The position numbers and the translations under genes are program-made. Under the pieces are notes generated by a model. The model was not told the origin of the DNA. It did no database searches and saw only the letters and a program-made list of their open reading frames with translations. Positions 1 through 64,000 of a stretch of DNA of 64,000 bases are shown here, piece by piece. Source of the stretch: Agromyces sp. ISL-38 (GTDB lineage: Bacteria; Actinomycetota; Actinomycetes; Actinomycetales; Microbacteriaceae); contig NZ_JAGGPF010000002.1 in the NCBI RefSeq assembly GCF_018613935.1, positions 1 through 64,000 of the forward strand. The letters are read 5' to 3'. The stretch's first letter is position 1, and the number at the start of each line of letters is the position of its first letter.

Positions 1-89
1 TTTGACCTGACCAAAGAACTGCCAATCACTGACAATCCATCAATCTCAAAGAAATCCCAAACACCAACCAAAGTTGATGCCCGAGGTTA

Positions 90-135
90 TTTGGCATTGA
101 ACATAGTGCACGCTGTTGAGTTCTCAAGAAACGGA
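90..135 (-). other. rRNA-type leader element (antitermination-like)
   Basis: On the minus strand this stretch carries the symmetric core TTGAGAACTCAA (116-127) followed by an AT-rich leader. TTGAGAACTCAA-type boxes are known from leaders and spacers of actinobacterial rRNA operons, where they belong to the antitermination/processing region. The surrounding 1-180 is AT-rich compared with the neighbouring genes and has no credible coding frame. I infer a 16S leader; the 16S gene would begin left of base 1. From 212 to 573 I see only the upstream promoter and no gene. Confidence 0.45.
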
Positions 136-182
136 CGCACCCGAGTTTCAGCCTTGCGACCTGCCCTCAGGGCAACCTCTCT

Positions 183-211
183 ACTATATCACTTCCGCAA
201 CCTGTTTCCAA
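183..211 (-). promoter_or_regulatory. Downstream promoter of the leftward (putative rRNA) transcript
   Basis: On the minus strand: -35 TTGGAA (206-211), exactly 17 bp, -10 TATAGT (183-188). Transcription would start near 176 and run out of the window at base 1. The match to a housekeeping sigma promoter is very good for this high-GC background. No open reading frame of typical codon use follows, which fits a stable-RNA leader rather than an mRNA. Confidence 0.55.
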
Positions 212-407
212 ACCGATCGGCCGGAGCTTCAGGCTGTGTTCACAGCTGGATTACGGGCCCGAAAGCCTGCATTCACAGTGGAAGTGAGTAGTCATCCTAG
301 GCGTTCAGACAGCGTCCGACAAGGGTTCTGATCTGATCGATTGGAAGGTCCCGCTTGAGGCCGGCGAGCTCTTCCGCTCCGCCGCACCTTTGGGGTGACG
401 AGTGATT

Positions 408-437
408 ACTTTACGCACGCCCCGGGCCCTCTGCCAA
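408..437 (-). promoter_or_regulatory. Upstream promoter of a leftward (putative rRNA) transcript
   Basis: Read on the minus strand there is a -35 TTGGCA (432-437), an 18-bp spacer and a -10 TAAAGT (408-413). The promoter points to the left edge of the window and lies upstream of a second promoter and a TTGAGAACTCAA leader element, the usual tandem-promoter arrangement of actinobacterial rRNA operons. The RNA itself is outside the window, so its identity is an inference. Confidence 0.5.
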
Positions 438-573
438 AACGGGCTTGCAGTCCGGGCGTGTCGCCCGGATTCCCGCCGATCCCGCCCAGAACGACCACCC
501 GAGCGCCGCGGTGGCCGCCGGCGGGAGGCGCCCGTGAACCAGCATCAGACGACTCCCCGCCCAGCGCGAGCAC

Positions 574-1422
<849 letters not shown>

Positions 1423-1518
1423 TCACGGAACCCTCCCCCTCCGACAGGTCGGTTCGCTCCTCGCGAATCGTGAGCGCATGCGTCCGCTCGACGCACTCAC
1501 CGCATACGATGGAGGGCT

Positions 1519-4500
1519 GTGCTTCCCACGATCACCTATCCCCCAGAGCTGCCGGTCTCCGGCCAGCGAGAGGAGATCGCGCGCGCCCTGCGCGACCACC
1601 AGGTCGTGATCGTCGCCGGCGCGACGGGCTCGGGAAAGACCACGCAGCTGCCGAAGATCTGCCTCGAGCTGGGCCGCGAGTCGATCGCGCACACCCAGCC
1701 GCGCCGCATCGCAGCTCGTACCATCGCCGAGCGCATCACCGAGGAGCTCGGCACCGAGCTCGGCGGCCTCGTCGGCTACCAGGTGCGGTTCACCGATCGT
1801 GTGAGCGAGTCGACCCGCATCAAGGTGATGACCGACGGGATCCTCCTCAACGAGATCCATCGCGACCGCGAGCTCCGCCGCTACGACACGATCATCATCG
1901 ACGAGGCGCACGAGCGCAGCCTCAACGTCGACTTCCTCCTCGGCTACCTGAAGCGCCTGCTTCCGCGCCGCCCCGACCTCAAGGTCATCGTGACGAGCGC
2001 GACGATCGACCCCGAGAGCTTCGCGAAGCACTTCGCGGATGCCGCGGGCACCCCCGCTCCGATTATCGAGGTGTCGGGTCGCACCTATCCGGTCGAGATC
2101 CGCTACCGGCCGCTCGTCGCCGAGACGGGTGCGGGCGACGACGCCGACGACGAGGGCGCTGCGGCCGAGGACAAGGACGTACAGCGCGGCATCCTCGAGG
2201 CCCTCGACGAGCTCGAGCGCGAGTCATCCGGCGACGTGCTCGTCTTCCTTTCGGGTGAGAGCGAGATCCGCGACGCCGAAGCGGCTGTGCGGGCGCACTA
2301 CGGCGGCTCGACGGGCTCGGCTCGCAGAGGCGGTGAGACCGAGGTGCTGCCGCTCTACGGGCGGCTCTCCTCCGCCGACCAGCACCGGGTGTTCGAGCCG
2401 TCGAAGATCGCCGGCTTGCGGCGGCGGGTGGTGCTCGCGACGAACGTGGCCGAGACGAGCCTCACGGTGCCCGGCATCCGCTACGTCGTCGATGCGGGAA
2501 CGGCACGCATCAGCCGGTACTCGGTGCGCTCCAAGGTGCAGCGACTGCCGATCGAGGCCATCTCGCAAGCCTCGGCGAACCAGCGCTCGGGGCGGTCGGG
2601 CCGCACAAGCGACGGCATCGCGATCCGCCTCTACTCCGAAGACGACTTCGAGCGCCGGCCCGAGTTCACCGATCCCGAGGTGCTGCGCACGAACCTCGCC
2701 GCGGTCATCCTGCAGATGGCCTCGCTCGGGCTCGGCGCGATCGAGGACTTCCCGTTCCTCACGCCGCCCGACTCGCGCGGCATCCGCGACGGGCTCGACC
2801 TCTTGAAGGAGCTCGGCGCGCTCGACGAGACGGCGTCGGGCGACGGGCCGCAGCTCGCTCGCATCGGCCGGCAGCTCGCTCGCCTCCCGATCGAGCCGCG
2901 ATTCGCGCGCATGGTGCTCGAGTCGAAGGCGCAGGGCGTCAGTCGCGAAGTGCTCGCGATCGTCGCCGGCCTCACGATCCAGGATCCTCGGGAGCGGCCG
3001 CTCGACAAGCGCGAGCAAGCCGACGGCTTCCACGCGCGGTTCGTCGACCCGACGAGCGACTTCCTCACGCTGCTGAACCTCTGGAACCACCTCGAGGAGC
3101 GGCATGGCGAGCTCTCGGGCAGCGCGTTCCGGCGCATGTGCAAGTCCGAGTTCCTGAACTACCTGCGCGTGCGCGAGTGGCAGGACCTCTACCGCCAGCT
3201 CGTGCGGCTTGCGAAGCCGCTCGGGTTGCACCTCGGTGAACCGAAGGTGAATCCCGACGGCATCCACCGCGCGCTGCTCGCCGGGCTGCTCTCGCACATC
3301 GGGCTTCGCGACGACACGCGCACGGGCAGCGGCCGCGGCGGCGCGGGCTCGACGCGAGAACAGCAGCAGCGCGGTCGGCGTCCGGCTGCCGAGTTCCTCG
3401 GCGCCCGGTCGGCGCGCTTCATGCTGTTCCCCGGGTCAGCCCTCGCGAAGAAGCCGCCGGCGGCCGTGATGAGCGCCGAGCTCGTCGAGACGAGCCGGCT
3501 CTTCGCCCGCACGAACGCGGCGATCGACCCCGCGTGGGCGGAGCAGCTCGCCGGGCCCCTCGCAAAGCGCAGCTTCAGCGAGCCGCGCTGGGAACGGCGG
3601 CAGGGAGCAGCCGTCGCCGATGAGAAGGTCACGCTCTTCGGCGTGCCGATCGTCGCGAAGCGGCGCCTCCAGCTCTCCCGCGTCGACCCCGAGCTCGCCC
3701 GCGAGCTCTTCATCCGTCACGCACTCGTCGAGGAGGACTGGGACACGAGCAGCCTCGACAAACGGCTCTTCGCGTTCCTGCGCAAGAACCGCGAGCTCCG
3801 CCGCGAGCTCGGCGAGGTCGAGGAGCGCACCCGGCGCCGCGACATCCTCGCCGGCGACGAAGCCGTCGTTTCGTTCTACGAGTCGAGGGTGCCGGCGGAT
3901 GTCGCCGACCCGCGCACATTCGAACGCTGGTGGCGCGGCGAGCATCGCGACCGGTCCGACCTGCTCACGATGTCGGCGGCCGACGTGCTCGGCGAGGACA
4001 CTCCCACCGATGACCGCGCCGGATTCCCCGATCGCTGGCGGCAGGGCGACCAGACGCTCTCGCTGCGATACCGCTTCGAACCCGGTGCAGAAGACGACGG
4101 CGTCACCGTGCTCGTGCCCCTCGTGCTGCTCGCGCGCCTCGAGCCGACCGGGTTCGACTGGCAGGTGCCGGGCCTGCGCGACGAGCTCATCACGGCGATG
4201 CTCCGCACGCTGCCGAAGGTACTGCGCCGTCAGGTCGTGCCTGCAGCGGAGTGGGCTGCGAAGATCGCGGCCGAGCTGCCCGACGGGCCCGAATCGGGCA
4301 CCGCCCGGGAGCCGTTCGCCGCCGTGATCGCGCAGGCGATCCGCCGGCTCACCTACGCCCCTGTCGATCCATCAGATTTCGACCTCGATCGGGTGCCGAC
4401 GCACCTGCGCATCTCGTTCCGCGCCGTCGACGAGCGCGGTCGCGCTCTCGGCGGCTCGAAAGACCTCCACGAGCTGCAGGAACGGCTCGCCGGGCAGACG

Positions 4501-5511
4501 CGGGCCGCCGTCGCGAAGGCGGTCGGCGCCGCGGCGCCCGCACCGAATGGCGAGCCCGTCGCTGCGGGCGGGCGCGGACCCGGGGCACGTGCGCGCAGCG
4601 CGGAGGCCGACTCCGGCGCGGCTGACGGGCGTGCAGCCGGCGGCTTCGAGCGCGCGGGCATCACGTCGTGGGAGTGGGACGAGCTTCCGGCGCACCTCGA
4701 CACGCGGCAGGCCGGGAACGTCATCCGCGCCTACCCGGCGCTCGTCGACGAGAAGACCTCGGTGGCGCTGCGGCTCGTCGCGACGGCGGAGGAACGCGAC
4801 AAGGCGTCGCGTCGTGGCATCCGTCGCCTACTTGTGCTCGCCACGCCGACGCCCGTCGCCTACGTGCAGGAGCACCTCTCGAACGAGGAGAAGCTCTCGC
4901 TCGCGGCGAGCGCCTACCCCGGCACCCGGGCCCTGCTCGACGACTGCCTCGCGGCGTGCGTCGACGCGGAACTCCGCGCCCGTCACCCCGACGGACTCGT
5001 ATGGACCCGCGCCGACTTCGAGGCCGTGCGCGATGCGATCGCCGCGGGCGTCGTGGAGCGGATGTTCGACACCGTCGCGCTCGTCGCGCGGATCCTGCGC
5101 ACTGCTCGCGAGGCCGACCGCGCGATCGCGGGCGCCTCGAGCATCCAGCTCATTGCGGCGCTCGGCGACCTGCGCACCCAGCTCGAGGGGCTCGTGCCCA
5201 GCGGCTTCGTCTCGGCGATCGGGCTCGAGCGGCTGCGCCACTTGCCTCGCTACCTCGACGCGATCGGCGTGCGCGTGCGGAAGCTCGTGGAGAACCCCGG
5301 TCGCGACCGACAGGCGATGAACCAGCTCGATGTCTCGATCGTCGCGTTCGAGGCGGCCGGCGGACGCATCCCGATCGATCCCGAGGCGCCCGAGCAGCTC
5401 GTTCGAGTGCGCTGGATGCTCGAGGAGCTCCGCGTCGGCCTCTTCGCGCAGGAGCTGCGGACGGCAGAGACCGTGTCACCGCAGCGCATCGCGAAAGCGC
5501 TCGCGGGCTGA
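1519..5511 (+). CDS. hrpA: ATP-dependent RNA helicase HrpA (1330 aa)
   Basis: DEAH-box (SF2) RNA helicase; HrpA in other bacteria acts on mRNA and on stalled or collided ribosomes. Walker A GATGSGKT is at residues 34-41, DEAH at 128-131, motif III as SAT and motif VI as QRSGRSGR near 353. The helicase-associated, OB-fold and long HrpA-specific C-terminal regions follow, giving the usual length of about 1300 aa. A Ser/Gly/Arg-rich linker near residue 605 separates the helicase core from the C-terminal half. The start is GTG at 1519 with GGAGGG at 1511-1516. No operon partner is evident. Confidence 0.95.
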   Translation: MLPTITYPPELPVSGQREEIARALRDHQVVIVAGATGSGKTTQLPKICLELGRESIAHTQPRRIAARTIAERITEELGTELGGLVGYQVRFTDRVSESTRIKVMTDGILLNEIHRDRELRRYDTIIIDEAHERSLNVDFLLGYLKRLLPRRPDLKVIVTSATIDPESFAKHFADAAGTPAPIIEVSGRTYPVEIRYRPLVAETGAGDDADDEGAAAEDKDVQRGILEALDELERESSGDVLVFLSGESEIRDAEAAVRAHYGGSTGSARRGGETEVLPLYGRLSSADQHRVFEPSKIAGLRRRVVLATNVAETSLTVPGIRYVVDAGTARISRYSVRSKVQRLPIEAISQASANQRSGRSGRTSDGIAIRLYSEDDFERRPEFTDPEVLRTNLAAVILQMASLGLGAIEDFPFLTPPDSRGIRDGLDLLKELGALDETASGDGPQLARIGRQLARLPIEPRFARMVLESKAQGVSREVLAIVAGLTIQDPRERPLDKREQADGFHARFVDPTSDFLTLLNLWNHLEERHGELSGSAFRRMCKSEFLNYLRVREWQDLYRQLVRLAKPLGLHLGEPKVNPDGIHRALLAGLLSHIGLRDDTRTGSGRGGAGSTREQQQRGRRPAAEFLGARSARFMLFPGSALAKKPPAAVMSAELVETSRLFARTNAAIDPAWAEQLAGPLAKRSFSEPRWERRQGAAVADEKVTLFGVPIVAKRRLQLSRVDPELARELFIRHALVEEDWDTSSLDKRLFAFLRKNRELRRELGEVEERTRRRDILAGDEAVVSFYESRVPADVADPRTFERWWRGEHRDRSDLLTMSAADVLGEDTPTDDRAGFPDRWRQGDQTLSLRYRFEPGAEDDGVTVLVPLVLLARLEPTGFDWQVPGLRDELITAMLRTLPKVLRRQVVPAAEWAAKIAAELPDGPESGTAREPFAAVIAQAIRRLTYAPVDPSDFDLDRVPTHLRISFRAVDERGRALGGSKDLHELQERLAGQTRAAVAKAVGAAAPAPNGEPVAAGGRGPGARARSAEADSGAADGRAAGGFERAGITSWEWDELPAHLDTRQAGNVIRAYPALVDEKTSVALRLVATAEERDKASRRGIRRLLVLATPTPVAYVQEHLSNEEKLSLAASAYPGTRALLDDCLAACVDAELRARHPDGLVWTRADFEAVRDAIAAGVVERMFDTVALVARILRTAREADRAIAGASSIQLIAALGDLRTQLEGLVPSGFVSAIGLERLRHLPRYLDAIGVRVRKLVENPGRDRQAMNQLDVSIVAFEAAGGRIPIDPEAPEQLVRVRWMLEELRVGLFAQELRTAETVSPQRIAKALAG

Positions 5512-5581
5512 CGCGTACGTCAAGTTCGTGAGCATGCTCGCCGGCCGCCATCCAGCACATCGCATGAGTGTCGTCGACCGC

Positions 5582-5610
5582 TAGACGTGAGCCAATCTCA
5601 GGACTATGCT
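5582..5610 (+). promoter_or_regulatory. Candidate promoter of the LVIVD-repeat gene
   Basis: TAGACG (5582-5587), 17 bp, TATGCT (5605-5610), about 45 bp before the ATG at 5656, which has its own Shine-Dalgarno. The -35 matches the consensus at four of six positions. Confidence 0.4.
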
Positions 5611-5655
5611 GTCCGCGAATTCTGGGAAAGGACTCACAGAAACCGGAGCAGGACG

Positions 5656-7599
5656 ATGCAACGACGCACGTCAATCATTACGGCTGCTGTCGGCGCCTTG
5701 GCGCTCTCAGCACTTGGATTCAGCGGGGCTGCGGTCGCGGACCCCGACGGACAGCATGGCACCGATGAGGGCCATCTCATCGGAACGGGCGAGTGGGGGA
5801 AGATCAATCTCCTCGATGTCGTCCGTCTCACGGACACGCCGGATCTCATCGCAGACGTCACGGTCTCGCCGGACGGCAATACGGCCTTCCTCGCCAACTG
5901 GGGTGAGCCCGACTGCGCCGGCCCGGAAACGGGCGGTCAGACCAGTCCGGATGCAGGCGCGTACATCGTCGACATCTCGGATATCGAAACCGATCCTGAA
6001 TCCGCGGAGTTGATCGGCTTCATCCCGTCGCACCAGGACACCCGCCCGGGCGAGGGGATGCAGGTCGTGGAGATCACCACCGCATACTTCAGCGGTGACG
6101 TGCTCGTCATGAACAACGAGCAGTGCGGGAAGAACGGCAAGGGCGGCGTCTCCCTCTTCGACGTCAGCGATCCGAGCAACCCGAAGAAGCTCTCCGAGAA
6201 CTTCGGTGACCGGGATCCGGGCGACCGCGACGCCAACCAGATCCACAGCGCGTTCGCCTGGGACGCGGGTGACAACGCCTACGTCGTGGTGACCGACAAC
6301 GAGGAGTTCCCCGACGTCGACATCTTCGACATCACCAAGCCGAACCGGCCCCGCCTGGTCGCCGAATACGACCTCAACGACTACAACGTCGACCAGCCCG
6401 ATCTCGGACTCACCGACTCCTTCCTCCACGACATGGTCGTGAAGCAGTTCGGCGATCGCTGGATCATGCTGCTGTCGTACTGGGACGGTGGCTACGTGCT
6501 CCTCGACGTCACCGACCCCGCCAACGCCGTCTTCCTCGGCGACACCGAGTTCGCCGACATCGACCCCGAACTCCTGGAGTCGCTCGGGGTCGCGCTCACC
6601 CCTGAGGGCAACGCGCACCAAGCGGAGTTCACGAAGGACGGCGCGCTCTTCATCGGCACCGACGAGGACTTCGCCCCCTACCGAACGGATGCATTCAAGA
6701 TCACGACCGGTCCCTTCCAAGGCGAGTACCCGTCGGTGATCGTGCCCGGCGGGCAGCCTCCCGCGATTCTCGACGATCTGACCCTCAGCGGGCCGGTCGT
6801 CTACGGCGGCTACGGTTGCCCGACGTCGGCTCCGCTGCCGAGCCCCGAGGACATCCCCGGATACCTCGACTCGCTCCAGCCCGGCGATGAGACGATCATC
6901 GTGCTCCAGCGCGGGCCATCCGGCGACCCGAGCGCGACCGAGGAGGCGTGCTTCCCCGGCGAGAAGGCCCACGAGGCGGCACTTGCCGGATGGGACGCCG
7001 TGGTGTTCGTTCAGCGGCACGTTGCGGTGGATGAGCCGTTCTGCGGTTCTGGCGCGTTCGTCGACGAGATCGTCGCCGTCTGCACGACCCACGAGGCGTT
7101 CCACAAGCTGTTCGGACTGGAGCCGGTCGAGGGACCGTGGACGTACCCGGAGAACCTCGCCATCGGCACCATCGGCGAGCGAATCGAAGTCGGGTCGATC
7201 TTCGACGGATGGGGATACGTCCACCTCTTCGACACCGCCACGCTCGAGGAACTGGACACCTACGCGATTCCCGAGGCGCATGATCCGACGTACGCGTTCG
7301 GCTACGGCGACCTCACCGTGCACGAGGTGGCGGTCGACCCGAACGACGAATCCCTCGCCTACCTGTCGTACTACTCGGGCGGCCTGCGGGCAATCCAGAT
7401 CGTGTGCGCCGGCACGCCGTACAACGCGGAGGACCCCACCATCGACAGGGCCACGTGCGAGCTCGTGGAAGTGGGCGGTTACCTCGACCCGGCCGGAAAC
7501 GACTTCTGGGGCGTCGAGACGTTCATCGGAGAGGACGGACTCACATACATCCTCGCCAGCGACCGTGACAGCGGCCTCTGGATCTTCACCGATCCCTGA
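5656..7599 (+). CDS. Secreted LVIVD-repeat protein with a PA-domain insertion
   Basis: Exported protein of about 647 aa. The ATG at 5656 (preceded by GGAGCAGGA) is preferred to an upstream start because it places MQRRTSIITAAVGALALSAL, a classic Sec signal peptide ending near AVADPDG, at the N-terminus. The body has LVIVD-type beta-propeller repeats: YIVDISD, SLFDVSDPSNPKKL, VDIFDITKPNRPRLV and YVLLDVTDPANAVFLGD. Between repeats, roughly at residues 360-470, sits a protease-associated-like segment with paired cysteines (GGYGCPTSAP, EEACFPGEKA). Such proteins are extracellular and probably bind partners or ligands; no catalytic residues are evident. A perfect hairpin terminator follows at 7622. 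Confidence 0.8.
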   Translation: MQRRTSIITAAVGALALSALGFSGAAVADPDGQHGTDEGHLIGTGEWGKINLLDVVRLTDTPDLIADVTVSPDGNTAFLANWGEPDCAGPETGGQTSPDAGAYIVDISDIETDPESAELIGFIPSHQDTRPGEGMQVVEITTAYFSGDVLVMNNEQCGKNGKGGVSLFDVSDPSNPKKLSENFGDRDPGDRDANQIHSAFAWDAGDNAYVVVTDNEEFPDVDIFDITKPNRPRLVAEYDLNDYNVDQPDLGLTDSFLHDMVVKQFGDRWIMLLSYWDGGYVLLDVTDPANAVFLGDTEFADIDPELLESLGVALTPEGNAHQAEFTKDGALFIGTDEDFAPYRTDAFKITTGPFQGEYPSVIVPGGQPPAILDDLTLSGPVVYGGYGCPTSAPLPSPEDIPGYLDSLQPGDETIIVLQRGPSGDPSATEEACFPGEKAHEAALAGWDAVVFVQRHVAVDEPFCGSGAFVDEIVAVCTTHEAFHKLFGLEPVEGPWTYPENLAIGTIGERIEVGSIFDGWGYVHLFDTATLEELDTYAIPEAHDPTYAFGYGDLTVHEVAVDPNDESLAYLSYYSGGLRAIQIVCAGTPYNAEDPTIDRATCELVEVGGYLDPAGNDFWGVETFIGEDGLTYILASDRDSGLWIFTDP

Positions 7600-7621
7600 T
7601 CTGAGGAAGGAGATCCAACAC

Positions 7622-7651
7622 GAAGAGGGCGGGCATCATCCCGCCCTCTTC
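7622..7651 (+). terminator. Rho-independent-type hairpin
   Basis: Perfect 12-bp inverted repeat GAAGAGGGCGGG / CCCGCCCTCTTC with a 6-nt loop, 22 bp after the stop of the LVIVD-repeat gene. There is no long T tract, which is usual for actinobacterial terminators. Confidence 0.85.
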
Positions 7652-7723
7652 CGCGTCGGCGGTCAGATGAGCAATTCGGCGCCGTCGGGGCCGCCGCATC
7701 CGCATCGATAGAGTGGTCGGACT

Positions 7724-8932
7724 GTGGGAAGCTACTCCGAACTGCTCAAGACCTCGGGCGTTGCACGCATCATCGCCGCCCAGCTCGCAGCACGGTTCCC
7801 ATCGGGCATGCTCTCGCTCGCGTTCCTCCTGCACGTCGAGCAGCAGACCGGCTCGTACGGGGCAGCCGGCCTCGTGCTCGCGGCGACCTCGATCGGCCAG
7901 GCCATCGCCGGCCCGCTCACGAGCCGACTCATGGGTCAGCTCGGAATGCGACCGGTGCTGGTCTCCACGCTCGTCGTGTGCGTCGCGGCCGTGGTCGCCA
8001 TCGCGGTACTGCCGCTCACGGTGCCGCTCTACATGGCGATCGGATTCGTTGCAGGGCTCTCGACCCCTCCCGTGCAGCCAGCGGTGCGCACGATCTACCC
8101 GAAGATGGTGAACTCCCGGCAACTCACCCCGCTCTTCTCACTCGACGCCTCGGCGCAGGAGATCATCTGGGTCGTCGGGCCGGTCGTGACCACGTTCGTC
8201 TCGACGCAGATCGGCACCGAGTGGGGAATCCTGCTCGCCGCCGCGCTCATGATCGGGGGCGGCGCCTGGTTCATCGCCTCCCCCGAACTCGGTCGGGTGC
8301 GCATCCCACGCTCGAAGCGTCGCCTCGGCGTCGTGCTGACGCGACCGCCCGTGCTGCTCGCCACGGTCGTCGGCTTCCTCCTCATCGGCGCGGCTGCGGC
8401 GATCGAGGCGGGCGTCGTGGCCGTCTTCGGGCACGACGGCGCGAACGCCGGGATCGTGCTCGCGATCTTCTCTATCGGCAGCCTCGCCGGCGGTCTCTTC
8501 CTCGGTCATGTGCCGATCGGCCCGTGGTCGACGGCCCGGCGCATGTTCATCGTGTTCGCCGGCACCGCGCTCGCGGCGTTCTCGATGGACTTCTGGTGGC
8601 TCGCCGTCACCCTCTTCATCGCCGGCATCGGCCTCGCACCCGCGCTCGCGGTGCTCTTCGGGATCGTCTCGGCGAGCGTGAAGTTCTCCGACACGGCCGA
8701 GGCCTACGGATGGGTCGGCACCGGCCAGCTCATCGGCGCGGCACTGGGCTCGGCCCTCGCGGGCTTCCTCATCGACGGCTACGGCGCGGTGGGCGCCTTC
8801 TGGGCCGCTGGGGTGCTTGCGCTCCTCGGCTTCGTCGTGCCCGCGCTCGCCCGGCGTTGGCATCCCGACCTCCGAGGCCGTGACGCGAGCCCCATCCCCG
8901 ACACCGAACCGGTGCCGGTCACCCCCAGCTGA
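7724..8932 (+). CDS. MFS transporter (12 TM, 402 aa)
   Basis: Inner-membrane major facilitator with about 12 hydrophobic segments. Substrate is unknown; the overall pattern resembles small drug or sugar exporters of actinobacteria. The start is GTG at 7724 (MGSYSELLKTSGVARIIAAQ), a typical N-terminus for this group; a TAGAGT hexamer at 7710-7715 lies 8 nt upstream. It is followed after 13 bp by the frameshifted aldo/keto reductase, so the two may have formed a transcription unit. Confidence 0.85.
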   Translation: MGSYSELLKTSGVARIIAAQLAARFPSGMLSLAFLLHVEQQTGSYGAAGLVLAATSIGQAIAGPLTSRLMGQLGMRPVLVSTLVVCVAAVVAIAVLPLTVPLYMAIGFVAGLSTPPVQPAVRTIYPKMVNSRQLTPLFSLDASAQEIIWVVGPVVTTFVSTQIGTEWGILLAAALMIGGGAWFIASPELGRVRIPRSKRRLGVVLTRPPVLLATVVGFLLIGAAAAIEAGVVAVFGHDGANAGIVLAIFSIGSLAGGLFLGHVPIGPWSTARRMFIVFAGTALAAFSMDFWWLAVTLFIAGIGLAPALAVLFGIVSASVKFSDTAEAYGWVGTGQLIGAALGSALAGFLIDGYGAVGAFWAAGVLALLGFVVPALARRWHPDLRGRDASPIPDTEPVPVTPS

Positions 8933-8945
8933 CCGAGGAGCACGG

Positions 8946-9781
8946 ATGTCGCAGCCTTCCCTTCCCGCCGCCCCCTTCCTGCCGCTCGCCGACGGCCGCA
9001 GCATCCCACAGCTCGGCTACGGCCTCTACAAGGTGCCGCCGCCGGATGCCGCCCGCCTCAGCCTCGCCGCGATCACACTGGGATACCGCCACCTCGATAC
9101 CGCCGCGTTCTACGGCAACGAGCGCGAGGTCGGCGAGGCGGTGCGTGCCGCGCCCGTGGCGCGCGAGGAGCTCTTCGTGACGAGCAAGGTGTGGAAGGAC
9201 GACAACGGTTTCGACGAGACCCTGCGGGCCTTCGACGGCTCGATCGCCCGGCTCGGGCTCGAGTCGCTCGACCTCTACTCATCCACTGGCCCGTGCCCTC
9301 CACCGACCGCTACGTCGAGACGTGGCGCGCGCTCATCCGCTTGCAGCGGGAGGGCCGCGTGCGATCGATCGGCGTCGCGAACTTCCATCCTCACCACCTC
9401 GAGCGGATCGTCGCCGAGACGGGAGTCGCTCCGGTCGTGAACCAGGTGGAGCTGCATCCGTGGCTGCCGCAGTCGCAGCTGCGTGCGTTCGACGCGGCGC
9501 ACGGCATCCGCACCGAAGCGTGGTCGCCGCTCGCCCGCGGTCGCGTGCTCGGCACGCCGCTGCTCGACGAGCTCGCCGCGAAGCATCGCCGCACGCCGGC
9601 GCAGATCGTGCTGCGGTGGCACGTGCAGCTCGGCAACGTGGTGATTCCGAAGGCATCGTCGGCCGCTCGCATCCGCGAGAACCTCGACGTGTTCGGCTTC
9701 GCGCTCGACGCCGAGGATCTCGCCGCGATCGCGACGCTCGAGACCGGTGAGCGCACGGGCCGGGACCCCGACGACGACTGA
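8946..9781 (+). pseudogene. Aldo/keto reductase broken by a 1-nt frameshift
   Basis: The ATG at 8946 has GAGGAG upstream and begins MSQPSLPAAPFLPLADGRSI. The frame runs to ESLDLY at 9278 and then fails; the continuation [19 protein letters not shown] is in the next frame and runs to the TGA at 9779-9781. Reading CTCTAC(C)TCATCCACTGG, with one extra C after 9278, restores a 278-aa enzyme, the same length as the AKR at 574-1410. The frameshift falls just before the catalytic His of the IHW motif, so a truncated product would be inactive. Everything else is well conserved, so either the mutation is very recent or it is a base-call error. Confidence 0.85.
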
Positions 9782-9929
9782 TCGACCGCGCCGCATCCGG
9801 CGCGAACGACCCGGCTGAACGCATGGCTCGAGTGGAACGTTGGGGCCGTTCGACGACTCACAGCGAAGCGCAATCCGATCGTGACCGGACTCCCAGCGTG
9901 GGTCCAGACATCCGATTCCCGCCCGGGAA

Positions 9930-9935
9930 TACAGT
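9930..9935 (+). promoter_or_regulatory. -10 element of a leaderless start (TACAGT)
   Basis: TACAGT ends exactly 6 nt before the ATG at 9942 and no Shine-Dalgarno is present; the mRNA probably starts at the start codon. Confidence 0.55.
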
Positions 9936-9941
9936 GAGCCC

Positions 9942-10856
9942 ATGAGACGACTTGCACCTGCAGCGGCCGCGGCCGCGCTCCTCGTTGCGCTCCTTGCCGG
10001 CTGCTCGGCGCAGGGACAGGGATCCCAATCAGGCGAACCCGCCGTCGACGACGCGCCGTCGGGCGAAGTGGCGCCCGCGCCGGAGTCCAAAGACGGCGTC
10101 GCCACGTCCGAGTTCGACGCCCAGGCGACCGACCGCAGCGTCATCACCACCGGCAACGTGGCGATCACGGTCGACGAGCCGGTCGAGTCCGCCGAGGAGG
10201 CGGCCGACCTCGTCGAGCAGGCGGGCGGACGGGTCGACAGTCGCACCGAGACGCCCGGCACCGACACCCAGCCGGCGAGCGCCTCGCTCGTCCTGCGCGT
10301 GCCCTCCGACAAGCTCGAAGCCGTGCTCGACGACCTGCGCGAGCTCGGCAGGGTGAACTCGGTGTCGCTCAATGCATCGGATGTCACACAGCAGCGTCAA
10401 GACCTCGATGCACGCATCGAGGCGCTCTCAGCGTCGACCTCGCGACTGCGCCAGCTCCTGGCGGAGGCCACGTCGATCGCCGATCTCATCGCGATCGAGT
10501 CGGAGCTCACGACGCGCCAGTCCGAGCTCGACAGCCTGACGCAGCAGCGCGACTGGCTCGTCGACCAGGTGGACTACTCGACGATCTCGCTCGAGCTCGT
10601 GACAGAGGAGGTCGCACCCGATCCCGCGCCCGACGACTTCTGGAGCGGGGTCATCGCGGGGTGGACCGCCCTCGTCGCCTTCCTCTCGTGGCTCGGCGTC
10701 GCGATCGGCGTGATGCTGCCGTGGCTGCTCGCACTGCTCATCGTGGCGGCCATCGTCGTCATCGTGATGATCGCCTCCACACGCCGCCGGCGCGGTTCGA
10801 GCCGCCACCCGGAGGCGCCCGCGCCTCCCTCGGCGGGCGACACCCTCGGGGCGTAG
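9942..10856 (+). CDS. DUF4349-domain lipoprotein (304 aa)
   Basis: Membrane-anchored extracytoplasmic protein of unknown function. The N-terminus MRRLAPAAAAAALLVALLAGC ends in a clear lipobox (LAGC, Cys at residue 21), then a low-complexity acidic linker. The DUF4349 region follows: a conserved first strand (RSVITTGNVAITVDEPVESA), a coiled-coil with QQRQDLDARIEALSAST, and a C-terminal transmembrane helix near residues 235-275 ending in basic residues. Signal-anchor, coiled coil and C-terminal TM are the normal family architecture. It is the first gene of a plus-strand series, with a leaderless-type promoter. Confidence 0.8.
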   Translation: MRRLAPAAAAAALLVALLAGCSAQGQGSQSGEPAVDDAPSGEVAPAPESKDGVATSEFDAQATDRSVITTGNVAITVDEPVESAEEAADLVEQAGGRVDSRTETPGTDTQPASASLVLRVPSDKLEAVLDDLRELGRVNSVSLNASDVTQQRQDLDARIEALSASTSRLRQLLAEATSIADLIAIESELTTRQSELDSLTQQRDWLVDQVDYSTISLELVTEEVAPDPAPDDFWSGVIAGWTALVAFLSWLGVAIGVMLPWLLALLIVAAIVVIVMIASTRRRRGSSRHPEAPAPPSAGDTLGA

Positions 10857-10859
10857 TCT
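10854..10859 (+). promoter_or_regulatory. -10 element of a leaderless start (TAGTCT)
   Basis: TAGTCT, 6 nt, then GTG at 10866. It overlaps the stop of the preceding lipoprotein gene, so the dehydrogenase can be transcribed independently. Confidence 0.5.
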
Positions 10860-10865
10860 GGCGAG

Positions 10866-12029
10866 GTGAGCGCGACCCCCGAGACCCTGCTGCACGACGA
10901 CCTGCTCGAGGGCATCCGCGAGCGCGCGGCGGGCTACGACCGTGAGAATGCCTTCTTCACCGAAGACCTCGCCGAGCTCCGCGAGGCGGGCTACCTCACC
11001 GCCCTCGTGCCGGTCGAGCACGGCGGCCTCGGGTGGAGCCTCGCCGATGCGGTGCGAGCGCAGATGCGGCTCGCCGGCGCTGCGCCTGCCACCGCCCTCG
11101 CGGTCAACATGCACCTCGTGTGGACGGGGGTCGCGAAGGTGCTTCGCGATCGCGGCGACGACACCCTCGACTTCCTGTCGCGCGAGGCTGGACGCGGCGA
11201 GGTCTTCGGCTTCGGCATCAGCGAGGCCGGCAACGACCTCATGCTCTTCGGCTCGCGCACGACGGCCGAGCCGCAGGCCGACGGCGGCTATCGGTACTCG
11301 GGGCGCAAGATCTTCACCTCGCTCTCGCCCGCGTGGACCCGGCTCGGCACGATGGGGCTCGACTCCACCTCGGCCGACGCGCCGAAGATCGTCTACGGGT
11401 TCATCAACCGCGACGACCCCGACGTGCGCATCCTCGACGACTGGGACACGATGGGAATGCGCGCGAGCCAGAGCCGCACGACCGTGCTCGACGGCGCGTT
11501 CGCGCCATCCGATCGCATCGTGCGCCGACTCGACCCCGGCCCGAACGCCGACCCGCTCGTCTTCGGCATCTTCGCGAGCTTCGAGCTGCTGCTCGCCGCG
11601 GTCTACGCGGGCATCGGCGCGAGGGCGCTCGACCTCGCTGTCGACTCGGCGCACCGGCGCACGTCGATGAAATACGACGGCAGGCCGCTCTCGCAGGATC
11701 CCGACATCCGCTGGCGCATCGCGGATGCCGCAATCGCCCAGGACGCGATCGAACCGCAGCTCCTCCAGCTCGCCCGCGACCTCGACGAGCTCGTCGACCA
11801 CGGCCCCCTGTGGTTCGCGAAGCTCGTCGGCGTCAAGGTGCGTGCGACCGAGACGGCCAAGCACGTCGTCGACCAGGCGGTGCGCGCCTCGGGCGGATCG
11901 ACGTACTTCGCGGGCTCCGAACTCGGCCGGCTCTACCGCGACGTGCTCGCCGGCGTCTTCCACCCCTCCGACGACGAGTCGGCGCACTCCACCGTGGCGA
12001 ACGCATGGCTCGGACCGGTCGACGGCTGA
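10866..12029 (+). CDS. Acyl-CoA dehydrogenase family protein (387 aa)
   Basis: FAD-dependent acyl-CoA dehydrogenase-like flavoprotein with the usual three parts: N-terminal helical domain, central beta domain (FGFGISEAGNDLMLFGSRTTA, then GRKIFTSLSPAWTRLG) and C-terminal four-helix domain ending in QAVRASGGSTYF and LYRDVLAG. The length of 387 aa is normal. Start is GTG at 10866 (SATPETLLHDDLLEGI). The central region lacks the strictly typical TEP(x)AGSD string, so the substrate may not be a classic straight-chain acyl-CoA; desulphurisation or nitroalkane-oxidase-like relatives are possible. There is no beta-oxidation partner beside it. Confidence 0.8.
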   Translation: MSATPETLLHDDLLEGIRERAAGYDRENAFFTEDLAELREAGYLTALVPVEHGGLGWSLADAVRAQMRLAGAAPATALAVNMHLVWTGVAKVLRDRGDDTLDFLSREAGRGEVFGFGISEAGNDLMLFGSRTTAEPQADGGYRYSGRKIFTSLSPAWTRLGTMGLDSTSADAPKIVYGFINRDDPDVRILDDWDTMGMRASQSRTTVLDGAFAPSDRIVRRLDPGPNADPLVFGIFASFELLLAAVYAGIGARALDLAVDSAHRRTSMKYDGRPLSQDPDIRWRIADAAIAQDAIEPQLLQLARDLDELVDHGPLWFAKLVGVKVRATETAKHVVDQAVRASGGSTYFAGSELGRLYRDVLAGVFHPSDDESAHSTVANAWLGPVDG

Positions 12030-12102
12030 CCCTGCCGTGTTCGGAGGCCGGCCACTAGGCTGGTGGCCGCGGCACGCGTCGCATCAGCACTTGGAGGTCG
12101 TT

Positions 12103-12279
12103 GTGAACGTCGTCGCATTCTTCATCGCCATGGGGCTGTTCGTCTTCGGCATGTGGCTGATGGGAACGGCACCCGAGCTGCCCGGCATCCAGGCGATCGC
12201 GTTCTTCGCGGGCATCATGTGCGTCACGCTTGCAGTGGCGATCCCTGCGACCATCCTCGGGCGCGGCGACGGCGTCTGA
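12103..12279 (+). CDS. Small two-helix membrane protein (58 aa)
   Basis: Start is GTG at 12103 with GGAGG at 12093-12097, spacing 5. The protein NVVAFFIAMGLFVFGMWLMG, then a short polar turn (TAPELPGIQ), then AIAFFAGIMCVTLAVAIPAT, predicts two transmembrane helices with a short loop and a short cytosolic tail. Small proteins of this layout are common and uncharacterised in Microbacteriaceae. The next gene starts 8 bp after the stop, so they are probably co-transcribed. Function unknown. Confidence 0.75.
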   Translation: MNVVAFFIAMGLFVFGMWLMGTAPELPGIQAIAFFAGIMCVTLAVAIPATILGRGDGV

Positions 12280-12286
12280 TCGCTCG

Positions 12287-13171
12287 ATGACGTTGCCCAC
12301 GCGTGACACGCGCGTCACGTATCCCGATGGCGCCGTCGAGGCGCGAGCCCGGGTGCTGCACGTCGCACCCGCGGGCGAAGGGCGAGTCGCCGTGGTGACC
12401 GACGTCACGAGCTTCCACCCGGTCGATGCCGCGTGGCCCGACCAGCCCGCCGACACCGGGGTCATCCGCTCGGGCGGCACGGCCTTGCCGGTTCTCGATG
12501 CCGTGGTCGCCGCGAGCGACGGCACCGAATTGTTCCTCGGAATCGACATCCCGGTGCGCAAAGGCACCGAGGGCTGGGCGTTCGTCGTCGCCCACCTCCT
12601 CGACGAAGGCGCTGCCATTGCCGAGGGCGATGAGGTCGGCATCGAAGCGGATGCCATGGTGCGTCGCTCGCTCTCGATCGGGCACACGGCCTGCCACGTC
12701 GCCTCGCTCGCCCTCAACAGCGCCCTCGCCCCTCGCTGGTCGAAGCCCGCCCGCACCGACGCGCTCGGCAACCCCGACTTCGACGGCATCGCGATCGACA
12801 CGAGCCGCATCCAGCCGAACGGATCCGTCGACCGCTACCGGGTGAACAAGTCCGTGCGACGCGCCGGATTCGACGCGTCGGGTCTCGATGCGGCGCTCGA
12901 CGAGCTCGCGGCATCCGTCGAGGCGACGCTCGCCGAGTGGGCCGAATCGGGCGCCGCCGTGCGCGTCGAACGCGACGCTTCGGGCGACGGCCTCACCGAC
13001 CGCCGCTCGTGGGTGTGCGAGCTCCCCGGCGGCACGGCGCGCATCCCATGCGGGGGCACGCACGCCGGCTCACTCGCCGAACTCGGCGAGCTGCAGGTCT
13101 CGTTCGAGCTCTCCGACGACCGGGGCACGCCGGTGCTCGAGATGCGCACGAGCGCCACGGCGGATCGCTGA
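12287..13171 (+). CDS. AlaX-like alanyl-tRNA editing hydrolase (294 aa)
   Basis: Stand-alone homologue of the alanyl-tRNA synthetase editing domain, predicted to hydrolyse mischarged Ser- or Gly-tRNA(Ala) using a bound zinc. The metal site is intact: HxxxH in GHTACH (His133, His137) and C-x3-H in CGGTH (Cys255, His259). The N-terminal beta-barrel part (VTYPDGAVEARARVLHV) is that of the second AlaX group. I chose the ATG at 12287 because the first conserved strand begins right after it. It lies 8 bp after the small membrane protein. A function as a general metal-dependent hydrolase cannot be excluded. Confidence 0.8.
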   Translation: MTLPTRDTRVTYPDGAVEARARVLHVAPAGEGRVAVVTDVTSFHPVDAAWPDQPADTGVIRSGGTALPVLDAVVAASDGTELFLGIDIPVRKGTEGWAFVVAHLLDEGAAIAEGDEVGIEADAMVRRSLSIGHTACHVASLALNSALAPRWSKPARTDALGNPDFDGIAIDTSRIQPNGSVDRYRVNKSVRRAGFDASGLDAALDELAASVEATLAEWAESGAAVRVERDASGDGLTDRRSWVCELPGGTARIPCGGTHAGSLAELGELQVSFELSDDRGTPVLEMRTSATADR

Positions 13172-13203
13172 GCGCGCTCGGCGTCGCACCTTCGCAACGC
13201 TGG

Positions 13204-13209
13204 TAGTTT
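13204..13209 (+). promoter_or_regulatory. -10 element of a leaderless start (TAGTTT)
   Basis: TAGTTT, 6 nt, then GTG at 13216 with no Shine-Dalgarno in the 30 bp upstream. It would drive the antiporter pair. Confidence 0.55.
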
Positions 13210-13215
13210 GGATTC

Positions 13216-13710
13216 GTGGGTATTCACATCGAGAAGGTCGATCTGCCCGGGATCGGTGTTCGCCACGATCTCGTCACCGAACGCGGACGTCGCATCAGCG
13301 TGGTCTCGCATCGCGACGGCGAGCGCGACCTCGGCATCTTCGACGTCGACGATCCCGACGCCTGCCGCGACTCCATCCCCCTGAACGACGATGAGGCCGC
13401 GGCCCTCGCCGACGTGCTCGGCGCGTCCGTCATGCTGAGCCGTCTCACGAGCCTCAGCGATGAGACTGCGGGCCTCTACACCGAGCAGATCGCACTGCCG
13501 ACCGACTCGCCGTACCTCAATCGCACCCTCGGCGCGACGAAGGCGCGCACGAGGACCCACGCATCGATCGTCGCCATCGTGCGCGACGGCGCCATCATCC
13601 CCTCCCCCACGCCGGCAGAGCCGCTGCGCGCGGGCGACGTCATCGTTGGCGTCGGGACCCGTGAAGGACTCGACGGAGTAGCGCGACTGCTCTCCAACGG
13701 CCCAGGCTGA
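13216..13710 (+). CDS. khtT: K+/H+ antiporter regulatory subunit, KhtT type (164 aa)
   Basis: Cytosolic regulatory subunit of a CPA2 cation/proton antiporter. The N-terminal half is the KhtT-specific part (IEKVDLPGIGVRHDLVTERG), with a connecting helix rich in Asp/Glu. The C-terminal 75 residues form a TrkA-C (RCK-C) domain (SPYLNRTLGATKAR ... PLRAGDVIVGVGTREGL), which binds nucleotide ligands such as c-di-AMP in related proteins. GTG start with a leaderless promoter. The antiporter channel gene follows after 10 bp, the standard KhtT-KhtU order. Confidence 0.85.
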   Translation: MGIHIEKVDLPGIGVRHDLVTERGRRISVVSHRDGERDLGIFDVDDPDACRDSIPLNDDEAAALADVLGASVMLSRLTSLSDETAGLYTEQIALPTDSPYLNRTLGATKARTRTHASIVAIVRDGAIIPSPTPAEPLRAGDVIVGVGTREGLDGVARLLSNGPG

Positions 13711-13720
13711 GGCGGCGGTC

Positions 13721-14902
13721 ATGCACGAGACCACGCTGCTCCTCATCGAAGTCGGCGCGCTGCTCCTCGGCATGAGCATTCTCGGACGAGTCGCCGTGCT
13801 CACGGGCATCTCGCCGATCCCGTTCTACCTCGTGCTCGGTCTCGCCTTCGGCGACGGAGGCTTCGTGCCGCTCGCCGCGAGCGGGGAGTTCTTCCAGACG
13901 GGTTCCGAGATCGGCGTCATCCTGCTGCTCGTGCTGCTCGGTCTCGAGTACACGGCTCCCGAGCTCGTCGGGAGCCTTCGTTCGGCCCGCAGCGCCGGGC
14001 TCGTCGACTTCGCCCTGAATGCGCTCCCGGGAGCGGCGTTCGCGTTCCTGCTCGGATGGGGGCCGGTCGCCGCGGTCGCGCTCGCGGGCGTGACGTGGGT
14101 CTCGTCGTCGGGGGTCATCGCCAAGCTCCTCCGCGATCTCGGCCGCCTCTCCAACCGCGAGACGCCGGCGATCCTCGCGGTGCTCGTGATCGAAGACCTC
14201 GCGATGGCCTTCTACCTGCCGGTGCTCTCCGCGATCGTCGTGGGGGTGAGCCTCCTGCAGGGAGCGGTCTCGGTCGCGATCGCCGTCGGCGTGGTGACGC
14301 TCATCCTCTACATCGCACTCCGGCACGGGCACATCGTGTCGCGCGCCTTCCCGGCCGATGAGCATGAACCGCTCCTGCTCGGGGTGCTGGGGCTCACCAT
14401 GCTCGTGGCCGGCATCGCCGCCGAGGTGAATGTCTCGGCGGCGGTCGGTGCCTTCCTCGTCGGCATCGCCCTGTCGGGCCGGGTGGCGACGAATGCGAGC
14501 CAGGTGCTGACCCCGTTGCGCGACCTCTTCGCCGCCATCTTCTTCGTCTTCTTCGGGCTCACGACCGACTCGACCGAGCTGATCTCCATGCTCCTGCCCG
14601 CCCTCGCCCTCGCGGCCGTGACGATCGTGACCAAGCTCATCACGGGGGCATACGCCGCCCGCAAGGCAGGGGTCGGCACGCTCGGCCAATGGCGCGCCGG
14701 CTTGTCGCTCACCCCGCGCGGCGAGTTCTCGATCGTGATCGCCGGACTCGCGGTCGGCGCCGGCGTCGCGCCCGCCCTCGCCCCGCTCGCCGCGGGCTAC
14801 GTGCTCATCACGATCATCGCGGGCACGTTCCTTGCGCGCATGCCCGATGCCGCATGGTTTCGCGCCGCAGTGCTGCGGCGCCGGGCTCGCGCGACGGCCT
14901 GA
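13721..14902 (+). CDS. khtU: CPA2 cation:proton antiporter, KhtU/KefB type (393 aa)
   Basis: Integral membrane antiporter (Na_H_Exchanger fold) exchanging K+ (or Na+/NH4+) for protons. There are about 12 hydrophobic segments, with conserved LLFLLGLEYT-like (LLLVLLGLEYTAPEL), TWVSSSGVIAKLL and LTPRGEFSIVI regions; the last is the family signature near the C-terminus. No TrkA-N domain is fused, which fits the separate KhtT partner just upstream. ATG at 13721 preceded by GGCGG. Likely roles are pH and K+ homeostasis. Confidence 0.88.
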   Translation: MHETTLLLIEVGALLLGMSILGRVAVLTGISPIPFYLVLGLAFGDGGFVPLAASGEFFQTGSEIGVILLLVLLGLEYTAPELVGSLRSARSAGLVDFALNALPGAAFAFLLGWGPVAAVALAGVTWVSSSGVIAKLLRDLGRLSNRETPAILAVLVIEDLAMAFYLPVLSAIVVGVSLLQGAVSVAIAVGVVTLILYIALRHGHIVSRAFPADEHEPLLLGVLGLTMLVAGIAAEVNVSAAVGAFLVGIALSGRVATNASQVLTPLRDLFAAIFFVFFGLTTDSTELISMLLPALALAAVTIVTKLITGAYAARKAGVGTLGQWRAGLSLTPRGEFSIVIAGLAVGAGVAPALAPLAAGYVLITIIAGTFLARMPDAAWFRAAVLRRRARATA

Positions 14903-14980
14903 TCGGGTCGCGTACCGAGGCGGCCCGGCCACTGGGTCGGGCCTCCTGTGATTGTTCGGGCGACGCCGGCAGGAGGCGGG

Positions 14981-16114
14981 CTACTCGGCGGGATGCTCGG
15001 CTGCGGCCGCGGCATCCGCTCGATCGCCTCGTGCGACCGCATCGAGCTCGTCATCGGCGGCGTCGGCCACTGCGAGCAGCTCGCGCACCCGTGGCACGAC
15101 CTCGCTCGCATAGCGCTCGATGCTTCCCATCATGGCCTCGTGGGGCAGCGTGCCGTTCGAGTACTTGAGGTCGAAGCGGCTCGCGCCGATCGCACGCATC
15201 GCCGCCGCGATCTTCTGCGCCACCGTCTCGGGTGAACCCGCGTACAGGGCTCCGTTCGACCCGGCCTCGGCTTCGAAGTGCTCGCGAGTGACGGCACCCC
15301 AACCGCGCTCGCGGCCGATGCGATCGATGATGACCTTGTAGTGCGGCCAGAGGGTGTCGAGCGCCTCGCGATCGGTGTCGGCGATGAAGCCCGGCGAGTG
15401 CACGGCGACCGGCTGGAGCGGATGACCGAACTGCTCGAGCGCGCGGCGGTAGAGATCGGCGAGCGGAGCGAACCGGGCAGGGCTGCCGCCGATGATCGCG
15501 AGCACGAGGGGCAGCCCGTAGTGCGCCGCGCGCACGACCGACTCGGGGCTGCCGCCGACGCCGATCCACGTGCGGAGGGTTCCGTGCTCCACGGGCGGGT
15601 AGATGCGCTGCCCGGTGAGCGGCGGACGCAGTTCTCCCGTCCACGTGACGGGCTCCTGGCTGAGCAGCTCCGAGAACAGGTTGAGCTTCTCCTCGAACAA
15701 CTCCTGGTACTGGTTGAGTGCGAAGCCGAAGAGCGGGAACGACTCGGTGAACGAACCGCGCCCGAGGATCACCTCTGCGCGGCCGCCCGAGAGCCCGTCG
15801 AGTGTCGCGAAGCGCTGGAAGACGCGCACGGGATCATCGGAGCTGAGCACCGTGACGGCCGAGCCGAGGTGGATGCGCTCGGTTCGGCCGGCAATCGCGC
15901 CGAGCACGACCTCGGGCGCCGAGACTGCGAAGTCCTCGCGGTGGTGCTCGCCGATGCCGAAGAAGTCGATTCCGAGCCGGTCGGCGAGCACGGCCTCCTC
16001 GACGATGTTGCGGAGCACCTGCGCGTGCGGCAGGTGTGTCCCGGTCGGGCCTGCCGTCACGTCGCCGAACGTGTCGAGACCGAATTCGTAGTGCTGCGGC
16101 ATCCCCTGCTCCAT
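14981..16114 (-). CDS. LLM-class flavin-dependent oxidoreductase (bacterial luciferase-like)
   Basis: Flavin (FMN or F420)-dependent monooxygenase/reductase of the luciferase-like superfamily with a TIM-barrel fold. Visible motifs are GIGEHHREDFAVSAPEVVLG, DGLSGGRAEVILGRGSF, and the C-terminal GSPETVAQKI typical of the family. Start could be 16114 (MEQGM, GGAG 8 nt upstream) or 16102 (GGAG 6 nt upstream); conserved similarity starts at HYEFGLDTFGD. The divergent neighbour is an F420-reductase-like protein, so F420H2 may be its cofactor; this is an inference from context. Confidence 0.8.
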   Translation of the reverse strand: MEQGMPQHYEFGLDTFGDVTAGPTGTHLPHAQVLRNIVEEAVLADRLGIDFFGIGEHHREDFAVSAPEVVLGAIAGRTERIHLGSAVTVLSSDDPVRVFQRFATLDGLSGGRAEVILGRGSFTESFPLFGFALNQYQELFEEKLNLFSELLSQEPVTWTGELRPPLTGQRIYPPVEHGTLRTWIGVGGSPESVVRAAHYGLPLVLAIIGGSPARFAPLADLYRRALEQFGHPLQPVAVHSPGFIADTDREALDTLWPHYKVIIDRIGRERGWGAVTREHFEAEAGSNGALYAGSPETVAQKIAAAMRAIGASRFDLKYSNGTLPHEAMMGSIERYASEVVPRVRELLAVADAADDELDAVARGDRADAAAAAEHPAE

Positions 16115-16343
16115 CTCCGCGTCTCCATACGTACGCATGTTCAAGCGGAACCCATGCAAGGCAGAGACTATTCCCCGCAGGGCTCGGCGACCACCTTCCG
16201 CGCGCCGGCGACGTGCCACGGATGCCGCGGCCACCCCTTACGGGAATGCGGTCACCGCACCGCGCGTTCTCCATGTCAAAGCATCGATCGGGCGCGGAAA
16301 CGCATGGATCGGGGCAGACTCGAAGGGAAATGGAGTGCTCGAC

Positions 16344-16997
16344 GTGACGGACCGGCCGGTCATCGGCATCATCGGTGCGGGCAAGGTGGGAACCGCGCTC
16401 GCACGATTGTTCGTGGCATCCGGGCACCAGGTGCTCATCGCCGGCTCACCCCGCCAGACTGCGCTCGACCTGCTCGTCGGTGTCGTCGCCCCCGGCGCGG
16501 TCGTCGCGACGCCTCATGAGCTCGCCGCGCACGCCGACGTCATCATCGTCTCCGTGCCGTTCGGCAAAGCCGCCTCGGTGCCCTGGCATGAATTCGACGG
16601 CCGCATCGTGGTCGACGCCATGAACTACTGGCCGCCCGTCGACGGCAACATCGCGGAGGTCGACAACGACCCGCGCTCCACCAGCGAGCTGAACGCCGCG
16701 CGCAACCCCCGTGCTCGCGTCGTGAAGTCGTTCAACCACCTCGGCTACCACGAGATGGAGGACGACAGCCTGGCCCCCGGCGCACCGCTGCGCCGTGCAC
16801 TCGCCGTCGTCGGCGACGACGACGAGGCGCGCGCGGTGATCGCCCGCCTCATCGATGCGATCGGCTTCGACGCCGTCGACGGCGGGCCGCTCGCGAACGG
16901 CCGGGCGCTCGAACCCGGACACCCCGCCTTCGGGCGGGAGCTCTCGGCGACCGAGCTCATCGGCCTGCTGGCACCCGCCGCGCATCTCGCGGCCTGA
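16344..16997 (+). CDS. NADPH-dependent F420 reductase-like protein (217 aa)
   Basis: Rossmann-fold oxidoreductase of the F420:NADP+ oxidoreductase (Fno)/NADP_oxidored family. The N-terminus IGIIGAGKVGTALARLFVASG is the dinucleotide-binding GxGxxG motif, and ADVIIVSVPFG and VVDAMNYW are the next conserved blocks. The true start is probably the GTG at 16344 (TDRPVIGIIG), with GGAG at 16332-16335; longer N-terminal readings are low-complexity. It is divergent from the LLM-class oxidoreductase, and the 229 bp between them holds no feature I can name. It could supply F420H2, or act on another nicotinamide substrate. Confidence 0.7.
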   Translation: MTDRPVIGIIGAGKVGTALARLFVASGHQVLIAGSPRQTALDLLVGVVAPGAVVATPHELAAHADVIIVSVPFGKAASVPWHEFDGRIVVDAMNYWPPVDGNIAEVDNDPRSTSELNAARNPRARVVKSFNHLGYHEMEDDSLAPGAPLRRALAVVGDDDEARAVIARLIDAIGFDAVDGGPLANGRALEPGHPAFGRELSATELIGLLAPAAHLAA

Positions 16998-17049
16998 CGG
17001 CGGCGAGGCCGATCCGCCCGCACGCTTCCCCGCGATCGCGCCACGGTCG

Positions 17050-17055
17050 TACGCT
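17050..17055 (+). promoter_or_regulatory. -10 element of a leaderless start (TACGCT)
   Basis: TACGCT, 6 nt, then GTG at 17062; no Shine-Dalgarno. Confidence 0.5.
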
Positions 17056-17061
17056 GGGCCG

Positions 17062-17757
17062 GTGACGGATGCCGCAACGCTGATCGCAACGCTCGAGGCG
17101 ATGGCGAACGACGAAGAGCGTGACAAGTACGCTCGCTACTTCGCACCTGATCCCGACGCGCCGTTTCTCGGCGTTCGGATGGGTGCGGTGTTCGAACTCG
17201 CCAAGACGGCTCTCGACCTGCCCGTCTCCGAGCTCGAGGAGTTGCTCGAGCGACCCGCCCACGAGGTGCGTGCCCTGGCGTGCAGCATCATGGGCAAGGC
17301 GACCGCGCACGCGAAAGCAGTCGAGGAGCGACGCACCGAGCTCTTCGAGTTGTACCTGCGGAGGCACGACCGCATCGACCAGTGGGACCTCGTCGACCTC
17401 GCCGCGCGAGACGTCGTCGGCCGCTACCTGGTGAACCGCGACCGATCGCCGCTCCACCGCCTCGCGGCATCCGACTTCTGGCCCGAACGCCGCACCGCGC
17501 TCGTGGCGACCTTCGCATTCCTCAAGAAAGGCGAGCTCGACGACGCCTACACGCTCGCCGAGCTGCTCGCCGAGGATCCCGAGCCGTTCGTGCAGAAGGC
17601 GCTGGGATGGGTGCTCCGCGCGGTCGGCGACCTCGACGAGGCACGACTCACCTCGTACGTCGAACGTCACGCAGCGACGATGCCGCGGGTCGCCCTTCGT
17701 GCGGCCATCGAGCACTTCGCCAAAGACGAGCGGGCGCGAATCCTCGCGATCCGCTGA
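17062..17757 (+). CDS. DNA alkylation repair enzyme, AlkD-like (231 aa)
   Basis: All-helical HEAT-repeat-like DNA glycosylase that removes alkylated bases such as 3- and 7-methylpurines. Conserved blocks are the YFAPDPDAPFLGVRMG start of the first repeat, DQWDLVDLAARDVVG (the WD.VD motif with the catalytic Asp in AlkD enzymes) and FVQKALGWVLRAVG. Length is normal. The start is GTG at 17062 with a leaderless promoter; the frame is open further upstream but lies inside the preceding gene. Confidence 0.85.
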   Translation: MTDAATLIATLEAMANDEERDKYARYFAPDPDAPFLGVRMGAVFELAKTALDLPVSELEELLERPAHEVRALACSIMGKATAHAKAVEERRTELFELYLRRHDRIDQWDLVDLAARDVVGRYLVNRDRSPLHRLAASDFWPERRTALVATFAFLKKGELDDAYTLAELLAEDPEPFVQKALGWVLRAVGDLDEARLTSYVERHAATMPRVALRAAIEHFAKDERARILAIR

Positions 17758-17793
17758 GGCGCCGCGCCTCGCGGCATTCGCTCGACTGAACGA

Positions 17794-19272
17794 TCAGGCG
17801 AGCGAGCGACGCTGCCGGCGGCGCGCGCCGAGATCGGCGATGCCCACCGCGAGCGCGACCGCCACGAAGATCGCGACCGCCAGCATGCCGATGCCGTAGG
17901 CGTCGGTGTAGACCCCGAGACCGGCGCCGTTCTCACTGCCGTTCTCGCGGTAGATCGTCGAGTAGAAGAGGGAGAGCGTCACGGCGGTGCCCACCGCCGT
18001 GCCGATGCGCTGGCCGAGCTGGCCGACCGAGCCTGCGAGCCCGCCCTGCTTGACCGGAATGTCGGTGAGCGTGAGGGTCTGGTTCGGCGAGATCACGAGC
18101 CCGCTGCCAAAGCCGCCGACGACCATCGCCGCAGCCATCGCCCACGGCGTCACGGCCGGTGGCGTCACGAGCGCCGCGAGCACGAGCAGGCCCATGCCCG
18201 CCATGAGGATCGCAAGGCCCCAGACCACGAGCGGCCGGCCCAGCCGGTTCACGAGGTTGCCGCCCACCCACGACGAGACGGCGCTCATGAGCGCGAAGCC
18301 GATGCTCACCATGCCGGCGAACACCGGGGCGAGGCCGAGGCCGTGCTGCAGGTAGAGGGTCGTGAGCAGGAACGACGATGGCATCGCCGCGAAGTACACG
18401 CTCGCGAGCACGGTGCCGTTGCGGAAGGAACTCACGCTGAACAGCGAGAGCGGAACGAGCGGATGGCTTCCGGATGCCGCGTAGTGCCGCTCCCACGCGA
18501 TGAAGCCCGTGACCCCGAGCACGAACACCACGAGCAGCCACCATCTCGCGGGGTTGTCGGCGGGCGAACCCGTGGTGAAGAGGAACGGCCACATGAGCGC
18601 CACGACGGTGACCCCGAAGAGCAGCACCCCCACCGGGTCGAGCGAGAGCGGCCGCGAGGACTTCGTGCGGGTCTCGGGGAGCAGCCAGAGCGCGGCGGCG
18701 ATGGCCACGATCGAGAGCGGCACGTTCATCCAGAAGATGCCGCGCCATCCGTCTTCGGGGCCGCCGATGGCGATCGCGAGGCCGCCGAGGGTCGGGCCGA
18801 ACGCGGTCGCGATGCCGATGGTCGCGCCGAAGAGCCCGAAGGCCTTGCCTCGCTCGGGGCCCTGGAACAGCTGCTGGATGAGGCCCAGCACTTGCGGCAT
18901 CTGGATGCCGGCCGCGACGCCCTGCAGGAGCCGGGCGACGAGCAGCACCGCGGAGTTCGGCGCGAGTGCGCACGCGAGGCTCGTGAGCGTGAAGAGGGTG
19001 AGGCCGATCACGAACAGGTTGCGGCGCGAACGCTGGTCGCCGACGCGACCGGCGGGCACGAGGGTGAGCCCGAAGGTGAGCACATAGCCCGACACGATGA
19101 GCTGCAGCTCGGTCGAGCTCGACCCGAACGCCTCTTCGATCGAGGGCAGCGCGACGTTCACCTTCGAGAGGTCGAGGATCGTGAGTGCCGCCACGGCGAC
19201 GCACACCCAGTACGCGCGCCAGCGCTTCTGGGGAGTGAGCGGGATCTCCTGCGTGAGCGGCGACTCGGTCAT
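17794..19272 (-). CDS. MFS multidrug efflux transporter, DHA2 (EmrB/QacA) type
   Basis: About 492 aa with 14 predicted transmembrane segments, the layout of the DHA2 drug/proton antiporters. The conserved motif near the first helices (LDLSKVNVALPSIEEAFG) matches the LDxTIVNVALP signature with Ser-Lys in place of Thr-Ile, and LQGVAAGIQMPQVLGLIQQ is motif C-like. I prefer the ATG at 19272 (MTESPLTQ): TAGGGT sits 7 nt upstream and GGAG overlaps; a GTG at 19281 is also in frame. The downstream end converges on the AlkD-like gene. No regulator is adjacent. Confidence 0.85.
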   Translation of the reverse strand: MTESPLTQEIPLTPQKRWRAYWVCVAVAALTILDLSKVNVALPSIEEAFGSSSTELQLIVSGYVLTFGLTLVPAGRVGDQRSRRNLFVIGLTLFTLTSLACALAPNSAVLLVARLLQGVAAGIQMPQVLGLIQQLFQGPERGKAFGLFGATIGIATAFGPTLGGLAIAIGGPEDGWRGIFWMNVPLSIVAIAAALWLLPETRTKSSRPLSLDPVGVLLFGVTVVALMWPFLFTTGSPADNPARWWLLVVFVLGVTGFIAWERHYAASGSHPLVPLSLFSVSSFRNGTVLASVYFAAMPSSFLLTTLYLQHGLGLAPVFAGMVSIGFALMSAVSSWVGGNLVNRLGRPLVVWGLAILMAGMGLLVLAALVTPPAVTPWAMAAAMVVGGFGSGLVISPNQTLTLTDIPVKQGGLAGSVGQLGQRIGTAVGTAVTLSLFYSTIYRENGSENGAGLGVYTDAYGIGMLAVAIFVAVALAVGIADLGARRRQRRSLA

Positions 19273-19422
19273 CGTCTCCACCCTATGCCCGCGGGAAGAC
19301 GGGCCTGAACGTCGCGGAAGGCCAGCGGATGAGCCGAATCATATTCCTCGCCGGTTCCGGAGGATACCCGTGGCGGGAGCACCGCCGGTCGTCGTAGCGT
19401 CGAACACGACGAGAGGATTCTC

Positions 19423-20406
19423 ATGCCCAATGTCATGATCTTCGCCCCGTCACCGCTCTTGACGGTCACGCTCGAAGGCGACGCGAGCGGCACCGACCTG
19501 CACCTCCATGCCGGAGGCCAAGGCGTCTGGCAAGCGCGGATGCTGCGCACGCTCGACTGCACGGTCACGCTGTGCGCCGCACTCACCGGCGAGTCCGGTC
19601 GCGTCGTACAGCATCTGCTCGAGGACGAGGGCATCACCGTGCAGGCGGTGCGGCGGGAGGGACGCGGAGCCGCCTACGTGCACGACCGCCGGAGCGGTGA
19701 ACGCACGGCCGTCGCCGAGCTCTCCGGCGACCCGCTGTCGCGCCACGATCTCGACGAGCTCTATGCGATCACGCTCCGAGAGGCGATGGACGCGGACCTC
19801 GTACTGCTGAGCGGCCCCTCCGGCGAAGAGGAGGTACTGCCCGACGATGTCTACCGTCGCCTCGCTTCCGACCTCCATGCGGCCGGCCGGATCGTCGTCG
19901 TCGACCTCGCAGGCTCGAGGCTCGCCGCGGCGCTCGCCGGCGGGGTACGGCTCGCGAAGGTGAGCGACAGCGAATTGCTCGAATCGGGCGCGGTGACCGA
20001 CACCTCGACGGACGCACTCATCGCGGCAGCGCTGCACCTCAGGTCGAAGGGAGCGCACAGTGTCGTCATCACGCGCGCCGGCCACGCCACGCTGGTCGTC
20101 GACGGCGACACGGCGGTCGCGGTGCGCGTGCCGGTGATGGAAGAGGTCGATTCGAGTGGCGCGGGCGACTCGTTCACCGCTGCGCTCGCCGCCTCGCTCG
20201 CCCAAGGGCAGTCCCTGCGCGACGCGGTGGCGCTCGGTGCGGCAGCGGGGGCGCTCAACGTGACCCGCCATGGCCTCGGCACGGGCGACGGCCAGGGGAT
20301 CCGCCGCCTCAGCAGGGAAGTCGAGGTGCGGGAGCTCGCCATCGACGACGGCGGCCGGCTCTCACCCGACGAACTCGCCGCTCGAGTGGAGGTCGATCGC
20401 ACATGA
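19423..20406 (+). CDS. PfkB-family carbohydrate kinase (327 aa)
   Basis: Ribokinase/PfkB-family kinase, closest in layout to 1-phosphofructokinase/tagatose-6-phosphate kinases. The C-terminal signature EEVDSSGAGDSFTAALAASL is intact, with the catalytic Asp of GAGDS. The N-terminal signature is unusual: HAGGQGVWQARML in place of GGKGxNVA, so the substrate pocket is probably atypical. ATG at 19423 with GAGAGGA upstream. It overlaps surE by 4 bp (ATGA), so kinase and phosphatase are translationally coupled. Substrate unknown. Confidence 0.8.
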   Translation: MPNVMIFAPSPLLTVTLEGDASGTDLHLHAGGQGVWQARMLRTLDCTVTLCAALTGESGRVVQHLLEDEGITVQAVRREGRGAAYVHDRRSGERTAVAELSGDPLSRHDLDELYAITLREAMDADLVLLSGPSGEEEVLPDDVYRRLASDLHAAGRIVVVDLAGSRLAAALAGGVRLAKVSDSELLESGAVTDTSTDALIAAALHLRSKGAHSVVITRAGHATLVVDGDTAVAVRVPVMEEVDSSGAGDSFTAALAASLAQGQSLRDAVALGAAAGALNVTRHGLGTGDGQGIRRLSREVEVRELAIDDGGRLSPDELAARVEVDRT

Positions 20407-21197
20407 GGGTGCTCATCACGAACGACGACGGGATCGACTCACCCGGACTCCACGCGCTCGCCGCGAGCGCGCTCGCCGAGGGACTCGACGTCGTCGTGGC
20501 GGCGCCGGCTCACCAGTCGAGCGGCAGCAGCGCGTCGATCCTCGGAGCCGAGTCCGACGGCCGCATTCACATGGAGGCGCGCGAGATCGAGGGACTCGAC
20601 GCGCAGTGCTTCGCGGTGCGTGCAGCGCCGGCGCTCATCGCCCTGATCGCCGCGCACGGCGCATTCGGAGCTCCGCCCGACGCCGTGCTCTCAGGGATCA
20701 ACCGGGGTGCCAACGTCGGGCGCGCAGTGCTCCACTCCGGCACCGTCGGCGCGGCGCTCACGGGCGGCGCGAACGGAGCCCGCGGACTCGCGGTGTCGCT
20801 CGATGTCGGCATGCATCCGCTGATGTGCCACTGGGAACCTGCCGCACGACTCGCCCGCTCGGTGCTGCCGTCGCTGCTCGCAAGCCCACAGGGCACGGTG
20901 CTGAATCTCAACGTGCCGAACGATCCCGACGCGGGCGATCGGCCGTTGCTGGCGGCGTCGCTCGCGACATTCGGTATCGTGCAGACCACCGCGACCGAGC
21001 ACGGCGAAGGCGAGATGCGGATGACCGTCGCCGACACCGACGCGGAGCACGCGCCCGGCAGCGATGCGGCACTGCTCGAGCGGGGGTATCCGACCCTCAC
21101 GTCGATCACCGGCATCGGTGAGGTGCCGCTGCCAGAGGGGGCGCCCGTCGATGCACTCGACTCACGAACAGCAGGCGCTCGCAAGACAATCATCTGA
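20403..21197 (+). CDS. surE: 5'/3'-nucleotidase SurE (264 aa)
   Basis: Metal-dependent phosphatase that dephosphorylates nucleoside monophosphates. The SurE core is clear: LITNDDGIDSPGL (Asp-Asp metal ligands, residues 8-9), a Ser in APAHQSSGSSASI, and SGINRGANVGRAVLHSGTVG with the metal-binding Asn. The length of 264 aa is typical. Start overlaps the PfkB-kinase stop (ATGA), and its own 3' end overlaps the convergent kinase gene by 8 bp. A joint sugar- or nucleoside-phosphate function with the PfkB kinase is an inference from coupling. Confidence 0.92.
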   Translation: MRVLITNDDGIDSPGLHALAASALAEGLDVVVAAPAHQSSGSSASILGAESDGRIHMEAREIEGLDAQCFAVRAAPALIALIAAHGAFGAPPDAVLSGINRGANVGRAVLHSGTVGAALTGGANGARGLAVSLDVGMHPLMCHWEPAARLARSVLPSLLASPQGTVLNLNVPNDPDAGDRPLLAASLATFGIVQTTATEHGEGEMRMTVADTDAEHAPGSDAALLERGYPTLTSITGIGEVPLPEGAPVDALDSRTAGARKTII

Positions 21198-22056
21198 TCA
21201 TTGAGGAATGCGGTTCGTGCGGCGCTGAATCGGGCGCATTCGACAGCTCGGCGAACATCTGACGAGCGTGGCCTACGTAGTCGAAGGGGCCGTCGGATCC
21301 GCGCACGGTGTGCATCGCAAGCGCCCATGCGCCCTCGAAGAGTCCGACACTCCAACGCGCCTCAGCGAGTCGGCGCGAGGCTCCGGGCGCGCCGTACTCC
21401 TCGAGCAGGGCATCTTCACCCTCGGCAGTGAGGTTCGCCGTCCGTGCAACGGTCGCGAGGTCGAACATTCCATCACCGGCGCCCGCGAACTCCCAGTCGA
21501 CCAGCCACAGCCGGTCGCCGTCGTCCATCACGTTGTTCGGCCACACGTCGTGGTGGGTGAGCACGGCCCTCGCGGGTTCCGCCGCGCGGACTCGCTCGAG
21601 AGCCGATTCGAGCCCGTCGGGCAACTGCGCACCGCGGGCCACGGCCCGGGCGAGCATCCCTTCCACCCTGTCAGCGAGCGTCGGAAGCCCCCGTGGCGCC
21701 CGCACATGAGCAGCACGCAGGAGCCTGGCGATTCGTCGTACGCCTTCTTCAGCGAAGTCGGCATCGCTCAGTGTCCGACCCTCGATCCAGTCGAGGAGAA
21801 GTACCCCACCGTGCTCATGTACCACGGCAGGCGATACGCCAGCGTCCGCCGCTGCCACCGAGGCTGCAGTTTCGTGCCCGCGGTCGATACCGAGGGCGTC
21901 CTCCGCCTGCGCGACGCGCAACGCCCAGACGCGCGAGCCAACGGAAACACGCCACAATTCGTTGTTCAAGCTCTGCCCGGCCGCGCGTGTGAGCGTGAAA
22001 TTCGCGTCGTGAAACCCGGGGATCTTCTTGAGGATCGCGCGCGGGTCGGACGTCAC
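21190..22056 (-). CDS. APH/choline-kinase-fold phosphotransferase (288 aa)
   Basis: Protein-kinase-like small-molecule kinase of the aminoglycoside phosphotransferase/choline kinase family. The catalytic loop VLTHHDVWPNNVM (Asp base, Asn metal ligand) and the metal-binding LWLVDWEFAGAG are intact. The N-terminal lobe has ALRVA as the likely ATP Lys region, altered to Arg. Its start overlaps the stop of the upstream fucosidase gene by 4 bp (ATGA), so it belongs to a fucoside operon and may phosphorylate a released sugar or an aminated product; antibiotic resistance is less likely. This role is inferred from coupling only. Confidence 0.8.
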   Translation of the reverse strand: MTSDPRAILKKIPGFHDANFTLTRAAGQSLNNELWRVSVGSRVWALRVAQAEDALGIDRGHETAASVAAADAGVSPAVVHEHGGVLLLDWIEGRTLSDADFAEEGVRRIARLLRAAHVRAPRGLPTLADRVEGMLARAVARGAQLPDGLESALERVRAAEPARAVLTHHDVWPNNVMDDGDRLWLVDWEFAGAGDGMFDLATVARTANLTAEGEDALLEEYGAPGASRRLAEARWSVGLFEGAWALAMHTVRGSDGPFDYVGHARQMFAELSNAPDSAPHEPHSSMIR

Positions 22057-23393
22057 CGCGGGCCCCCCGCTTCACCAAGAAACTGCACAACCCCGAGGGA
22101 GTGCGCCGTCAACCGGGGAGTCGTAGCGTGAGCTTTCCACCGCGTGTCTGTTCGCGTGAGGCGTGCAGGGCGTCCGTCGATCATGATCTCCATTGCCTGA
22201 AGCTCCGCAGGCACGGCCCCCAACTCGATCGCATCCGGCCCACGCTCGGCTATGGCGAAGACGGATGTGGACGATCGTGTCCATCGCACCCAGGGTTCTT
22301 CCCCGGCCTGGCCAGCGAGGTACGGGCGGGTGTCGTGAATGGCATCGGCGTGGTGCGACATCCATTCGGCGAGCGATTCCAGCGCCGCGCGTTGCGGCGC
22401 AGGAATCCGACCCGCTTCATCTGGACCGACGTTCAGCAAGAGGTTCCCCCCGCGCGAGACGACATCGGCAAGCACAGCGATCACGGCGTCTCCGTCGAGG
22501 TGTTCAGACGCCGGCTCGTCGCGGTTGTAGCCGAAGGAGTGTCCCAGTCCTCGGCAGTGCTCCCACGTCTCCGCCTGCTCCGCTCCCGGCGCCATCGCAT
22601 ACTCACTCGTGCGGAACCCGTGATGGTCTACACCCCACCGGTCGTTCGTGATGCCGTCTGGATTGCGGTCGTAATAGTCGGCAAGGAGTGAATACAGGCC
22701 TCCGGCGCCGGCGCGTTTGCCGGCATCAGGCCAATTGATGTCATTCCAGAGGACGTCTGGCTTGTATCTGTCGATGAGGTCGACCAGCTGGTCATGGGCG
22801 AGCCGGGCGTAGCGCGCATCGTTGGGGCGGTTCCGGTGGAGAGCCGCGTCATCGGCGATGTCCGGGAGACCCGTCACGCCCCAATCCAGGCCGCCCGAGT
22901 AGTACACCCCCAACCGCAGCCCGCGCGATTGGGCCGCCTCGAAGAGGGGCGCGATCAGGTCGCGGCGTGGCCCGCGGTGCACAGTGTTGCGGGTGCCGCT
23001 TCCTGGCGCGTTCCAAAGGGGAACGCCGTCGTGGTGTTTGGTCGTGGGTATCAGATACCTCGCCCCGGCCCGCACGAACACGTCGACCCACTCGGAGGGG
23101 TCGTATTCCGCTGCCGTCCAGGCGTCGATGAAGTTGTCGTACGGGGCGTCGTTGTAACGCTCGACGTGATGAGCATGCGCCAGAGTTCCGGGCAGGCTGA
23201 TGCTGTTCCAGTACCACTCGGCGTAGGGGTTGTGCTTGAAGAACTCCCCTTCAGGCGGCTCGCCGCTCGCCCCCACGCGTTCGGCCCAAGCCGGAACTGA
23301 ATACGGCCCCCAATGCACGAAAATTCCGAGCTTTGCGTCGCGGAACCATTCGGGCGCCGGGCGATCAAGGTCGGTCCAGCGGATCTCGGGCAT
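22053..23393 (-). CDS. Alpha-L-fucosidase, GH29 (446 aa)
   Basis: Retaining alpha-L-fucosidase. The family N-terminal block FRDAKLGIFVHWGPYSVPAW and the TTKHHDG motif are present, and the nucleophile Asp lies in KPDVLWNDINWP. The central GGNLLLNVGPDEAGRIP block is typical. There is no signal peptide, so the enzyme is cytosolic and likely acts on imported fuco-oligosaccharides. ATG at 23393. It is the first gene of a two-gene unit with the APH-fold kinase, divergent from the second GH29. Confidence 0.92.
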   Translation of the reverse strand: MPEIRWTDLDRPAPEWFRDAKLGIFVHWGPYSVPAWAERVGASGEPPEGEFFKHNPYAEWYWNSISLPGTLAHAHHVERYNDAPYDNFIDAWTAAEYDPSEWVDVFVRAGARYLIPTTKHHDGVPLWNAPGSGTRNTVHRGPRRDLIAPLFEAAQSRGLRLGVYYSGGLDWGVTGLPDIADDAALHRNRPNDARYARLAHDQLVDLIDRYKPDVLWNDINWPDAGKRAGAGGLYSLLADYYDRNPDGITNDRWGVDHHGFRTSEYAMAPGAEQAETWEHCRGLGHSFGYNRDEPASEHLDGDAVIAVLADVVSRGGNLLLNVGPDEAGRIPAPQRAALESLAEWMSHHADAIHDTRPYLAGQAGEEPWVRWTRSSTSVFAIAERGPDAIELGAVPAELQAMEIMIDGRPARLTRTDTRWKAHATTPRLTAHSLGVVQFLGEAGGPR

Positions 23394-23560
23394 GATGCCT
23401 CCGTTTCATTCGGGAGTCCACGTCGACGGGGTCGGCGTTTCTGTTTCTCAGTTTCCGGTCGAACTACTTGGCGGTCTCCCACGGGACATCAGGTGCGCAG
23501 TCCACGATTCCACCCCGATAGGTATGACAACCTGCCACCAGATCCTGCGCAAATCATCGG

Positions 23561-23573
23561 ATGCATACTGCAT
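23561..23573. promoter_or_regulatory. Candidate operator, ATGCA-N3-TGCAT
   Basis: Perfect 5-bp inverted repeat with a 3-nt spacer, in the intergenic region between the two divergent fucosidase genes, 168 bp upstream of the minus-strand start. No regulator gene is adjacent. It could occur by chance. Confidence 0.25.
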
Positions 23574-23662
23574 GATATGGCTCATAAGACGCCGGATCCC
23601 TCGCTGCAGTAGGCATGAATCGGCGAATGTGAATCGATATTGACGGCGCGTGAGTTGAATTG

Positions 23663-23681
23663 GTTAGATCTTTACTCTAAC
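23663..23681. promoter_or_regulatory. Candidate operator, GTTAGA-N7-TCTAAC
   Basis: Perfect 6-bp inverted repeat with a 7-nt spacer in an AT-rich patch that stands out from the surrounding high-GC DNA, 55 bp before the GTG at 23736. Its position suits a regulator site for the plus-strand fucosidase. The whole 23394-23735 gap has no other feature that I can support. Confidence 0.35.
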
Positions 23682-23735
23682 TTTGCAGGTGAGTTTGCGG
23701 TCGATTCGAGGCGGCCGCAGTCACGAAGGAGTGCA

Positions 23736-25229
23736 GTGGACGCCCTGGACGATGCGAGCCGCAACCGACTGGACGGAATCGATCGCGTCATCGCTGCCGG
23801 GTCCCGCTCGACTGACTGGAACGATCTGCTGATCACCCCTCCGCCCTGGTACGTCGATGGCAAGTTCGGGATCTTCATCCATTGGGGCGTCTACTCCGTT
23901 CCCGCTTTCGGGAGCGAGTGGTATCCGCGGAACATGTATCGCGTCGGGACACCGGAATACGATCATCACCGCGCCACCTACGGCGACCAGCGAGTGTTCG
24001 GCTACAAGGATTTCGTGCCGATGTTTCGCGCCGAGCGGTTCGACCCGAACGAATGGGCACGCATATTCAGCCGATCTGGCGCACGTTTCGTCGTACCCGT
24101 CGCCGAACACCACGACGGCTTTGCAATGTACAAGACGGAGCTGTCCCGGTGGAACGCCGCAGACCAGGGCCCTCAGCGCGATGTCGTTGGAGAGCTCTCC
24201 GAAGCAGTGCGAGCACAGGGGATGACGTTCGGTGTCTCCTCACATCGCGCCGAGCATTGGTTCTTCTTCAATGGCGGCCGCTCTTTCCCGTCTGACATCG
24301 ACGACCCGGGTACCGTCGACCTCTACGGCCCGGCTGCTCCGGAAGAGACCCAACCGACCACGGCCTTTCTGGAAGATTGGCTGGTGCGGACGTGCGAGCT
24401 GGTCGACCGATATCGACCAGAACTGGTCTGGTTCGACTGGTGGATTGAACAGCCGGCCTTCGAACCCTATCTCCGCCGTTTCGCCGCCTACTACTACACA
24501 CGCGCCGAGGAATGGGGCCGGCACGTCGCGATCAACTACAAGTTCGACGCCTTCAAGCCCGGCACAGCGATCTTCGACGTCGAGCGCGGCCAGCTCGCAG
24601 GAATCCGACCCGAATTCTGGCAGACGGATACGTCAGTCTCGACCACCTCGTGGAGCCACGTCGAACCTCAACATTGGAAGCGTCCTCTCGATCTCATCGG
24701 CGACCTGATGGACATCGTGTCGAAGAACGGGGCGTTGCTTCTCAACATCGGTCCGAAAGCGGATGGGACCATCCCCGCGGAGGAGATCGCCCTGTTGGAG
24801 ACGATCGGCTCCTGGCTCGCGGTGAACGGTGAGGCTGTCTACGGCACGCGACCATGGATCGTTCCGGGCGAGGGTCCGACCGTGGTCGCCGAGGGGGAGT
24901 TCACCGATACTCAGCGCCAAGCCTTCACCGACCGAGACATCCGCTTCACGACAGCGCGAGGTGACCTCTTCGCGACGGTACTCGGGCCCGTCACCGGGAG
25001 CGAGATTCAGATTCGCTCACTCGGAAGCGAACTCAGCCTGCTGCCAACGGGCATCGAGCGCGTGGACCTCGTCGGGCCGTATCGCCCGAAGCTCTCATAC
25101 CGCCGGGATCCGGACGCCCTCCGGATCGATGTTCCGGATGAGGCTCCCCGCGATCTCCCCATCAGTTTCCGCATTCGTCCGGAGCGCCGCGCGACTCGAG
25201 ATCGCGTCAAGTACCTGCTCGCCGACTAG
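23736..25229 (+). CDS. Alpha-L-fucosidase, GH29 (about 497 aa)
   Basis: Second GH29, distinct from its divergent neighbour: DGKFGIFIHWGVYSVPAFGSEW at the N-terminus, VVPVAEHHDGFAMY, and the nucleophile region ELVWFDWWIEQ. The later block GALLLNIGPKADGTIPAEE is conserved. The C-terminal 110 residues form a beta-rich domain (DRDIRFTTARGDLFATVLG). No signal peptide is seen. The frame is open up to a TTG at 23640, but I prefer the GTG at 23736 with GAAGGAG at 23725-23731; the spacing of 4 nt is short, so the start is uncertain. It is probably under separate control from the minus-strand fucosidase. Confidence 0.88.
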   Translation: MDALDDASRNRLDGIDRVIAAGSRSTDWNDLLITPPPWYVDGKFGIFIHWGVYSVPAFGSEWYPRNMYRVGTPEYDHHRATYGDQRVFGYKDFVPMFRAERFDPNEWARIFSRSGARFVVPVAEHHDGFAMYKTELSRWNAADQGPQRDVVGELSEAVRAQGMTFGVSSHRAEHWFFFNGGRSFPSDIDDPGTVDLYGPAAPEETQPTTAFLEDWLVRTCELVDRYRPELVWFDWWIEQPAFEPYLRRFAAYYYTRAEEWGRHVAINYKFDAFKPGTAIFDVERGQLAGIRPEFWQTDTSVSTTSWSHVEPQHWKRPLDLIGDLMDIVSKNGALLLNIGPKADGTIPAEEIALLETIGSWLAVNGEAVYGTRPWIVPGEGPTVVAEGEFTDTQRQAFTDRDIRFTTARGDLFATVLGPVTGSEIQIRSLGSELSLLPTGIERVDLVGPYRPKLSYRRDPDALRIDVPDEAPRDLPISFRIRPERRATRDRVKYLLAD

Positions 25230-25348
25230 GACGGACTCATCAAGCCGACGCTGAGGGCATGTCTCTTCGCTCATGACTCCACCTGGGACCGTGTGAACGC
25301 TGCCGCGTCGGGGACGAGGGTGAGCCGGCTCTTGGCGAGGACAACGAA

Positions 25349-25383
25349 GAAACGCCCGAGATCTTCGCGATCTCGGGCGTTTC
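25349..25383. terminator. Strong hairpin terminator
   Basis: Perfect 15-bp inverted repeat (GAAACGCCCGAGATC, 5-nt loop TTCGC, GATCTCGGGCGTTTC), 120 bp after the second fucosidase. It marks the end of the core transcription unit just before the island. Confidence 0.85.
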
Positions 25384-25394
25384 ACTCGGTGGGG

Positions 25395-25811
25395 CTATTG
25401 CAATACCACTCAAAACATTGTGTAGTAGCCGTCTCACCCCTGGAACTGGTATTCCAATCGCGTCGGTCGCGACGACCAGCCAGCAAGCGGCCCACCCCTG
25501 TTGGCCGAGCACGCCAGCTTCGTCCTGATGAGATCGATCAGCTCGTCGTTCGCTACCGTGAAGTACGCAGCGTGAACACCGTCGCCCGGGAGTTTGGCAT
25601 CAGCCGGCAGACCGTGGGGCAGCATCTCGCCGCCCGTGGTGTCGAGACAATGCGGCGCATTAGTGACGGCCAGATTGAACTCGCTACACGGCGGTATGTG
25701 GGTGGGTTATCGGCCGCAACCATAGGCAAGCAGCTGGGCTTCGATGCCCAGACGATACTCACTGCTTTGCGGCGCGCAGGGGTGCCGATTCGTCCGCGGC
25801 GTGGTGCTTGA
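25395..25811 (+). pseudogene. C-terminal HTH tail of a serine recombinase (remnant)
   Basis: The translation has two consecutive small helix-turn-helix units: VNTVAREFGISRQTVGQHLAARG and SAATIGKQLGFDAQTILTALRRAG, separated by about 20 residues, preceded by an Arg/Pro-rich linker. This tail is known at the C-terminus of actinobacterial large serine recombinases and as separate remnants of them. No catalytic (Ser-containing) resolvase domain is present. The frame is open back to 25230, but the 15-bp terminator inside it means any translation must begin after 25383; a TTG at 25398 is the best of poor choices. It may be a small HTH protein instead of debris. Confidence 0.55.
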
Positions 25812-25847
25812 GCGTGTCGTTCCTATCCTGCTCCAGCGCCAAAACCA

Positions 25848-26627
25848 TCAACTCGTTCGAGACGCTACAAATTGGAGCATCTTGCGAACTGGCGGAGGGA
25901 ACATCTGCATCGTGCCGGTCGACGAAACTAACGCGGCAAAGTTTCGCCAAAGCTGAAGTCGCAACTCTTCGGTGGTAATGCCGTGATGCTCGGCAATTGC
26001 GCGTTCCACGTCTTGTACGCGGCCAGGTTGCCGCGGCTTGCTAGAGAATCTGTCTCCGGACGGATGATCCGTCTCGACCAACAAGCGGTCAAGTGGAATC
26101 ACGTGCCAGTCGTTCGTTGCGCGAATCATCGAGTAGTTGATCGAGAAGTGGCAACCCAGCTTCACTGCCCGGAGCGTTTCGGCGGTCGTTCCAAGCCACC
26201 AATGTAGAATCACGCCGCGCCGATCGAGCTGTTGACCGAGCACGCCGAGCAATTGACCTGTCGCGCGAAAGCTGTGGAGCGACGCGAGGCGAGGCGATTC
26301 GCGCAAGCAGTTGAGGATCGACTCGAGCACTTCGATCTGCCCTTCGATCGGCACACGCGACTCACCGTCGAGCCCGACCTCGGCGACGTATGGTGTCGAC
26401 TCCAGAGCGCTACGGAAGTCCTGGATGTCGAACTCCCGCTGGGCTCCGACTAACGACGGATGGCAGCCAGCACCCCACACAGTAACGAGGTCCTTTCGAC
26501 CCCGGACGCTCTCGAACTCGTCGGCGCTCCTTGTCGCTATCAGGACTACGGCGCCAAGGTCCTCGAGGTCCCGACCTGACACCTGAGGCGACACGTGCGC
26601 GTGAGCGTCGAGTGGCGGCAACTTCAT
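25848..26627 (-). CDS. qatD: QatD: TatD-like nuclease of the Qat system (259 aa)
   Basis: TatD-family metal-dependent hydrolase. The HxH motif is DAHAHVS (His9, His11); further ligands are Glu83 in VAEVGLDGE, His118 in LHSF, His142 in LHWWLG and Asp187 in LLVETDHP. All metal residues of the family are present, so it should be an active DNase-like enzyme. It is the last gene of the operon, overlapping qatC by 4 bp (ATGA). In the Qat anti-phage system, QatD is the TatD-like component and is needed with QatA, B and C. Its role in the mechanism is not settled to my knowledge. Confidence 0.88.
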   Translation of the reverse strand: MKLPPLDAHAHVSPQVSGRDLEDLGAVVLIATRSADEFESVRGRKDLVTVWGAGCHPSLVGAQREFDIQDFRSALESTPYVAEVGLDGESRVPIEGQIEVLESILNCLRESPRLASLHSFRATGQLLGVLGQQLDRRGVILHWWLGTTAETLRAVKLGCHFSINYSMIRATNDWHVIPLDRLLVETDHPSGDRFSSKPRQPGRVQDVERAIAEHHGITTEELRLQLWRNFAALVSSTGTMQMFPPPVRKMLQFVASRTS

Positions 26628-27901
26628 GAAAGGTAGGCCCCCAGTTCCGCTCGTCCGCGCTCACAGAGGTGCTTTGCTTCTCTCGCCGTCAAACCGGGAG
26701 GCAGCGGCATCGCCATGATGGTGGCATTGTCAATGCCACGGTCCACGAAGTCGCGTGCAGCTTCCACGACAGAATGGCTCGCCGTGTATGCATCGAACTG
26801 ATGGTCTTCACTTAGGTAGCGGGTTGCATCCTTCACCCCCGACGTCGTAAAGGACGCGCGCCGCACGATGCACCCGAAGCACACCCCGCAGTGTGTACCG
26901 CTCGGCACACCTTGGTAGTTCTGGTCGGTGTGCGAGCACGAGTTCGTCGAGGTAAGGAACATGGATGCCTCGTCGGCCCCGAGCAGCGAAGCGACCTGCG
27001 CGAACATCTCCCCCTTGGTGTCGAGTTGGAACGGGTTCTCTAGTGCAGCATGTGCGCCGACTTTCATGAGGAGTTCCTGAAAGCGCCAGAGAAACCACGG
27101 GTGAGTGGTCTTCGTCGAAAGTGCTCCGAGCCGTTCGGGACCAAGTGGCGGGTTCAGTGATGCGAACCCGTTCTCCGGGATCCACAGCGTGGCCCCCGAC
27201 TGCGCAGCGACGGCGAGTCCGAGCGCAAGAAAAAGAAAAGACCGGGAGCGGCTTGACGGCTCGTCCGAGTACTCCGTCCCATCCAGGCGCTTCTTGGCAC
27301 GAGCAAGAAACACCCGGTGATGGGCTTCTTGCTTGCCCGAGAAGAGCACCTCGAGAGCGTCGTGAACTTCTTGCTGCGATCCGCTCGTTGCGCCGGAACT
27401 CGAGTGGGACACGAGAATATGCGACGATCCGATTGCGAGGGAACTGGCCGAGATGACGGCGCCCGTCCCCGAGTCCGCGCCGCCGCTGGCCAAGACCACG
27501 CGAGCCGGCGCGTGAGCCACGAGTGGCTGCTGGTCCTCTTCGCCCTCGTAGTAGGTGAACTGGAAACTCCAGTCGTCGCCGGTGAGGAAGTTGGTCACGA
27601 CGATAAGTTCTGCCGAGTGACGCGCCCATAACTCCGGGTCGCTGACCGGCACGATCACGTCCAATTCACGGCGGTTCCAGTTGGACCCGCCACCTTCCCG
27701 CTTGACGCTGTGGTCGGCCGCATAGACTGCGAGTGCGATACGTACGACGTCCGCACTGAGCGGTGGAACAGTGCCCAGTTGGGACAAGGTCGGGGTCAGT
27801 TTCGTCTTGAAGCTTTGATCCGCCGCCCCATCCCATACGAAGACCTCGTCGACGTCGGTCGGGATTCGTGTTCGGTCGGTGACGAGGGCAAGCCGGGTCA
27901 C
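26624..27901 (-). CDS. qatC: QatC: QueC-like enzyme of the Qat system (425 aa)
   Basis: Member of the QueC-like ATP-pyrophosphatase (PP-loop) family, whose housekeeping members make preQ0. The PP-loop is VVLASGGADSGTG (SGGADS at residues 139-144), and the zinc site is Cys322 with the cluster CGVCFGC (Cys338, 341, 344). It is nearly twice the length of QueC because of an N-terminal extension of about 130 residues, as in known QatC. Start overlaps the qatB stop by 4 bp. In defence loci, QueC-like enzymes have recently been linked to attachment of a deazaguanine to partner proteins; here the likely partner is QatB. Confidence 0.88.
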   Translation of the reverse strand: MTRLALVTDRTRIPTDVDEVFVWDGAADQSFKTKLTPTLSQLGTVPPLSADVVRIALAVYAADHSVKREGGGSNWNRRELDVIVPVSDPELWARHSAELIVVTNFLTGDDWSFQFTYYEGEEDQQPLVAHAPARVVLASGGADSGTGAVISASSLAIGSSHILVSHSSSGATSGSQQEVHDALEVLFSGKQEAHHRVFLARAKKRLDGTEYSDEPSSRSRSFLFLALGLAVAAQSGATLWIPENGFASLNPPLGPERLGALSTKTTHPWFLWRFQELLMKVGAHAALENPFQLDTKGEMFAQVASLLGADEASMFLTSTNSCSHTDQNYQGVPSGTHCGVCFGCIVRRASFTTSGVKDATRYLSEDHQFDAYTASHSVVEAARDFVDRGIDNATIMAMPLPPGLTAREAKHLCERGRAELGAYLS

Positions 27902-28719
27902 GTCGGCTCCCCGTGGATATCTACCAACTGTTGAACGCTCGTCTCGATCGCGCGCGTGATGTCCGCTGCGCTCGCTCCCACACCGTCGAGATTGAGCTTG
28001 CCCGCGAGAACCTTCGCACCCCGGCGCACTTCTGCCTCGGCCTCCCGCCGTTTGACAGGGTCGGACTCCTTACGGATAGTGTCGCTCACCTCGGTAAGCG
28101 TGGCCCGTGCAATCATGAGCTCGATCGAGTACCGAACGATCTGGTCAGGCTCAGGGCGCGCGCCATCCGCATCCATAATCCAGGAGGCCAGCTGGGCCAC
28201 GATCAGGCGCGCTTCGCCGTCCTCGATGCTGCCATCGGGCTGACCCTCGAACGCGACCTCGGCAATCTTGCGGCCGACTTCAAGCGGGTCATCGAGTGCT
28301 CGAAGCTGGTCGTAACTGAGCCCGGCCTCCTCGAGCATCGGGCGGTCACCCGCGACGTATGCGCGCGCAAGGGCACTGGCTCGACCAGCCGGGCCAGCCA
28401 CGCGCCGGACGGTACGTTGGACGCCGCCGGACGACCTACCGCTGCCCGACGATCCGCGCCCACCCCCAGCGCTCCGACCACCGCCACCACTACCCGTGCC
28501 ACCGGAGCCACCACCCGACGGGCCTCGCGTCCAGAGACGGGCCGCAGCAGCGAGAGCGTCGGGATTCAAGTGCCCCGGTTCGCTCGCTTGGTCGCTCTCC
28601 GGACCGGCGGGCGTACTCTGCTGAACCTCATCGGAGCCTCCCAGCCAGTCGCTGATTGCGTCGCGCAGACTCTTGGCGTCCTTGCCGCCGCTCCCTTTGA
28701 AGGCCCCGCTGGTACCCAT
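27898..28719 (-). CDS. qatB: QatB: Gly-rich partner protein of the Qat system (273 aa)
   Basis: The N-terminus MGTSGAFKGSGGKDAK places Gly right after the initiator Met, followed by a Gly/Ser stretch; a long Gly/Ser/Arg-rich linker spans about residues 72-105, and a helical C-terminal domain of about 160 residues follows (LARAYVAGDRPMLEEAGLS ...). There is no known catalytic motif. Length, composition and position between the KAP ATPase and the QueC-like gene identify it as QatB. The qatA stop and qatB start share one base (28719). An exposed N-terminal Gly would suit N-terminal modification by QatC; this is an inference. Confidence 0.85.
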   Translation of the reverse strand: MGTSGAFKGSGGKDAKSLRDAISDWLGGSDEVQQSTPAGPESDQASEPGHLNPDALAAAARLWTRGPSGGGSGGTGSGGGGRSAGGGRGSSGSGRSSGGVQRTVRRVAGPAGRASALARAYVAGDRPMLEEAGLSYDQLRALDDPLEVGRKIAEVAFEGQPDGSIEDGEARLIVAQLASWIMDADGARPEPDQIVRYSIELMIARATLTEVSDTIRKESDPVKRREAEAEVRRGAKVLAGKLNLDGVGASAADITRAIETSVQQLVDIHGEPT

Positions 28720-30533
28720 CAGGCGCCCTGCTTTCGCACGGAGACGATTGCTCGCTTTGTTATGTCATCGGCACCGGCCGACCACCCGTCGAGCACATCC
28801 GCATAGTCTGCTGCCAAGCCGTTCAGGACAAGCACGCTGGAGGACTTCACTTCGGCACCCGGGAGCAATGAGAGGGCGCGCTTGGCATCCTCGATCTCGC
28901 TGGGGTGCAGAGTTGCGATCGTGACGATGGCGTTCACCGTCGGGAGTTGGATCGAAGGATCATCGCGCATGCGCCGACCGAGGTGAGCCAGCAGTTCCAC
29001 GACATCGCCCGGCGGCAAGGCTTTGATCTCATTGTCTTTCACTGCGGTGCGGTCGATTTGCGAGCTTGACGTCAAGGCGGCAGCTAGGTCGCGCAACGTC
29101 TCAGAGAGCGACTCGTCCACCAGGAGGCGTCCTTGGAAAGCCGCGGCCAATGTTAGATATCCCGAGACGAGGGTGGGCTCGAGCTCGGGCGGCAGCTTTG
29201 CCCAACGCACCATGGTGCTTGAGTACTCGCCTTCGATGGCGGCCGGGTCTCCGTCGACCTTCTTCTCCTTCTCGGTGTCTGCATCCGACTGCCCACCCCT
29301 CGCAAGGAGCTGCAGCTGGTTGAGCTTGCCGCGCAAGCTCCCCGAGGCAAGCCAATCCATGAGCGCCTCGAAATCCTTCCTGAACAGGCGCTCCATGACC
29401 ATGAGCTTGGCGATAGCGTCGGGCTCGAGCTTGATGCCGCGTCTCGCCGCCACTGACTGGCGAATGTATAGGTCATTCATAAAGCGCTTGATACGGCGCG
29501 GATTGCCCTGGAACTTCTCGTAGAGCACCGGCGTGAGCCTCGAAGCGGTTGCCATCGAGGCTGCGAGATCAACGCCCTCTGGCATCTGAAGATCGTCAAG
29601 ACTCCCCGCGTCGACTCGAAGCGCGTCGCAGTCAGCGACGAGGTGAGCGAACACCTTCGATTCGACAATCGACCGGACGAGCAGGAGAAAGAGGTATGCA
29701 CGTGTGTCGAAATAGCTAAGTGCTGGCAACGGCACTGTTGTCTGAACGATCTTGTGAAGGTAGAGGCTGGCGATGCTCTCTGTACCGTCGCGGGGGTCTG
29801 GCGTCTGGAGTTTCTGCTGAATCGCTTCGGCCACGCGAGCCTCGTCTGCGGCAATGACGAAGGACATGCCTTCCGCCGACAAGAAGAGACGGATGGCTTC
29901 CAACGTCTCAAGAACCGTCTGTGGTAGACACCGGTCGAGGTCATCGACGAGGACGACCACCTGTCGCACGTGCGATAGCGCCTCATCCTCGAGGAGCGAC
30001 TCGAACTCCTCGCGAAAGTTGTCCATACCCTTCTCTGAGTCGAGTGTCTCCGGCTCGTCACTGACCAGCCCCATAACTGCATCGAGTGACGGAAGCTGTG
30101 CAGTAAGTGCCGTGGTCGCTGCCATCTTGATTGCCTTGGACCAGTTGACCCGCCTTGCGAGATTCTTGAGTGCCTCACCGGCCGTCTGCTTGACTAGGTC
30201 CGACCCCTTGAACTCATCCGCCAGAGCCGTTAGCACGGCGGAGATCAGGCTCTCTTTGGGGCCACGTGACGGGTCATAGCGCCAGGGGTCAGCTCGTACA
30301 ACGACGATCGTCCGCTCGTCAGTTGAGCGGCCCGTGATCCGTTTGTCGATCAGATTGAGGACCGTGGTCTTCCCGCTCCCCCAGGTCCCCGAGATACCGA
30401 GCGCTACCGGGTTGAGAGTGTCATCGAAGAGTGCATCGACAACCGTGTCGGCAATCGCGCTAAACGAAAGCAGGTCCGTTGTCGCTGGTTCATCCGACAG
30501 CAACTGCAGAGCAGCGACGGGCAACTCAGTCAT
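28719..30533 (-). CDS. qatA: QatA: KAP-family P-loop ATPase of the Qat system (604 aa)
   Basis: KAP NTPase. Walker A GISGTWGSGKTT is at residues 46-57, Walker B VVVLVDDLDRCL at 192-203; the DDLDRC string is the KAP signature. The usual transmembrane insertion between the two motifs is weak here, only a mildly hydrophobic stretch around 135-157. The C-terminal half is helical and family-specific, with an IKRFMNDLYIRQ block after the ATPase core. The ATG at 30533 overlaps the metalloprotease stop by 8 bp, so Qat is translationally linked to the restriction operon upstream. Known Qat systems need the ATPase for phage protection. Confidence 0.9.
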   Translation of the reverse strand: MTELPVAALQLLSDEPATTDLLSFSAIADTVVDALFDDTLNPVALGISGTWGSGKTTVLNLIDKRITGRSTDERTIVVVRADPWRYDPSRGPKESLISAVLTALADEFKGSDLVKQTAGEALKNLARRVNWSKAIKMAATTALTAQLPSLDAVMGLVSDEPETLDSEKGMDNFREEFESLLEDEALSHVRQVVVLVDDLDRCLPQTVLETLEAIRLFLSAEGMSFVIAADEARVAEAIQQKLQTPDPRDGTESIASLYLHKIVQTTVPLPALSYFDTRAYLFLLLVRSIVESKVFAHLVADCDALRVDAGSLDDLQMPEGVDLAASMATASRLTPVLYEKFQGNPRRIKRFMNDLYIRQSVAARRGIKLEPDAIAKLMVMERLFRKDFEALMDWLASGSLRGKLNQLQLLARGGQSDADTEKEKKVDGDPAAIEGEYSSTMVRWAKLPPELEPTLVSGYLTLAAAFQGRLLVDESLSETLRDLAAALTSSSQIDRTAVKDNEIKALPPGDVVELLAHLGRRMRDDPSIQLPTVNAIVTIATLHPSEIEDAKRALSLLPGAEVKSSSVLVLNGLAADYADVLDGWSAGADDITKRAIVSVRKQGA

Positions 30534-31245
30534 GAATCCACTCCTCCGCCGCCAGTGGCGCTTCGTTTAATTCGTCCCGCCTAGAGCGCCAGTCGGGCAA
30601 GTGCTTGTCCATAAGGGCAACGAATCGCTCATTGTGTGTGCGCTCGTGGAAATGCATTAGCTCATGAGCGACGATGTACTCCAGGCAGCGCGGGTTCTTC
30701 CTGGCGAGCTCGGGGTTGAACCAGACGGCTCCCGAGTTCGGTTGACATGTGCCCCACTTGGTCTTCATACGGCGGACGACGACCTTCGTCGGCTCGTGGC
30801 CGATGATCGCTTGCCACTTCTCGAGCAATGGCGGAAGTGCCGCCTTCAGCTCGCGGCGATACCAGCGGTCGAGGATCGCGTAGCGATGCTCGGCGTCGGT
30901 GCCCTCAGGCGACACCACCCAGAGTGAGTCACCGTCGACTTTGACATCTGGCCTTCCCGTGCGAGAAACGTCGAGTAGAAGCGCGCGACCCCATACGTAG
31001 TGGGTCTCCCCCGAGCGCATCGTCCGCTCGGTCTGTCGCGCGGCGTTCTGGAGCTGGGTGCGCTGCTGTTTGATCCAAGGGAGCCGCTGAATGATGGCGC
31101 GGCGGATGCTGTCCTCGTCGAGGCGCTGCGGAGCTGCGACCCGCACTCTACCGATTGGCGGATAGACGGAGACATGGAGGTTCTTGATGTCCTTATAGAT
31201 GACATCGATCCCGAGCCCCGCAACCGTCAAGTAGGCGGTGGTCAT
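30526..31245 (-). CDS. YgjP-type zinc metallopeptidase (M48/DUF45, 239 aa)
   Basis: Zinc metalloprotease of the YgjP-like family. The active site is HELMH (residues 194-198) with His204 nearby, and the conserved KTKWGTC (161-167) that marks this family is present. The length of 239 aa is normal. Such genes are often found directly next to type I restriction genes; their job there is not known and could be turnover of restriction subunits. The start shares one base with the hsdR stop (31245) and the stop overlaps qatA by 8 bp, so this gene bridges the two defence modules. Confidence 0.88.
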   Translation of the reverse strand: MTTAYLTVAGLGIDVIYKDIKNLHVSVYPPIGRVRVAAPQRLDEDSIRRAIIQRLPWIKQQRTQLQNAARQTERTMRSGETHYVWGRALLLDVSRTGRPDVKVDGDSLWVVSPEGTDAEHRYAILDRWYRRELKAALPPLLEKWQAIIGHEPTKVVVRRMKTKWGTCQPNSGAVWFNPELARKNPRCLEYIVAHELMHFHERTHNERFVALMDKHLPDWRSRRDELNEAPLAAEEWIHD

Positions 31246-34200
31246 CAGTGACCTCCGCCGTGGTATTCGAGCTGGTTCTTGATGAGCTTGAAAAGTTCGT
31301 CGAAGGCGGCCTCGTCGAGGCCCGGGAGTTCGTCACGGAGAATGTTGGCGAGCTCTCGCTCCTTGCGGAAACTGCCGACCCATCCAGCGCGACGTTCACG
31401 GAGCACCGTCAAATGCACCATTTTGGCGGTATCGATGTCATCGTCGAAGTAGTCCACGATGGCCTGAACTCCGCGCGTCTGCACCCAGTCCGGATAGATG
31501 CGATCCGACTCTCCACGGCCGACCTTCTCGGCTAGCTCAAGCAATTGCCGAAGGTATTCAGCGTAGTCGATGGCATCGTGCTTGCGCTGTTCGATGAGCG
31601 CATCGAGAAGTGTCGACATCGAGTCGTAGTACTTCGGGTTCATCGCGTGCTCGTCGATGATCGTCTTACGGACGTTGTTGACGATCGTCTCGGCGACGGC
31701 TTCCTGATTCTTCTTGATGCCTTCAGGAAGGTCATCGAGGGCACCAGCGCCGCGCTCGACGATGAGCTCGATGAGCCCCTTGTCCTCGAAGGTCGCGACG
31801 ACCTCCGACGGGTTGGCGTGAATGTAGGTGTCGAGCAGCGCGCGCATACCTGCCTCGAACTGTTTGAAGTCGACATTCTCGCCAGCACCGATCTTCACCT
31901 CGTCACGAACGTCGACATAGTGGGCGACCTCTTGCTTGATAGCAGCCGCATCGACTGCCGAGTAGCCCGCCTCGGCCATGTCGTTAGCAATGGACGCGTA
32001 TGCGCGTACGAGAGCTGAGACTCCCTTGTAGAGGTCAACGCGTCGCATCTCGTTAGCCTTGATTTGCGCTGCGTTGCCCGGCTCGACAGCGACGAAGTAG
32101 TGCTGATACTGCTGCGTCTCCCGAGGTGGGGCGACCGGTTCCAACAAGGCTCGAATACGCTCGAGGGCTTCATCGAGAGACTCGCGGGCCTGTTCGATCT
32201 GGTCCCTGAGCAGTCCGTCGATGTCCTCCTTCTGGTAGCTATCGAAGGCACCCGAAGTGTAGTCGGTGATGGCACGATCGAGCGACTTGAAGAGATCGCG
32301 ATAGTCGACGATGTAGCCGTATTCCTTGTCGTCACCGTCGAGCCGGTTGACTCGGCAGATTGCCTGAAAGAGGCCGTGGTCGCGCATCGACTTGTCGATG
32401 TAGAGGTAGGTGGCACTAGGCGCGTCGAAACCGGTGAGAAGTTTATCGACGACGATGAGCAGGCGCATCTGGCCGGGCTCTTCGATGAAGCGCCGCTTCA
32501 CCTCCTTCTCGAACTCCTCGAGGCGTAGCACAGCCTTGTCCTCGGGCTCATTGAAGAAGTGAGCGAGCATCTTGCGGTAGGTCTCGTACTGCTTGATTTT
32601 CTCGGTCTTGCCCGCGCCGGCATCTTCCTTGGCGATGTCGCTCGCGTTGGGGACGTAGCTGGTGACGATCGCCACCTTGCCCTCGAAGCCAGCGTTGACG
32701 AACATCTCGTAGAACTTACATGCCTGATAGATGCTTTCGCCGACGAGCATGGCATTGCCGCGGCCATCCACGAGGCGTGGCTTGATATCCATGTCACTCA
32801 AGATGTCCATGACGATCTGCTTGGCACGTGGCTCCGAAGACACAACCTTCTGCATTGTCCCCCAGCGCTTCTTGAGCTCCGCTTTAGTGAGGTCGGTCAT
32901 GCCCTTGGTCTTGGTCTCAAACCACTGGTCGACCTTGCCCGCGCTCATCAGATCCTGATCGATGTTGCGCGCCTCGTAGCGCAGGTCGAGCACGACGCCG
33001 TCGGCAACGGCCTCGTCGAACTTGTATGTATGGATGAATGTCCCGAACTGCTTAATGCTGGTCATCTTGTCGGCATGTAAGAGCGGTGTACCGGTGAAGC
33101 CGATGAACATCGCTCCTGGCAGAAGCTCCTTCATCGCGTCGTGCATCTTGCCTGACTGTGTACGGTGCGCCTCATCAACGAAGACAAAGAGATTGCCCTT
33201 CGCGGAGAATCCTGCGGGGATCCTTGCCTTGAGCTGACGTAGGAACTCTTCGCCCGCCTCATCACGCTCGACTTCATCGTCGCCGCCACGGAACTTGTGC
33301 ACGAGTGACGAGATCAAGCTGGGCTTGTTCGAATTGAGCTTGCTGATTAGATCGGCGCCACTCGTAGTGCGGTAGATGGCTTCGTTGACACCAAGGAACA
33401 CCTTCTCGATCTGCTCATCGAGGTCGGTACGGTCCGTGATGATCAGCACGCGTGCGTGCTGCTGGTTCGCAAGGATCCATTTGGCGAGCCAAACCATGGT
33501 CAGGCTCTTGCCCGAGCCCTGGGTGTGCCAGATGATGCCGCCCTCGCGTCGGGCGATGCGCTCTTTGGCGGCCTGGATGCCGAAGAACTGGTTGTGACGA
33601 GCGGTCTTCTTCACGCCTGCGTCAAACAGAATGAAGTCGTGGATGAGCTCGAGGAGGCGGTCCTTCGAGCACATCTGCAGCAGACCAGCGTCGAGGCGCT
33701 CCACTCCAGCGCTTGGCTCCTTCCACTCCAGCCAGTACTTCTCCGGCGTCTCGATCACGCCGTAGCGCAGCCCCTCGACGTCGTTGCCAGCGAAGAGCAG
33801 CTGAACCGTCGTAAAGAAGGACTGGATGAAGTGCTGCTTCTGATTACCGATGTTCTGCCGAATGCCCTCAGAGACGCTCACCTTTGAGCGCTTGAGCTCG
33901 ATGACCCCAAGGGCAAGCCCGTTGACGTAGAGCACGACATCAGGGCGCTTATTGTGTTCGCCCTTGATCGACACTTCTTCAGCGATCATGAAGTGGTTGG
34001 CATGAGGATTGGACCAGTCGATCAGCCATACGGTCTTGTGAGGCAAGCCAGCGCCCGGGCTGACTTTGATGCCGTAGCGCAGCAGCTCGTATACCTTACG
34101 GTTGGCCTCGTACAGCGAGGCACTACCACCGACCGCCGCAGCCCTTTGAAGCTCGTAAACCGCCTTGTTGATGAGATCGTCGTCATAACTACGCGCGGTG

Positions 34201-34346
34201 AGGTTCTGTCGCAAGTAGAGCTCCTCAATATGAGAATTCTCCCTGTCGTTCTCACAGCTTCCGACGTATTCGTAGCCGAGCCGCTCCTGGAAGAGCTTGA
34301 CGACGCGATCCTGCGTCTTGCGTTCGATCTGACCGACCTGACTCAT
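31245..34346 (-). CDS. hsdR: Type I restriction enzyme R subunit (1033 aa)
   Basis: DNA translocase and endonuclease subunit of a type I RM enzyme. The N-terminal nuclease has the PD-(D/E)xK site RPDVVLY ... GVIELK (Asp136, Glu150, Lys152). Walker A is WHTQGSGKS (275-282 region), the motif II box is VDEAHR, and ITGFDAP-like VDKLLTGFDAPSATYLY is the late helicase motif. The C-terminal region is helical and binds the methylase core. Length is normal. Overlaps hsdS by 4 bp and shares one base with the protease gene. All motifs look intact, so the enzyme is probably active. Confidence 0.95.
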   Translation of the reverse strand: MSQVGQIERKTQDRVVKLFQERLGYEYVGSCENDRENSHIEELYLRQNLTARSYDDDLINKAVYELQRAAAVGGSASLYEANRKVYELLRYGIKVSPGAGLPHKTVWLIDWSNPHANHFMIAEEVSIKGEHNKRPDVVLYVNGLALGVIELKRSKVSVSEGIRQNIGNQKQHFIQSFFTTVQLLFAGNDVEGLRYGVIETPEKYWLEWKEPSAGVERLDAGLLQMCSKDRLLELIHDFILFDAGVKKTARHNQFFGIQAAKERIARREGGIIWHTQGSGKSLTMVWLAKWILANQQHARVLIITDRTDLDEQIEKVFLGVNEAIYRTTSGADLISKLNSNKPSLISSLVHKFRGGDDEVERDEAGEEFLRQLKARIPAGFSAKGNLFVFVDEAHRTQSGKMHDAMKELLPGAMFIGFTGTPLLHADKMTSIKQFGTFIHTYKFDEAVADGVVLDLRYEARNIDQDLMSAGKVDQWFETKTKGMTDLTKAELKKRWGTMQKVVSSEPRAKQIVMDILSDMDIKPRLVDGRGNAMLVGESIYQACKFYEMFVNAGFEGKVAIVTSYVPNASDIAKEDAGAGKTEKIKQYETYRKMLAHFFNEPEDKAVLRLEEFEKEVKRRFIEEPGQMRLLIVVDKLLTGFDAPSATYLYIDKSMRDHGLFQAICRVNRLDGDDKEYGYIVDYRDLFKSLDRAITDYTSGAFDSYQKEDIDGLLRDQIEQARESLDEALERIRALLEPVAPPRETQQYQHYFVAVEPGNAAQIKANEMRRVDLYKGVSALVRAYASIANDMAEAGYSAVDAAAIKQEVAHYVDVRDEVKIGAGENVDFKQFEAGMRALLDTYIHANPSEVVATFEDKGLIELIVERGAGALDDLPEGIKKNQEAVAETIVNNVRKTIIDEHAMNPKYYDSMSTLLDALIEQRKHDAIDYAEYLRQLLELAEKVGRGESDRIYPDWVQTRGVQAIVDYFDDDIDTAKMVHLTVLRERRAGWVGSFRKERELANILRDELPGLDEAAFDELFKLIKNQLEYHGGGH

Positions 34347-35551
34347 GCTGCGGCCTCCGTTGTCGCGAGGCGCGTGCGCCCCGTGAGCAGCTCCTGCATC
34401 ATTCCCCGCTTGATGAGCCGAGTGGACTCGAGCCGACGCTCGAGAGAATCGATTTCCGCGTCCGCGTCACGAATAATCTGCGCCACGGCACGCTGTTCGC
34501 CAATCTCTGGCAAATCGAACTCGATACCGGCGAGGGCTCGTGAGCTAATGTGCACGACTGCGTCGCCTTGCCCGGCGCTCGCTTTCTGCGCGACCATCGC
34601 AGGCGTGTTTAGAAGTGTCGCCAAATACACTGGATCGTAGCCCCCGCCGCGCAGGATAATTGTGTCTCCACCTGCCACCGCGTCCTGCTCGCCAACATAG
34701 GCAACGCACGTGCCAATCTCCTCTTTCGTTTCGCCCGACGCAGCGAACAGGAGGTCACCCGATCGAATCGGCTGAGACGTCGATGCGACGTCGGAACCAA
34801 CAAACGACACCGTCTTGGCTGTGTAATCGCGGTACGTAGTGTAAAGCTCGCCGTATCGAATGCATGGAATACCCGATGGGCGCACTTCGTCCCTCTTGAT
34901 GCCGCGTCCCTTCGAAAATACGCCGAGCGACCCGAGGACCACGCGCTGCCATGGCTCGGCATAGCCCGCGAGACGGGTTCGCCCGGTCAGTAGTTCCTGC
35001 ACCATGCCTTGCTTTACGTCTCGTTTCTTGGCAATGAGCTGTTCGAGCACATCGACCAACTGCTCCGCCGCCTGCAACTGTCGCGCAATCATCCGTTGGT
35101 GATCCACCGGAAGGATGGGCACGGGTAGGTTGCCTAGCTGCTGTGCGTTAATGCCAGGCTGCCCACTTCGCGTTGACTCGACTTCGACCCAGTCCCAGTA
35201 GGCCTTTGTCTGAAGGAAGAAGCCAAGGTACTCCGGAAGGAGCTTTGCAGGGTCGGGCGAGATCGCCATAAGAAATCCAGCGAAGACAAGTGGGCCATCG
35301 TCGGGCCGATATCGATACGACTTCCCCACACTCGCCCCAGTCCTCGCCACTACGATGTCGCCCGAGCGCAGCATGTACATCGAGCTTTGCGACGACGAAA
35401 CCGAGACTCGTGGGCTGGGTGAGAACCGGCCGTCTTCATCTATGTCAGTGATCCGTATATATGTCGGGAGGTCCCACTTGTGGGGCACCGATGCGGCACC
35501 GATGCCATATCGCGGCGGACTCTTCAGTAGTGTCCGAAGCGGAACCGTCAT
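34343..35551 (-). CDS. hsdS: Type I RM specificity subunit (402 aa)
   Basis: Two target-recognition domains, each followed by a coiled-coil spacer ending in the same string: GMVQELLTGRTRLA (about residue 188) and GMMQELLTGRTRLA (C-terminus). This internal duplication is the family's hallmark, and each half reads one part of a bipartite DNA target. It has normal length and overlaps hsdM and hsdR by 4 bp each. The target sequence cannot be predicted here. No second or inverted hsdS copy is nearby, so there is no sign of phase-variable shuffling. Confidence 0.93.
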   Translation of the reverse strand: MTVPLRTLLKSPPRYGIGAASVPHKWDLPTYIRITDIDEDGRFSPSPRVSVSSSQSSMYMLRSGDIVVARTGASVGKSYRYRPDDGPLVFAGFLMAISPDPAKLLPEYLGFFLQTKAYWDWVEVESTRSGQPGINAQQLGNLPVPILPVDHQRMIARQLQAAEQLVDVLEQLIAKKRDVKQGMVQELLTGRTRLAGYAEPWQRVVLGSLGVFSKGRGIKRDEVRPSGIPCIRYGELYTTYRDYTAKTVSFVGSDVASTSQPIRSGDLLFAASGETKEEIGTCVAYVGEQDAVAGGDTIILRGGGYDPVYLATLLNTPAMVAQKASAGQGDAVVHISSRALAGIEFDLPEIGEQRAVAQIIRDADAEIDSLERRLESTRLIKRGMMQELLTGRTRLATTEAAA

Positions 35552-38007
35552 GCGCTAACCCCGATTGCAGCTAGGTTCCGCGCCACCTTTGCACTTAGTT
35601 CGTTCACGTGACTGTCAATTTCGCCGAGGGTAGTTCCGTACCGACTCACCAGCACACGCAATCGTTCGATGAGGAGCCGCAGAAGTGACGCGACCTCTCC
35701 AGAAACGCCATTGTCGATAGTGGCACCCCACTTGTAATTGATGACGAGCTCCCGCACGTCGGATTCATTCAATCGCCCATATTGAGCAAGCGTCGCCTGC
35801 TCCAGAGCTAGATTCGCGTCCTTCGCTGCCCTCTTTGCGACGGTCTCCGCCTTGAAGAGTGTGACGACGTGATCAAGTGCCGCGATCTCGTCGGCCTCGG
35901 CGCCTTCGGCCTTCGCCGCCTTAAGCCGGTCTGTTGCCAGCTTGCTTGTTACCTTGCCCTCGTCATCGGCAGCATCGAACAGCAATCCCTCTTCAACGGC
36001 GTGCTCTTCGACGTACTCGACAATGGCCAGAGTGGCCGCTTCAACGTCAGCCTGGAATAGGTCGAGTTGGGCCCTTTCAGTCTTGAAATAGCGCTCGACG
36101 ATCAGTTCCGGGGGCACGAGGTCGGCGACCCAACGCGCTGCTCTAGCACCCGTGCCGAAGATCAGGTGCGCGTCCTCATAAATAGGCTTCTTGTTCTTGT
36201 CCTCGCCGAGGATCCGAGCGGGGCGGGGTTTCGATGCATCGAGCCAGCCCTCGCTCATGATCAGAGCGACGTCGTCGTGCATCACCGCATGCCAGTAGCG
36301 CATGAGCTGCTCATAGACGCCGTACTCGTCGATCAACGGGCGGGTACGGAAGCGGATCAGCAGTTCCTCACCGAGGGACTCGATGAGTTCGTTCGGTAGC
36401 GTTGTTGCTGTGATGCCCTCGAGCTCAGCTCGATGACCCGTCCACCACTGCGCCAACTGGCCTTTCACCTCGTCGTGGAAGGCGCGATATTCGGCTGAGC
36501 CGGTGATCGTGGCCTGAATCGCGCCTTTGTCAATGGCGAGCTCGGAGTAGCCGGGTCGCAGAGGCTTGAAGAGTGTCATCGGCTGAGATGGAAACGCATC
36601 CCAGTAGGCCTGCAGAGCGTCGAGGTCACGATCGGGAATGCCGCCCTGGAGGTGGGCGTGCAGGTCTTGGATGTCCTCGGGTTCCGACGAATCGACATAG
36701 CGTGGGATGTTCAGGTTGTAGTCGTTCTTCGCGTCGGCGATCTCGTTGAGCGGCACCTTGCGCGAATAACGCGGCACTTCGAGCTCCCTAGTGAAGACGT
36801 CCACGATCTTGTGCATGTCGCGCGGTCGGAGGCGGTTCTTCGGGCCGTCCTTTTCGAAACCTTTTGAGGCATCGATCATGAAAATGTCAGTGCGGTCGGC
36901 GGCGTTCTCCTTGTCGAGAACGACGATGCATGCCGGGATGCCGGTGCCATAGAAGAGGTTGGCTGGCAACCCGATGATGGCCTTGATGTAACCGCGCTTG
37001 ACGATCTCGCGGCGAATAGTTGCCTCGGTGTTGCCACGGAACAGCACGCCGTGCGGCAGGATGACCGCGCCCTTGCCGGTCGACTTCAGCGACTTGAGGA
37101 TGTGTAGAAGGAAGGCGTAGTCGCCATTCTTTTCCGGTGGGCGACCGAACTCGAAGCGGCCATAACCCTCCTCAAGTCCATTCGTCCAGGTCTTCACGGA
37201 GAAAGGCGGATTGGCGACGACGAAGTCGAAGGTCTGAATCGTCTTGGGATCCTTGAGGAACCTCGGCCTCGCGATGGTGTTGCCCGGCTCGATCTCCGCG
37301 GTCGCGTTGCCGTGCAGGATCATGTTCATGACGGCAAGCGCCCACGTGGCGTTGTCCATCTCTTGGCCGTACACCGTTAGGCCATTGGGTGCGGCGGCGG
37401 CAACCTTCAGCAGGAGCGAGCCGGAGCCGCAGGTTGGGTCATAGACGGTCGCCGACTTAGGTGTGCTCGACGTGATGCCGATGAGCTGCGCCATGACGCG
37501 CGAGACTTCGGCGGGCGTGTAGAACTGACCCTTCGACTTGCCAGACTCGGTCGCGAAGTGACGCATGAGGTACTCATACGCATCGCCCAATAGGTCGTCG
37601 CCCTCGGCGCGCGAACCGGAGAAATCGAGGTCTTGGAAGATGCCTAGCAGGTTGCTGAGGCGAGCGACCATGTCTTTACCGTCGCCGAGCTTGTTCGGGT
37701 CGTTGAAGTTGGCGTTGTTAATGACTCCGACGAGTTCGTTCTCGTCAGCGAGCGCACGAATTGCGACGTTTATCCGCTCGCCGATGTCGGGCTTGTGCTT
37801 GAGCAAGAGCAGGTCGTCGAATGAGCTGCCCTTCGGAACGACGATCAAGCTGTTCTTGCTCACCTTCGCCTTATCCGAGACGTACTTCACGAAGAGCAAG
37901 GTCAGGACGTAGTCCTTGTACTGCGAGGCATCCATTGAGCCGCGTAGTTCGTCAGCCCCCTTCCAGAGGGAGCTATACAGATCCGACTTCTTGAGCGCCA
38001 CTACCAC
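35548..38007 (-). CDS. hsdM: Type I RM DNA methyltransferase subunit (819 aa)
   Basis: N6-adenine methyltransferase. The SAM-binding motif I is TVYDPTCGSGSLLLK (DPTCGSG at 190-196) and the catalytic motif is ANPPFS (NPPF at 266-269). The N-terminal helical HsdM domain precedes. At 819 aa it is longer than classic HsdM (about 500): the extra C-terminal 300 residues include a Lys/Glu/Ala-rich helical segment and an alpha-helical end, as in one large HsdM group. Start is GTG at 38007 with GAAGGTGG upstream; a GTG two codons later is also possible. First gene of the eight-gene operon. Confidence 0.93.
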   Translation of the reverse strand: MVVALKKSDLYSSLWKGADELRGSMDASQYKDYVLTLLFVKYVSDKAKVSKNSLIVVPKGSSFDDLLLLKHKPDIGERINVAIRALADENELVGVINNANFNDPNKLGDGKDMVARLSNLLGIFQDLDFSGSRAEGDDLLGDAYEYLMRHFATESGKSKGQFYTPAEVSRVMAQLIGITSSTPKSATVYDPTCGSGSLLLKVAAAAPNGLTVYGQEMDNATWALAVMNMILHGNATAEIEPGNTIARPRFLKDPKTIQTFDFVVANPPFSVKTWTNGLEEGYGRFEFGRPPEKNGDYAFLLHILKSLKSTGKGAVILPHGVLFRGNTEATIRREIVKRGYIKAIIGLPANLFYGTGIPACIVVLDKENAADRTDIFMIDASKGFEKDGPKNRLRPRDMHKIVDVFTRELEVPRYSRKVPLNEIADAKNDYNLNIPRYVDSSEPEDIQDLHAHLQGGIPDRDLDALQAYWDAFPSQPMTLFKPLRPGYSELAIDKGAIQATITGSAEYRAFHDEVKGQLAQWWTGHRAELEGITATTLPNELIESLGEELLIRFRTRPLIDEYGVYEQLMRYWHAVMHDDVALIMSEGWLDASKPRPARILGEDKNKKPIYEDAHLIFGTGARAARWVADLVPPELIVERYFKTERAQLDLFQADVEAATLAIVEYVEEHAVEEGLLFDAADDEGKVTSKLATDRLKAAKAEGAEADEIAALDHVVTLFKAETVAKRAAKDANLALEQATLAQYGRLNESDVRELVINYKWGATIDNGVSGEVASLLRLLIERLRVLVSRYGTTLGEIDSHVNELSAKVARNLAAIGVSA

Positions 38008-38211
38008 GTCACCACCTTCGGCGACTTCGTTGCCGCTGCATCTTGAGTTGTGGGTCTGATCATGTCGTTGCGTCTACTCCTCCACGCAGAGGTGGTTGTA
38101 ATGGTTACTCACAGGCTTGCCCACAGCGTACCGGCGTAGGCCGACACGGGCTGGGCGAAACTGTGGGTGATTCGCGTTCGGGAGCGAGGCTCAACCGATG
38201 TGCAATATCTG
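38008..38211 (-). promoter_or_regulatory. Long untranslated leader of the defence operon
   Basis: About 204 bp lie between the likely transcription start (near 38211) and the hsdM start, long for an operon whose other junctions overlap. It contains the inverted repeat CCCACAG (38120-38126) / CTGTGGG (38161-38167), with a 34-nt spacer, and a TTGCCCACA (38117-38125) that resembles the actinobacterial DnaA box. Whether these are binding sites or an RNA stem is unknown. Confidence 0.35.
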
Positions 38212-38217
38212 CTCGTA

Positions 38218-38246
38218 ATTATACCTTGATCAGGTCTTTTTAAGAA
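38218..38246 (-). promoter_or_regulatory. Promoter of the hsd-qat operon
   Basis: On the minus strand: -35 TTCTTA (38241-38246), 17-bp spacer, and a perfect consensus -10 TATAAT (38218-38223). Such a consensus -10 is rare in high-GC DNA. 38247-38409 beyond it shows no gene. Confidence 0.6.
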
Positions 38247-38409
38247 GCACAAACGAAGCCGAGCAGGTGCTCGACGCAAATGCTGCTCATAGCAGCGGGC
38301 AACCAGTGTCCTAAGGGTAGGAGGCGTGCGGTGGAGCGGGGGTGTTCGGCGGCCGATCCGGGAGCGAGCGCATCGTGGCTCGTCGTCCCGGATCGGTCAC
38401 CGCGTCCAG

Positions 38410-38733
38410 TCAGGCGTTGGACGGCTTGGCGCGCGCGCCCTTGGGAGCGGGTGCGCTGCCTCCGAAGATGGCCTCGATCGCGCTCTGCTTGGTCTTCGCT
38501 TCGCGCTCGATCTCGGCCCGCACCGTCTCGGCCCGTGCGAGGACCTTCGGGTCGGACTTGCTGGTCTCGACCCAGGCCTCGAGGGCGAGACGGATCTCTT
38601 CGGTGACGCTGCGGTCGTTGAGCTGGGCGATGACGTCCAATTGCGCTCGCAGGTCGTCCGTCATGCGCACGGCGAGCGTCCGCACCGGACTTGGTGCCGC
38701 CGGAAGCCCGGCAGCGGGGTTGTTCTCACTCAT
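38410..38733 (-). CDS. Ribbon-helix-helix (CopG/ParD-like) regulator (107 aa)
   Basis: Start at the ATG 38733, with GAGGAGG 7 nt upstream; an upstream in-frame Met is less likely. Residues about 22-55 (RTLAVRMTDDLRAQLDVIAQ, then NDRSVTEEIRLALEAWVE) have the strand-helix-helix pattern of RHH DNA-binding proteins, followed by a charged helix (DPKVLARAETVRAEIEREAK) and a disordered basic tail. No toxin gene is adjacent, so an antitoxin role is not supported. A mobile-element regulator or partition-type protein is more likely. Confidence 0.65.
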   Translation of the reverse strand: MSENNPAAGLPAAPSPVRTLAVRMTDDLRAQLDVIAQLNDRSVTEEIRLALEAWVETSKSDPKVLARAETVRAEIEREAKTKQSAIEAIFGGSAPAPKGARAKPSNA

Positions 38734-38904
38734 GGTGAGCCTCCTCATCGGAAGCGGCCGACGAATCCCTGGTGGATTCCTCTTGTGATAAGCCGCAGGC
38801 CGGTGAGGAACGAGGACGATTATGAACCGGTCCGCGCGTGCGTCAATCTTCCGATCGTGAGCGTTGTGAAAACCACTACAAGCTGTCCCAACGCACCGTC
38901 TGGG

Positions 38905-39162
38905 TCAAAGTGGCTTGAGCCGGGCAGCGATGTGATTGACGGCGGACGAACCGGCGTCGTAGACCGTCACGCCCTGAACGCGCGCCAGCAGGACACCGCC
39001 GCGCGGATCAGGGCGCTCGAGTACATCGCCGTCGTAGACCTTCGTGTCGAATGGAAACTTTGCCGAGTTGCCGGAAACGAAGCCGCGCACAGTCACACGC
39101 TCTTCCACGTCGGTTCCATAGTCCTTGATGATCGTCAACGTCTGGCGGTTCAGCAGACTCAT
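38905..39162 (-). CDS. Hypothetical protein (85 aa) in island
   Basis: ATG at 39162 with GAGGGGA 4 nt upstream. The protein begins MSLLNRQTLTIIKDYGTDVE and is predominantly beta-stranded, without Cys or TM segments. I do not recognise the family. It sits between a small membrane protein and the RHH regulator, all on the minus strand, so the three may form one unit. The 170 bp between it and the RHH gene shows nothing further. Confidence 0.55.
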   Translation of the reverse strand: MSLLNRQTLTIIKDYGTDVEERVTVRGFVSGNSAKFPFDTKVYDGDVLERPDPRGGVLLARVQGVTVYDAGSSAVNHIAARLKPL

Positions 39163-39213
39163 CGTTCCCCTCAGTCCATCCAATGCGCCGCAATCCGGCG
39201 ACCTCAACAAACG

Positions 39214-39387
39214 CTACCGGCGACTCGCCGAATTCCGACGACGCGCAGTGGGTAGCAGAGCGATGCCGACGATTGCTGCCCCGATGCCCAGCCACGTTGC
39301 CGGTTCCTCGGCTACCGCGTGCACGAACGACTGAATCGCCCTGTCGCAAGCTGCAAGGACGATCGCGATGAAATTGATCTGATCCAC
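39214..39387 (-). CDS. Small membrane protein (57 aa), leaderless
   Basis: Short reading frame from GTG 39387 to TAG 39214-39216. It begins DQINFIAIVLAACDRAIQSF and has a second hydrophobic helix (ATWLGIGAAIVGIALLP) followed by the basic tail ARRRNSASRR. Two helices with a positive C-terminus suggest an N-out or hairpin inner-membrane protein. TAGCCT lies 6 nt upstream of the GTG, with no Shine-Dalgarno, matching the leaderless pattern of the window. It precedes the 85-aa gene by 51 bp. Function unknown. Confidence 0.55.
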   Translation of the reverse strand: MDQINFIAIVLAACDRAIQSFVHAVAEEPATWLGIGAAIVGIALLPTARRRNSASRR

Positions 39388-39393
39388 AACACG

Positions 39394-39399
39394 AGGCTA
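39394..39399 (-). promoter_or_regulatory. -10 element of a leaderless start (TAGCCT)
   Basis: On the minus strand TAGCCT, 6 nt, then GTG at 39387. Confidence 0.45.
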
Positions 39400-39509
39400 A
39401 GCGGCACCACTGACACCGACAGATCCTGCCAAAACCCGGCAGCAGATGCGCTAGGCTCGCCGACTCCAGCAGTCACCCGAGTCATTCTCTGCGCGTCGGT
39501 CTGGGCCGC

Positions 39510-39515
39510 TACACT
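39510..39515 (+). promoter_or_regulatory. -10 element of a leaderless start (TACACT)
   Basis: TACACT, 6 nt, then ATG at 39522; no Shine-Dalgarno. Confidence 0.55.
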
Positions 39516-39521
39516 CGCGGC

Positions 39522-40646
39522 ATGATAGAACCGTCGGACTACGAGCTCGCGGCATGGCGTGGCATCCAACGGTTCAAGGGCCGCCCACTGTCACGGGCGA
39601 TGAGAAACGTCGGCGAGCAAGTTGCCATCGGCGCCGCGGGACTCGGCAAGCGTGCCACGACCTATCTGGAGAACCGTCCCCATGCCCAATCGGCCATTTC
39701 GCGTGGGCAGGACGCCGTCGCCAAGGGCGCTCGCACAGTCGGCACCGGCGCTCGCAGTGTCGCCGACACCCTCCCCGACGTCGTGGCCGACTGGAGCGGA
39801 GCGGCTATTGCATCGATGCGGCAGGCGTTGGGACGGGTCTCGCGAGCGGGACTCTCTGCCAAACGGGTGGTGGCGAGCCACCAGAGGCGCGGGCACGACG
39901 TCGCGTCGCTTTCTGATCTGCGTCGCCTCGACCTTCAGCAGATCGACGTTGTCCGTGGACGAGGCGCGAGTTGGTACTACCCGGCCGCCGCGGCGATCTC
40001 GGGAGCTGGTGCAGGGCTACTTATCTCCGGAGGAGAACTCGCCATCCCCGTCTCCGGCGGAGTCTCGGCAGCGCCCTCAGGAGCAGTAATCGTCGGCGCG
40101 GTCGCCGGCGACGCTGCCGTCGTTCTCGGACTCGCCTCTCGCTCCGTGGGCCATGTCTCGCTGCTCTACGGCTACGACCCCGAAGAGCCTGCCGAGAAGC
40201 TCTTCGTGATGTCCGTCGTCAACGCCGGGACAGCAATGACAGCCACCGCGAAGACCGCTGCGATGGCCGACATTTCGCGGCTCACCCAGGCGCTCGTCCG
40301 CGGCAAGGCCTGGGCGATCCTGGACAAGTCAGTTGTTACTCAGGTCTCCAAGCGGTTCGCGGCGGCATTCAGTGTTCGCTTTACCAAGCAATCGCTCGGC
40401 AAGGTCGTCCCCGTCGCCGGGATCGCCCTTGGCGGCGCCTTCAACTGGGCCACACTGGAGGCAATCGTTGATGCCGCGGACATCGCGTACCGGCGGCGGT
40501 TCCTCCTTGAGAAGTACCCACATCTCGGTGACGAGGAAGCAGCCGGGCCGCTTCCTGAAGTCAGCCCGGATGTCCCAGAGGACACCGACGAGGCGATCAG
40601 CGTGCTCCGCGAACTCGCAGATGCAGGCGGACCCGACCTCCCCTGA
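39522..40646 (+). CDS. EcsC-family-like protein (374 aa)
   Basis: The N-terminus MIEPSDYELAAWRGIQRFKG and the C-terminal half (DLQQIDVVRGRGASWYYPAAAAISGAG; VGHVSLLYGYDPEEPAEKLFVMSV; KVVPVAGIALGGAFNWATLEAI) match the EcsC protein-family pattern: amphipathic glycine-rich segments that associate with membranes. EcsC is named from an ABC-transporter operon of Bacillus; the molecular role is not known. It is divergent from the small membrane protein by 134 bp. As island cargo next to defence genes it is worth noting, but no defence role is established. Confidence 0.7.
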   Translation: MIEPSDYELAAWRGIQRFKGRPLSRAMRNVGEQVAIGAAGLGKRATTYLENRPHAQSAISRGQDAVAKGARTVGTGARSVADTLPDVVADWSGAAIASMRQALGRVSRAGLSAKRVVASHQRRGHDVASLSDLRRLDLQQIDVVRGRGASWYYPAAAAISGAGAGLLISGGELAIPVSGGVSAAPSGAVIVGAVAGDAAVVLGLASRSVGHVSLLYGYDPEEPAEKLFVMSVVNAGTAMTATAKTAAMADISRLTQALVRGKAWAILDKSVVTQVSKRFAAAFSVRFTKQSLGKVVPVAGIALGGAFNWATLEAIVDAADIAYRRRFLLEKYPHLGDEEAAGPLPEVSPDVPEDTDEAISVLRELADAGGPDLP

Positions 40647-40724
40647 CTGGGACGGTTCACACGCACCGAACGTTCCCCGATTCGCGACTGCACCGCAGCC
40701 AAGGGTCTCCGCAAGTTCGCTGGG

Positions 40725-41107
40725 TCAGCCAGCTTCCTCGATAAGCGTGAGCTGTATGCCATCTGGGCCGGCCAAGAAAGCTTGCGCGAAGCCGCCAGTC
40801 CTGCATCTGAGCCTCGTGCAAGCGCGGAAAGCCCGTCTCGCGCACGGGCACGGGCACTCCGGCCGCGCGGATGGCCCGCAACAGCTCGTCAAGTTCACCG
40901 ACGCGCAGCGTGCACCGGAACGCGCTGGTCGCTGGGTCAACCTCGGTGTACTGGAAGAACTCGAGCTCCAGCGGTCCGCGGTACAGGATAATCCAGCTAT
41001 CGTCCCGGTAGTGCTCCTCCAACCCGAAGCTTCGATAGAAGTCGCGGGTGGTTAGTAGCTCACGCGACGGGAGATTCGGCAGCGCGCGCCCGCCATCCTT
41101 CGGGCAT
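40725..41107 (-). pseudogene. VOC-family (bleomycin-resistance-like) gene with two frameshifts
   Basis: Reading from an ATG at 41107 (GGAG 2 nt upstream), the start MPEGWRAR is out of frame with LPNLPSRELLTTRDFYRSFG, which continues as EEHYRDDSWIILYRGPLELE to QMQDWRL near 40795. A second shift near 40785 leads to AQAFLAGPDGIQLTLIEEAG and the stop at 40725-40727. Joined, the three parts form a complete VOC/bleomycin-resistance-type protein of about 125 aa with the usual PRLHEAQ and DPDG-like blocks. Two separate shifts argue for a genuine pseudogene more than for sequencing error. Confidence 0.7.
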
Positions 41108-41171
41108 GACTCCTAGAAGCGATGACGAACTGAGTGCTGACTGCGCTCGTTGCGTGCGTTGAGAATGAGGC

Positions 41172-42395
41172 ATGCGCTTACCTCTCAATGCATCGCAGCT
41201 CGCCGTTCTTGGCTGGATCAGGGACGGCTGCCCACCTGAGAGCATCCCAGTCCCGACCTACAAGCAGTCGGCGAATACGCTTCGTGATCGCGGGCTCATC
41301 GAGCTCGACCGTAGGCGCGGTCGATGGCGCGCCGAGATCGTTGACGACGGCCGCTACTGTCTCGAGCACGGCGCCTATCCACCGGACCCGAGCACGATCG
41401 GCCGAAAGGCAACGAAGGCGCCAAGCCACCTTCAGGACCCGGCACCGGACAGACGCGATACGCCCTCCCATCCAATCAACGATGCGCCGACACCACCTCC
41501 AGTCGGTAGTCCGCCAGCGCGTGACGCGTCACCAGGCGAGGTCGCGCTGGCAACCGAACTTCGATCCCCACACCCGGCCGTCAAAGCGATCATTGACGAT
41601 CAAGGTCGGCTGGACGTCCCGAAAGAGCTGCGGCGCCGTGCGCTCCTGCTGCTGCATAGCATCGTGCGCGAAGCAATCCGTCGCGGTTGGACGGTCGAGT
41701 CGGCGACCCGTCCGAGCAGCGACCTCGCGACAATCAACGCCGGGCACCAGCCGGTCGGTATCCGCCTCAAAGGGCCGCAGAAACGAGTCCCGCACGTGAA
41801 GACCGCGAAAGAGATCGCCGACGACAAGCGTTGGTCGCACTCGTGGGCGCCGCGGTACGACTACCTCCCGACAGACAGGCTCAGGCTCGAGCTCCGCCCA
41901 GGCAATTATTCGGGCACAAACGTGGAGGACAGCATTCGTACCCAGGTCGAGCGAAAACTCGATCAAGTCTTCGCACTGATCCAGAAGGCGTCCGACGATC
42001 AACGAAAGCGGGAAACGGAGTGGCGACGTCGCCAGCTCGAGCAGGCACAGGCCCAGCAGATTGCCGCCGAGCGGAGCGCCCGCGGGCAGGCTTACGGCAC
42101 CTGGGTGAATTCGCTCGATGAGCTCCACGCGGCCTGGCAACGCTATGCCAGCCTGCGACAGCTCCTCGTTGACGCGCGCTCCGAGCTCCGAACGGTCGAG
42201 GACGAAGCACGGCGCGAATCGCTGACGCAGTTCCTAGCTTGGGCCGAAGTGCACCTCGAGATCGATCACCCTCTGACCGCGATGAACCTCCCGAACGGAG
42301 AGCCGGTTCTCGGCGACTATCAAGACTGGATCTGGACGCAGCGCAAGGCCACGCCCCAGAATGTCTGGCAGGCGTTCACTGGTGGCCTTCAATAG
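41172..42395 (+). CDS. Unknown protein with winged-helix-like N-terminus (407 aa)
   Basis: I do not recognise the family with certainty. The first 70 residues (LNASQLAVLGWIRDGCPPE, YKQSANTLRDRGLIELDRRRGRWRAEI) look like a winged-helix domain. A Pro-rich disordered linker follows (about 75-120), then a mixed region (ALLLLHSIVREAIRRGWTVESA) and a long charged coiled coil (QRKRETEWRRRQLEQAQAQQ). The end LGDYQDWIWTQRKATPQNVW is Trp-rich. Start is ATG at 41172 with GAGAATGAG upstream. DNA- or nucleoid-binding is plausible from the wHTH only. Confidence 0.6.
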   Translation: MRLPLNASQLAVLGWIRDGCPPESIPVPTYKQSANTLRDRGLIELDRRRGRWRAEIVDDGRYCLEHGAYPPDPSTIGRKATKAPSHLQDPAPDRRDTPSHPINDAPTPPPVGSPPARDASPGEVALATELRSPHPAVKAIIDDQGRLDVPKELRRRALLLLHSIVREAIRRGWTVESATRPSSDLATINAGHQPVGIRLKGPQKRVPHVKTAKEIADDKRWSHSWAPRYDYLPTDRLRLELRPGNYSGTNVEDSIRTQVERKLDQVFALIQKASDDQRKRETEWRRRQLEQAQAQQIAAERSARGQAYGTWVNSLDELHAAWQRYASLRQLLVDARSELRTVEDEARRESLTQFLAWAEVHLEIDHPLTAMNLPNGEPVLGDYQDWIWTQRKATPQNVWQAFTGGLQ

Positions 42396-42555
42396 CGCGT
42401 CGAACCCCTTCAACGAAGGCGGCTCGCCAGTTCCCTATCGGGAAAGGAATCGGCTCGTCGTGAAGCAGCGGCAGGCCTGCCGTCCGCATCGGCTCGGCTC
42501 GGCTACGAGCTCATCAACCTTGCTGTGGCAGGCTTCGGTGCCATACCTCAACGCA

Positions 42556-42690
42556 TCAGTGAGTGCTTCCGGCCGTCAAGTCAGGGATCTCATCCGGCAA
42601 CAAGTCGCGAACGTCAATTCGTAGCGCCTGTGCCAGCGCGATCAGGGTGAACAGGCGCGGGTTCATCGGCGTGCCCGGCTTCGCTGTCCC
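42556..42690 (-). pseudogene. C-terminal fragment of an XRE-family regulator
   Basis: The minus-strand frame ends RGTAKPGTPMNPRLFTLIAL / AQALRIDVRDLLPDEIPDLT at the TGA 42556-42558. This is the last part of a Cro/C1-type helix-turn-helix domain and its tail. The first half is missing: at about 42690 it runs into the recombinase remnant of the opposite strand. From 42396 to 42555 I see nothing. Confidence 0.5.
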
Positions 42691-42995
42691 GCGTCCACGT
42701 CGACCTCACCATCGGGGCCGACTACATTCGCGGCTGGCTCGAACTCCTGAGCAACCCCTACGAGCTCTACAAGAACGCCAGCAACGAATTGCGCCGACGC
42801 CTGAACCAAGCGATCTTCAAGCGCATCTTCGTCCTCGAGGGTGGACGCGTGCAGTCCGAGCTCAGCGAACCCGCCCGCGCGCTTGTGGAGGCTCAGATGG
42901 CCTGGACAGCCGCAGGGGGTCTGATGGCACAAATAGAAGAGGCCGACGCTTCCGCGGCAGCCTCTTCTGATTATGATTTCAATCCGCTCCCGGAG
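42690..42995 (+). pseudogene. C-terminal fragment of a large serine recombinase
   Basis: The frame reads VHVDLTIGADYIRGWLELLS, then NPYELYKNASNELRRRLNQA and IFKRIFVLEGGRVQSELSEP. The RRxLNQAIFKRIxV block is typical for the C-terminal region of large serine recombinases. No resolvase catalytic domain is left. The frame continues without a stop into the antisense of the tRNA-Ala gene, so its natural end cannot be placed. Together with the recombinase tail at 25395 it frames the island. Confidence 0.6.
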
Positions 42996-43038
42996 GGAAG
43001 CCCCACCTACCATGTCAATGGTTGGAGTAAGCGGCGTT

Positions 43039-43114
43039 TGGTGGACCCAGGGGGATTCGAACCCCCGACCTTCTCATTGCGAACGAGACGCGCTACCAAC
43101 TGCGCCATGGGCCC
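43039..43114 (-). tRNA. tRNA-Ala (anticodon CGC)
   Basis: Cloverleaf on the minus strand: acceptor GGGCCCA pairs with TGGGTCC, including G3-U70, the alanine identity pair. D arm with GCGC stems, anticodon arm TCTCG-TTCGCAA-TGAGA (anticodon CGC, reads GCG codons), variable AGGTC, T arm GGGGG-TTCGAAT-CCCCC, A73 and an encoded CCA at 43039-43041. 76 nt including CCA. The 3' end abuts the island's recombinase fragment, a common island-insertion side. Confidence 0.95.
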
Positions 43115-43183
43115 GAGCGAGAAAGAGCCTATCATTTCCCGGCGGCTGGTTCGCACCAGTGCTGGTCGTGGTGACCCGCCGGC

Positions 43184-44206
43184 TCACCCGGCCTGCCGAC
43201 GACGGCGGAGCACCGCGTCGAGGTCGTCGAAGGCCGGCTTCGCGTCGCCGACGATGCCCATGCCGGCATAGGGATTCGCGGATTCGAGCGCTCGGTGAGC
43301 ACCCTGCCCTGCCGCGCTCACTGAGCGCTGGGCGACGGATGCCGCGGCCGGCGCCGGCGCGGCCGTCGGCGTGATGTCGGGCACGTCGGGCTCGAGCTGT
43401 GCCGTGCGGCGGGTGATCTCGGCCTCAGACGCCGACCGCTTCAGCTCGGCGGCGGCTTCGATCGACGCCATCGCCGTCGCGGCGATCGTGCCTCGAGACA
43501 GGTGCAGCGGACGCGGCAGCGGCTGCGGCGTCCATCCCTCGGTGGCGGCCGGCTCTTCGGGCAGCTCGATCGGCTCGAACGAGACCGCCTCGCGCTCGAC
43601 GGAGACCGGGACGACGGCGCGGGGCACCCGGCGCTTCGCGAGGCGCACGATGCCAGAGAAACCGAGCACCATGCCGAGGCCGCCGGCAGCAGGCACGAGG
43701 AGCGAGCCGCCGAATGCGGCGGCGATGAGACCCGCGACGGCGACCACGAGTGAGGCGAGGAACGTGAGCGAACAGAGGGCGCGCTTGCGGCGCAGGGCTC
43801 GACGCGCCGCGGCGGCGCTGGCGGGCGTGATCACCGCGATGGGTTCGGTCACAGGATGCGCGGCGATCGCCTCTGCGGCGAGCTCGCGCGCGGCATCCGC
43901 TGCCCCCTCTGCGGCGCGCCGTTCGGCGATCGCGAGGTGCTCGGCGGCCTCGGCCTCGAGCCGGGCGGTCGTCTCGTGCTCGTGCAGGATGCGCTGCTGC
44001 GTCGCCACTTCTCGCGCGGTCGCCTCGAGGCGCACCGGCTCGGGCATCTCGGCCGTCTCGGCGAGGATGCGCAGCGTCTGCTGGAGCCGCACCGCGTTGC
44101 GCTCGGTGGCGAGGTACTGCCGCCGGCGCAACCAGCTCGGCAGCAGGTACGTGATCCAGAGCGCAGCGGCCGCGGCCACGAGAACACCCCCACCGATCAC
44201 GTCCAT
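43184..44206 (-). CDS. Actinobacterial membrane-anchored coiled-coil protein (340 aa)
   Basis: One N-terminal TM helix (MDVIGGGVLVAAAAALWITY), then the basic LLPSWLRRRQYLATERNAVR and a Glu/Ala-rich coiled coil to about residue 115. A second hydrophobic hairpin at about 140-190 (LCSLTFLASLVVAVAGLIAA; LLVPAAGGLGMVLGFSGIV) is followed by a Pro/Ala-rich disordered tail. Such proteins are common near galU and the GNAT gene in actinobacteria; role unknown. ATG at 44206, with TAGCGT 6 nt upstream (leaderless type). Confidence 0.75.
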   Translation of the reverse strand: MDVIGGGVLVAAAAALWITYLLPSWLRRRQYLATERNAVRLQQTLRILAETAEMPEPVRLEATAREVATQQRILHEHETTARLEAEAAEHLAIAERRAAEGAADAARELAAEAIAAHPVTEPIAVITPASAAAARRALRRKRALCSLTFLASLVVAVAGLIAAAFGGSLLVPAAGGLGMVLGFSGIVRLAKRRVPRAVVPVSVEREAVSFEPIELPEEPAATEGWTPQPLPRPLHLSRGTIAATAMASIEAAAELKRSASEAEITRRTAQLEPDVPDITPTAAPAPAAASVAQRSVSAAGQGAHRALESANPYAGMGIVGDAKPAFDDLDAVLRRRRQAG

Positions 44207-44212
44207 GGGACA

Positions 44213-44218
44213 ACGCTA
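44213..44218 (-). promoter_or_regulatory. -10 element of a leaderless start (TAGCGT)
   Basis: On the minus strand TAGCGT, 6 nt, then ATG at 44206. Confidence 0.5.
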
Positions 44219-44257
44219 GGTCACCGCGAGCGGAAGGCCCCTCTCGCCGCGGGCGTG

Positions 44258-44920
44258 TCAGCGATCGGCGATCGGCAGCGGGTACGCGGAGGCCGCCCGG
44301 TCTTCGGCGGTGACCCGTGCGGCGTCTTCGGGGACGCGCCCTTCCCGCCACCTGCGGAGCACGCCGCGGGGCACCTCCTCGGCGACGAGGGCGAACGCGA
44401 AGTGATCGCGCCAGTCGCCGTTGATGTGGATGAAGCGGCGCCTGAGGCCTTCGTACCGGAAGCCGAGCTTTTCGACCACGCGCAGCGACGGAGCGTTCTC
44501 GGGCCGGATGCAGATCTCCATGCGATGCAGGTGAAGTGACGAGAAGCAGTAGTCGGTGGCGAGGGCGACCGACACCGGAGTGATACCGCGCCCCGCGACC
44601 TCTTGCGCGACCCAGTACCCGATCGTGGCCGACGAGAGCGAGCCGAACGTGATCGATGAGACGTTCAGCTGCCCGACCAGCTGGCCATCGTGCTCGATCA
44701 CGAACGGCAACGCGTTGCCCGATCGAGCGTGCGCCAGGAGATTGCGGATGCTGGCCCGCGCGTCGACCACGGATCCCCCGCCCGGGTACGTCGCCTCCCA
44801 CTGCCGCAGCCAGCCGCGGTTGGCGAGCAGCACCTTTTCGAGGGGTTTCGCGTCGCGAGCACGGATCGGGCGCAGCGTGACGTCGCCGTCGCGCAGTGTC
44901 GGAAGCACCGCGGTGGGCAC
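44258..44920 (-). CDS. GNAT N-acetyltransferase, RimJ-like (220 aa)
   Basis: Acetyl-CoA-dependent acetyltransferase of the RimJ/RimL group. The N-terminal LRPIRARDAKPLEKVLLANR, the central VGQLNVSSITFGSLSSATIG, and the acetyl-CoA loop VAQEVAGRGITPVSVALATD are typical, as is the HRMEICIRPENAPSLRVVEK region. In actinobacteria RimJ-like enzymes acetylate protein N-termini, probably of ribosomal proteins. The start lies 2 bp after the galU stop, so the two are co-transcribed. Confidence 0.85.
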   Translation of the reverse strand: MPTAVLPTLRDGDVTLRPIRARDAKPLEKVLLANRGWLRQWEATYPGGGSVVDARASIRNLLAHARSGNALPFVIEHDGQLVGQLNVSSITFGSLSSATIGYWVAQEVAGRGITPVSVALATDYCFSSLHLHRMEICIRPENAPSLRVVEKLGFRYEGLRRRFIHINGDWRDHFAFALVAEEVPRGVLRRWREGRVPEDAARVTAEDRAASAYPLPIADR

Positions 44921-44922
44921 TG

Positions 44923-45822
44923 TCAGGGCCTGTCGAAGGACTCGACGTACTCGGCGAGCCAGGGCCGGAGGTCGGGTCCGAGATCCTCGCGGTCGGACGC
45001 GAGCTGGATGACGGCCTTGATGTAGTCGAGCTTGTCGCCCGTGTCGTACCTGCGGCCGCGGAACACGACGCCGTAGACACCGCCCGTGCCCTCGACGTCG
45101 CCCGCCATCTCCATGAGGGCGTCGGTGAGCTGGATCTCGCCGCCCTTGCCGGGAGGCGTGCGCTCGAGGATGTCGAACACCGCGGGTTTCAGCACGTAGC
45201 GGCCGATGACGGCGAGGTTCGACGGCGCCAGCTCGGGCGCCGGCTTCTCGACGAGGCCGGTGACGCGCACGACGTCGGGGTCGTCGGTGGCCTCGACCGC
45301 TGCGGCGCCGTACATCTGGATCGACGCGGGGTCGACCTCGAGCAGGGCGACGATGGTGGCCCCGCGCTTGTCGTGCTCGTCGAGCATGCGCGTGAGCAGC
45401 GGGTCACGGGCGTCGATGAGGTCGTCGCCGAGGAGCACCGCGAACGACTGATTGCCGACGTGCTTGCGGGCGCGGAGCACCGCGTGGCCGAGTCCCTTCG
45501 GATCGCCCTGACGCACGAAGTGCACGTCGGCGAGATCGCTCGACTCCTTCACTCGCTCGAGCTTCTTCTCGTCGCCCTTCGACGCGAGGCTCAGTTCGAG
45601 CTCGGTCACCCGGTCGAAGTGATTCGCGAGGGCGTTCTTATTGCGCCCGATGATCATGAGCACGTCGTCGAGCCCCGCGGCGACCGCTTCTTCCACGACG
45701 TACTGGATCGCGGGCTTGTCGACGACGGGCAGCATCTCTTTCGGCATCGCCTTCGTGGCAGGCAGGAAGCGCGTGCCGAGTCCGGCTGCCGGGATGACGG
45801 CCTTCGTGATCCGATCAGTCAT
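44923..45822 (-). CDS. galU: UTP-glucose-1-phosphate uridylyltransferase (299 aa)
   Basis: Makes UDP-glucose from UTP and glucose-1-phosphate for cell envelope and glycogen/trehalose pathways. The nucleotide-binding N-terminus KAVIPAAGLGTRFLPATKAM is a perfect match, with PKEMLPVVDKPAIQYVVEEA, LGDDLID (metal Asp) and GLVEKPAPELAPSNLAV following. The ATG at 45822 is fixed by this N-terminus; open frame upstream is antisense to the cyclo-ligase. TACGCT lies 7 nt before the ATG, again leaderless. It is divergent from the cyclo-ligase gene by 81 bp. Confidence 0.95.
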   Translation of the reverse strand: MTDRITKAVIPAAGLGTRFLPATKAMPKEMLPVVDKPAIQYVVEEAVAAGLDDVLMIIGRNKNALANHFDRVTELELSLASKGDEKKLERVKESSDLADVHFVRQGDPKGLGHAVLRARKHVGNQSFAVLLGDDLIDARDPLLTRMLDEHDKRGATIVALLEVDPASIQMYGAAAVEATDDPDVVRVTGLVEKPAPELAPSNLAVIGRYVLKPAVFDILERTPPGKGGEIQLTDALMEMAGDVEGTGGVYGVVFRGRRYDTGDKLDYIKAVIQLASDREDLGPDLRPWLAEYVESFDRP

Positions 45823-45829
45823 GCAATTC

Positions 45830-45835
45830 AGCGTA
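45830..45835 (-). promoter_or_regulatory. -10 element of a leaderless start (TACGCT)
   Basis: On the minus strand TACGCT, 7 nt, then ATG at 45822. Confidence 0.5.
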
Positions 45836-45890
45836 CCGGGAAGCGGATGTCGCCAACCCGCCGCCGCCCCGGATTCCTCGCCGATCAGCT

Positions 45891-45896
45891 TAGGAT
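45891..45896 (+). promoter_or_regulatory. -10 element of a near-leaderless start (TAGGAT)
   Basis: TAGGAT, 7 nt, then ATG at 45904. AGGA inside it could also act as a weak Shine-Dalgarno from an upstream start. Confidence 0.4.
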
Positions 45897-45903
45897 GTGT
45901 GCC

Positions 45904-46482
45904 ATGCCCGACGATCCGGACGTTCAGAAGCGCGTGCTGCGCGCCGAGCTCCGCGAGCGCCGCCAGAACATGCCCGAGCACGAACGCGAGCTCGCGACCG
46001 AGGGATTCACCGCACGGCTCGAGGAGCTCGTGGGTTCGACCGGCGCCGAGTCGATCTCCTGCTACCTGTCGATGCCCACCGAGCCGAACACGCGCCCGTT
46101 TGTGAACTGGGCGGAGGCGCGCGGCATCCGCGTGCTCTTCCCGGTCACGCGTGAAGACGGCCTGCTCGACTGGACGGTCGGCGAAGACGAGACCGAGTCC
46201 TTCGGGCTCCACGGCGTGCCCGAACCGGGCGGCGAATTGCTCGGCCCCATGGCGATCAACGACGTCGATCTCATCCTCGTTCCGGCCGCGGCGATCGACG
46301 CCACCGGCATGCGCCTCGGCTGGGGCAGGGGCTATTTCGACAAGACCCTCGGTTCGATGGGAAAATGTCCTCCGGTGTACGCCGTCGTCTTCGACAGCGA
46401 ATTCGTCGAATCGGTGCCGCGCGAGGTACACGACCAGCCCGTGAACGGCATCGTGACCCCCACCCGCATCATCGCGTTCTGA
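45904..46482 (+). CDS. 5-formyltetrahydrofolate cyclo-ligase (192 aa)
   Basis: Converts 5-formyl-THF to 5,10-methenyl-THF using ATP. The family pattern is present: KRVLRAELRERRQNMPEHER at the N-terminus, ISCYLSMPTEPNTRPFVNWA, and the nucleotide-binding signature RLGWGRGYFDKTL. The last part VVFDSEFVESVPREVHDQPV is typical. Start ATG at 45904; an ATG three codons upstream (45895) is also in frame. Followed by fmdB and mscL, a widespread actinobacterial gene order. Confidence 0.92.
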   Translation: MPDDPDVQKRVLRAELRERRQNMPEHERELATEGFTARLEELVGSTGAESISCYLSMPTEPNTRPFVNWAEARGIRVLFPVTREDGLLDWTVGEDETESFGLHGVPEPGGELLGPMAINDVDLILVPAAAIDATGMRLGWGRGYFDKTLGSMGKCPPVYAVVFDSEFVESVPREVHDQPVNGIVTPTRIIAF

Positions 46483-46513
46483 ACTTGCACCGCCCGAAAC
46501 CGGAAGATTCCCC

Positions 46514-46864
46514 ATGCCCACGTATTCCTACCGTTGCACCTCGTGCGACAACGCCTTCGACATCCACCAGGCCTTCAGCGACGACACCCTCACGGTGTGC
46601 GAGGTCTGCGGCGGCCGGCTCCGCAAACTCTTCAACACCATCGGCGTGACGTTCAACGGGTCGGGCTTCTACCGCACCGACTCTCGCAACAACGGCGGCT
46701 CCGGCGGCTCCGAGAAGTCGGGCAGCTCCGAGAAGTCGGGCAGCTCCGAGAAGTCGGGCAGCTCCGAGAAGTCGAGCACCTCGTCGGGCTCGTCGGGCTC
46801 GTCCGGTTCGGGCGCCTCAGGCGGCGCTTCGGGCGGAGCCGGATCCTCGGCTAGCGTGGCATAG
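46514..46864 (+). CDS. FmdB-family zinc-ribbon protein (116 aa)
   Basis: Small regulatory-type zinc-ribbon protein. The N-terminal domain MPTYSYRCTSCDNAFDIHQA has CxxC and a second CxxC in VCEVCGGRLRKLF, which bind zinc. The C-terminal 60 residues are low complexity, Gly/Ser-rich with a repeated SEKSGS unit, and longer than in most relatives. ATG at 46514, 32 bp after the cyclo-ligase. FmdB proteins are linked to amide/urea metabolism by name only; the role here is unknown. Confidence 0.88.
   Translation: MPTYSYRCTSCDNAFDIHQAFSDDTLTVCEVCGGRLRKLFNTIGVTFNGSGFYRTDSRNNGGSGGSEKSGSSEKSGSSEKSGSSEKSSTSSGSSGSSGSGASGGASGGAGSSASVA
46712..46777 (+). repeat. Tandem 18-bp repeat inside fmdB
   Basis: Unit GAGAAGTCGGGCAGCTCC is repeated without change at 46712, 46730 and 46748, with a fourth, diverging copy at 46766. 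It encodes EKSGSS. In-frame copy-number change would alter the length of the disordered tail. Confidence 0.9.
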
Positions 46865-46898
46865 GTCGCCGGTCGGCGACTCGAATCGAGGAGGGGCA

Positions 46899-47366
46899 GT
46901 GCTCAAGGGCTTCCGGGATTTCATCATGCGGGGCAACGTCATCGACCTCGCGGTCGCCGTCGTCATCGGCGCGGCATTCACCGCCGTCGTGAACTCGCTC
47001 GTGACGAACATCTTCAACCCCCTGATCGCTGCGATCTTCCGGGCCGACAGCCTCGACAGCGCATTGGTGCTCAGGCTTCCGACCGTCGATGGGGCCACCG
47101 CCGACGTCAAATTCGGCGCGGTCATCGGCGCGATCCTCACGTTCGTGATCGTCGCCGCCGTCGTCTACTTCGTCTTCGTGCTGCCGATCAACACCGTGAA
47201 GAAGCACGCCGAAGAGCGGCTGAAAAGGGGCGCGACACCCGATTCCACCCAGCCCGAAGCAGAGACCGAGCTCGTGCTCCTGGGCCAGATCCGCGACCTG
47301 CTCGTCGAGCAGCGCAGCGGTGCGCTCGTCGAATCCAGTGCGGCGGGCAAGCACCAGCAGTACTGA
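46899..47366 (+). CDS. mscL: Large-conductance mechanosensitive channel MscL (155 aa)
   Basis: Homopentameric membrane channel that opens on hypo-osmotic shock. The N-terminus MLKGFRDFIMRGNVIDLAVA is the amphipathic helix plus first TM, followed by VGAAFT-like VIGAAFTAVVNSLVTNIFNP and a second TM (FGAVIGAILTFVIVAAVVYF). The C-terminal helix ETELVLLGQIRDLLVEQ forms the cytosolic bundle. Start is GTG at 46899 with GAGGAGGGG upstream. About 30 residues longer than some MscL at the C-terminus, still usual for actinobacteria. Confidence 0.95.
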   Translation: MLKGFRDFIMRGNVIDLAVAVVIGAAFTAVVNSLVTNIFNPLIAAIFRADSLDSALVLRLPTVDGATADVKFGAVIGAILTFVIVAAVVYFVFVLPINTVKKHAEERLKRGATPDSTQPEAETELVLLGQIRDLLVEQRSGALVESSAAGKHQQY

Positions 47367-47377
47367 GCCTGCGCCCC

Positions 47378-47590
47378 TCAGCCCCAGTGCGGCGGCCGTT
47401 CGCGGTTGATGCGGTCGTCGTCGGCGGATGCCGCGCGCTTGCGCTTCGGCGCGCGCTCAGCGCCCTCGGTGCCCTCGGCGCCCGGCACCGGCGTTTCGGG
47501 CGAGGGGTCCGATCCGGGTGCGGGCGTGAGCTTGGCACGACGCGCGCCCCCCGGCGCACGCTCGACCCGCTGGCGCGGCTTCTCGGTCAT
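47378..47590 (-). CDS. Small basic/disordered protein (70 aa)
   Basis: Pro/Arg/Glu-rich, with no hydrophobic core: MTEKPRQRVERAPGGARRAK to the conserved-looking end DDDRINRERPPHWG. The ATG overlaps the stop of the nuclease-helicase gene by 4 bp (ATGA), so the two are translationally coupled. Small proteins ending in INRERPPHWG-like tails are seen in Microbacteriaceae; function unknown. The coupling suggests it serves the large protein. Confidence 0.6.
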   Translation of the reverse strand: MTEKPRQRVERAPGGARRAKLTPAPGSDPSPETPVPGAEGTEGAERAPKRKRAASADDDRINRERPPHWG

Positions 47591-50500
47591 CCGCGTGCGG
47601 TCGCGGCATCCGCGGGACGCTCGACCTCGGGCTTGCCGAGGAGCGCCGCGACCCGCGTGGCGACCGCGTCGGGGTTGCCGAAGAGCTCGAAGCTGTGCAC
47701 CCGCAGGTAGTGCCAGCCGAGCCGGCGCAGCACGTCGGGACGGAGTCGTAGCGACTCCCGCAGGCTGAGGCCCGCGAGGGCGTCATCCGTCTCGACGACG
47801 ACCGCCTTGCCCGCGTGCGCCGCCGCGAGCGCGAGGCGGCCACGGTGGCCGACGCTGACCCGGATGCCACGTCGCTCGAGCCTGGCCGCCAGATCATGCA
47901 GCATCGACGAGCTCGGAGCGGGCGCCGGTTGCTCAGCTGCGCGTTCCTCGGTCTGCGAGAGCACGTTGGCGAGCGCGAGCACGCCGTGGCTCTGGCGATC
48001 CTCGTCGATGTCTTCCGGGCGGAACGCCGAGACGAGGTCCATCGAGCGGCGGGCGCGGGTCACGCCGACCGCGAGCAAGCGGTCGCCGCCGGGTTCGCCG
48101 AGCGAGCCGAAGCTCGAGAGCAGGCGGCCGTGCGGGGTGCGGCCGTAGCCGACCGAGAAGATGACACGGTCGCGGCTCTGCGCCACGGCCTGCTCGAGCG
48201 TGAGCACGGTGAACGGCTCCGCCCGGTCTTTCAGGATGAAGTCGGAGAGATCCGTGCGCTTGGCGAACGCGGCGAGCACGGCCTGGTGCACTCGCGCGGC
48301 ATGCCTGGCGCTCGCCGTGATCACCATGAGCGACTCGCGGGGGCGCTTCACGGCGTGCTCCATGACGAGCTCGACGACCTTCGCCACCTCGGAGTCGATG
48401 CTCTCGACGGTGCCGGTCGTCGGATCGGGCAGACCGTTGCCCTGCACGTAGTGCAGGCCGAGGCTGCCGTGCCCGAGGAAGCTGCCCGCCCACGGCAGCG
48501 AGACGATGCGCCCGGCATAGAAGCGGTTGTTCACGAGCTCGGCGAGGTCTTCGCCGCCGGCTCGATAACTGCGCGTGAGGGTGAGCGTCGGGAGCAGCTC
48601 GCCGAGGCGAGCGAGCGCGGAGTCGGCGTGCAGCGCGTCCACGCGGTGCTCGGTGGCGGCGCCGTCTGGGCGCTCGAAGTCGGCGATGGCCGTCTCGAAG
48701 AGGGTGGGGGTCTGCGTCACGGGATCGCCGAACGCCACGACCTGCTTCGCCCTGCGGATGGCGCCGAGGTTCTCGGCGATCGTCGTCGCGCCCGCGTCGA
48801 CGAGGATCACGGTGTCGAACGAGATCGAGTCGTCGATCGCCGCGACGTCGTATGGGGAGGCGAGCCAGACCGGAGCGAGGGCGCGGAACAGGTGCGGGGT
48901 CTCGGCGTGCAGGGCGGCCGGCCGCACGCGGTCACCGCGCAGCATCCGCTTCAGCCGATCGGCCTCTTCGGGATGATCGAGGAGGGCGACCTTCCAGTTC
49001 TCGGCGAGCCGCCAGGCAAGCTGCGGACCGGCTGCCGAGGCGTGCGCCTCGTCGACGAGCCGGAAGTCGGCCTCGAGCCGGTCGAGCACCGTGGTGTTCG
49101 CCCCGAGGAGTGCCTTGTCGCTTGCGAGCATCGACTCGAGCACCGATTGCCACCACGCGAGCTCGAGCTCCGCGGCGACGGCACCCTCTGGCACGTGCCG
49201 CTTCGCGAGGTCGAGGAGCAGCGGGTCGAGGCCGAGGTCGCGCAGGCGCGAGAGCACGGCGGTGCGCTCCTGCAGGTTCGTGAGCACCTCGGACTCGGCG
49301 GCGAGCCCCGCGAGCGCCGTGACGAGTTCGCGCACGGGTCGCGCCGCGAGCTGCCGCGGCGTCGCGACGACGCCGAGGGGTCCGTCGAGCACCTGCAGGT
49401 CGCTCGCCACCGTCTGGAACGCGACATGCACGTCGTCGATGCCGACCGGCACGCCCGGGATCGCGCCCGCCTCGGAGTACCGCTGCCAGAGCGTGCGCTG
49501 CTGCTGAATGCCGCGGAGTGCGCCGTTGAGGTCGGTGACGTGCACGCCGGGCCGAACGTACTCGAGCGCGAGGCGGCGCAGCCGGCGTCGGTTCGCACCG
49601 GACATGCCGGGCGAGTCGCGTCGCGAGGAGGTGGCGGCGATGAGCTCGCCGAGCGGTCGGTCGTAGACCGAGGGCTGGAAGCGATCGAGCGTCTCGCGCA
49701 CATCGAGGAGGAGACGGAGGAACACCCCGAGCTCGGCGACCGACTCGAAGGGGCGGAGCCGCGTCTGGGCGATCAGGGCCCGGCCGCGTTCGAGGAGCCG
49801 GGGCAGCTCGATGTTGCTGAGTCGCTTCGCGAGCTCGTGTGCCGTGGTCGCCTCGAGCGTCGAGGTGAATGAGGCGCCGTACCAGGGCGAGTCGCTCGGC
49901 CCGTACCTGAACTCGCCGAGCGCGGCGGCGCGCACGAGGTCGCGCGCGACGGTGTCGCGGCCTTCGGCGAGCGCCACGAGCGAGGCGTGGTCGAGGCGTG
50001 CCGTCGTCGACGGCGCACCGGGCACGAGGGCGAGGCGGGCGAGCTCGCTGAGCGCGTCGAGCACCGAGACGCGCAACTCGGGGTCGCGCCGCGTGAGCGA
50101 CGAGCGATAGTCGAGCAAGACCTTCCGCAGTCGCACGAGGGCGTCGTCGACGTCGGCGACGCGCGGCCGATCGGCCTTCTCGTTGCGAGAGATCGACTGG
50201 ATGAGCTCGCGGCGGAGCCCGGCCGTCGTGACCGCGGCACCTCCGAGGCCCACTTGGCCGAGCCGGTGCGCGATGCCGTCGAGGCTCGCCCGTCGTGAGC
50301 CGACGACGAGCACGCGCTTGTCCTTCGCCACGAGGGCGCCGATCGCGTTGACGATCGTCTGGGTGCCGCCCGTGCCGGGCAGGGTCTTGACCACGAGGGA
50401 GGCGCCCGACTCGATCTCGGCGACCGCCTGCTCCTGTTCGGGGTCGGCATCGAGCAGGAGGGTGTCGGTCGAGGGCGGGCGCTCGTCTTGCGCGACCGGA

Positions 50501-51357
50501 CGCGCGCGCTCGGTTTCGACCGAGAGGGCGGCACGCGCTGCAGGATTGCCCGCGATCGCGTCGATGACGGGATGGTCGAGATGCGTGGCATCCGCCGCCA
50601 TCGCCGGGCCCACCTCGGCGAATGACGAGACGACGAGCCGCGGCGCGACGTGGAACCACGGCAGGTGCGACGTCAGGCCGCGCAAGCGGTCGATGACCGG
50701 CTGCGGCTTGAACACGCCGTTCGTGATCGCGAGCGCGACGAACGCCTCGGCGTCGAGCGTGATCTGGAACTGCTCGCGCAGCTCACGCGCGAGCGCCGGG
50801 TTCAGGTAGGGCTGGCCCTTGAGCTTGAGCTCGAAGTCCCGACCGTAGCGGCGGATCGCGAGCGGTCGCAGGAGCACCGGCGCGAGGTACTCCTCGCCGG
50901 CGTTGCGCCACGAGGCGAGGCCGATCGCGAGGTGCACCGACTCGATGCCGCGCACGGAGCGCAGCTCGATGCCCTTCTGGGTGATCTCGGCTGCGGCCAA
51001 GCGGGCGTTCCGTAGCGCGAGCTCATCGCGGATGAGGCTCGACAGCAGGGTCGACTTGCCCGTGATGAACTGCGGGAGGCCGCCCGGATGCGTCGTCGAG
51101 AGCTCGATGCGGGTGCGCGGCGAGTCCGCGAAGCGCACGAGGGGCGAGCGACCGCCGACGGCCGCGAGCTCGCCCTGCCAGCGGCGCCACACGGGCTCGG
51201 CGACATTGCCTGCGACGAGCTCTGGGTCGCCGAGGCTGAGGCCGTTGGGGCTCGTGATGTCCTGTCGCATGGGATCCGGTGTCAGTTGGTCGGCTGCGGC
51301 ATCCGTCTCGGAACGGAGGATCTCCCCCTCGTCATCGTTCCGATCGAGCCGCCACAC
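47587..51357 (-). CDS. Helicase-like protein with degenerate P-loop and Vsr-like nuclease domain (MTES_1575 type)
   Basis: About 1256 aa. A family-specific N-terminal domain (to about 300) is followed by a SF1-helicase-like region: Q-motif-like LLLDADPEQEQAV, then LVVKTLPGTGGTQTIVNAIG, where Gly replaces the Walker A lysine; Walker B-like FDTVILVDAGATT lacks the DE pair. Late SF1 motifs are recognisable (LTLTRSYRAGGEDLAELVNN; LLAVGVTRARRSMDLV). The last 90 residues (AVVVETDDALAGLSLRES, then LRRLGWHYLRVHSFELFGNP) match the Vsr-fold nuclease domain first named from Microbacterium testaceum. I chose GTG 51357; TTG 51390 and ATG 51270 are alternatives. It may be a nucleic-acid sensor rather than a motor. 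Confidence 0.7.
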   Translation of the reverse strand: MWRLDRNDDEGEILRSETDAAADQLTPDPMRQDITSPNGLSLGDPELVAGNVAEPVWRRWQGELAAVGGRSPLVRFADSPRTRIELSTTHPGGLPQFITGKSTLLSSLIRDELALRNARLAAAEITQKGIELRSVRGIESVHLAIGLASWRNAGEEYLAPVLLRPLAIRRYGRDFELKLKGQPYLNPALARELREQFQITLDAEAFVALAITNGVFKPQPVIDRLRGLTSHLPWFHVAPRLVVSSFAEVGPAMAADATHLDHPVIDAIAGNPAARAALSVETERARPVAQDERPPSTDTLLLDADPEQEQAVAEIESGASLVVKTLPGTGGTQTIVNAIGALVAKDKRVLVVGSRRASLDGIAHRLGQVGLGGAAVTTAGLRRELIQSISRNEKADRPRVADVDDALVRLRKVLLDYRSSLTRRDPELRVSVLDALSELARLALVPGAPSTTARLDHASLVALAEGRDTVARDLVRAAALGEFRYGPSDSPWYGASFTSTLEATTAHELAKRLSNIELPRLLERGRALIAQTRLRPFESVAELGVFLRLLLDVRETLDRFQPSVYDRPLGELIAATSSRRDSPGMSGANRRRLRRLALEYVRPGVHVTDLNGALRGIQQQRTLWQRYSEAGAIPGVPVGIDDVHVAFQTVASDLQVLDGPLGVVATPRQLAARPVRELVTALAGLAAESEVLTNLQERTAVLSRLRDLGLDPLLLDLAKRHVPEGAVAAELELAWWQSVLESMLASDKALLGANTTVLDRLEADFRLVDEAHASAAGPQLAWRLAENWKVALLDHPEEADRLKRMLRGDRVRPAALHAETPHLFRALAPVWLASPYDVAAIDDSISFDTVILVDAGATTIAENLGAIRRAKQVVAFGDPVTQTPTLFETAIADFERPDGAATEHRVDALHADSALARLGELLPTLTLTRSYRAGGEDLAELVNNRFYAGRIVSLPWAGSFLGHGSLGLHYVQGNGLPDPTTGTVESIDSEVAKVVELVMEHAVKRPRESLMVITASARHAARVHQAVLAAFAKRTDLSDFILKDRAEPFTVLTLEQAVAQSRDRVIFSVGYGRTPHGRLLSSFGSLGEPGGDRLLAVGVTRARRSMDLVSAFRPEDIDEDRQSHGVLALANVLSQTEERAAEQPAPAPSSSMLHDLAARLERRGIRVSVGHRGRLALAAAHAGKAVVVETDDALAGLSLRESLRLRPDVLRRLGWHYLRVHSFELFGNPDAVATRVAALLGKPEVERPADAATARG

Positions 51358-51418
51358 ACCGACACCATACGGCGAATCCGGCGGAATCAATGGAGCATCG
51401 CCGCGCTCGGCCTCGTTT

Positions 51419-51437
51419 CGATACCCCGTGGGTATCG
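51419..51437. promoter_or_regulatory. CsoR/CstR-type operator
   Basis: Perfect 8-bp inverted repeat CGATACCC-CGT-GGGTATCG. G/C-tract palindromes flanked by AT are the operators of CsoR/CstR-family repressors, and such a repressor is encoded two genes on. The site lies just upstream of a TACGGT hexamer (51441-51446) and covers the -35 to spacer region of the likely promoter, so a bound repressor would block it. Confidence 0.75.
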
Positions 51438-51479
51438 TGATACGGTCGCCACCGCCGCACTCACCAGGAGGCCACCACG

Positions 51480-52074
<595 letters not shown>

Positions 52075-52075
<1 letters not shown>

Positions 52076-52095
52076 GGCGCGCGGGCCACGCGCCT
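52075..52095. terminator. Hairpin between convergent genes
   Basis: 7-bp inverted repeat AGGCGCG / CGCGCCT with a 7-nt loop, between the stops of the CstR-like gene and alanine dehydrogenase. It could serve both strands. Confidence 0.45.
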
Positions 52096-52106
52096 GCCTC
52101 GACCGG

Positions 52107-53204
52107 TTACGCGCTCGCGAACTCGAGGCCGTGTGCGAGCGCGACGCCCGCGTTCGTGAGTCGCCCGCCGGTGGCGTTCAGGCCCTTCGCGAGCGCCGGG
52201 TCGGCGTCGAGGGCGGCCTTCCAGCCGAGGTCGGCGATCTTCAGCGTGTAGGGCAGCGTCGCGTTGGTGAGCGCCGGCGTCGACGTGGCTGGCACCGCGC
52301 CCGGCATGTTCGCGACGCAGTAGAAGATCGCGTCGTGCACCCGGAACGTCGGCTCGGCGTGGGTCGTGGGGCGCGAGCCCTCGAAGCATCCGCCCTGGTC
52401 GATGGCGATGTCGACGAGCACGGCGCCCGGCCGCATCGCGGCGACCATCTCGTCGGTGACGACCTTCGGCGCGGCGGCACCCGGCACGAGCACTGCGCCG
52501 ATCACGAGGTCGGCGTCCTGCACCTGGCGGGCGATCTCGTAGGGAGACGAGGCGAGCGTGCGGATGCCGCCGCCGTACCGGACGTCGATCTCGCGCAGTC
52601 GGGGCAGGGAGATGTCGAGCACGGTCACGTCGGCACCCATGCCGTGAGCGGATGCCGCGGCCTGCTCCCCCGCGACGCCGCCGCCGATCACGACCACCTT
52701 GGCCTTCGCCGTGCCGGGCACGCCCGCGAGCAGCACGCCGCGCCCGCCGCGCGAGGCGTGCAGGTGCGCTGCACCCTCTTGCGGCGCGAGTCGGCCGGCG
52801 ACCTCGCTCATCGGCGTGAGCAGCGGCAGTGTGCGGTCGGCGAGCTGCACCGTCTCATAGGCGATCGCCGTGGCACCCGAGTCGAGGATCGCTCGCGTGA
52901 GCGGCAGGTCGGCCGCGAGGTGCAGGTAGGTGAAGAGGGTGAGGTCGGGGCGCAGGAAGCCGTACTCCGACGCGATCGGCTCCTTGACCTTCAGCACGAG
53001 CTCGGCCGACCACGCCTCGGCAGCCGTGCCGACGATCGTGGCGCCGGCCGCGAGGTACTCCGCGTCGAGGTATCCGGCGCCGATGCCGGCACCCGCCTCG
53101 ATCGCGACCTCGTGACCGCGCTGCGACAGGGCGTGCGCGCCGGCGGGCGTCATCGCGACGCGGAACTCGTTGTTCTTGATCTCTGCGGGCACGCCGATGC
53201 GCAT
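52107..53204 (-). CDS. ald: Alanine dehydrogenase (365 aa)
   Basis: NAD-dependent interconversion of L-alanine with pyruvate and ammonia. N-terminus [20 protein letters not shown] fixes the ATG at 53204. The pyruvate-binding Lys is in LVLKVKEP, His in FTYLHLAAD; the NAD fold is [20 protein letters not shown] with Asp in VTVLDI. The Asp of [20 protein letters not shown] is the catalytic proton-relay region. Slightly shorter than the usual 370. Divergent from an Lrp-type gene, the known ald/AldR arrangement. Confidence 0.95.
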
Positions 53205-53276
53205 GGTCACTCCGAATGCTGTGTGGATGAGTACCTCCATGTTCGCTGCTTGTTCGTCATCTGTGAAGTCTCGCCG

Positions 53277-53290
53277 TACAGAATTCGGTA
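53277..53290. promoter_or_regulatory. Candidate Lrp/AldR operator
   Basis: TACAGAATTCGGTA is a 14-bp palindrome with a single mismatched pair, centred between the divergent ald and lrp starts. Lrp-family sites are AT-centred palindromes of about this length. The only other notable elements in 53205-53333 are TAGAGT and a GGAAGGA before the lrp start. Confidence 0.5.
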
Positions 53291-53333
53291 GAGTGGCGGC
53301 ATCCGTTGCAATTGTTCGGAAGGACACCCTCTC

Positions 53334-53852
53334 GTGGTCGATCTGCCGCAGATGAGCGAACCGGCCCCTTCGGGCACCGCGCCGATCGTGCTCGATGCGA
53401 TCGACCGCGCGATCATCACTCGCCTCCACGAGAACGCCCGCATCCCCAACATCGACCTCGCGCGCGCCGTCGGCGTCTCGCCGTCGACGTGCCTCGCCCG
53501 GGTGCGCTCCCTCCGCGAGCGCGGCGTCATCACGCGCTACACCGCCGAGATCAACCCCGCTGCCCTCGGCTTCACCCTGCAGGCGCTCGTGAGCGTGCGA
53601 ATCCGGCCGGGCGCCCGCCACCTCATGGAGCAGATCTCCGACGAGCTGCGCACGCAGCCCGAGGTGGCGCAGCTCTTCTTCCTCGGCGGCGCAGAGGACT
53701 TCCTGATCCACGTGCGCGTTCGCGACAGCGAGCACGTGCGTCAGTTCGTGCTGAACAACCTCTCGGCGAACCCCGCCGTCGCCCTCACCGAGACGAAGCT
53801 CGTCTTCGAGCACCACACCGCCCTGTCGGCAGGGCTTCGCACCGTGCTCTGA
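53334..53852 (+). CDS. Lrp/AsnC-family regulator, likely AldR (172 aa)
   Basis: N-terminal winged HTH (LDAIDRAIITRLHENARIPN; DLARAVGVSPSTCLARVRSL) and a C-terminal RAM effector domain (FTLQALVSVRIRPGARH; FFLGGAEDFLIHVRVRDSEH) for amino-acid binding. GTG at 53334 with GGAAGGA 11-17 nt upstream; ATG at 53352 is an alternative. By its position next to ald it should control alanine catabolism in response to alanine. The 14-bp palindrome at 53277 is its probable site. Confidence 0.9.
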   Translation: MVDLPQMSEPAPSGTAPIVLDAIDRAIITRLHENARIPNIDLARAVGVSPSTCLARVRSLRERGVITRYTAEINPAALGFTLQALVSVRIRPGARHLMEQISDELRTQPEVAQLFFLGGAEDFLIHVRVRDSEHVRQFVLNNLSANPAVALTETKLVFEHHTALSAGLRTVL

Positions 53853-53918
53853 GCGCGAGCTCTCGGTCGGCGCCCTGGGCGCGGGGACGAGTACTCGCCG
53901 GGCGCGACATCCGGGGCC

Positions 53919-53924
53919 TATCGT
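53919..53924 (+). promoter_or_regulatory. -10 element of a leaderless start (TATCGT)
   Basis: TATCGT, 6 nt, then ATG at 53931; no Shine-Dalgarno. Confidence 0.5.
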
Positions 53925-53930
53925 TGACGG

Positions 53931-54977
53931 ATGGCGATCAACCTCAACGTCGCGCCGATGCTCGCGAAGGCCGTGCCGTCGGTGCCCGAGCCCGATTCGG
54001 TCGCGGGCGGTCTGGTCTACGAGCCGAAGTGGGACGGATTCCGCGGCATCGTGGCATTCGACGGTGAGCAGGTCGAGATCGGCAGTCGCGGGGCCAAGCC
54101 CCTGACCCGGTACTTCCCCGAGCTCGTCGAGGCGTTCACGCGGCTGCTGCCCGAGCCGTGCGTGCTCGACGGCGAGATCGTGATCAGCGCCGGCGCGACC
54201 GGCGGGCAACGGCTCGACTGGGAGCGGCTCTCGCAGCGCATCCACCCGGCGGCGAGCCGCGTCGAGATGCTGGCACGAGAGACGCCGGCCATGTTCGTCG
54301 CGTTCGACCTGCTGGAGGTCGGCGGCCGGTCGCTGATCGAGCAGCCGTTCTCGGAGCGACGGGCGGCGCTCGAGCGTCTGGTGGGCGGCATCGGTCACCC
54401 GATCCACCTGACGCGCATCACCACCGACGTCGAACTCGCTCGCCGCTGGTTCGAGGAGTTCGAGGGCGCCGGTCTCGACGGCGTCGTGGCCAAGCCGCTC
54501 GCCGCGCCCTATGCGCCCGGCAAGCGAGTGATGCTGAAGGCCAAGCACCACCGCACCGCCGACGTCGTCGTGGTCGGCTACCGGGTGCACACCTCCGGCA
54601 GAGGTGTCGGCTCGCTGCTGCTCGGCCTCTACGACGACACCGGCGAGTTGCGCAATGTCGGCGGCGCCTCCGCGTTCAGCGACGCCCGGCGGCTCGAGCT
54701 CATCGACGAGCTCGAGCCCTACGTGGTCCGCGACCCGAACGGCGAGGCGGTCCGCGGCGAGACCGATCGCAGCCGCTTCTCCTCGAGCCGCGACGTCTCG
54801 TTCGTTCGACTTCGGCCCGAACTCGTGGCGGAGGTGCGCTACGACCAGCTCGAGGGGGCGAGGTTGCGGCACACCGCGCAATTCGCGCGCTGGCGCCCTG
54901 ACCGGGAGCAGCGCTCGTGCACGTTCGACCAGCTCGACCGCCCCGTCGCGTACGACCTCGGCGACGTGCTGGCCTGA
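53931..54977 (+). CDS. ATP-dependent DNA ligase, LigC type (348 aa)
   Basis: Minimal ATP-dependent ligase with nucleotidyltransferase and OB domains. Motif I is YEPKWDGFR (adenylated Lys in KWDG, about residue 36), motif III MFVAFDLLEVGG, motif IV DGVVAKP and motif V VMLKAKHHRTADVVV. No NHEJ primase or nuclease domain is fused, which sets it apart from LigD; this matches LigC of mycobacteria, a back-up repair ligase. No Ku gene is in the window. Confidence 0.9.
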   Translation: MAINLNVAPMLAKAVPSVPEPDSVAGGLVYEPKWDGFRGIVAFDGEQVEIGSRGAKPLTRYFPELVEAFTRLLPEPCVLDGEIVISAGATGGQRLDWERLSQRIHPAASRVEMLARETPAMFVAFDLLEVGGRSLIEQPFSERRAALERLVGGIGHPIHLTRITTDVELARRWFEEFEGAGLDGVVAKPLAAPYAPGKRVMLKAKHHRTADVVVVGYRVHTSGRGVGSLLLGLYDDTGELRNVGGASAFSDARRLELIDELEPYVVRDPNGEAVRGETDRSRFSSSRDVSFVRLRPELVAEVRYDQLEGARLRHTAQFARWRPDREQRSCTFDQLDRPVAYDLGDVLA

Positions 54978-55123
54978 TCGCCGTACTGGCCTGACTCGAG
55001 TCAGGAGTAGCACGCGGCTCTCGCCGGGTCAATCCCCTGCCGCGGCGGTGGGCCGACGCGTAGCGTCGGGTGCGGCCGGGCTCGATGGGGAGCACCGGCC
55101 ACCCATGAGAGAGGGAGCCACCG

Positions 55124-55306
55124 ATGTCCGATCCTGGCCCACTGATTCCGGATGGTCCAGAAGATCCGAACGCGGCGGAGGAACTCGACGCGGCGGTCCA
55201 CGCCGTCGAGCAGCACCACCGGGCTGAGGAAGACGCTGACCCCGAAGAGCGAGTGGTCGTGCGCGACCCGGAGACCGGCGAGATTTCCGAGGAGCCGGCA
55301 CAATGA
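55124..55306 (+). CDS. Small acidic protein (60 aa)
   Basis: ATG at 55124 with GAGAGGGAG 6 nt upstream. Very acidic and disordered: MSDPGPLIPDGPEDPNAAEE to VVVRDPETGEISEEPAQ. I do not recognise it. It overlaps the next small gene by 4 bp (ATGA). The 146 bp before it shows no further feature. Confidence 0.65.
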   Translation: MSDPGPLIPDGPEDPNAAEELDAAVHAVEQHHRAEEDADPEERVVVRDPETGEISEEPAQ

Positions 55307-55575
55307 GTTCGATCATCGACCACCCCGAGCACGACGAGCGCCGGCGCGGCGCTCATGGCCTGCCGCCCATCGGCGTCTGGTGGCCGATGCTCGAACGCAC
55401 CCTCCAACTCGAAGTACTCGAGAACCTGAACGCCCCCTTGCGGTGGTTCGTCGTGCGCCGCATCTATGAGCTCTGCGAGCTCGACGCCGGTCCGATGCCG
55501 CGTCTCGGTGTGCGTCTCGGCGAGAACGAGCGCGCCTACATCGCCGGCTGGGCGCACGCCGTCGACTGGAACTGA
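55303..55575 (+). CDS. Hypothetical protein (90 aa)
   Basis: Coupled to the 60-aa gene by ATGA overlap. It contains Trp-rich helical segments (GVWWPMLERTLQLEVLENLN; APLRWFVVRRIYELCELDAG) and ends YIAGWAHAVDWN. There is no TM helix. Family not recognised; the codon use and overlap support a real gene. Confidence 0.65.
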   Translation: MSSIIDHPEHDERRRGAHGLPPIGVWWPMLERTLQLEVLENLNAPLRWFVVRRIYELCELDAGPMPRLGVRLGENERAYIAGWAHAVDWN

Positions 55576-55623
55576 CCGGCGAGTCGGATGCCGCGTGGCG
55601 CCGCCACGCGGCACACTCCTCTC

Positions 55624-56292
55624 GTGGGCACCACAAGGGAATCGGCCGAGAGACACTATCGCCGCGACAGCGTCGAGTTCGCTCGTGCGTTCACCTTCTT
55701 CGACGCCGTCTACGCGTTCGCGCTGACACTGCTGGCGGTGAACATCGACCCGACGGACGCCGCCGCCTGGGTGGACCCCGGCACGTTGCTCGGCAGCGGG
55801 CTCGGCATCCAGCTCATGGGCTTCGCCATCAGTTTCATCGTGATCGCGGTGTTCTGGCGCGTGAACCACCGACTCGTCGCGGGGTTCCGTGCCCTGACCC
55901 CAGGAGTGATCGTCGCCAACCTCGTGGCGATCGCGTTCGTCGTGCTCATCCCGTTCACCACGCAGGGCATCAGCGACGAGGGCAGTAGCGAGGCGCCGCT
56001 CGCCGTCGCCGTCTACGCCGTGAACATCTCGGCGGCGATCTTCGCCCAGTCGGCGATGTTCTACGTCGCCAGACATGACGGGGTCCTCGCCGATCCCCTT
56101 CCCCGACGTGCCGACTTCGTGAACTTCCTCGATTCGATGACGACGCCGCTGGTCTTCCTCGCATCGATCCCCATCGCGTATGCGTTCGGCGCCGACTGGG
56201 GGCGCTTGACCTGGCTGCTGCTCGTCGTCATCGGACCGCTGAGCGGGACCTGGGCGTCCCGACGCGTCGCCCGGATCCGCGCCGAGGCGTAA
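55624..56292 (+). CDS. TMEM175-like potassium channel (DUF1211, about 222 aa)
   Basis: Six predicted TM segments. The first holds RAFTFFDAVYAFALTLLAVN, matching the FSDAVFAIAITLL motif of bacterial TMEM175 channels, with F-F-D in place of F-S-D. These form tetrameric K+ leak channels. GTG at 55624 is preferred because it begins shortly before the motif; an ATG at 55588 is in frame. No clear Shine-Dalgarno for either. Confidence 0.8.
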   Translation: MGTTRESAERHYRRDSVEFARAFTFFDAVYAFALTLLAVNIDPTDAAAWVDPGTLLGSGLGIQLMGFAISFIVIAVFWRVNHRLVAGFRALTPGVIVANLVAIAFVVLIPFTTQGISDEGSSEAPLAVAVYAVNISAAIFAQSAMFYVARHDGVLADPLPRRADFVNFLDSMTTPLVFLASIPIAYAFGADWGRLTWLLLVVIGPLSGTWASRRVARIRAEA

Positions 56293-56316
56293 CGCCGTAC
56301 CGAACCGGCCGAGCGC

Positions 56317-58566
56317 TCAGCGATCACCCCGGAAGATCGGTGCAAGCTCCGGCCACGCGTCGGATCTTGCATACACCGGCACCTCGTCGATCTCCGTCGA
56401 GCGGAGCACGAGGCTCGGCCCCTCGTGCACGTCACCCGTCCACACGTCCACCCACGCCCCGGGCGGCAAGGCGACCTCGTGCTCGATCTCACCCTCGACG
56501 ACGACCGGTGAGACGAGCAGACCGCGACCGAGCATCCATTGCACCGGATGCGACCACGCGGCATCCTCGGCCGGATGATCGAAGTACACGGGCCGCATCA
56601 ACGGTGCACCGACCCGTATGGCCTCACGCGCCTCGGCCGCGAGATACGGGACGAGCCGCTCACGCAGGTGGGCGAACGAACGGAAGACCGGGAGGACCCG
56701 ATCGTCACCGGTTCGCTCGGCGATGTTCCACGGCGTGCGGTCGTGTGACGGCCGCCGGTGGTGATTGAACTCGGAGTGGTACTGCATGATCGGCACGAAC
56801 ACCGCGGCCGCACTGGCACGCAGGTAGAGCTCGGCCGACGGCACATCGCCCGAGAAACCGGCGATGTCCCAGCCCCAGTAGAGGATTCCGCTCGCAGACG
56901 CCGACAGACCGGCGAACAGCGACCAGCGGAAGGCCTCCCACGTCGAGTTCTCGTCGCCGGCCCAGAACGCTCCGTGCGCTGCGGAACCCGTGAAGCCGGC
57001 ACGGCTGAACGTGACCGGCGCCTTGCCGGCTGAACGCAGCAGGTCGCCATACGCCTTCGCATACGCGACGGGGAACCTGTTGTTGCCCTCGTCACCACGC
57101 GTGCCGTCGAGGTACTCCAGCTCGCGGCCCCACGCGTGCTCGCCGCCATCGGTCTTGAAGCCGTCGATGCCGACCTCCTCGACGAGGTAGCGGCGCTGCG
57201 CGGTCCACCAGCGTGCTGCACGAGGGTCGGTGAGATCGGGCATGAGCGCGAGCGGAAACCACCAGCCGCGATTCCGATACGGACGAAGACCGCCGCGCGC
57301 GCCCGGTTCCCGGATGAGCACATTCGCATCGACCGCGGCCCGCGCGTCGGCGGCCGCCTGTCCCTTCGGGTGCGGCCGCATCTTCATGAGCGGGATCTGC
57401 CAGAGATGCACGCGCACACCCCGATCGTGCAACTCGTCGACCATGCCCTTGGGGTCGGGCCACGCACCATCGGCCGGGAACGTGAAGTCGCCGAGCCGCG
57501 CAGGTTCGCCGTGCTCTCGCACGTCGTAGCGCGCGTCACGGAACGCCGTGAACGTCTGTTCGTCGCTCCAGGCCTCGATCACGAGCGAACCGACGGGGAT
57601 GTCGTGCTCGACGTGTGCGTCGAGCTCGCGCATGACACGCTCTTGCGTGTTCCATTCGTTTCCGCTCGCCCAGAGCCGGAACACCCAGTCGGGCAACTCC
57701 TCGGGGCGGCCCGTCTCATCGAGGAAGGCGTCGAGCACGGCGTGCGGCGTGCCGTCGTAGATGGCGAGGTCGACGGCCGGCTCGCCGTTCGCAGCATCCG
57801 TCTCCAACTCGACCACGAGGCGATCGGGTTGCGCGGCGCCCACGTCGAACCAGACGCGCCGGCTCGTGCGCACGTGGAAGCCCCAGCCGCTGCCGCCCAC
57901 GACGTGCGCGAACGGCATGGGGAGGTAGGTCTTGCGCTCGGCGCCCTGGCTCTTGTACTGCTCGAACACGACGGAGTCGAGGCGGTCGCCGCGATGGTCG
58001 AGGGCGTCGAAGCGCTCGCCGAAGCCGGTCACGTGCTCGGATGGTGCGAGCGGCAGCGCGAATCGAACCCGCCGCACGTGTACCCCGTCGCTCAGCACCT
58101 CGACCGTGCCGGGCAGCACCCGGCTGGCACCGTGCTGCGTCACCGTCGCATCGGGCGCGCTGGTCCACATCGACGTCGTCGTCTCGAACCAACGAGTGCG
58201 CACGTGCGCACCGTCGTCGGTCGAGCCGGCGAAGCGGTAGCGGATGCCGCTGCCCGCAGCCGGAGCCTCGGTCACCACCGTCCAGCCGCCCGCCGCCCGC
58301 GCGAGCCGGGCCTGCGCGGAGGCGAGGTGGCCGCCGTCGAGCGTCTGGCCGCGCGACCGGCGGCTCGTGCGGGTGAGCGGAACCCGTGAGGTCTCGACGA
58401 CACGGTCGGGCGACGTCACCTCGAGCTCGAGGTCGACCGCACCGATGTCGGGCGTCGCCCGCACTCCCAGCGTGAGATGCTCGCCCGCTACCGGATCGAC
58501 GGGCGAACGCTGCTCGGTGTCGACGGAGTACGGATGCCCCGATCCGAACGGGCGGTGCCGGATCAT
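56317..58566 (-). CDS. Glycoside hydrolase family 31 (749 aa)
   Basis: Retaining alpha-glucosidase/alpha-xylosidase-type enzyme. The N-terminal beta domain has HVTGFGERFDALDHRGDRLD; the barrel has VGSLVIEAWSDEQTFTAFRD, the nucleophile in GIDGFKTDGGEHAWG, and the acid/base region FWAGDENSTWEAFRW; then SGILYWGWDIAGFSG. No signal peptide. The ATG at 58566 overlaps the GH15 stop by 4 bp. With GH15 upstream and an ABC importer, it should act on imported alpha-linked gluco- or xylo-oligosaccharides. Last gene of the operon. Confidence 0.88.
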   Translation of the reverse strand: MIRHRPFGSGHPYSVDTEQRSPVDPVAGEHLTLGVRATPDIGAVDLELEVTSPDRVVETSRVPLTRTSRRSRGQTLDGGHLASAQARLARAAGGWTVVTEAPAAGSGIRYRFAGSTDDGAHVRTRWFETTTSMWTSAPDATVTQHGASRVLPGTVEVLSDGVHVRRVRFALPLAPSEHVTGFGERFDALDHRGDRLDSVVFEQYKSQGAERKTYLPMPFAHVVGGSGWGFHVRTSRRVWFDVGAAQPDRLVVELETDAANGEPAVDLAIYDGTPHAVLDAFLDETGRPEELPDWVFRLWASGNEWNTQERVMRELDAHVEHDIPVGSLVIEAWSDEQTFTAFRDARYDVREHGEPARLGDFTFPADGAWPDPKGMVDELHDRGVRVHLWQIPLMKMRPHPKGQAAADARAAVDANVLIREPGARGGLRPYRNRGWWFPLALMPDLTDPRAARWWTAQRRYLVEEVGIDGFKTDGGEHAWGRELEYLDGTRGDEGNNRFPVAYAKAYGDLLRSAGKAPVTFSRAGFTGSAAHGAFWAGDENSTWEAFRWSLFAGLSASASGILYWGWDIAGFSGDVPSAELYLRASAAAVFVPIMQYHSEFNHHRRPSHDRTPWNIAERTGDDRVLPVFRSFAHLRERLVPYLAAEAREAIRVGAPLMRPVYFDHPAEDAAWSHPVQWMLGRGLLVSPVVVEGEIEHEVALPPGAWVDVWTGDVHEGPSLVLRSTEIDEVPVYARSDAWPELAPIFRGDR

Positions 58567-59696
58567 CGACCGACCTCGGCACCGAGTTCGACGGCGAGCC
58601 GCACGAGCATGGCATGGCTCCACAGCAGCGGCGTGGCCACGGTTCCCCAACGCTTCACCCACTCGTCGAATCGATCGGGAGCGAGCAGGTGCGCCCGGAC
58701 CTGCTCGGGCAGGTCGCCCGACTCGGTGGCGGCGGACGCGGCCCATCTGAAGAGCGACTCGGCACCGGCGGCATTGCCGGCCCTCGATTCGGCGATGCCG
58801 AGGAAGCAGGAGAGCAGCGGCCATTGCCCGCCGCCGAAGAACGTGTCGGCGAGGTAGCGGTGCACGCCATCGTCGACGGCCAACTGGCGCCGAACGGCGG
58901 CAATCGTTGCCAAGCCCAATTCGGATGTCGCAGGGACGACATCCAGCAGTCCCACGACGGCGGCCAGGCTGGCGTCGACCTCGCGGCTGCCGATCCACTT
59001 CGAGAGGTGGCCGTCGACGACGCCGTCGCGGTGGATCCGTTCGAGGATCGCCGCCTCCGCCGATCGGGCGAGTTCGATCCGGTCGGCGTCGAGCACGCCG
59101 ATCGAGGCCGCTTCCCGCAGGCCTGCGGCGATGCATCCAAGCGTTGAGACGTGCACGTGCTCGGCGTGCTCCTCCCACCAATCGAAGCACGGCCGCTCCC
59201 ACGATGCGATGAGGTAGTCGACGGTCAGTTCGATGGCGCGGCGCCACGGAGCAGGATCGCCGCCATGACGCCGCACATGCTGGCCGGCGGCCCAGAGCCA
59301 GGTGCCGTATCCGTCGAGCTGGAAGTCCCACCAGTCATCGGAGCCCTCTTCACCGGCGAAGGTGAAGCGTGTGCCCAGCATCTCGTGGTCGGCGACGGGC
59401 GCTCCTGCCCGGGCGGCGGCGACGATCGCCTCGATGCGCGGTTCCCGTGCCTCGAGCACGGCCGCACACCACGAGAAGAACCGCTCGGCGGATTCGGCTG
59501 ATCCGGCGGCGGACATCGCGTCGGCGATGAACGCGCCGTCGCGGAACCAGCTGTACCCGGCGTAGGCCGAGAACGACGGGCTCGCAGGATAGGCGCCGCC
59601 AGCGTCCTGCAGGCGCTCGATGAGCTGTACGCCGAGTCGTGCCGGTTCGATGAGGTCGACGCGCGGCGTCGACGGCGGGGTGGCCTGGAGGGTCAT
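58563..59696 (-). CDS. GH15-like glucosidase (377 aa)
   Basis: (alpha/alpha)6-barrel protein of the glucoamylase-like family: FSAYAGYSWFRDGAFIADAM, DDWWDFQLDGYGTWLWAAGQ, and near the C-terminus ATPLLWSHAMLVRLAVELG. Shorter than classic glucoamylases; closest in layout to small intracellular GH15 isomaltose-releasing or trehalase-like enzymes. ATG at 59696, 69 bp after the binding protein stop. It works with the GH31 next to it; substrate is probably an isomalto-oligosaccharide or related alpha-glucoside. Confidence 0.78.
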   Translation of the reverse strand: MTLQATPPSTPRVDLIEPARLGVQLIERLQDAGGAYPASPSFSAYAGYSWFRDGAFIADAMSAAGSAESAERFFSWCAAVLEAREPRIEAIVAAARAGAPVADHEMLGTRFTFAGEEGSDDWWDFQLDGYGTWLWAAGQHVRRHGGDPAPWRRAIELTVDYLIASWERPCFDWWEEHAEHVHVSTLGCIAAGLREAASIGVLDADRIELARSAEAAILERIHRDGVVDGHLSKWIGSREVDASLAAVVGLLDVVPATSELGLATIAAVRRQLAVDDGVHRYLADTFFGGGQWPLLSCFLGIAESRAGNAAGAESLFRWAASAATESGDLPEQVRAHLLAPDRFDEWVKRWGTVATPLLWSHAMLVRLAVELGAEVGR

Positions 59697-59765
59697 CCGT
59701 CAGCTCTCTGTGTTCTGGGTCGAATGGAGGGCAGGTCCGGGGCGATCGCCGCCCCGGACCCGTGA

Positions 59766-61010
59766 TCAGCCGCCGATCGCGGCGTTGATGCGCTCCTCGG
59801 CCGAGGCGAGGGCGTCTTCGACCGACTTGCGGCCGGCTTGGGCTTCGACGAGCTCTTCGGTCATGATGTCCTGCATCTCCTGCTGGCCCTCGGCGACGAC
59901 CGGCGGCAGCGCGACGCCGTCGAGCGAGTCGAACACGGCCTGACGGTTCTCGGGGTCTCCGAGCTCGAGGTAGCCCGAGAGCTCGGCCTCATCGGAGATC
60001 GCCGGGAGCTCCCAGCCGGATTCGAGCCGCGTGTCGACCATGATCTCGCTCGACGTGAGGAACTCGGCGAACTTCGTCGCCTCCGCGATGTGCTCGGAGT
60101 CCGCCGAGACCCCGACGGCGTTCGAGAAGAGGGCGCTCGCCTGCTCGGTGTTGCCGGGCTCGACGGCGATGTCCCAACCGAACGGCACGTCCGCGACGGT
60201 GCCGAAAACCCAGATGCCGGAGTGCAGCATTGCGAGCTTCCCCTCGGTGAAGAGGTTCGTGTCGAAGTCCGGCGTGCCCTGGCCCTCCTCGATCGTCGGC
60301 ATGACGGTACCGCTCTTCTCGACGAGCCACTTCGCAGCCTCGATGCCTTCGGGGCTGTTGAACGCGACGTTGGTGCCCGACTCATCGAGGAAGTCACCGC
60401 CGTTCTGGGCGAGCACCTTGTAGTACTCGTAGAAGCTCACGGGCTGGTGATCTCCCCAGACGCCGGCCGCCTGGTCGGTGAGCGCCTCGGCTGCGGCCTG
60501 TTCCTCGGCCCACGTCCAATCGGAGGACGGGTACTCGAGTCCGGCTGCATCGAAGAGGTCGCGGTTGAAGTACAGCACCACGGTCGAGAACGAGCTCGGC
60601 AGGGCGAATTGCGCGCCATCCGTCTGGTAGGCCTCGAGCACCGAGCCGCGATAGACGCCGGGGTCGTCGACCTCGAGCTCGGCGAGCACGCCGTTCGCCT
60701 GGTACTGCGCGAAGTTCGTGTACTCGATGTCGAACACGTCCGACGCCGTGCCGGCGGCGAGATCGGTCTGCAGCGCCGTGCCGTAGTCGCCGTATGGCAG
60801 CGTCGTCACGTCGACGGTGATGTCGGGGTTCTCGGCCTCGAACGCATCGACGATGGCCTGCAGGTTCTCCTCGTTGCCGCCGTTCGAGATGAAGTTCGTG
60901 TAGGTGATGGTGACGGGTCCGTCGTCGCCACCGCCCCCGGCTGAGCAGGAGGTGAGGGCGAGCACGGCGACGCCGGCGAGCCCGATCGCAGTGAGGGGTG
61001 TGGTTCGCAT
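59766..61010 (-). CDS. ABC sugar-binding lipoprotein (414 aa)
   Basis: Extracellular solute-binding protein, family 1. The signal MRTTPLTAIGLAGVAVLALT ends at the lipobox LTSC (Cys22), followed by Gly/Ser linker. Typical blocks: VTITYTNFISNGG, AFEAENPDITVDVTTLPYGD, LPSSFSTVVLYFNRDLFDAA and FTEGKLAMLHSGIWV. ATG at 61010 with GAAGGAG 11 nt upstream. It is 35 bp after the second permease. It delivers an oligosaccharide to the permease pair. Confidence 0.92.
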   Translation of the reverse strand: MRTTPLTAIGLAGVAVLALTSCSAGGGGDDGPVTITYTNFISNGGNEENLQAIVDAFEAENPDITVDVTTLPYGDYGTALQTDLAAGTASDVFDIEYTNFAQYQANGVLAELEVDDPGVYRGSVLEAYQTDGAQFALPSSFSTVVLYFNRDLFDAAGLEYPSSDWTWAEEQAAAEALTDQAAGVWGDHQPVSFYEYYKVLAQNGGDFLDESGTNVAFNSPEGIEAAKWLVEKSGTVMPTIEEGQGTPDFDTNLFTEGKLAMLHSGIWVFGTVADVPFGWDIAVEPGNTEQASALFSNAVGVSADSEHIAEATKFAEFLTSSEIMVDTRLESGWELPAISDEAELSGYLELGDPENRQAVFDSLDGVALPPVVAEGQQEMQDIMTEELVEAQAGRKSVEDALASAEERINAAIGG

Positions 61011-61045
61011 GATGCTGGTATCTCCTTCGATATGCGGTGCGGGGG

Positions 61046-61867
61046 TCACTTGAGTCCGGCGTTCGCCACGCCCTGGATGACGTATTTCTGGGCGAACACG
61101 TAAAGGGCGAGCATCGGCAGGATGCTCACGACCGAGCCGGCCATGATCACGTCCCATTGGGTCGTGTACTGGCCCTGCAGCCCGGCGAGGGCGATCGGCA
61201 GCGTCTGCAGCTCGGGCGAGCGCAAGACGACGAGGGGCCACAGGAAGCTGTTCCAGCTGCCCATGAATGCGAACACGGCCAAGGTGGCGAGGGCGGGCCG
61301 GATGTTCGGCAGCACCACGGTCCAGAAGATTCGGAAGTGGCCGGCGCCGTCGAGCGTGGCCGCCTCGTCGAGCTCGAACGGCACCTGGTTCATCGCCTGC
61401 CGCAGCAGGAAGATGCCGAACGCCGAGGCGAACGTCGGCAGCAGCGCGCCGAGGTACGTGTCGATGAGGCCGAAGGCCTTGAGCTCGGCGAACAACGGCA
61501 CGATGAGTACCTGCAGCGGGATCATCATCGTCGCGAGGTAGACGCCGAAGACCACCGTTCGACCGCGGAATGCGAGCCTGCTGAATGCATACGCGGCGGT
61601 CGCGCTCGTGATGAGCTGCACGAGCGTCGTGACGATCGCGAGGCCGATGCTGTTGCCGATGACCCGGGCGAAGGGCAACTCGGTGAAGAGCTCGCGATAG
61701 GCGTCGAGCCCGGAATCGGCCGGCCAGAGCGACGGCGTCGCACTGAGGCCGGCTCCGGGGCTGAGGGACGTCACGACCGTCCAATAGAAGGGGAAGAACA
61801 TCACGAGGGCGCCGGCGATGACCACGGCGTGCAGCACGATGGAGCGACCACGGGTGGTCTCACGCAT
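61046..61867 (-). CDS. ABC sugar permease, MalG type (273 aa)
   Basis: Six-TM permease with the inner-membrane EAA loop (ELDEAATLDGAGHFRIFWTV) that docks the ATPase. N-terminus GRSIVLHAVVIAGALVMFFP is the first TM. Length normal. The start overlaps the MalF-type permease stop by 8 bp, so they are co-translated. Works with the adjacent permease and binding protein. Confidence 0.92.
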   Translation of the reverse strand: MRETTRGRSIVLHAVVIAGALVMFFPFYWTVVTSLSPGAGLSATPSLWPADSGLDAYRELFTELPFARVIGNSIGLAIVTTLVQLITSATAAYAFSRLAFRGRTVVFGVYLATMMIPLQVLIVPLFAELKAFGLIDTYLGALLPTFASAFGIFLLRQAMNQVPFELDEAATLDGAGHFRIFWTVVLPNIRPALATLAVFAFMGSWNSFLWPLVVLRSPELQTLPIALAGLQGQYTTQWDVIMAGSVVSILPMLALYVFAQKYVIQGVANAGLK

Positions 61868-62816
61868 AGTTCACCCACTTGCGCTGACCGCGCACCTGCA
61901 TGACCGTGACGGCGAGGATCACGAGGAAGAGCAGCCAGGAGAGGGCGGATGCCTCGCCAGCGCTGCCGTACCTGAATGTGAGGTCGTACACCTGCTGCAC
62001 CACGACCTGGGTCGCGCCACCGGGTCCCCCGCCGGTCATCGCATAGACCTGGTCGAACACCTGGAACCCGTTGATGAGCGAGATGACGACGACGAAGAAC
62101 GTCGAGGGCGAGAGCAGCGGCATCACGACCGACACGAGGCGGCGCCACCATCCGGCACCGTCGACCTTCGCCGCGTCGACGAGTTCGGGGTCGATGGCCT
62201 GGAGTCCGGCGAGCAGGATGACCATCACGAACCCGAGGTCCTTCCACGCCGACGCGAGGATGATCGAGGGCATCGCCCACGCCGGGTCGGTCCACCACCC
62301 CGGCCCGTCGATGCCGAAGGTCGCAAGGGTGGCGTTCACGATGCCGTTGCTCGGGTTCAGCAGCCACCGCCACACGATCGCGACGACGATCCAGCTCGTG
62401 ACCACCGGCAGGAAGTACACGCCCCGCAGCAGGGACCGTCCCTTCAACGCGGTGTTGAGCGCGAGCGCGAGGGCGAGTCCTCCGAAGTACACGAGCGGGA
62501 GGTATCCCGCGATGTAGTACAGGGTGTGCGCGAACACCGCCCAGGTCGCGGGATCACCGAGCAGGTTCGCGTAGTTGTCGAGGCCGACCCATTCGGCGGG
62601 AGCGAGCAGATTCCACTCGGTGAGGCTGATCACGGCCGCGGCCACCATCGGGCCGAGCACGAAGAACACCAGTGGCAGGGCACTCGGGAGCAGGAATGCA
62701 ACGACGACGAGAGTGTGACGGATGCCCCGACGACGCCGCGGCCGGAGCGCTCGGCGCGTGGCGGGAGACTCCGCGACGATCGGGATCGCCGCCGGCGGGG
62801 TCGTGATGACGCTCAC
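61860..62816 (-). CDS. ABC sugar permease, MalF type (318 aa)
   Basis: About six TM helices after a basic cytosolic N-terminus (RRALRPRRRRGIRHTLVVVA). The EAA loop is DPELVDAAKVDGAGWWRRLV. GTG at 62816 is fixed by its overlap with the ROK-gene stop (GTGA, 4 bp); longer open frame upstream is antisense to that gene's code. No ATP-binding subunit gene lies in the operon as far as the window shows; a shared MsiK-type ATPase is likely. Confidence 0.92.
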   Translation of the reverse strand: MSVITTPPAAIPIVAESPATRRALRPRRRRGIRHTLVVVAFLLPSALPLVFFVLGPMVAAAVISLTEWNLLAPAEWVGLDNYANLLGDPATWAVFAHTLYYIAGYLPLVYFGGLALALALNTALKGRSLLRGVYFLPVVTSWIVVAIVWRWLLNPSNGIVNATLATFGIDGPGWWTDPAWAMPSIILASAWKDLGFVMVILLAGLQAIDPELVDAAKVDGAGWWRRLVSVVMPLLSPSTFFVVVISLINGFQVFDQVYAMTGGGPGGATQVVVQQVYDLTFRYGSAGEASALSWLLFLVILAVTVMQVRGQRKWVNYA

Positions 62817-64000
62817 TGGCGGGCCGCCTGTTCCACGAGCCGGGCACGGATGAGCCGCCCCTGGTCGCCGGTGAGCCCTTCGGACTCGAACGGGGTGGCG
62901 AGCACGAGCGCGGCGGCGCCCTGCGCCCAGCTGTCGTCCTGCCATCGTTCGACTTCGACCGGAATGCTCCGGCGGCGCGCCATGAGGTGCGCGCGGAACG
63001 CGGGCTCGAACCCTCCGGACCAGTGCGCCCAGGCCGCCGTGCCTTCGCCGAGCACGATCACGAGGGCAGGGTCGACGACCTGTACGACACCGGCGAGGGT
63101 TCGACCGAGGAGCCGGCCGGCGTCCTCGAAGACGCCGATCGCACTGGAGTCCCCTCGATCGGCGGCAGCGAGCAGCTCGGAGATGCCGGCCCCTGCGGGG
63201 AGGACACCGCGCTCGAGTGCCGCGGAGACGAGGGCGTCTTCGCTGATGTGCGCCTCGAGGCATCCGAGGTTGCCGCATCGGCATGACGGGCCCTCGTCGG
63301 CGACCGGGAAGTGTCCCAGCTCGCCGGCTCCACCCGACGCGCCGCGCATGATCCTGCCATCCGCGACGATGGCCGCGCCGACGCCGGTGCCGATCGTCAC
63401 GATGAGGAAGTTCGCGGTCGTGCGCCCGAGACCGAAGAGACGCTCGGCAGCGGCGAGCGCGTTGACGTTGTTCTCGACGATGACCGGGAGCCCGAGCGAT
63501 CGGCGCAATGACTCGCCGATCGGCACCTGAACCCAATCGAGCTGGGGCGCGTCGACGACGCCGCTGCCCGGGAGGTCGACGGAGCCGGGAACGCCCACGC
63601 CCACGCCGAGAAGCGGAGCGTCGGCGCCTCCGTCGATGAAGCTGCGGATGCGGTCGGAGAGCTCGGCGAGGGCGGTGGCCGCAGCGGCATCGAATGGCTC
63701 GCTCTGCGAGCGCAGCACTCGCCCGTCGATTCCCACCTCGACGAAGGCGATGTGGTCGGCGACGACCTTGATGCCGATCGCCCGCCCGCCGCCGGCCACG
63801 AGCCCGAGCATGCGCGCCGGCCGGCCACCGCTCGACGGAGCCGATTCCAGCTCGACGACGAGGCCGTCGGTGATGAGCTCGCGCGTGAGTTGCGTCATGA
63901 GTGCCGGCGAGACGGAGAGGGTGCGCGCCAGCTCCGCACGAGAGGCTGGCCCGCTCGCACCGAGATGCGCGAGGATGGCCGACCGGTTCACGTCGGTGCG
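62813..64000 (-). CDS. ROK-family transcriptional regulator (5' end beyond window)
   Basis: N-terminal winged HTH (NRSAILAHLGASGPASRAEL; ARTLSVSPALMTQLTRELIT) and a ROK sugar-kinase-like domain: GVGVGVPGSVDLPGSG, VENNVNALAAAERLFG, TIGTGVGAAIVADGRI and the zinc site CRCGNLGCLEAH (CxCGxxGCxE). It reads a sugar ligand and represses the operon that it heads. A GTG at 63991 is possible, but the frame is open to the window edge, and relatives have a few more residues before NRSAIL, so the start is probably outside. Confidence 0.88.
   Translation of the reverse strand, partial: RTDVNRSAILAHLGASGPASRAELARTLSVSPALMTQLTRELITDGLVVELESAPSSGGRPARMLGLVAGGGRAIGIKVVADHIAFVEVGIDGRVLRSQSEPFDAAAATALAELSDRIRSFIDGGADAPLLGVGVGVPGSVDLPGSGVVDAPQLDWVQVPIGESLRRSLGLPVIVENNVNALAAAERLFGLGRTTANFLIVTIGTGVGAAIVADGRIMRGASGGAGELGHFPVADEGPSCRCGNLGCLEAHISEDALVSAALERGVLPAGAGISELLAAADRGDSSAIGVFEDAGRLLGRTLAGVVQVVDPALVIVLGEGTAAWAHWSGGFEPAFRAHLMARRRSIPVEVERWQDDSWAQGAAALVLATPFESEGLTGDQGRLIRARLVEQAARQ

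Follow-up and report, generated by a model that had tools for sequence, protein, structure and literature searches.

The defense locus of Agromyces sp. ISL-38 described here is most probably a type I restriction-modification operon that carries an exchangeable, co-expressed defense cassette at its 3' end, in this case qatABCD. The join between the two modules reads as a plug-in position rather than as one fused machine, because relatives carry different, unrelated systems at the same place. By the window we mean the whole stretch of 64,000 nucleotides that was analyzed.

Organization of the locus

The genes and associated elements are as follows.
38218–38223, minus strand: −10 box TATAAT of the likely operon promoter (sequence; aligned relatives)
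38169–38209, minus strand: putative 5' leader RNA hairpin (topology shared with related leaders)
38001–38063, minus strand: leader ORF of 20 codons (MIRPTTQDAAATKSPKVVTW), its stop overlapping the hsdM start by 7 nt
35548–38007, minus strand: hsdM, type I methyltransferase subunit (HMM; NPPF and DPTCGSG motifs)
34343–35551, minus strand: hsdS, type I specificity subunit (HMM), 4 bp overlap with hsdM
31245–34346, minus strand: hsdR, type I restriction subunit (HMM), 4 bp overlap with hsdS
30526–31245, minus strand: ygjP, gluzincin-type metallopeptidase of the hsdMSR module (PF01863), 1 bp overlap with hsdR
30541–30547, minus strand: GGAGGAG, a site resembling an RBS in the end of ygjP, around conserved EEW codons and 7 nt before the qatA ATG
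28719–30533, minus strand: qatA, KAP-type P-loop ATPase (HMM), 8 bp overlap with ygjP
27898–28719, minus strand: qatB, with N-terminal MGTS (position and motif), 1 bp overlap with qatA
26624–27901, minus strand: qatC, QueC-like (HMM), 4 bp overlap with qatB
25848–26627, minus strand: qatD, TatD-like nuclease (HMM), 4 bp overlap with qatC
25293–25811, plus strand: convergent double-HTH gene with resolvase-type HTH, closing the cassette (real start probably ~25392)

The initial annotation had described eight minus-strand genes joined by seven overlaps, and its coordinates and overlap sizes are exact; its assignment of the genes to hsdMSR, a YgjP-like protease, and a complete qatABCD was confirmed by HMM, with QatB identified by position, the MGTS motif, and alignment. 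The type I gene set is complete, with N6-methylase, specificity, and HSDR_N/helicase domains matched by HMM in hsdM, hsdS, and hsdR, and a motif check found NPPF, DPTCGSG, and VDEAH in these genes. By domain content and motifs, hsdMSR of the window is a type I restriction-modification system with predicted sequence-specific methylation and restriction activity. GC3 fails as a separator of the modules (0.67–0.77 for hsd and ygjP versus 0.69–0.73 for qat).

The overlaps are mostly built into each module and are present also where the modules stand apart. The Qat overlaps (A/B 1 bp, B/C 4 bp, C/D 4 bp) recur in loci L003 and L069, where the DNA examined around the Qat genes contains no type I system, and relatives repeat both the hsd overlaps and the hsdR/ygjP overlap. 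The sole junction special to the window locus is ygjP/qatA.

The position behind ygjP in related loci

The slot behind ygjP was tabulated in 16 genome loci (ygjP identity of at least 55%, window counted), the clade covered by the PADLOC scan and the one from which the slot pattern is known. It holds Qat twice, CBASS three times, and GajA, IetA, Hachiman, Tmn-like, PDC-S53, PDC-S54, and other systems. The first same-strand gene downstream of ygjP matches a PADLOC model in 14 of the 16 loci, three of these matches being weak or generic (a generic methyltransferase in L053 and L095, a partial Ppl in L122) and one being counted after an 85-residue ORF without a match was skipped (L095); the two loci without a match are L118 and L055. 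L118 has two slot genes that match neither Pfam nor PADLOC, gave zero hsdM matches, and carries a defense-type helicase gene further upstream. As a control, the gene before hsdM matches PADLOC in 0 of 14 loci, compared with 14 of 14 for the gene behind ygjP in the same loci; this control left out L055, whose contig breaks off in hsdS, and L118, which lacks an hsdM match, skipped smaller ORFs nearer to hsdM in L051, L052, and L053, and started from ten loci chosen after the downstream matches had been seen, later completed to 14.

With start codons assigned mechanically and the nearest start used, the first cargo gene overlaps ygjP by 4–14 nt in eight of the 16 loci, window counted, and lies behind a gap of 55–326 bp in seven, including L119 at 115 bp. 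In 7/16 loci the cassette is bounded by a convergent double-HTH gene; a catalytic domain was looked for in the window copy and not found. A candidate integrase gene beside tRNA-Ala (41172–42395) gave zero Pfam matches. Relatives also show a second variable slot, between hsdS and hsdR. For plasmids with YgjP, 13 records were examined, from 20 among the matches listed of 37, and the slot count was restricted to the five Actinomycetota loci. No ORF of at least 90 residues overlaps ygjP in any of these five; same-strand PADLOC genes follow in two, ThsB-like (L125) at 169 bp and SIR2 (L103) at ~362 bp, and three have no PADLOC gene annotated behind ygjP.

It is possible, though doubtful, that the slot is a defense-island hotspot only, in which recombination fills the position, compact packing makes the overlaps, and joint expression is unselected. 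The gapped loci agree with such a reading, as do the Rhodococcus plasmids, which vary behind ygjP without an overlapping gene, and the hsdS–hsdR slot, which varies likewise, but the overlap of ygjP by the first cargo gene in eight loci speaks against it, as do PADLOC genes seen on the 3' side (14 of 14) and not before hsdM (0 of 14).

YgjP as part of the restriction module

YgjP matches PF01863 at 198.7 bits against a cut-off of 26, and HExxH with a third His is found in 21/21 close relatives, window counted. The C-terminal domain has a predicted minigluzincin fold (three PDB matches, E 3e-4 to 8e-4). By family and fold match the protein is a YgjP-like metallopeptidase, with putative proteolytic activity. 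It shares the HExxH fold domain with the minigluzincins selecase, abylysin, and jannalysin and with SprT/YgjP-like peptidases; it differs by an extra N-terminal domain and by its link to hsdR. E. coli YgjP is annotated as a UTP pyrophosphatase.

hsdR lies before ygjP in 6/6 other loci of the family, 5/5 of the order, and 13/19 of the phylum, three of the latter resting on hsdR fragments only (L015, L057, and L062); in the six phylum loci without hsdR at this place, YgjP identity is 36–44%. A search of phage records for ygjP gave one match (34%), and one of viral contigs gave nine loci. ygjP is a component of the restriction module, since hsdR accompanies it across relatives while the cargo varies. 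The proposal that the protease bridges the two modules finds no support, ygjP belonging to the restriction module across relatives and the cargo behind it being interchangeable.

The Qat module and its independent capture

All four qat genes are present in order, A, C, and D being called by PADLOC. QatC carries the PP-loop SGGADS and CGVCFGC and matches the solved QatC chains 9vlk and 9zee. QatB gave zero HMM matches and only low-complexity matches to PDB sequences; it starts with MGTS, a motif reported as essential for QatB (PMC13279940), and alignment to other Qat loci places it at their QatB position. Scores fall below the NCBIfam equivalog cut-offs for QatA (303.5/600 bits), QatC (279.1/280, just below), and QatD (132.9/230), which we read as a diverged clade. 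On gene content and motifs the module is a QatABCD system with predicted anti-phage activity. The four-gene order, the MGTS start of QatB, and QatC relatedness are shared with the QatABCD system of PMC13279940, whereas the window module is diverged and fused behind a type I operon.

Qat usually stands apart from type I restriction-modification and ygjP. For this comparison 16 of the 17 other genomes with QatC were examined with flanks (G184, a 3.9-kb contig, was left out), as were two of five plasmid records with QatA. A type I system lies near Qat in one of the 19 Qat loci found without ygjP, in convergent orientation, and 0/12 other Qat loci of the family carry the restriction module. The closest Qat relatives, L003 (79% in QatA) and L069/L004 (64%; L069, from G431, and L004 are one genome and were counted once), lack the restriction module. 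Modules standing apart with unrelated neighbors, which the initial annotation had named, together with a lack of synergy in phage assays, as the sign of a chance junction, are thus largely what is seen for Qat.

The complete order hsdMSR-ygjP-qatABCD, for which a genome search had been suggested, recurs in L119 (genome G938), with a gap of 115 bp at ygjP/qatA, or 73 bp if an earlier TTG is used; the gap argues that ygjP/qatA coupling is no fixed property of the pair. In the Qat tree, the window groups with L003 and G938 with G713 (100% each), both partners being without a type I system. In the tree of hsdM, hsdR, and ygjP, G938 pairs with the CBASS-carrying G1140 (100%), and the window falls with G470/G767/G1117 (94%). 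The two trees together show that the combination was assembled independently at least twice.

When restriction loci are compared pairwise, five of six pairs lose their DNA homology where ygjP ends. The sister loci L119 and L121, one with Qat and the other with CBASS, are homologous (80.7% identity) up to 31 bp before the ygjP stop end and again just after the cargo. Homology ends 6 bp before the stop end in L123/L125 (95.3%), 3 and 6 bp before it in L101/L123, 9 bp in L120/L053, and 12 and 6 bp in window/L094; for window/L119 it is already lost within hsdR. From L119/L121 and from the Rhodococcus plasmids, the exchange borders can be placed within a few tens of bases.

It is quite unlikely that the modules form one functional unit linked by YgjP, for example through cleavage of HsdR, QatB, or a repressor, with Qat firing when restriction fails. 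The ygjP/qatA overlap of the window, the repeated assembly, and the predicted gluzincin metallopeptidase fold would fit such a unit, and PrrC (PMC3874165) offers an earlier example of a type I enzyme holding a cargo protein. CapP, reported to cleave CapH, a repressor of CBASS (PMC12255303), appeared among the YgjP fold matches only at an insignificant level (7t5t, E 0.6). However, ygjP with hsdMSR is found with many different cargoes or none, Qat normally occurs without hsdMSR and ygjP, and some defense is reported from QatBC alone (PMC13279940). Of the earlier idea of a single unit, what stands is that the tightness at ygjP/qatA is no isolated accident (L119; overlaps in 8/16 loci), while a single machine is unsupported. 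A chance junction unique to this genome would accord with closest Qat relatives and other family Qat loci that lack the restriction module, but is very improbable, being largely refuted by the second case in G938 and the wider slot pattern.

Promoter and leader upstream of hsdM

All genes likely form one transcription unit under shared control. The good promoter proposed at 38218 is weaker than stated: the TATAAT box is there, with a TATA-like box at the matching place in 7/12 aligned upstream regions, but it is absent (38223–38218) among the four sites found by a consensus scan (2.4 expected). The strict hairpin topology is present in 8/10 related leaders versus 136/10000 shuffles. RNAalifold on MAFFT leader alignments gave almost no consensus (−0.68 kcal/mol; model R1 has zero base pairs), and the z-scores of the folds stay modest, ranging from −2.45 to +0.11 across the ten hairpins and from −1.25 to +0.79 across five leaders of greater length, so that it is the shared topology that argues for the hairpin. 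Rfam gave zero matches for the leader.

The leader ORF (38063–38001), missed in the initial annotation, is preceded by a GGAGGAG site, and counterparts with an AGGAG-type site before them occur in eight loci, window counted; in L119 and L121 the stretch is joined in frame to hsdM. As its stop overlaps the hsdM start, coupling may begin upstream of hsdM. A short gene lies upstream of the operon at 38410–38748.

Proposed mode of action and relation to known systems

In the arrangement we favor, leader ORF-hsdM-hsdS-hsdR-ygjP is followed by a swappable cassette, and a single promoter ahead of hsdM would transcribe every gene. Ribosomes finishing ygjP would initiate the first cargo gene, with GGAGGAG in the EEW codons of ygjP aiding the qatA start; through this hand-over, a module fused behind ygjP would be expressed together with hsdMSR and ygjP. 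Cassettes would be swapped when conserved flanks recombine homologously, hsdR–ygjP on one side and the convergent double-HTH gene or a later flank on the other. The modules most likely work by their own mechanisms, HsdMSR cutting unmodified DNA and Qat probably acting via QatB modified by QatC, and together they would give layered protection. YgjP would serve the restriction module, perhaps clearing or controlling HsdR complexes on DNA. A bolder version, which we regard as unlikely, would make hsdMSR-ygjP a dedicated expression and exchange platform, with the leader hairpin and ORF controlling all genes, the ygjP end giving the RBS, the double-HTH protein marking or driving exchange, and YgjP as a switch that releases a second layer (Qat, CBASS, Gabija, others) once restriction is defeated.

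Type I operons with an unrelated defense module are known. They include the EPEC RptR-RMS-DarTG-M48 island (PMC12255303) and E. coli prrC inside EcoprrI (PMC3874165), and the Campylobacter rlo/mlo genes are embedded likewise (PMC5183652); PMC12255303 cites a guilt-by-embedding preprint by Payne et al. on defense genes in type I operons and calls the hsdS–hsdR gap a potential recombination hotspot. The EPEC island has an M48-family metallopeptidase gene and the window has ygjP, a pairing by description only. In these systems the inserts lie between hsd genes, whereas the window cargo comes after ygjP at the operon end, often overlapping ygjP in relatives, and closure by the double-HTH gene, seen in 7/16 loci, further sets the slot apart. 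In the window no defense gene is embedded between hsd genes, Qat following the last gene of the module; relatives show both slots. A literature search limited to open PMC papers gave no description of a slot behind YgjP. Should the slot prove general, the gene that follows ygjP would predict undescribed defense systems, for example in L118, and type I operons would be a test bed for how bacterial immune systems are combined and exchanged.

Eight-gene operon in the window

The initial annotation described eight minus-strand genes with overlaps at all seven junctions, and genes, strand, and overlaps were all confirmed from the sequence. The features of the region are as follows.

38410–38748, minus strand: short gene upstream of hsdM
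25848–38007, minus strand: hsdM, hsdS, hsdR, ygjP, qatA, qatB, qatC, and qatD
25349–25383: perfect 15-bp inverted repeat immediately 5' of the likely start of a double-HTH gene
22053–25229: two alpha-L-fucosidase genes adjoining the defense operon, in a region of 58–64% GC, below the ~70% of most of the window

HMM searches with the window proteins identified HsdM, HsdS, HsdR, a YgjP-like metallopeptidase, QatA, QatC, and QatD. QatB was assigned by its position, its alignment with other Qat loci, and its N-terminal MGTS, and the Qat system is complete, as had been proposed. The MGTS motif of QatB and the QatB–QatC pair are required for defense, according to Gao et al. (PMC13279940). A TATAAT element does precede hsdM, but the promoter is weaker than described earlier; its −35 region is poor by eye and a consensus scan did not list it. 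The window also has a 20-codon leader ORF behind GGAGGAG, the stop of which overlaps the hsdM start. A recognizable leader with a short hairpin is common to ten loci; in eight of these the ORF (15–21 codons) ends 4–7 nt inside the hsdM start, and in L119 and L121 (the loci of genomes G938 and G1140) it is fused to hsdM. The strict hairpin topology occurs in 8 of the 10 leaders, which are related in sequence, versus 136 of 10,000 shuffles; alignment-based folding of the leaders found no consensus structure, and the predicted RNA hairpin is no more than a lead. The gene at 38410–38748 is 85% identical to the pre-hsdM gene of the same-genus locus L094. Its product, with no Pfam or PADLOC match, resembles a ribbon-helix-helix protein by eye and is possibly a regulator.

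YgjP and the restriction module

Samples of 398 genomes from the family, 396 from the phylum, and 342 from the order were searched for ygjP (E limits 1e-30, 1e-30, and 1e-60, respectively), and besides the window's own genome it was present in 6, 19, and 5, respectively. hsdR lies directly 5' of ygjP in 6/6, 13/19 (three counted on hsdR fragments only), and 5/5; the six phylum genes without it show 36–44% identity. Four other genomes of the genus were found by hsdR, two of which have close hsdR relatives, both followed by ygjP; five Rhodococcus and Mycolicibacterium plasmids show the same succession. Because hsdR precedes ygjP across relatives and plasmids, the metallopeptidase gene is assigned to the restriction module. 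The predicted fold of the YgjP C-terminal domain is a minigluzincin (pLDDT 86, pTM 0.63), with selecase and abylysin as best matches (E 3e-4 to 8e-4), and HExxH with a third His is present in 21/21 sequences. The window genome holds one further type I system (L098, contig C11), in which hsdR is likewise followed by a YgjP gene (~30% identical) with no same-strand cargo directly behind it.

Defense genes in the slot behind ygjP

At 16 genome loci with ygjP identity of ≥55%, the window included, the nearest downstream gene on the strand of ygjP was compared.

Content of the slot directly 3' of ygjP
Window, G938: Qat
G220, G793, G1140: CBASS (first genes differ)
G470: PDC-S54
G742: PDC-S53
G741: IetA with a DUF6414 protein
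G767: YobI-ATPase/Tmn-like protein, then AbiJ and UzuA
G581: GajA, then just an 80-aa ORF
G931: Hachiman
G750: methyltransferase-like ORF
G790: methyltransferase and UzuA, behind an 85-aa ORF
G864: AAA/SMC protein, partial Ppl match
G178: 155-aa ORF, no PADLOC match
G1117: no family

The slot gene overlaps ygjP by 4–14 nt at eight loci, follows after 6 bp at one, and after 55–326 bp at seven; the G750 gene has alternative starts. At the 14 scannable loci the gene before hsdM, taken as a control, gave 0 PADLOC matches versus 14 for the first gene downstream of ygjP (two to generic methyltransferase models, one partial), the two loci outside this control being the downstream misses. One of these, G1117 (locus L118), gave no hsdM match and carries a ZorD/DpdE-like helicase gene farther upstream. 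Its slot genes of 652 and 211 aa (oriented 11058–13632) have zero Pfam or PADLOC matches, and the pair is a candidate new defense system. The CBASS cyclase gene of G220 (L054, oriented 10428–11306) begins MGTS, as does QatB, and this start resembles the MGGS of type IV CBASS; QueC-type modification of the N terminus may act on the cyclase.

Genes embedded between hsdS and hsdR are already known from earlier reports: DarTG in EPEC, where an M48 gene follows the island (PMC12255303), prrC in E. coli EcoprrI (PMC3874165), and rlo and mlo genes in Campylobacter (PMC5183652). The hsdS–hsdR slot is variable in the examined loci too (GIY-YIG, TIGR02391, TrlF, DUF262, and PDC-S14). In contrast to these known systems, with inserts between hsdS and hsdR, the window-type loci have a 3' slot behind ygjP, of which no description was found in the open PMC literature searched.

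Cassette junctions and probable exchange

The YgjP C terminus is conserved as far as a Trp (..LNxAPLxxExW), with E234 and W236 invariant in 11 aligned rows, and past this Trp the tail varies in length and sequence. The first codons of the window's qatA contain, in another frame, the stop codon of ygjP, and GGAGGAG within the EEW-coding stretch of ygjP stands 7 nt 5' of the qatA ATG. The junction looks as would be expected if cassettes had been fused right behind the conserved Trp. The restriction modules of G938 and G1140 are sisters (tree support 100%). Their DNA homology runs from ~200 bp before hsdM through hsdM, hsdR, and ygjP, with hsdS and the hsdS–hsdR gap mostly diverged, breaks off 31 bp before the end of the ygjP stop at both loci, resumes inside a double-HTH gene right after Qat or CBASS, and recurs further right in a SAICAR synthetase-domain gene, which in G1140 comes after an additional ~6 kb. 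Further left than the ~200 bp in front of hsdM, no homology was found. The right flank common to both loci suggests a single chromosomal site. Two Rhodococcus p52 plasmids are 95.3% identical over hsdR–ygjP up to 6 bp before the end of the ygjP stop, beyond which they differ for 1.4 and 5.5 kb; their hsdS-to-hsdR interval is also mostly different.

The double-HTH gene of the window, a small convergent gene with resolvase-type HTH domains, lies 36 bp past qatD. At L119, L121, L120, L054, L094, and L048 a related gene likewise follows the final same-strand gene, at a distance of −23 to 190 bp. Such a gene closes the cassette at 7 of the 16 slot loci, window included. Relatives also stand in this position at three Qat loci that lack a restriction module, namely L003, L072, and, after two further genes, L070. 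At L049, L050, and L051 such a gene lies at greater distance; tblastn found none in L052, L053, L055, L095, L118, and L122. Eight genomes hold 13 matches (E ≤1e-5), 9 of them inside the fetched loci, an enrichment biased upward because the profile was partly built from these genes. The window protein has one match in its own genome. The inverted repeat at 25349–25383 may serve the fucosidase gene as a terminator. At L121 (11333–15756), two double-HTH copies flank a small-gene group in which at least two genes have pilin-type N-methylation motifs.

Qat loci and origin of the gene order

A QatC search (E 1e-10) found 12 other family and 6 other phylum genomes, one common to both. Together with L003 and two plasmid loci, 16 of the 17 genomes supplied 19 Qat loci, and hsdMSR-ygjP precedes Qat in none of them (0/19) within the 2.5–10 kb of DNA examined 5' of the first Qat gene; L082 and L083 showed QatC only, and at L081 a distant type I system that includes YgjP is convergent with Qat. 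Weak matches to hsdR in L003 (48 bits) and to hsdM in L069 and L099 (33–41 bits) were taken as unrelated helicase or methylase similarity. L003 (DIZX01000016.1, 1–21755), from a contig labelled Patescibacteria, has Qat genes that are 69–79% identical to those of the window and lie in DNA of 59–66% GC between flanks of 44–56%, reflecting either recent inter-phylum transfer or mis-binning. G767 has both modules on separate contigs; in G184 each is on a short contig, so their adjacency cannot be judged.

The complete gene order hsdMSR-ygjP-qatABCD was seen in one other case, L119 from another family (hsdM-hsdS-(PDC-S14)-hsdR-ygjP-qatABCD), which came from the sample of genomes of the taxonomic order, for which ygjP alone served as query; the gene order recurs there, but the ygjP/qatA overlap is replaced by a 115-bp gap. 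Because the window and G938 fall in different clades on both the Qat and the restriction sides (key groups 94–100% support), the trees indicate that this order arose at least twice. A mechanistic fusion of the two modules via YgjP, as envisaged initially, is unproven. Co-expression of the restriction genes and the cassette is likely, and the locus is most probably a type I restriction operon that carries an exchangeable defense cassette at its 3' end, which in the window is Qat.
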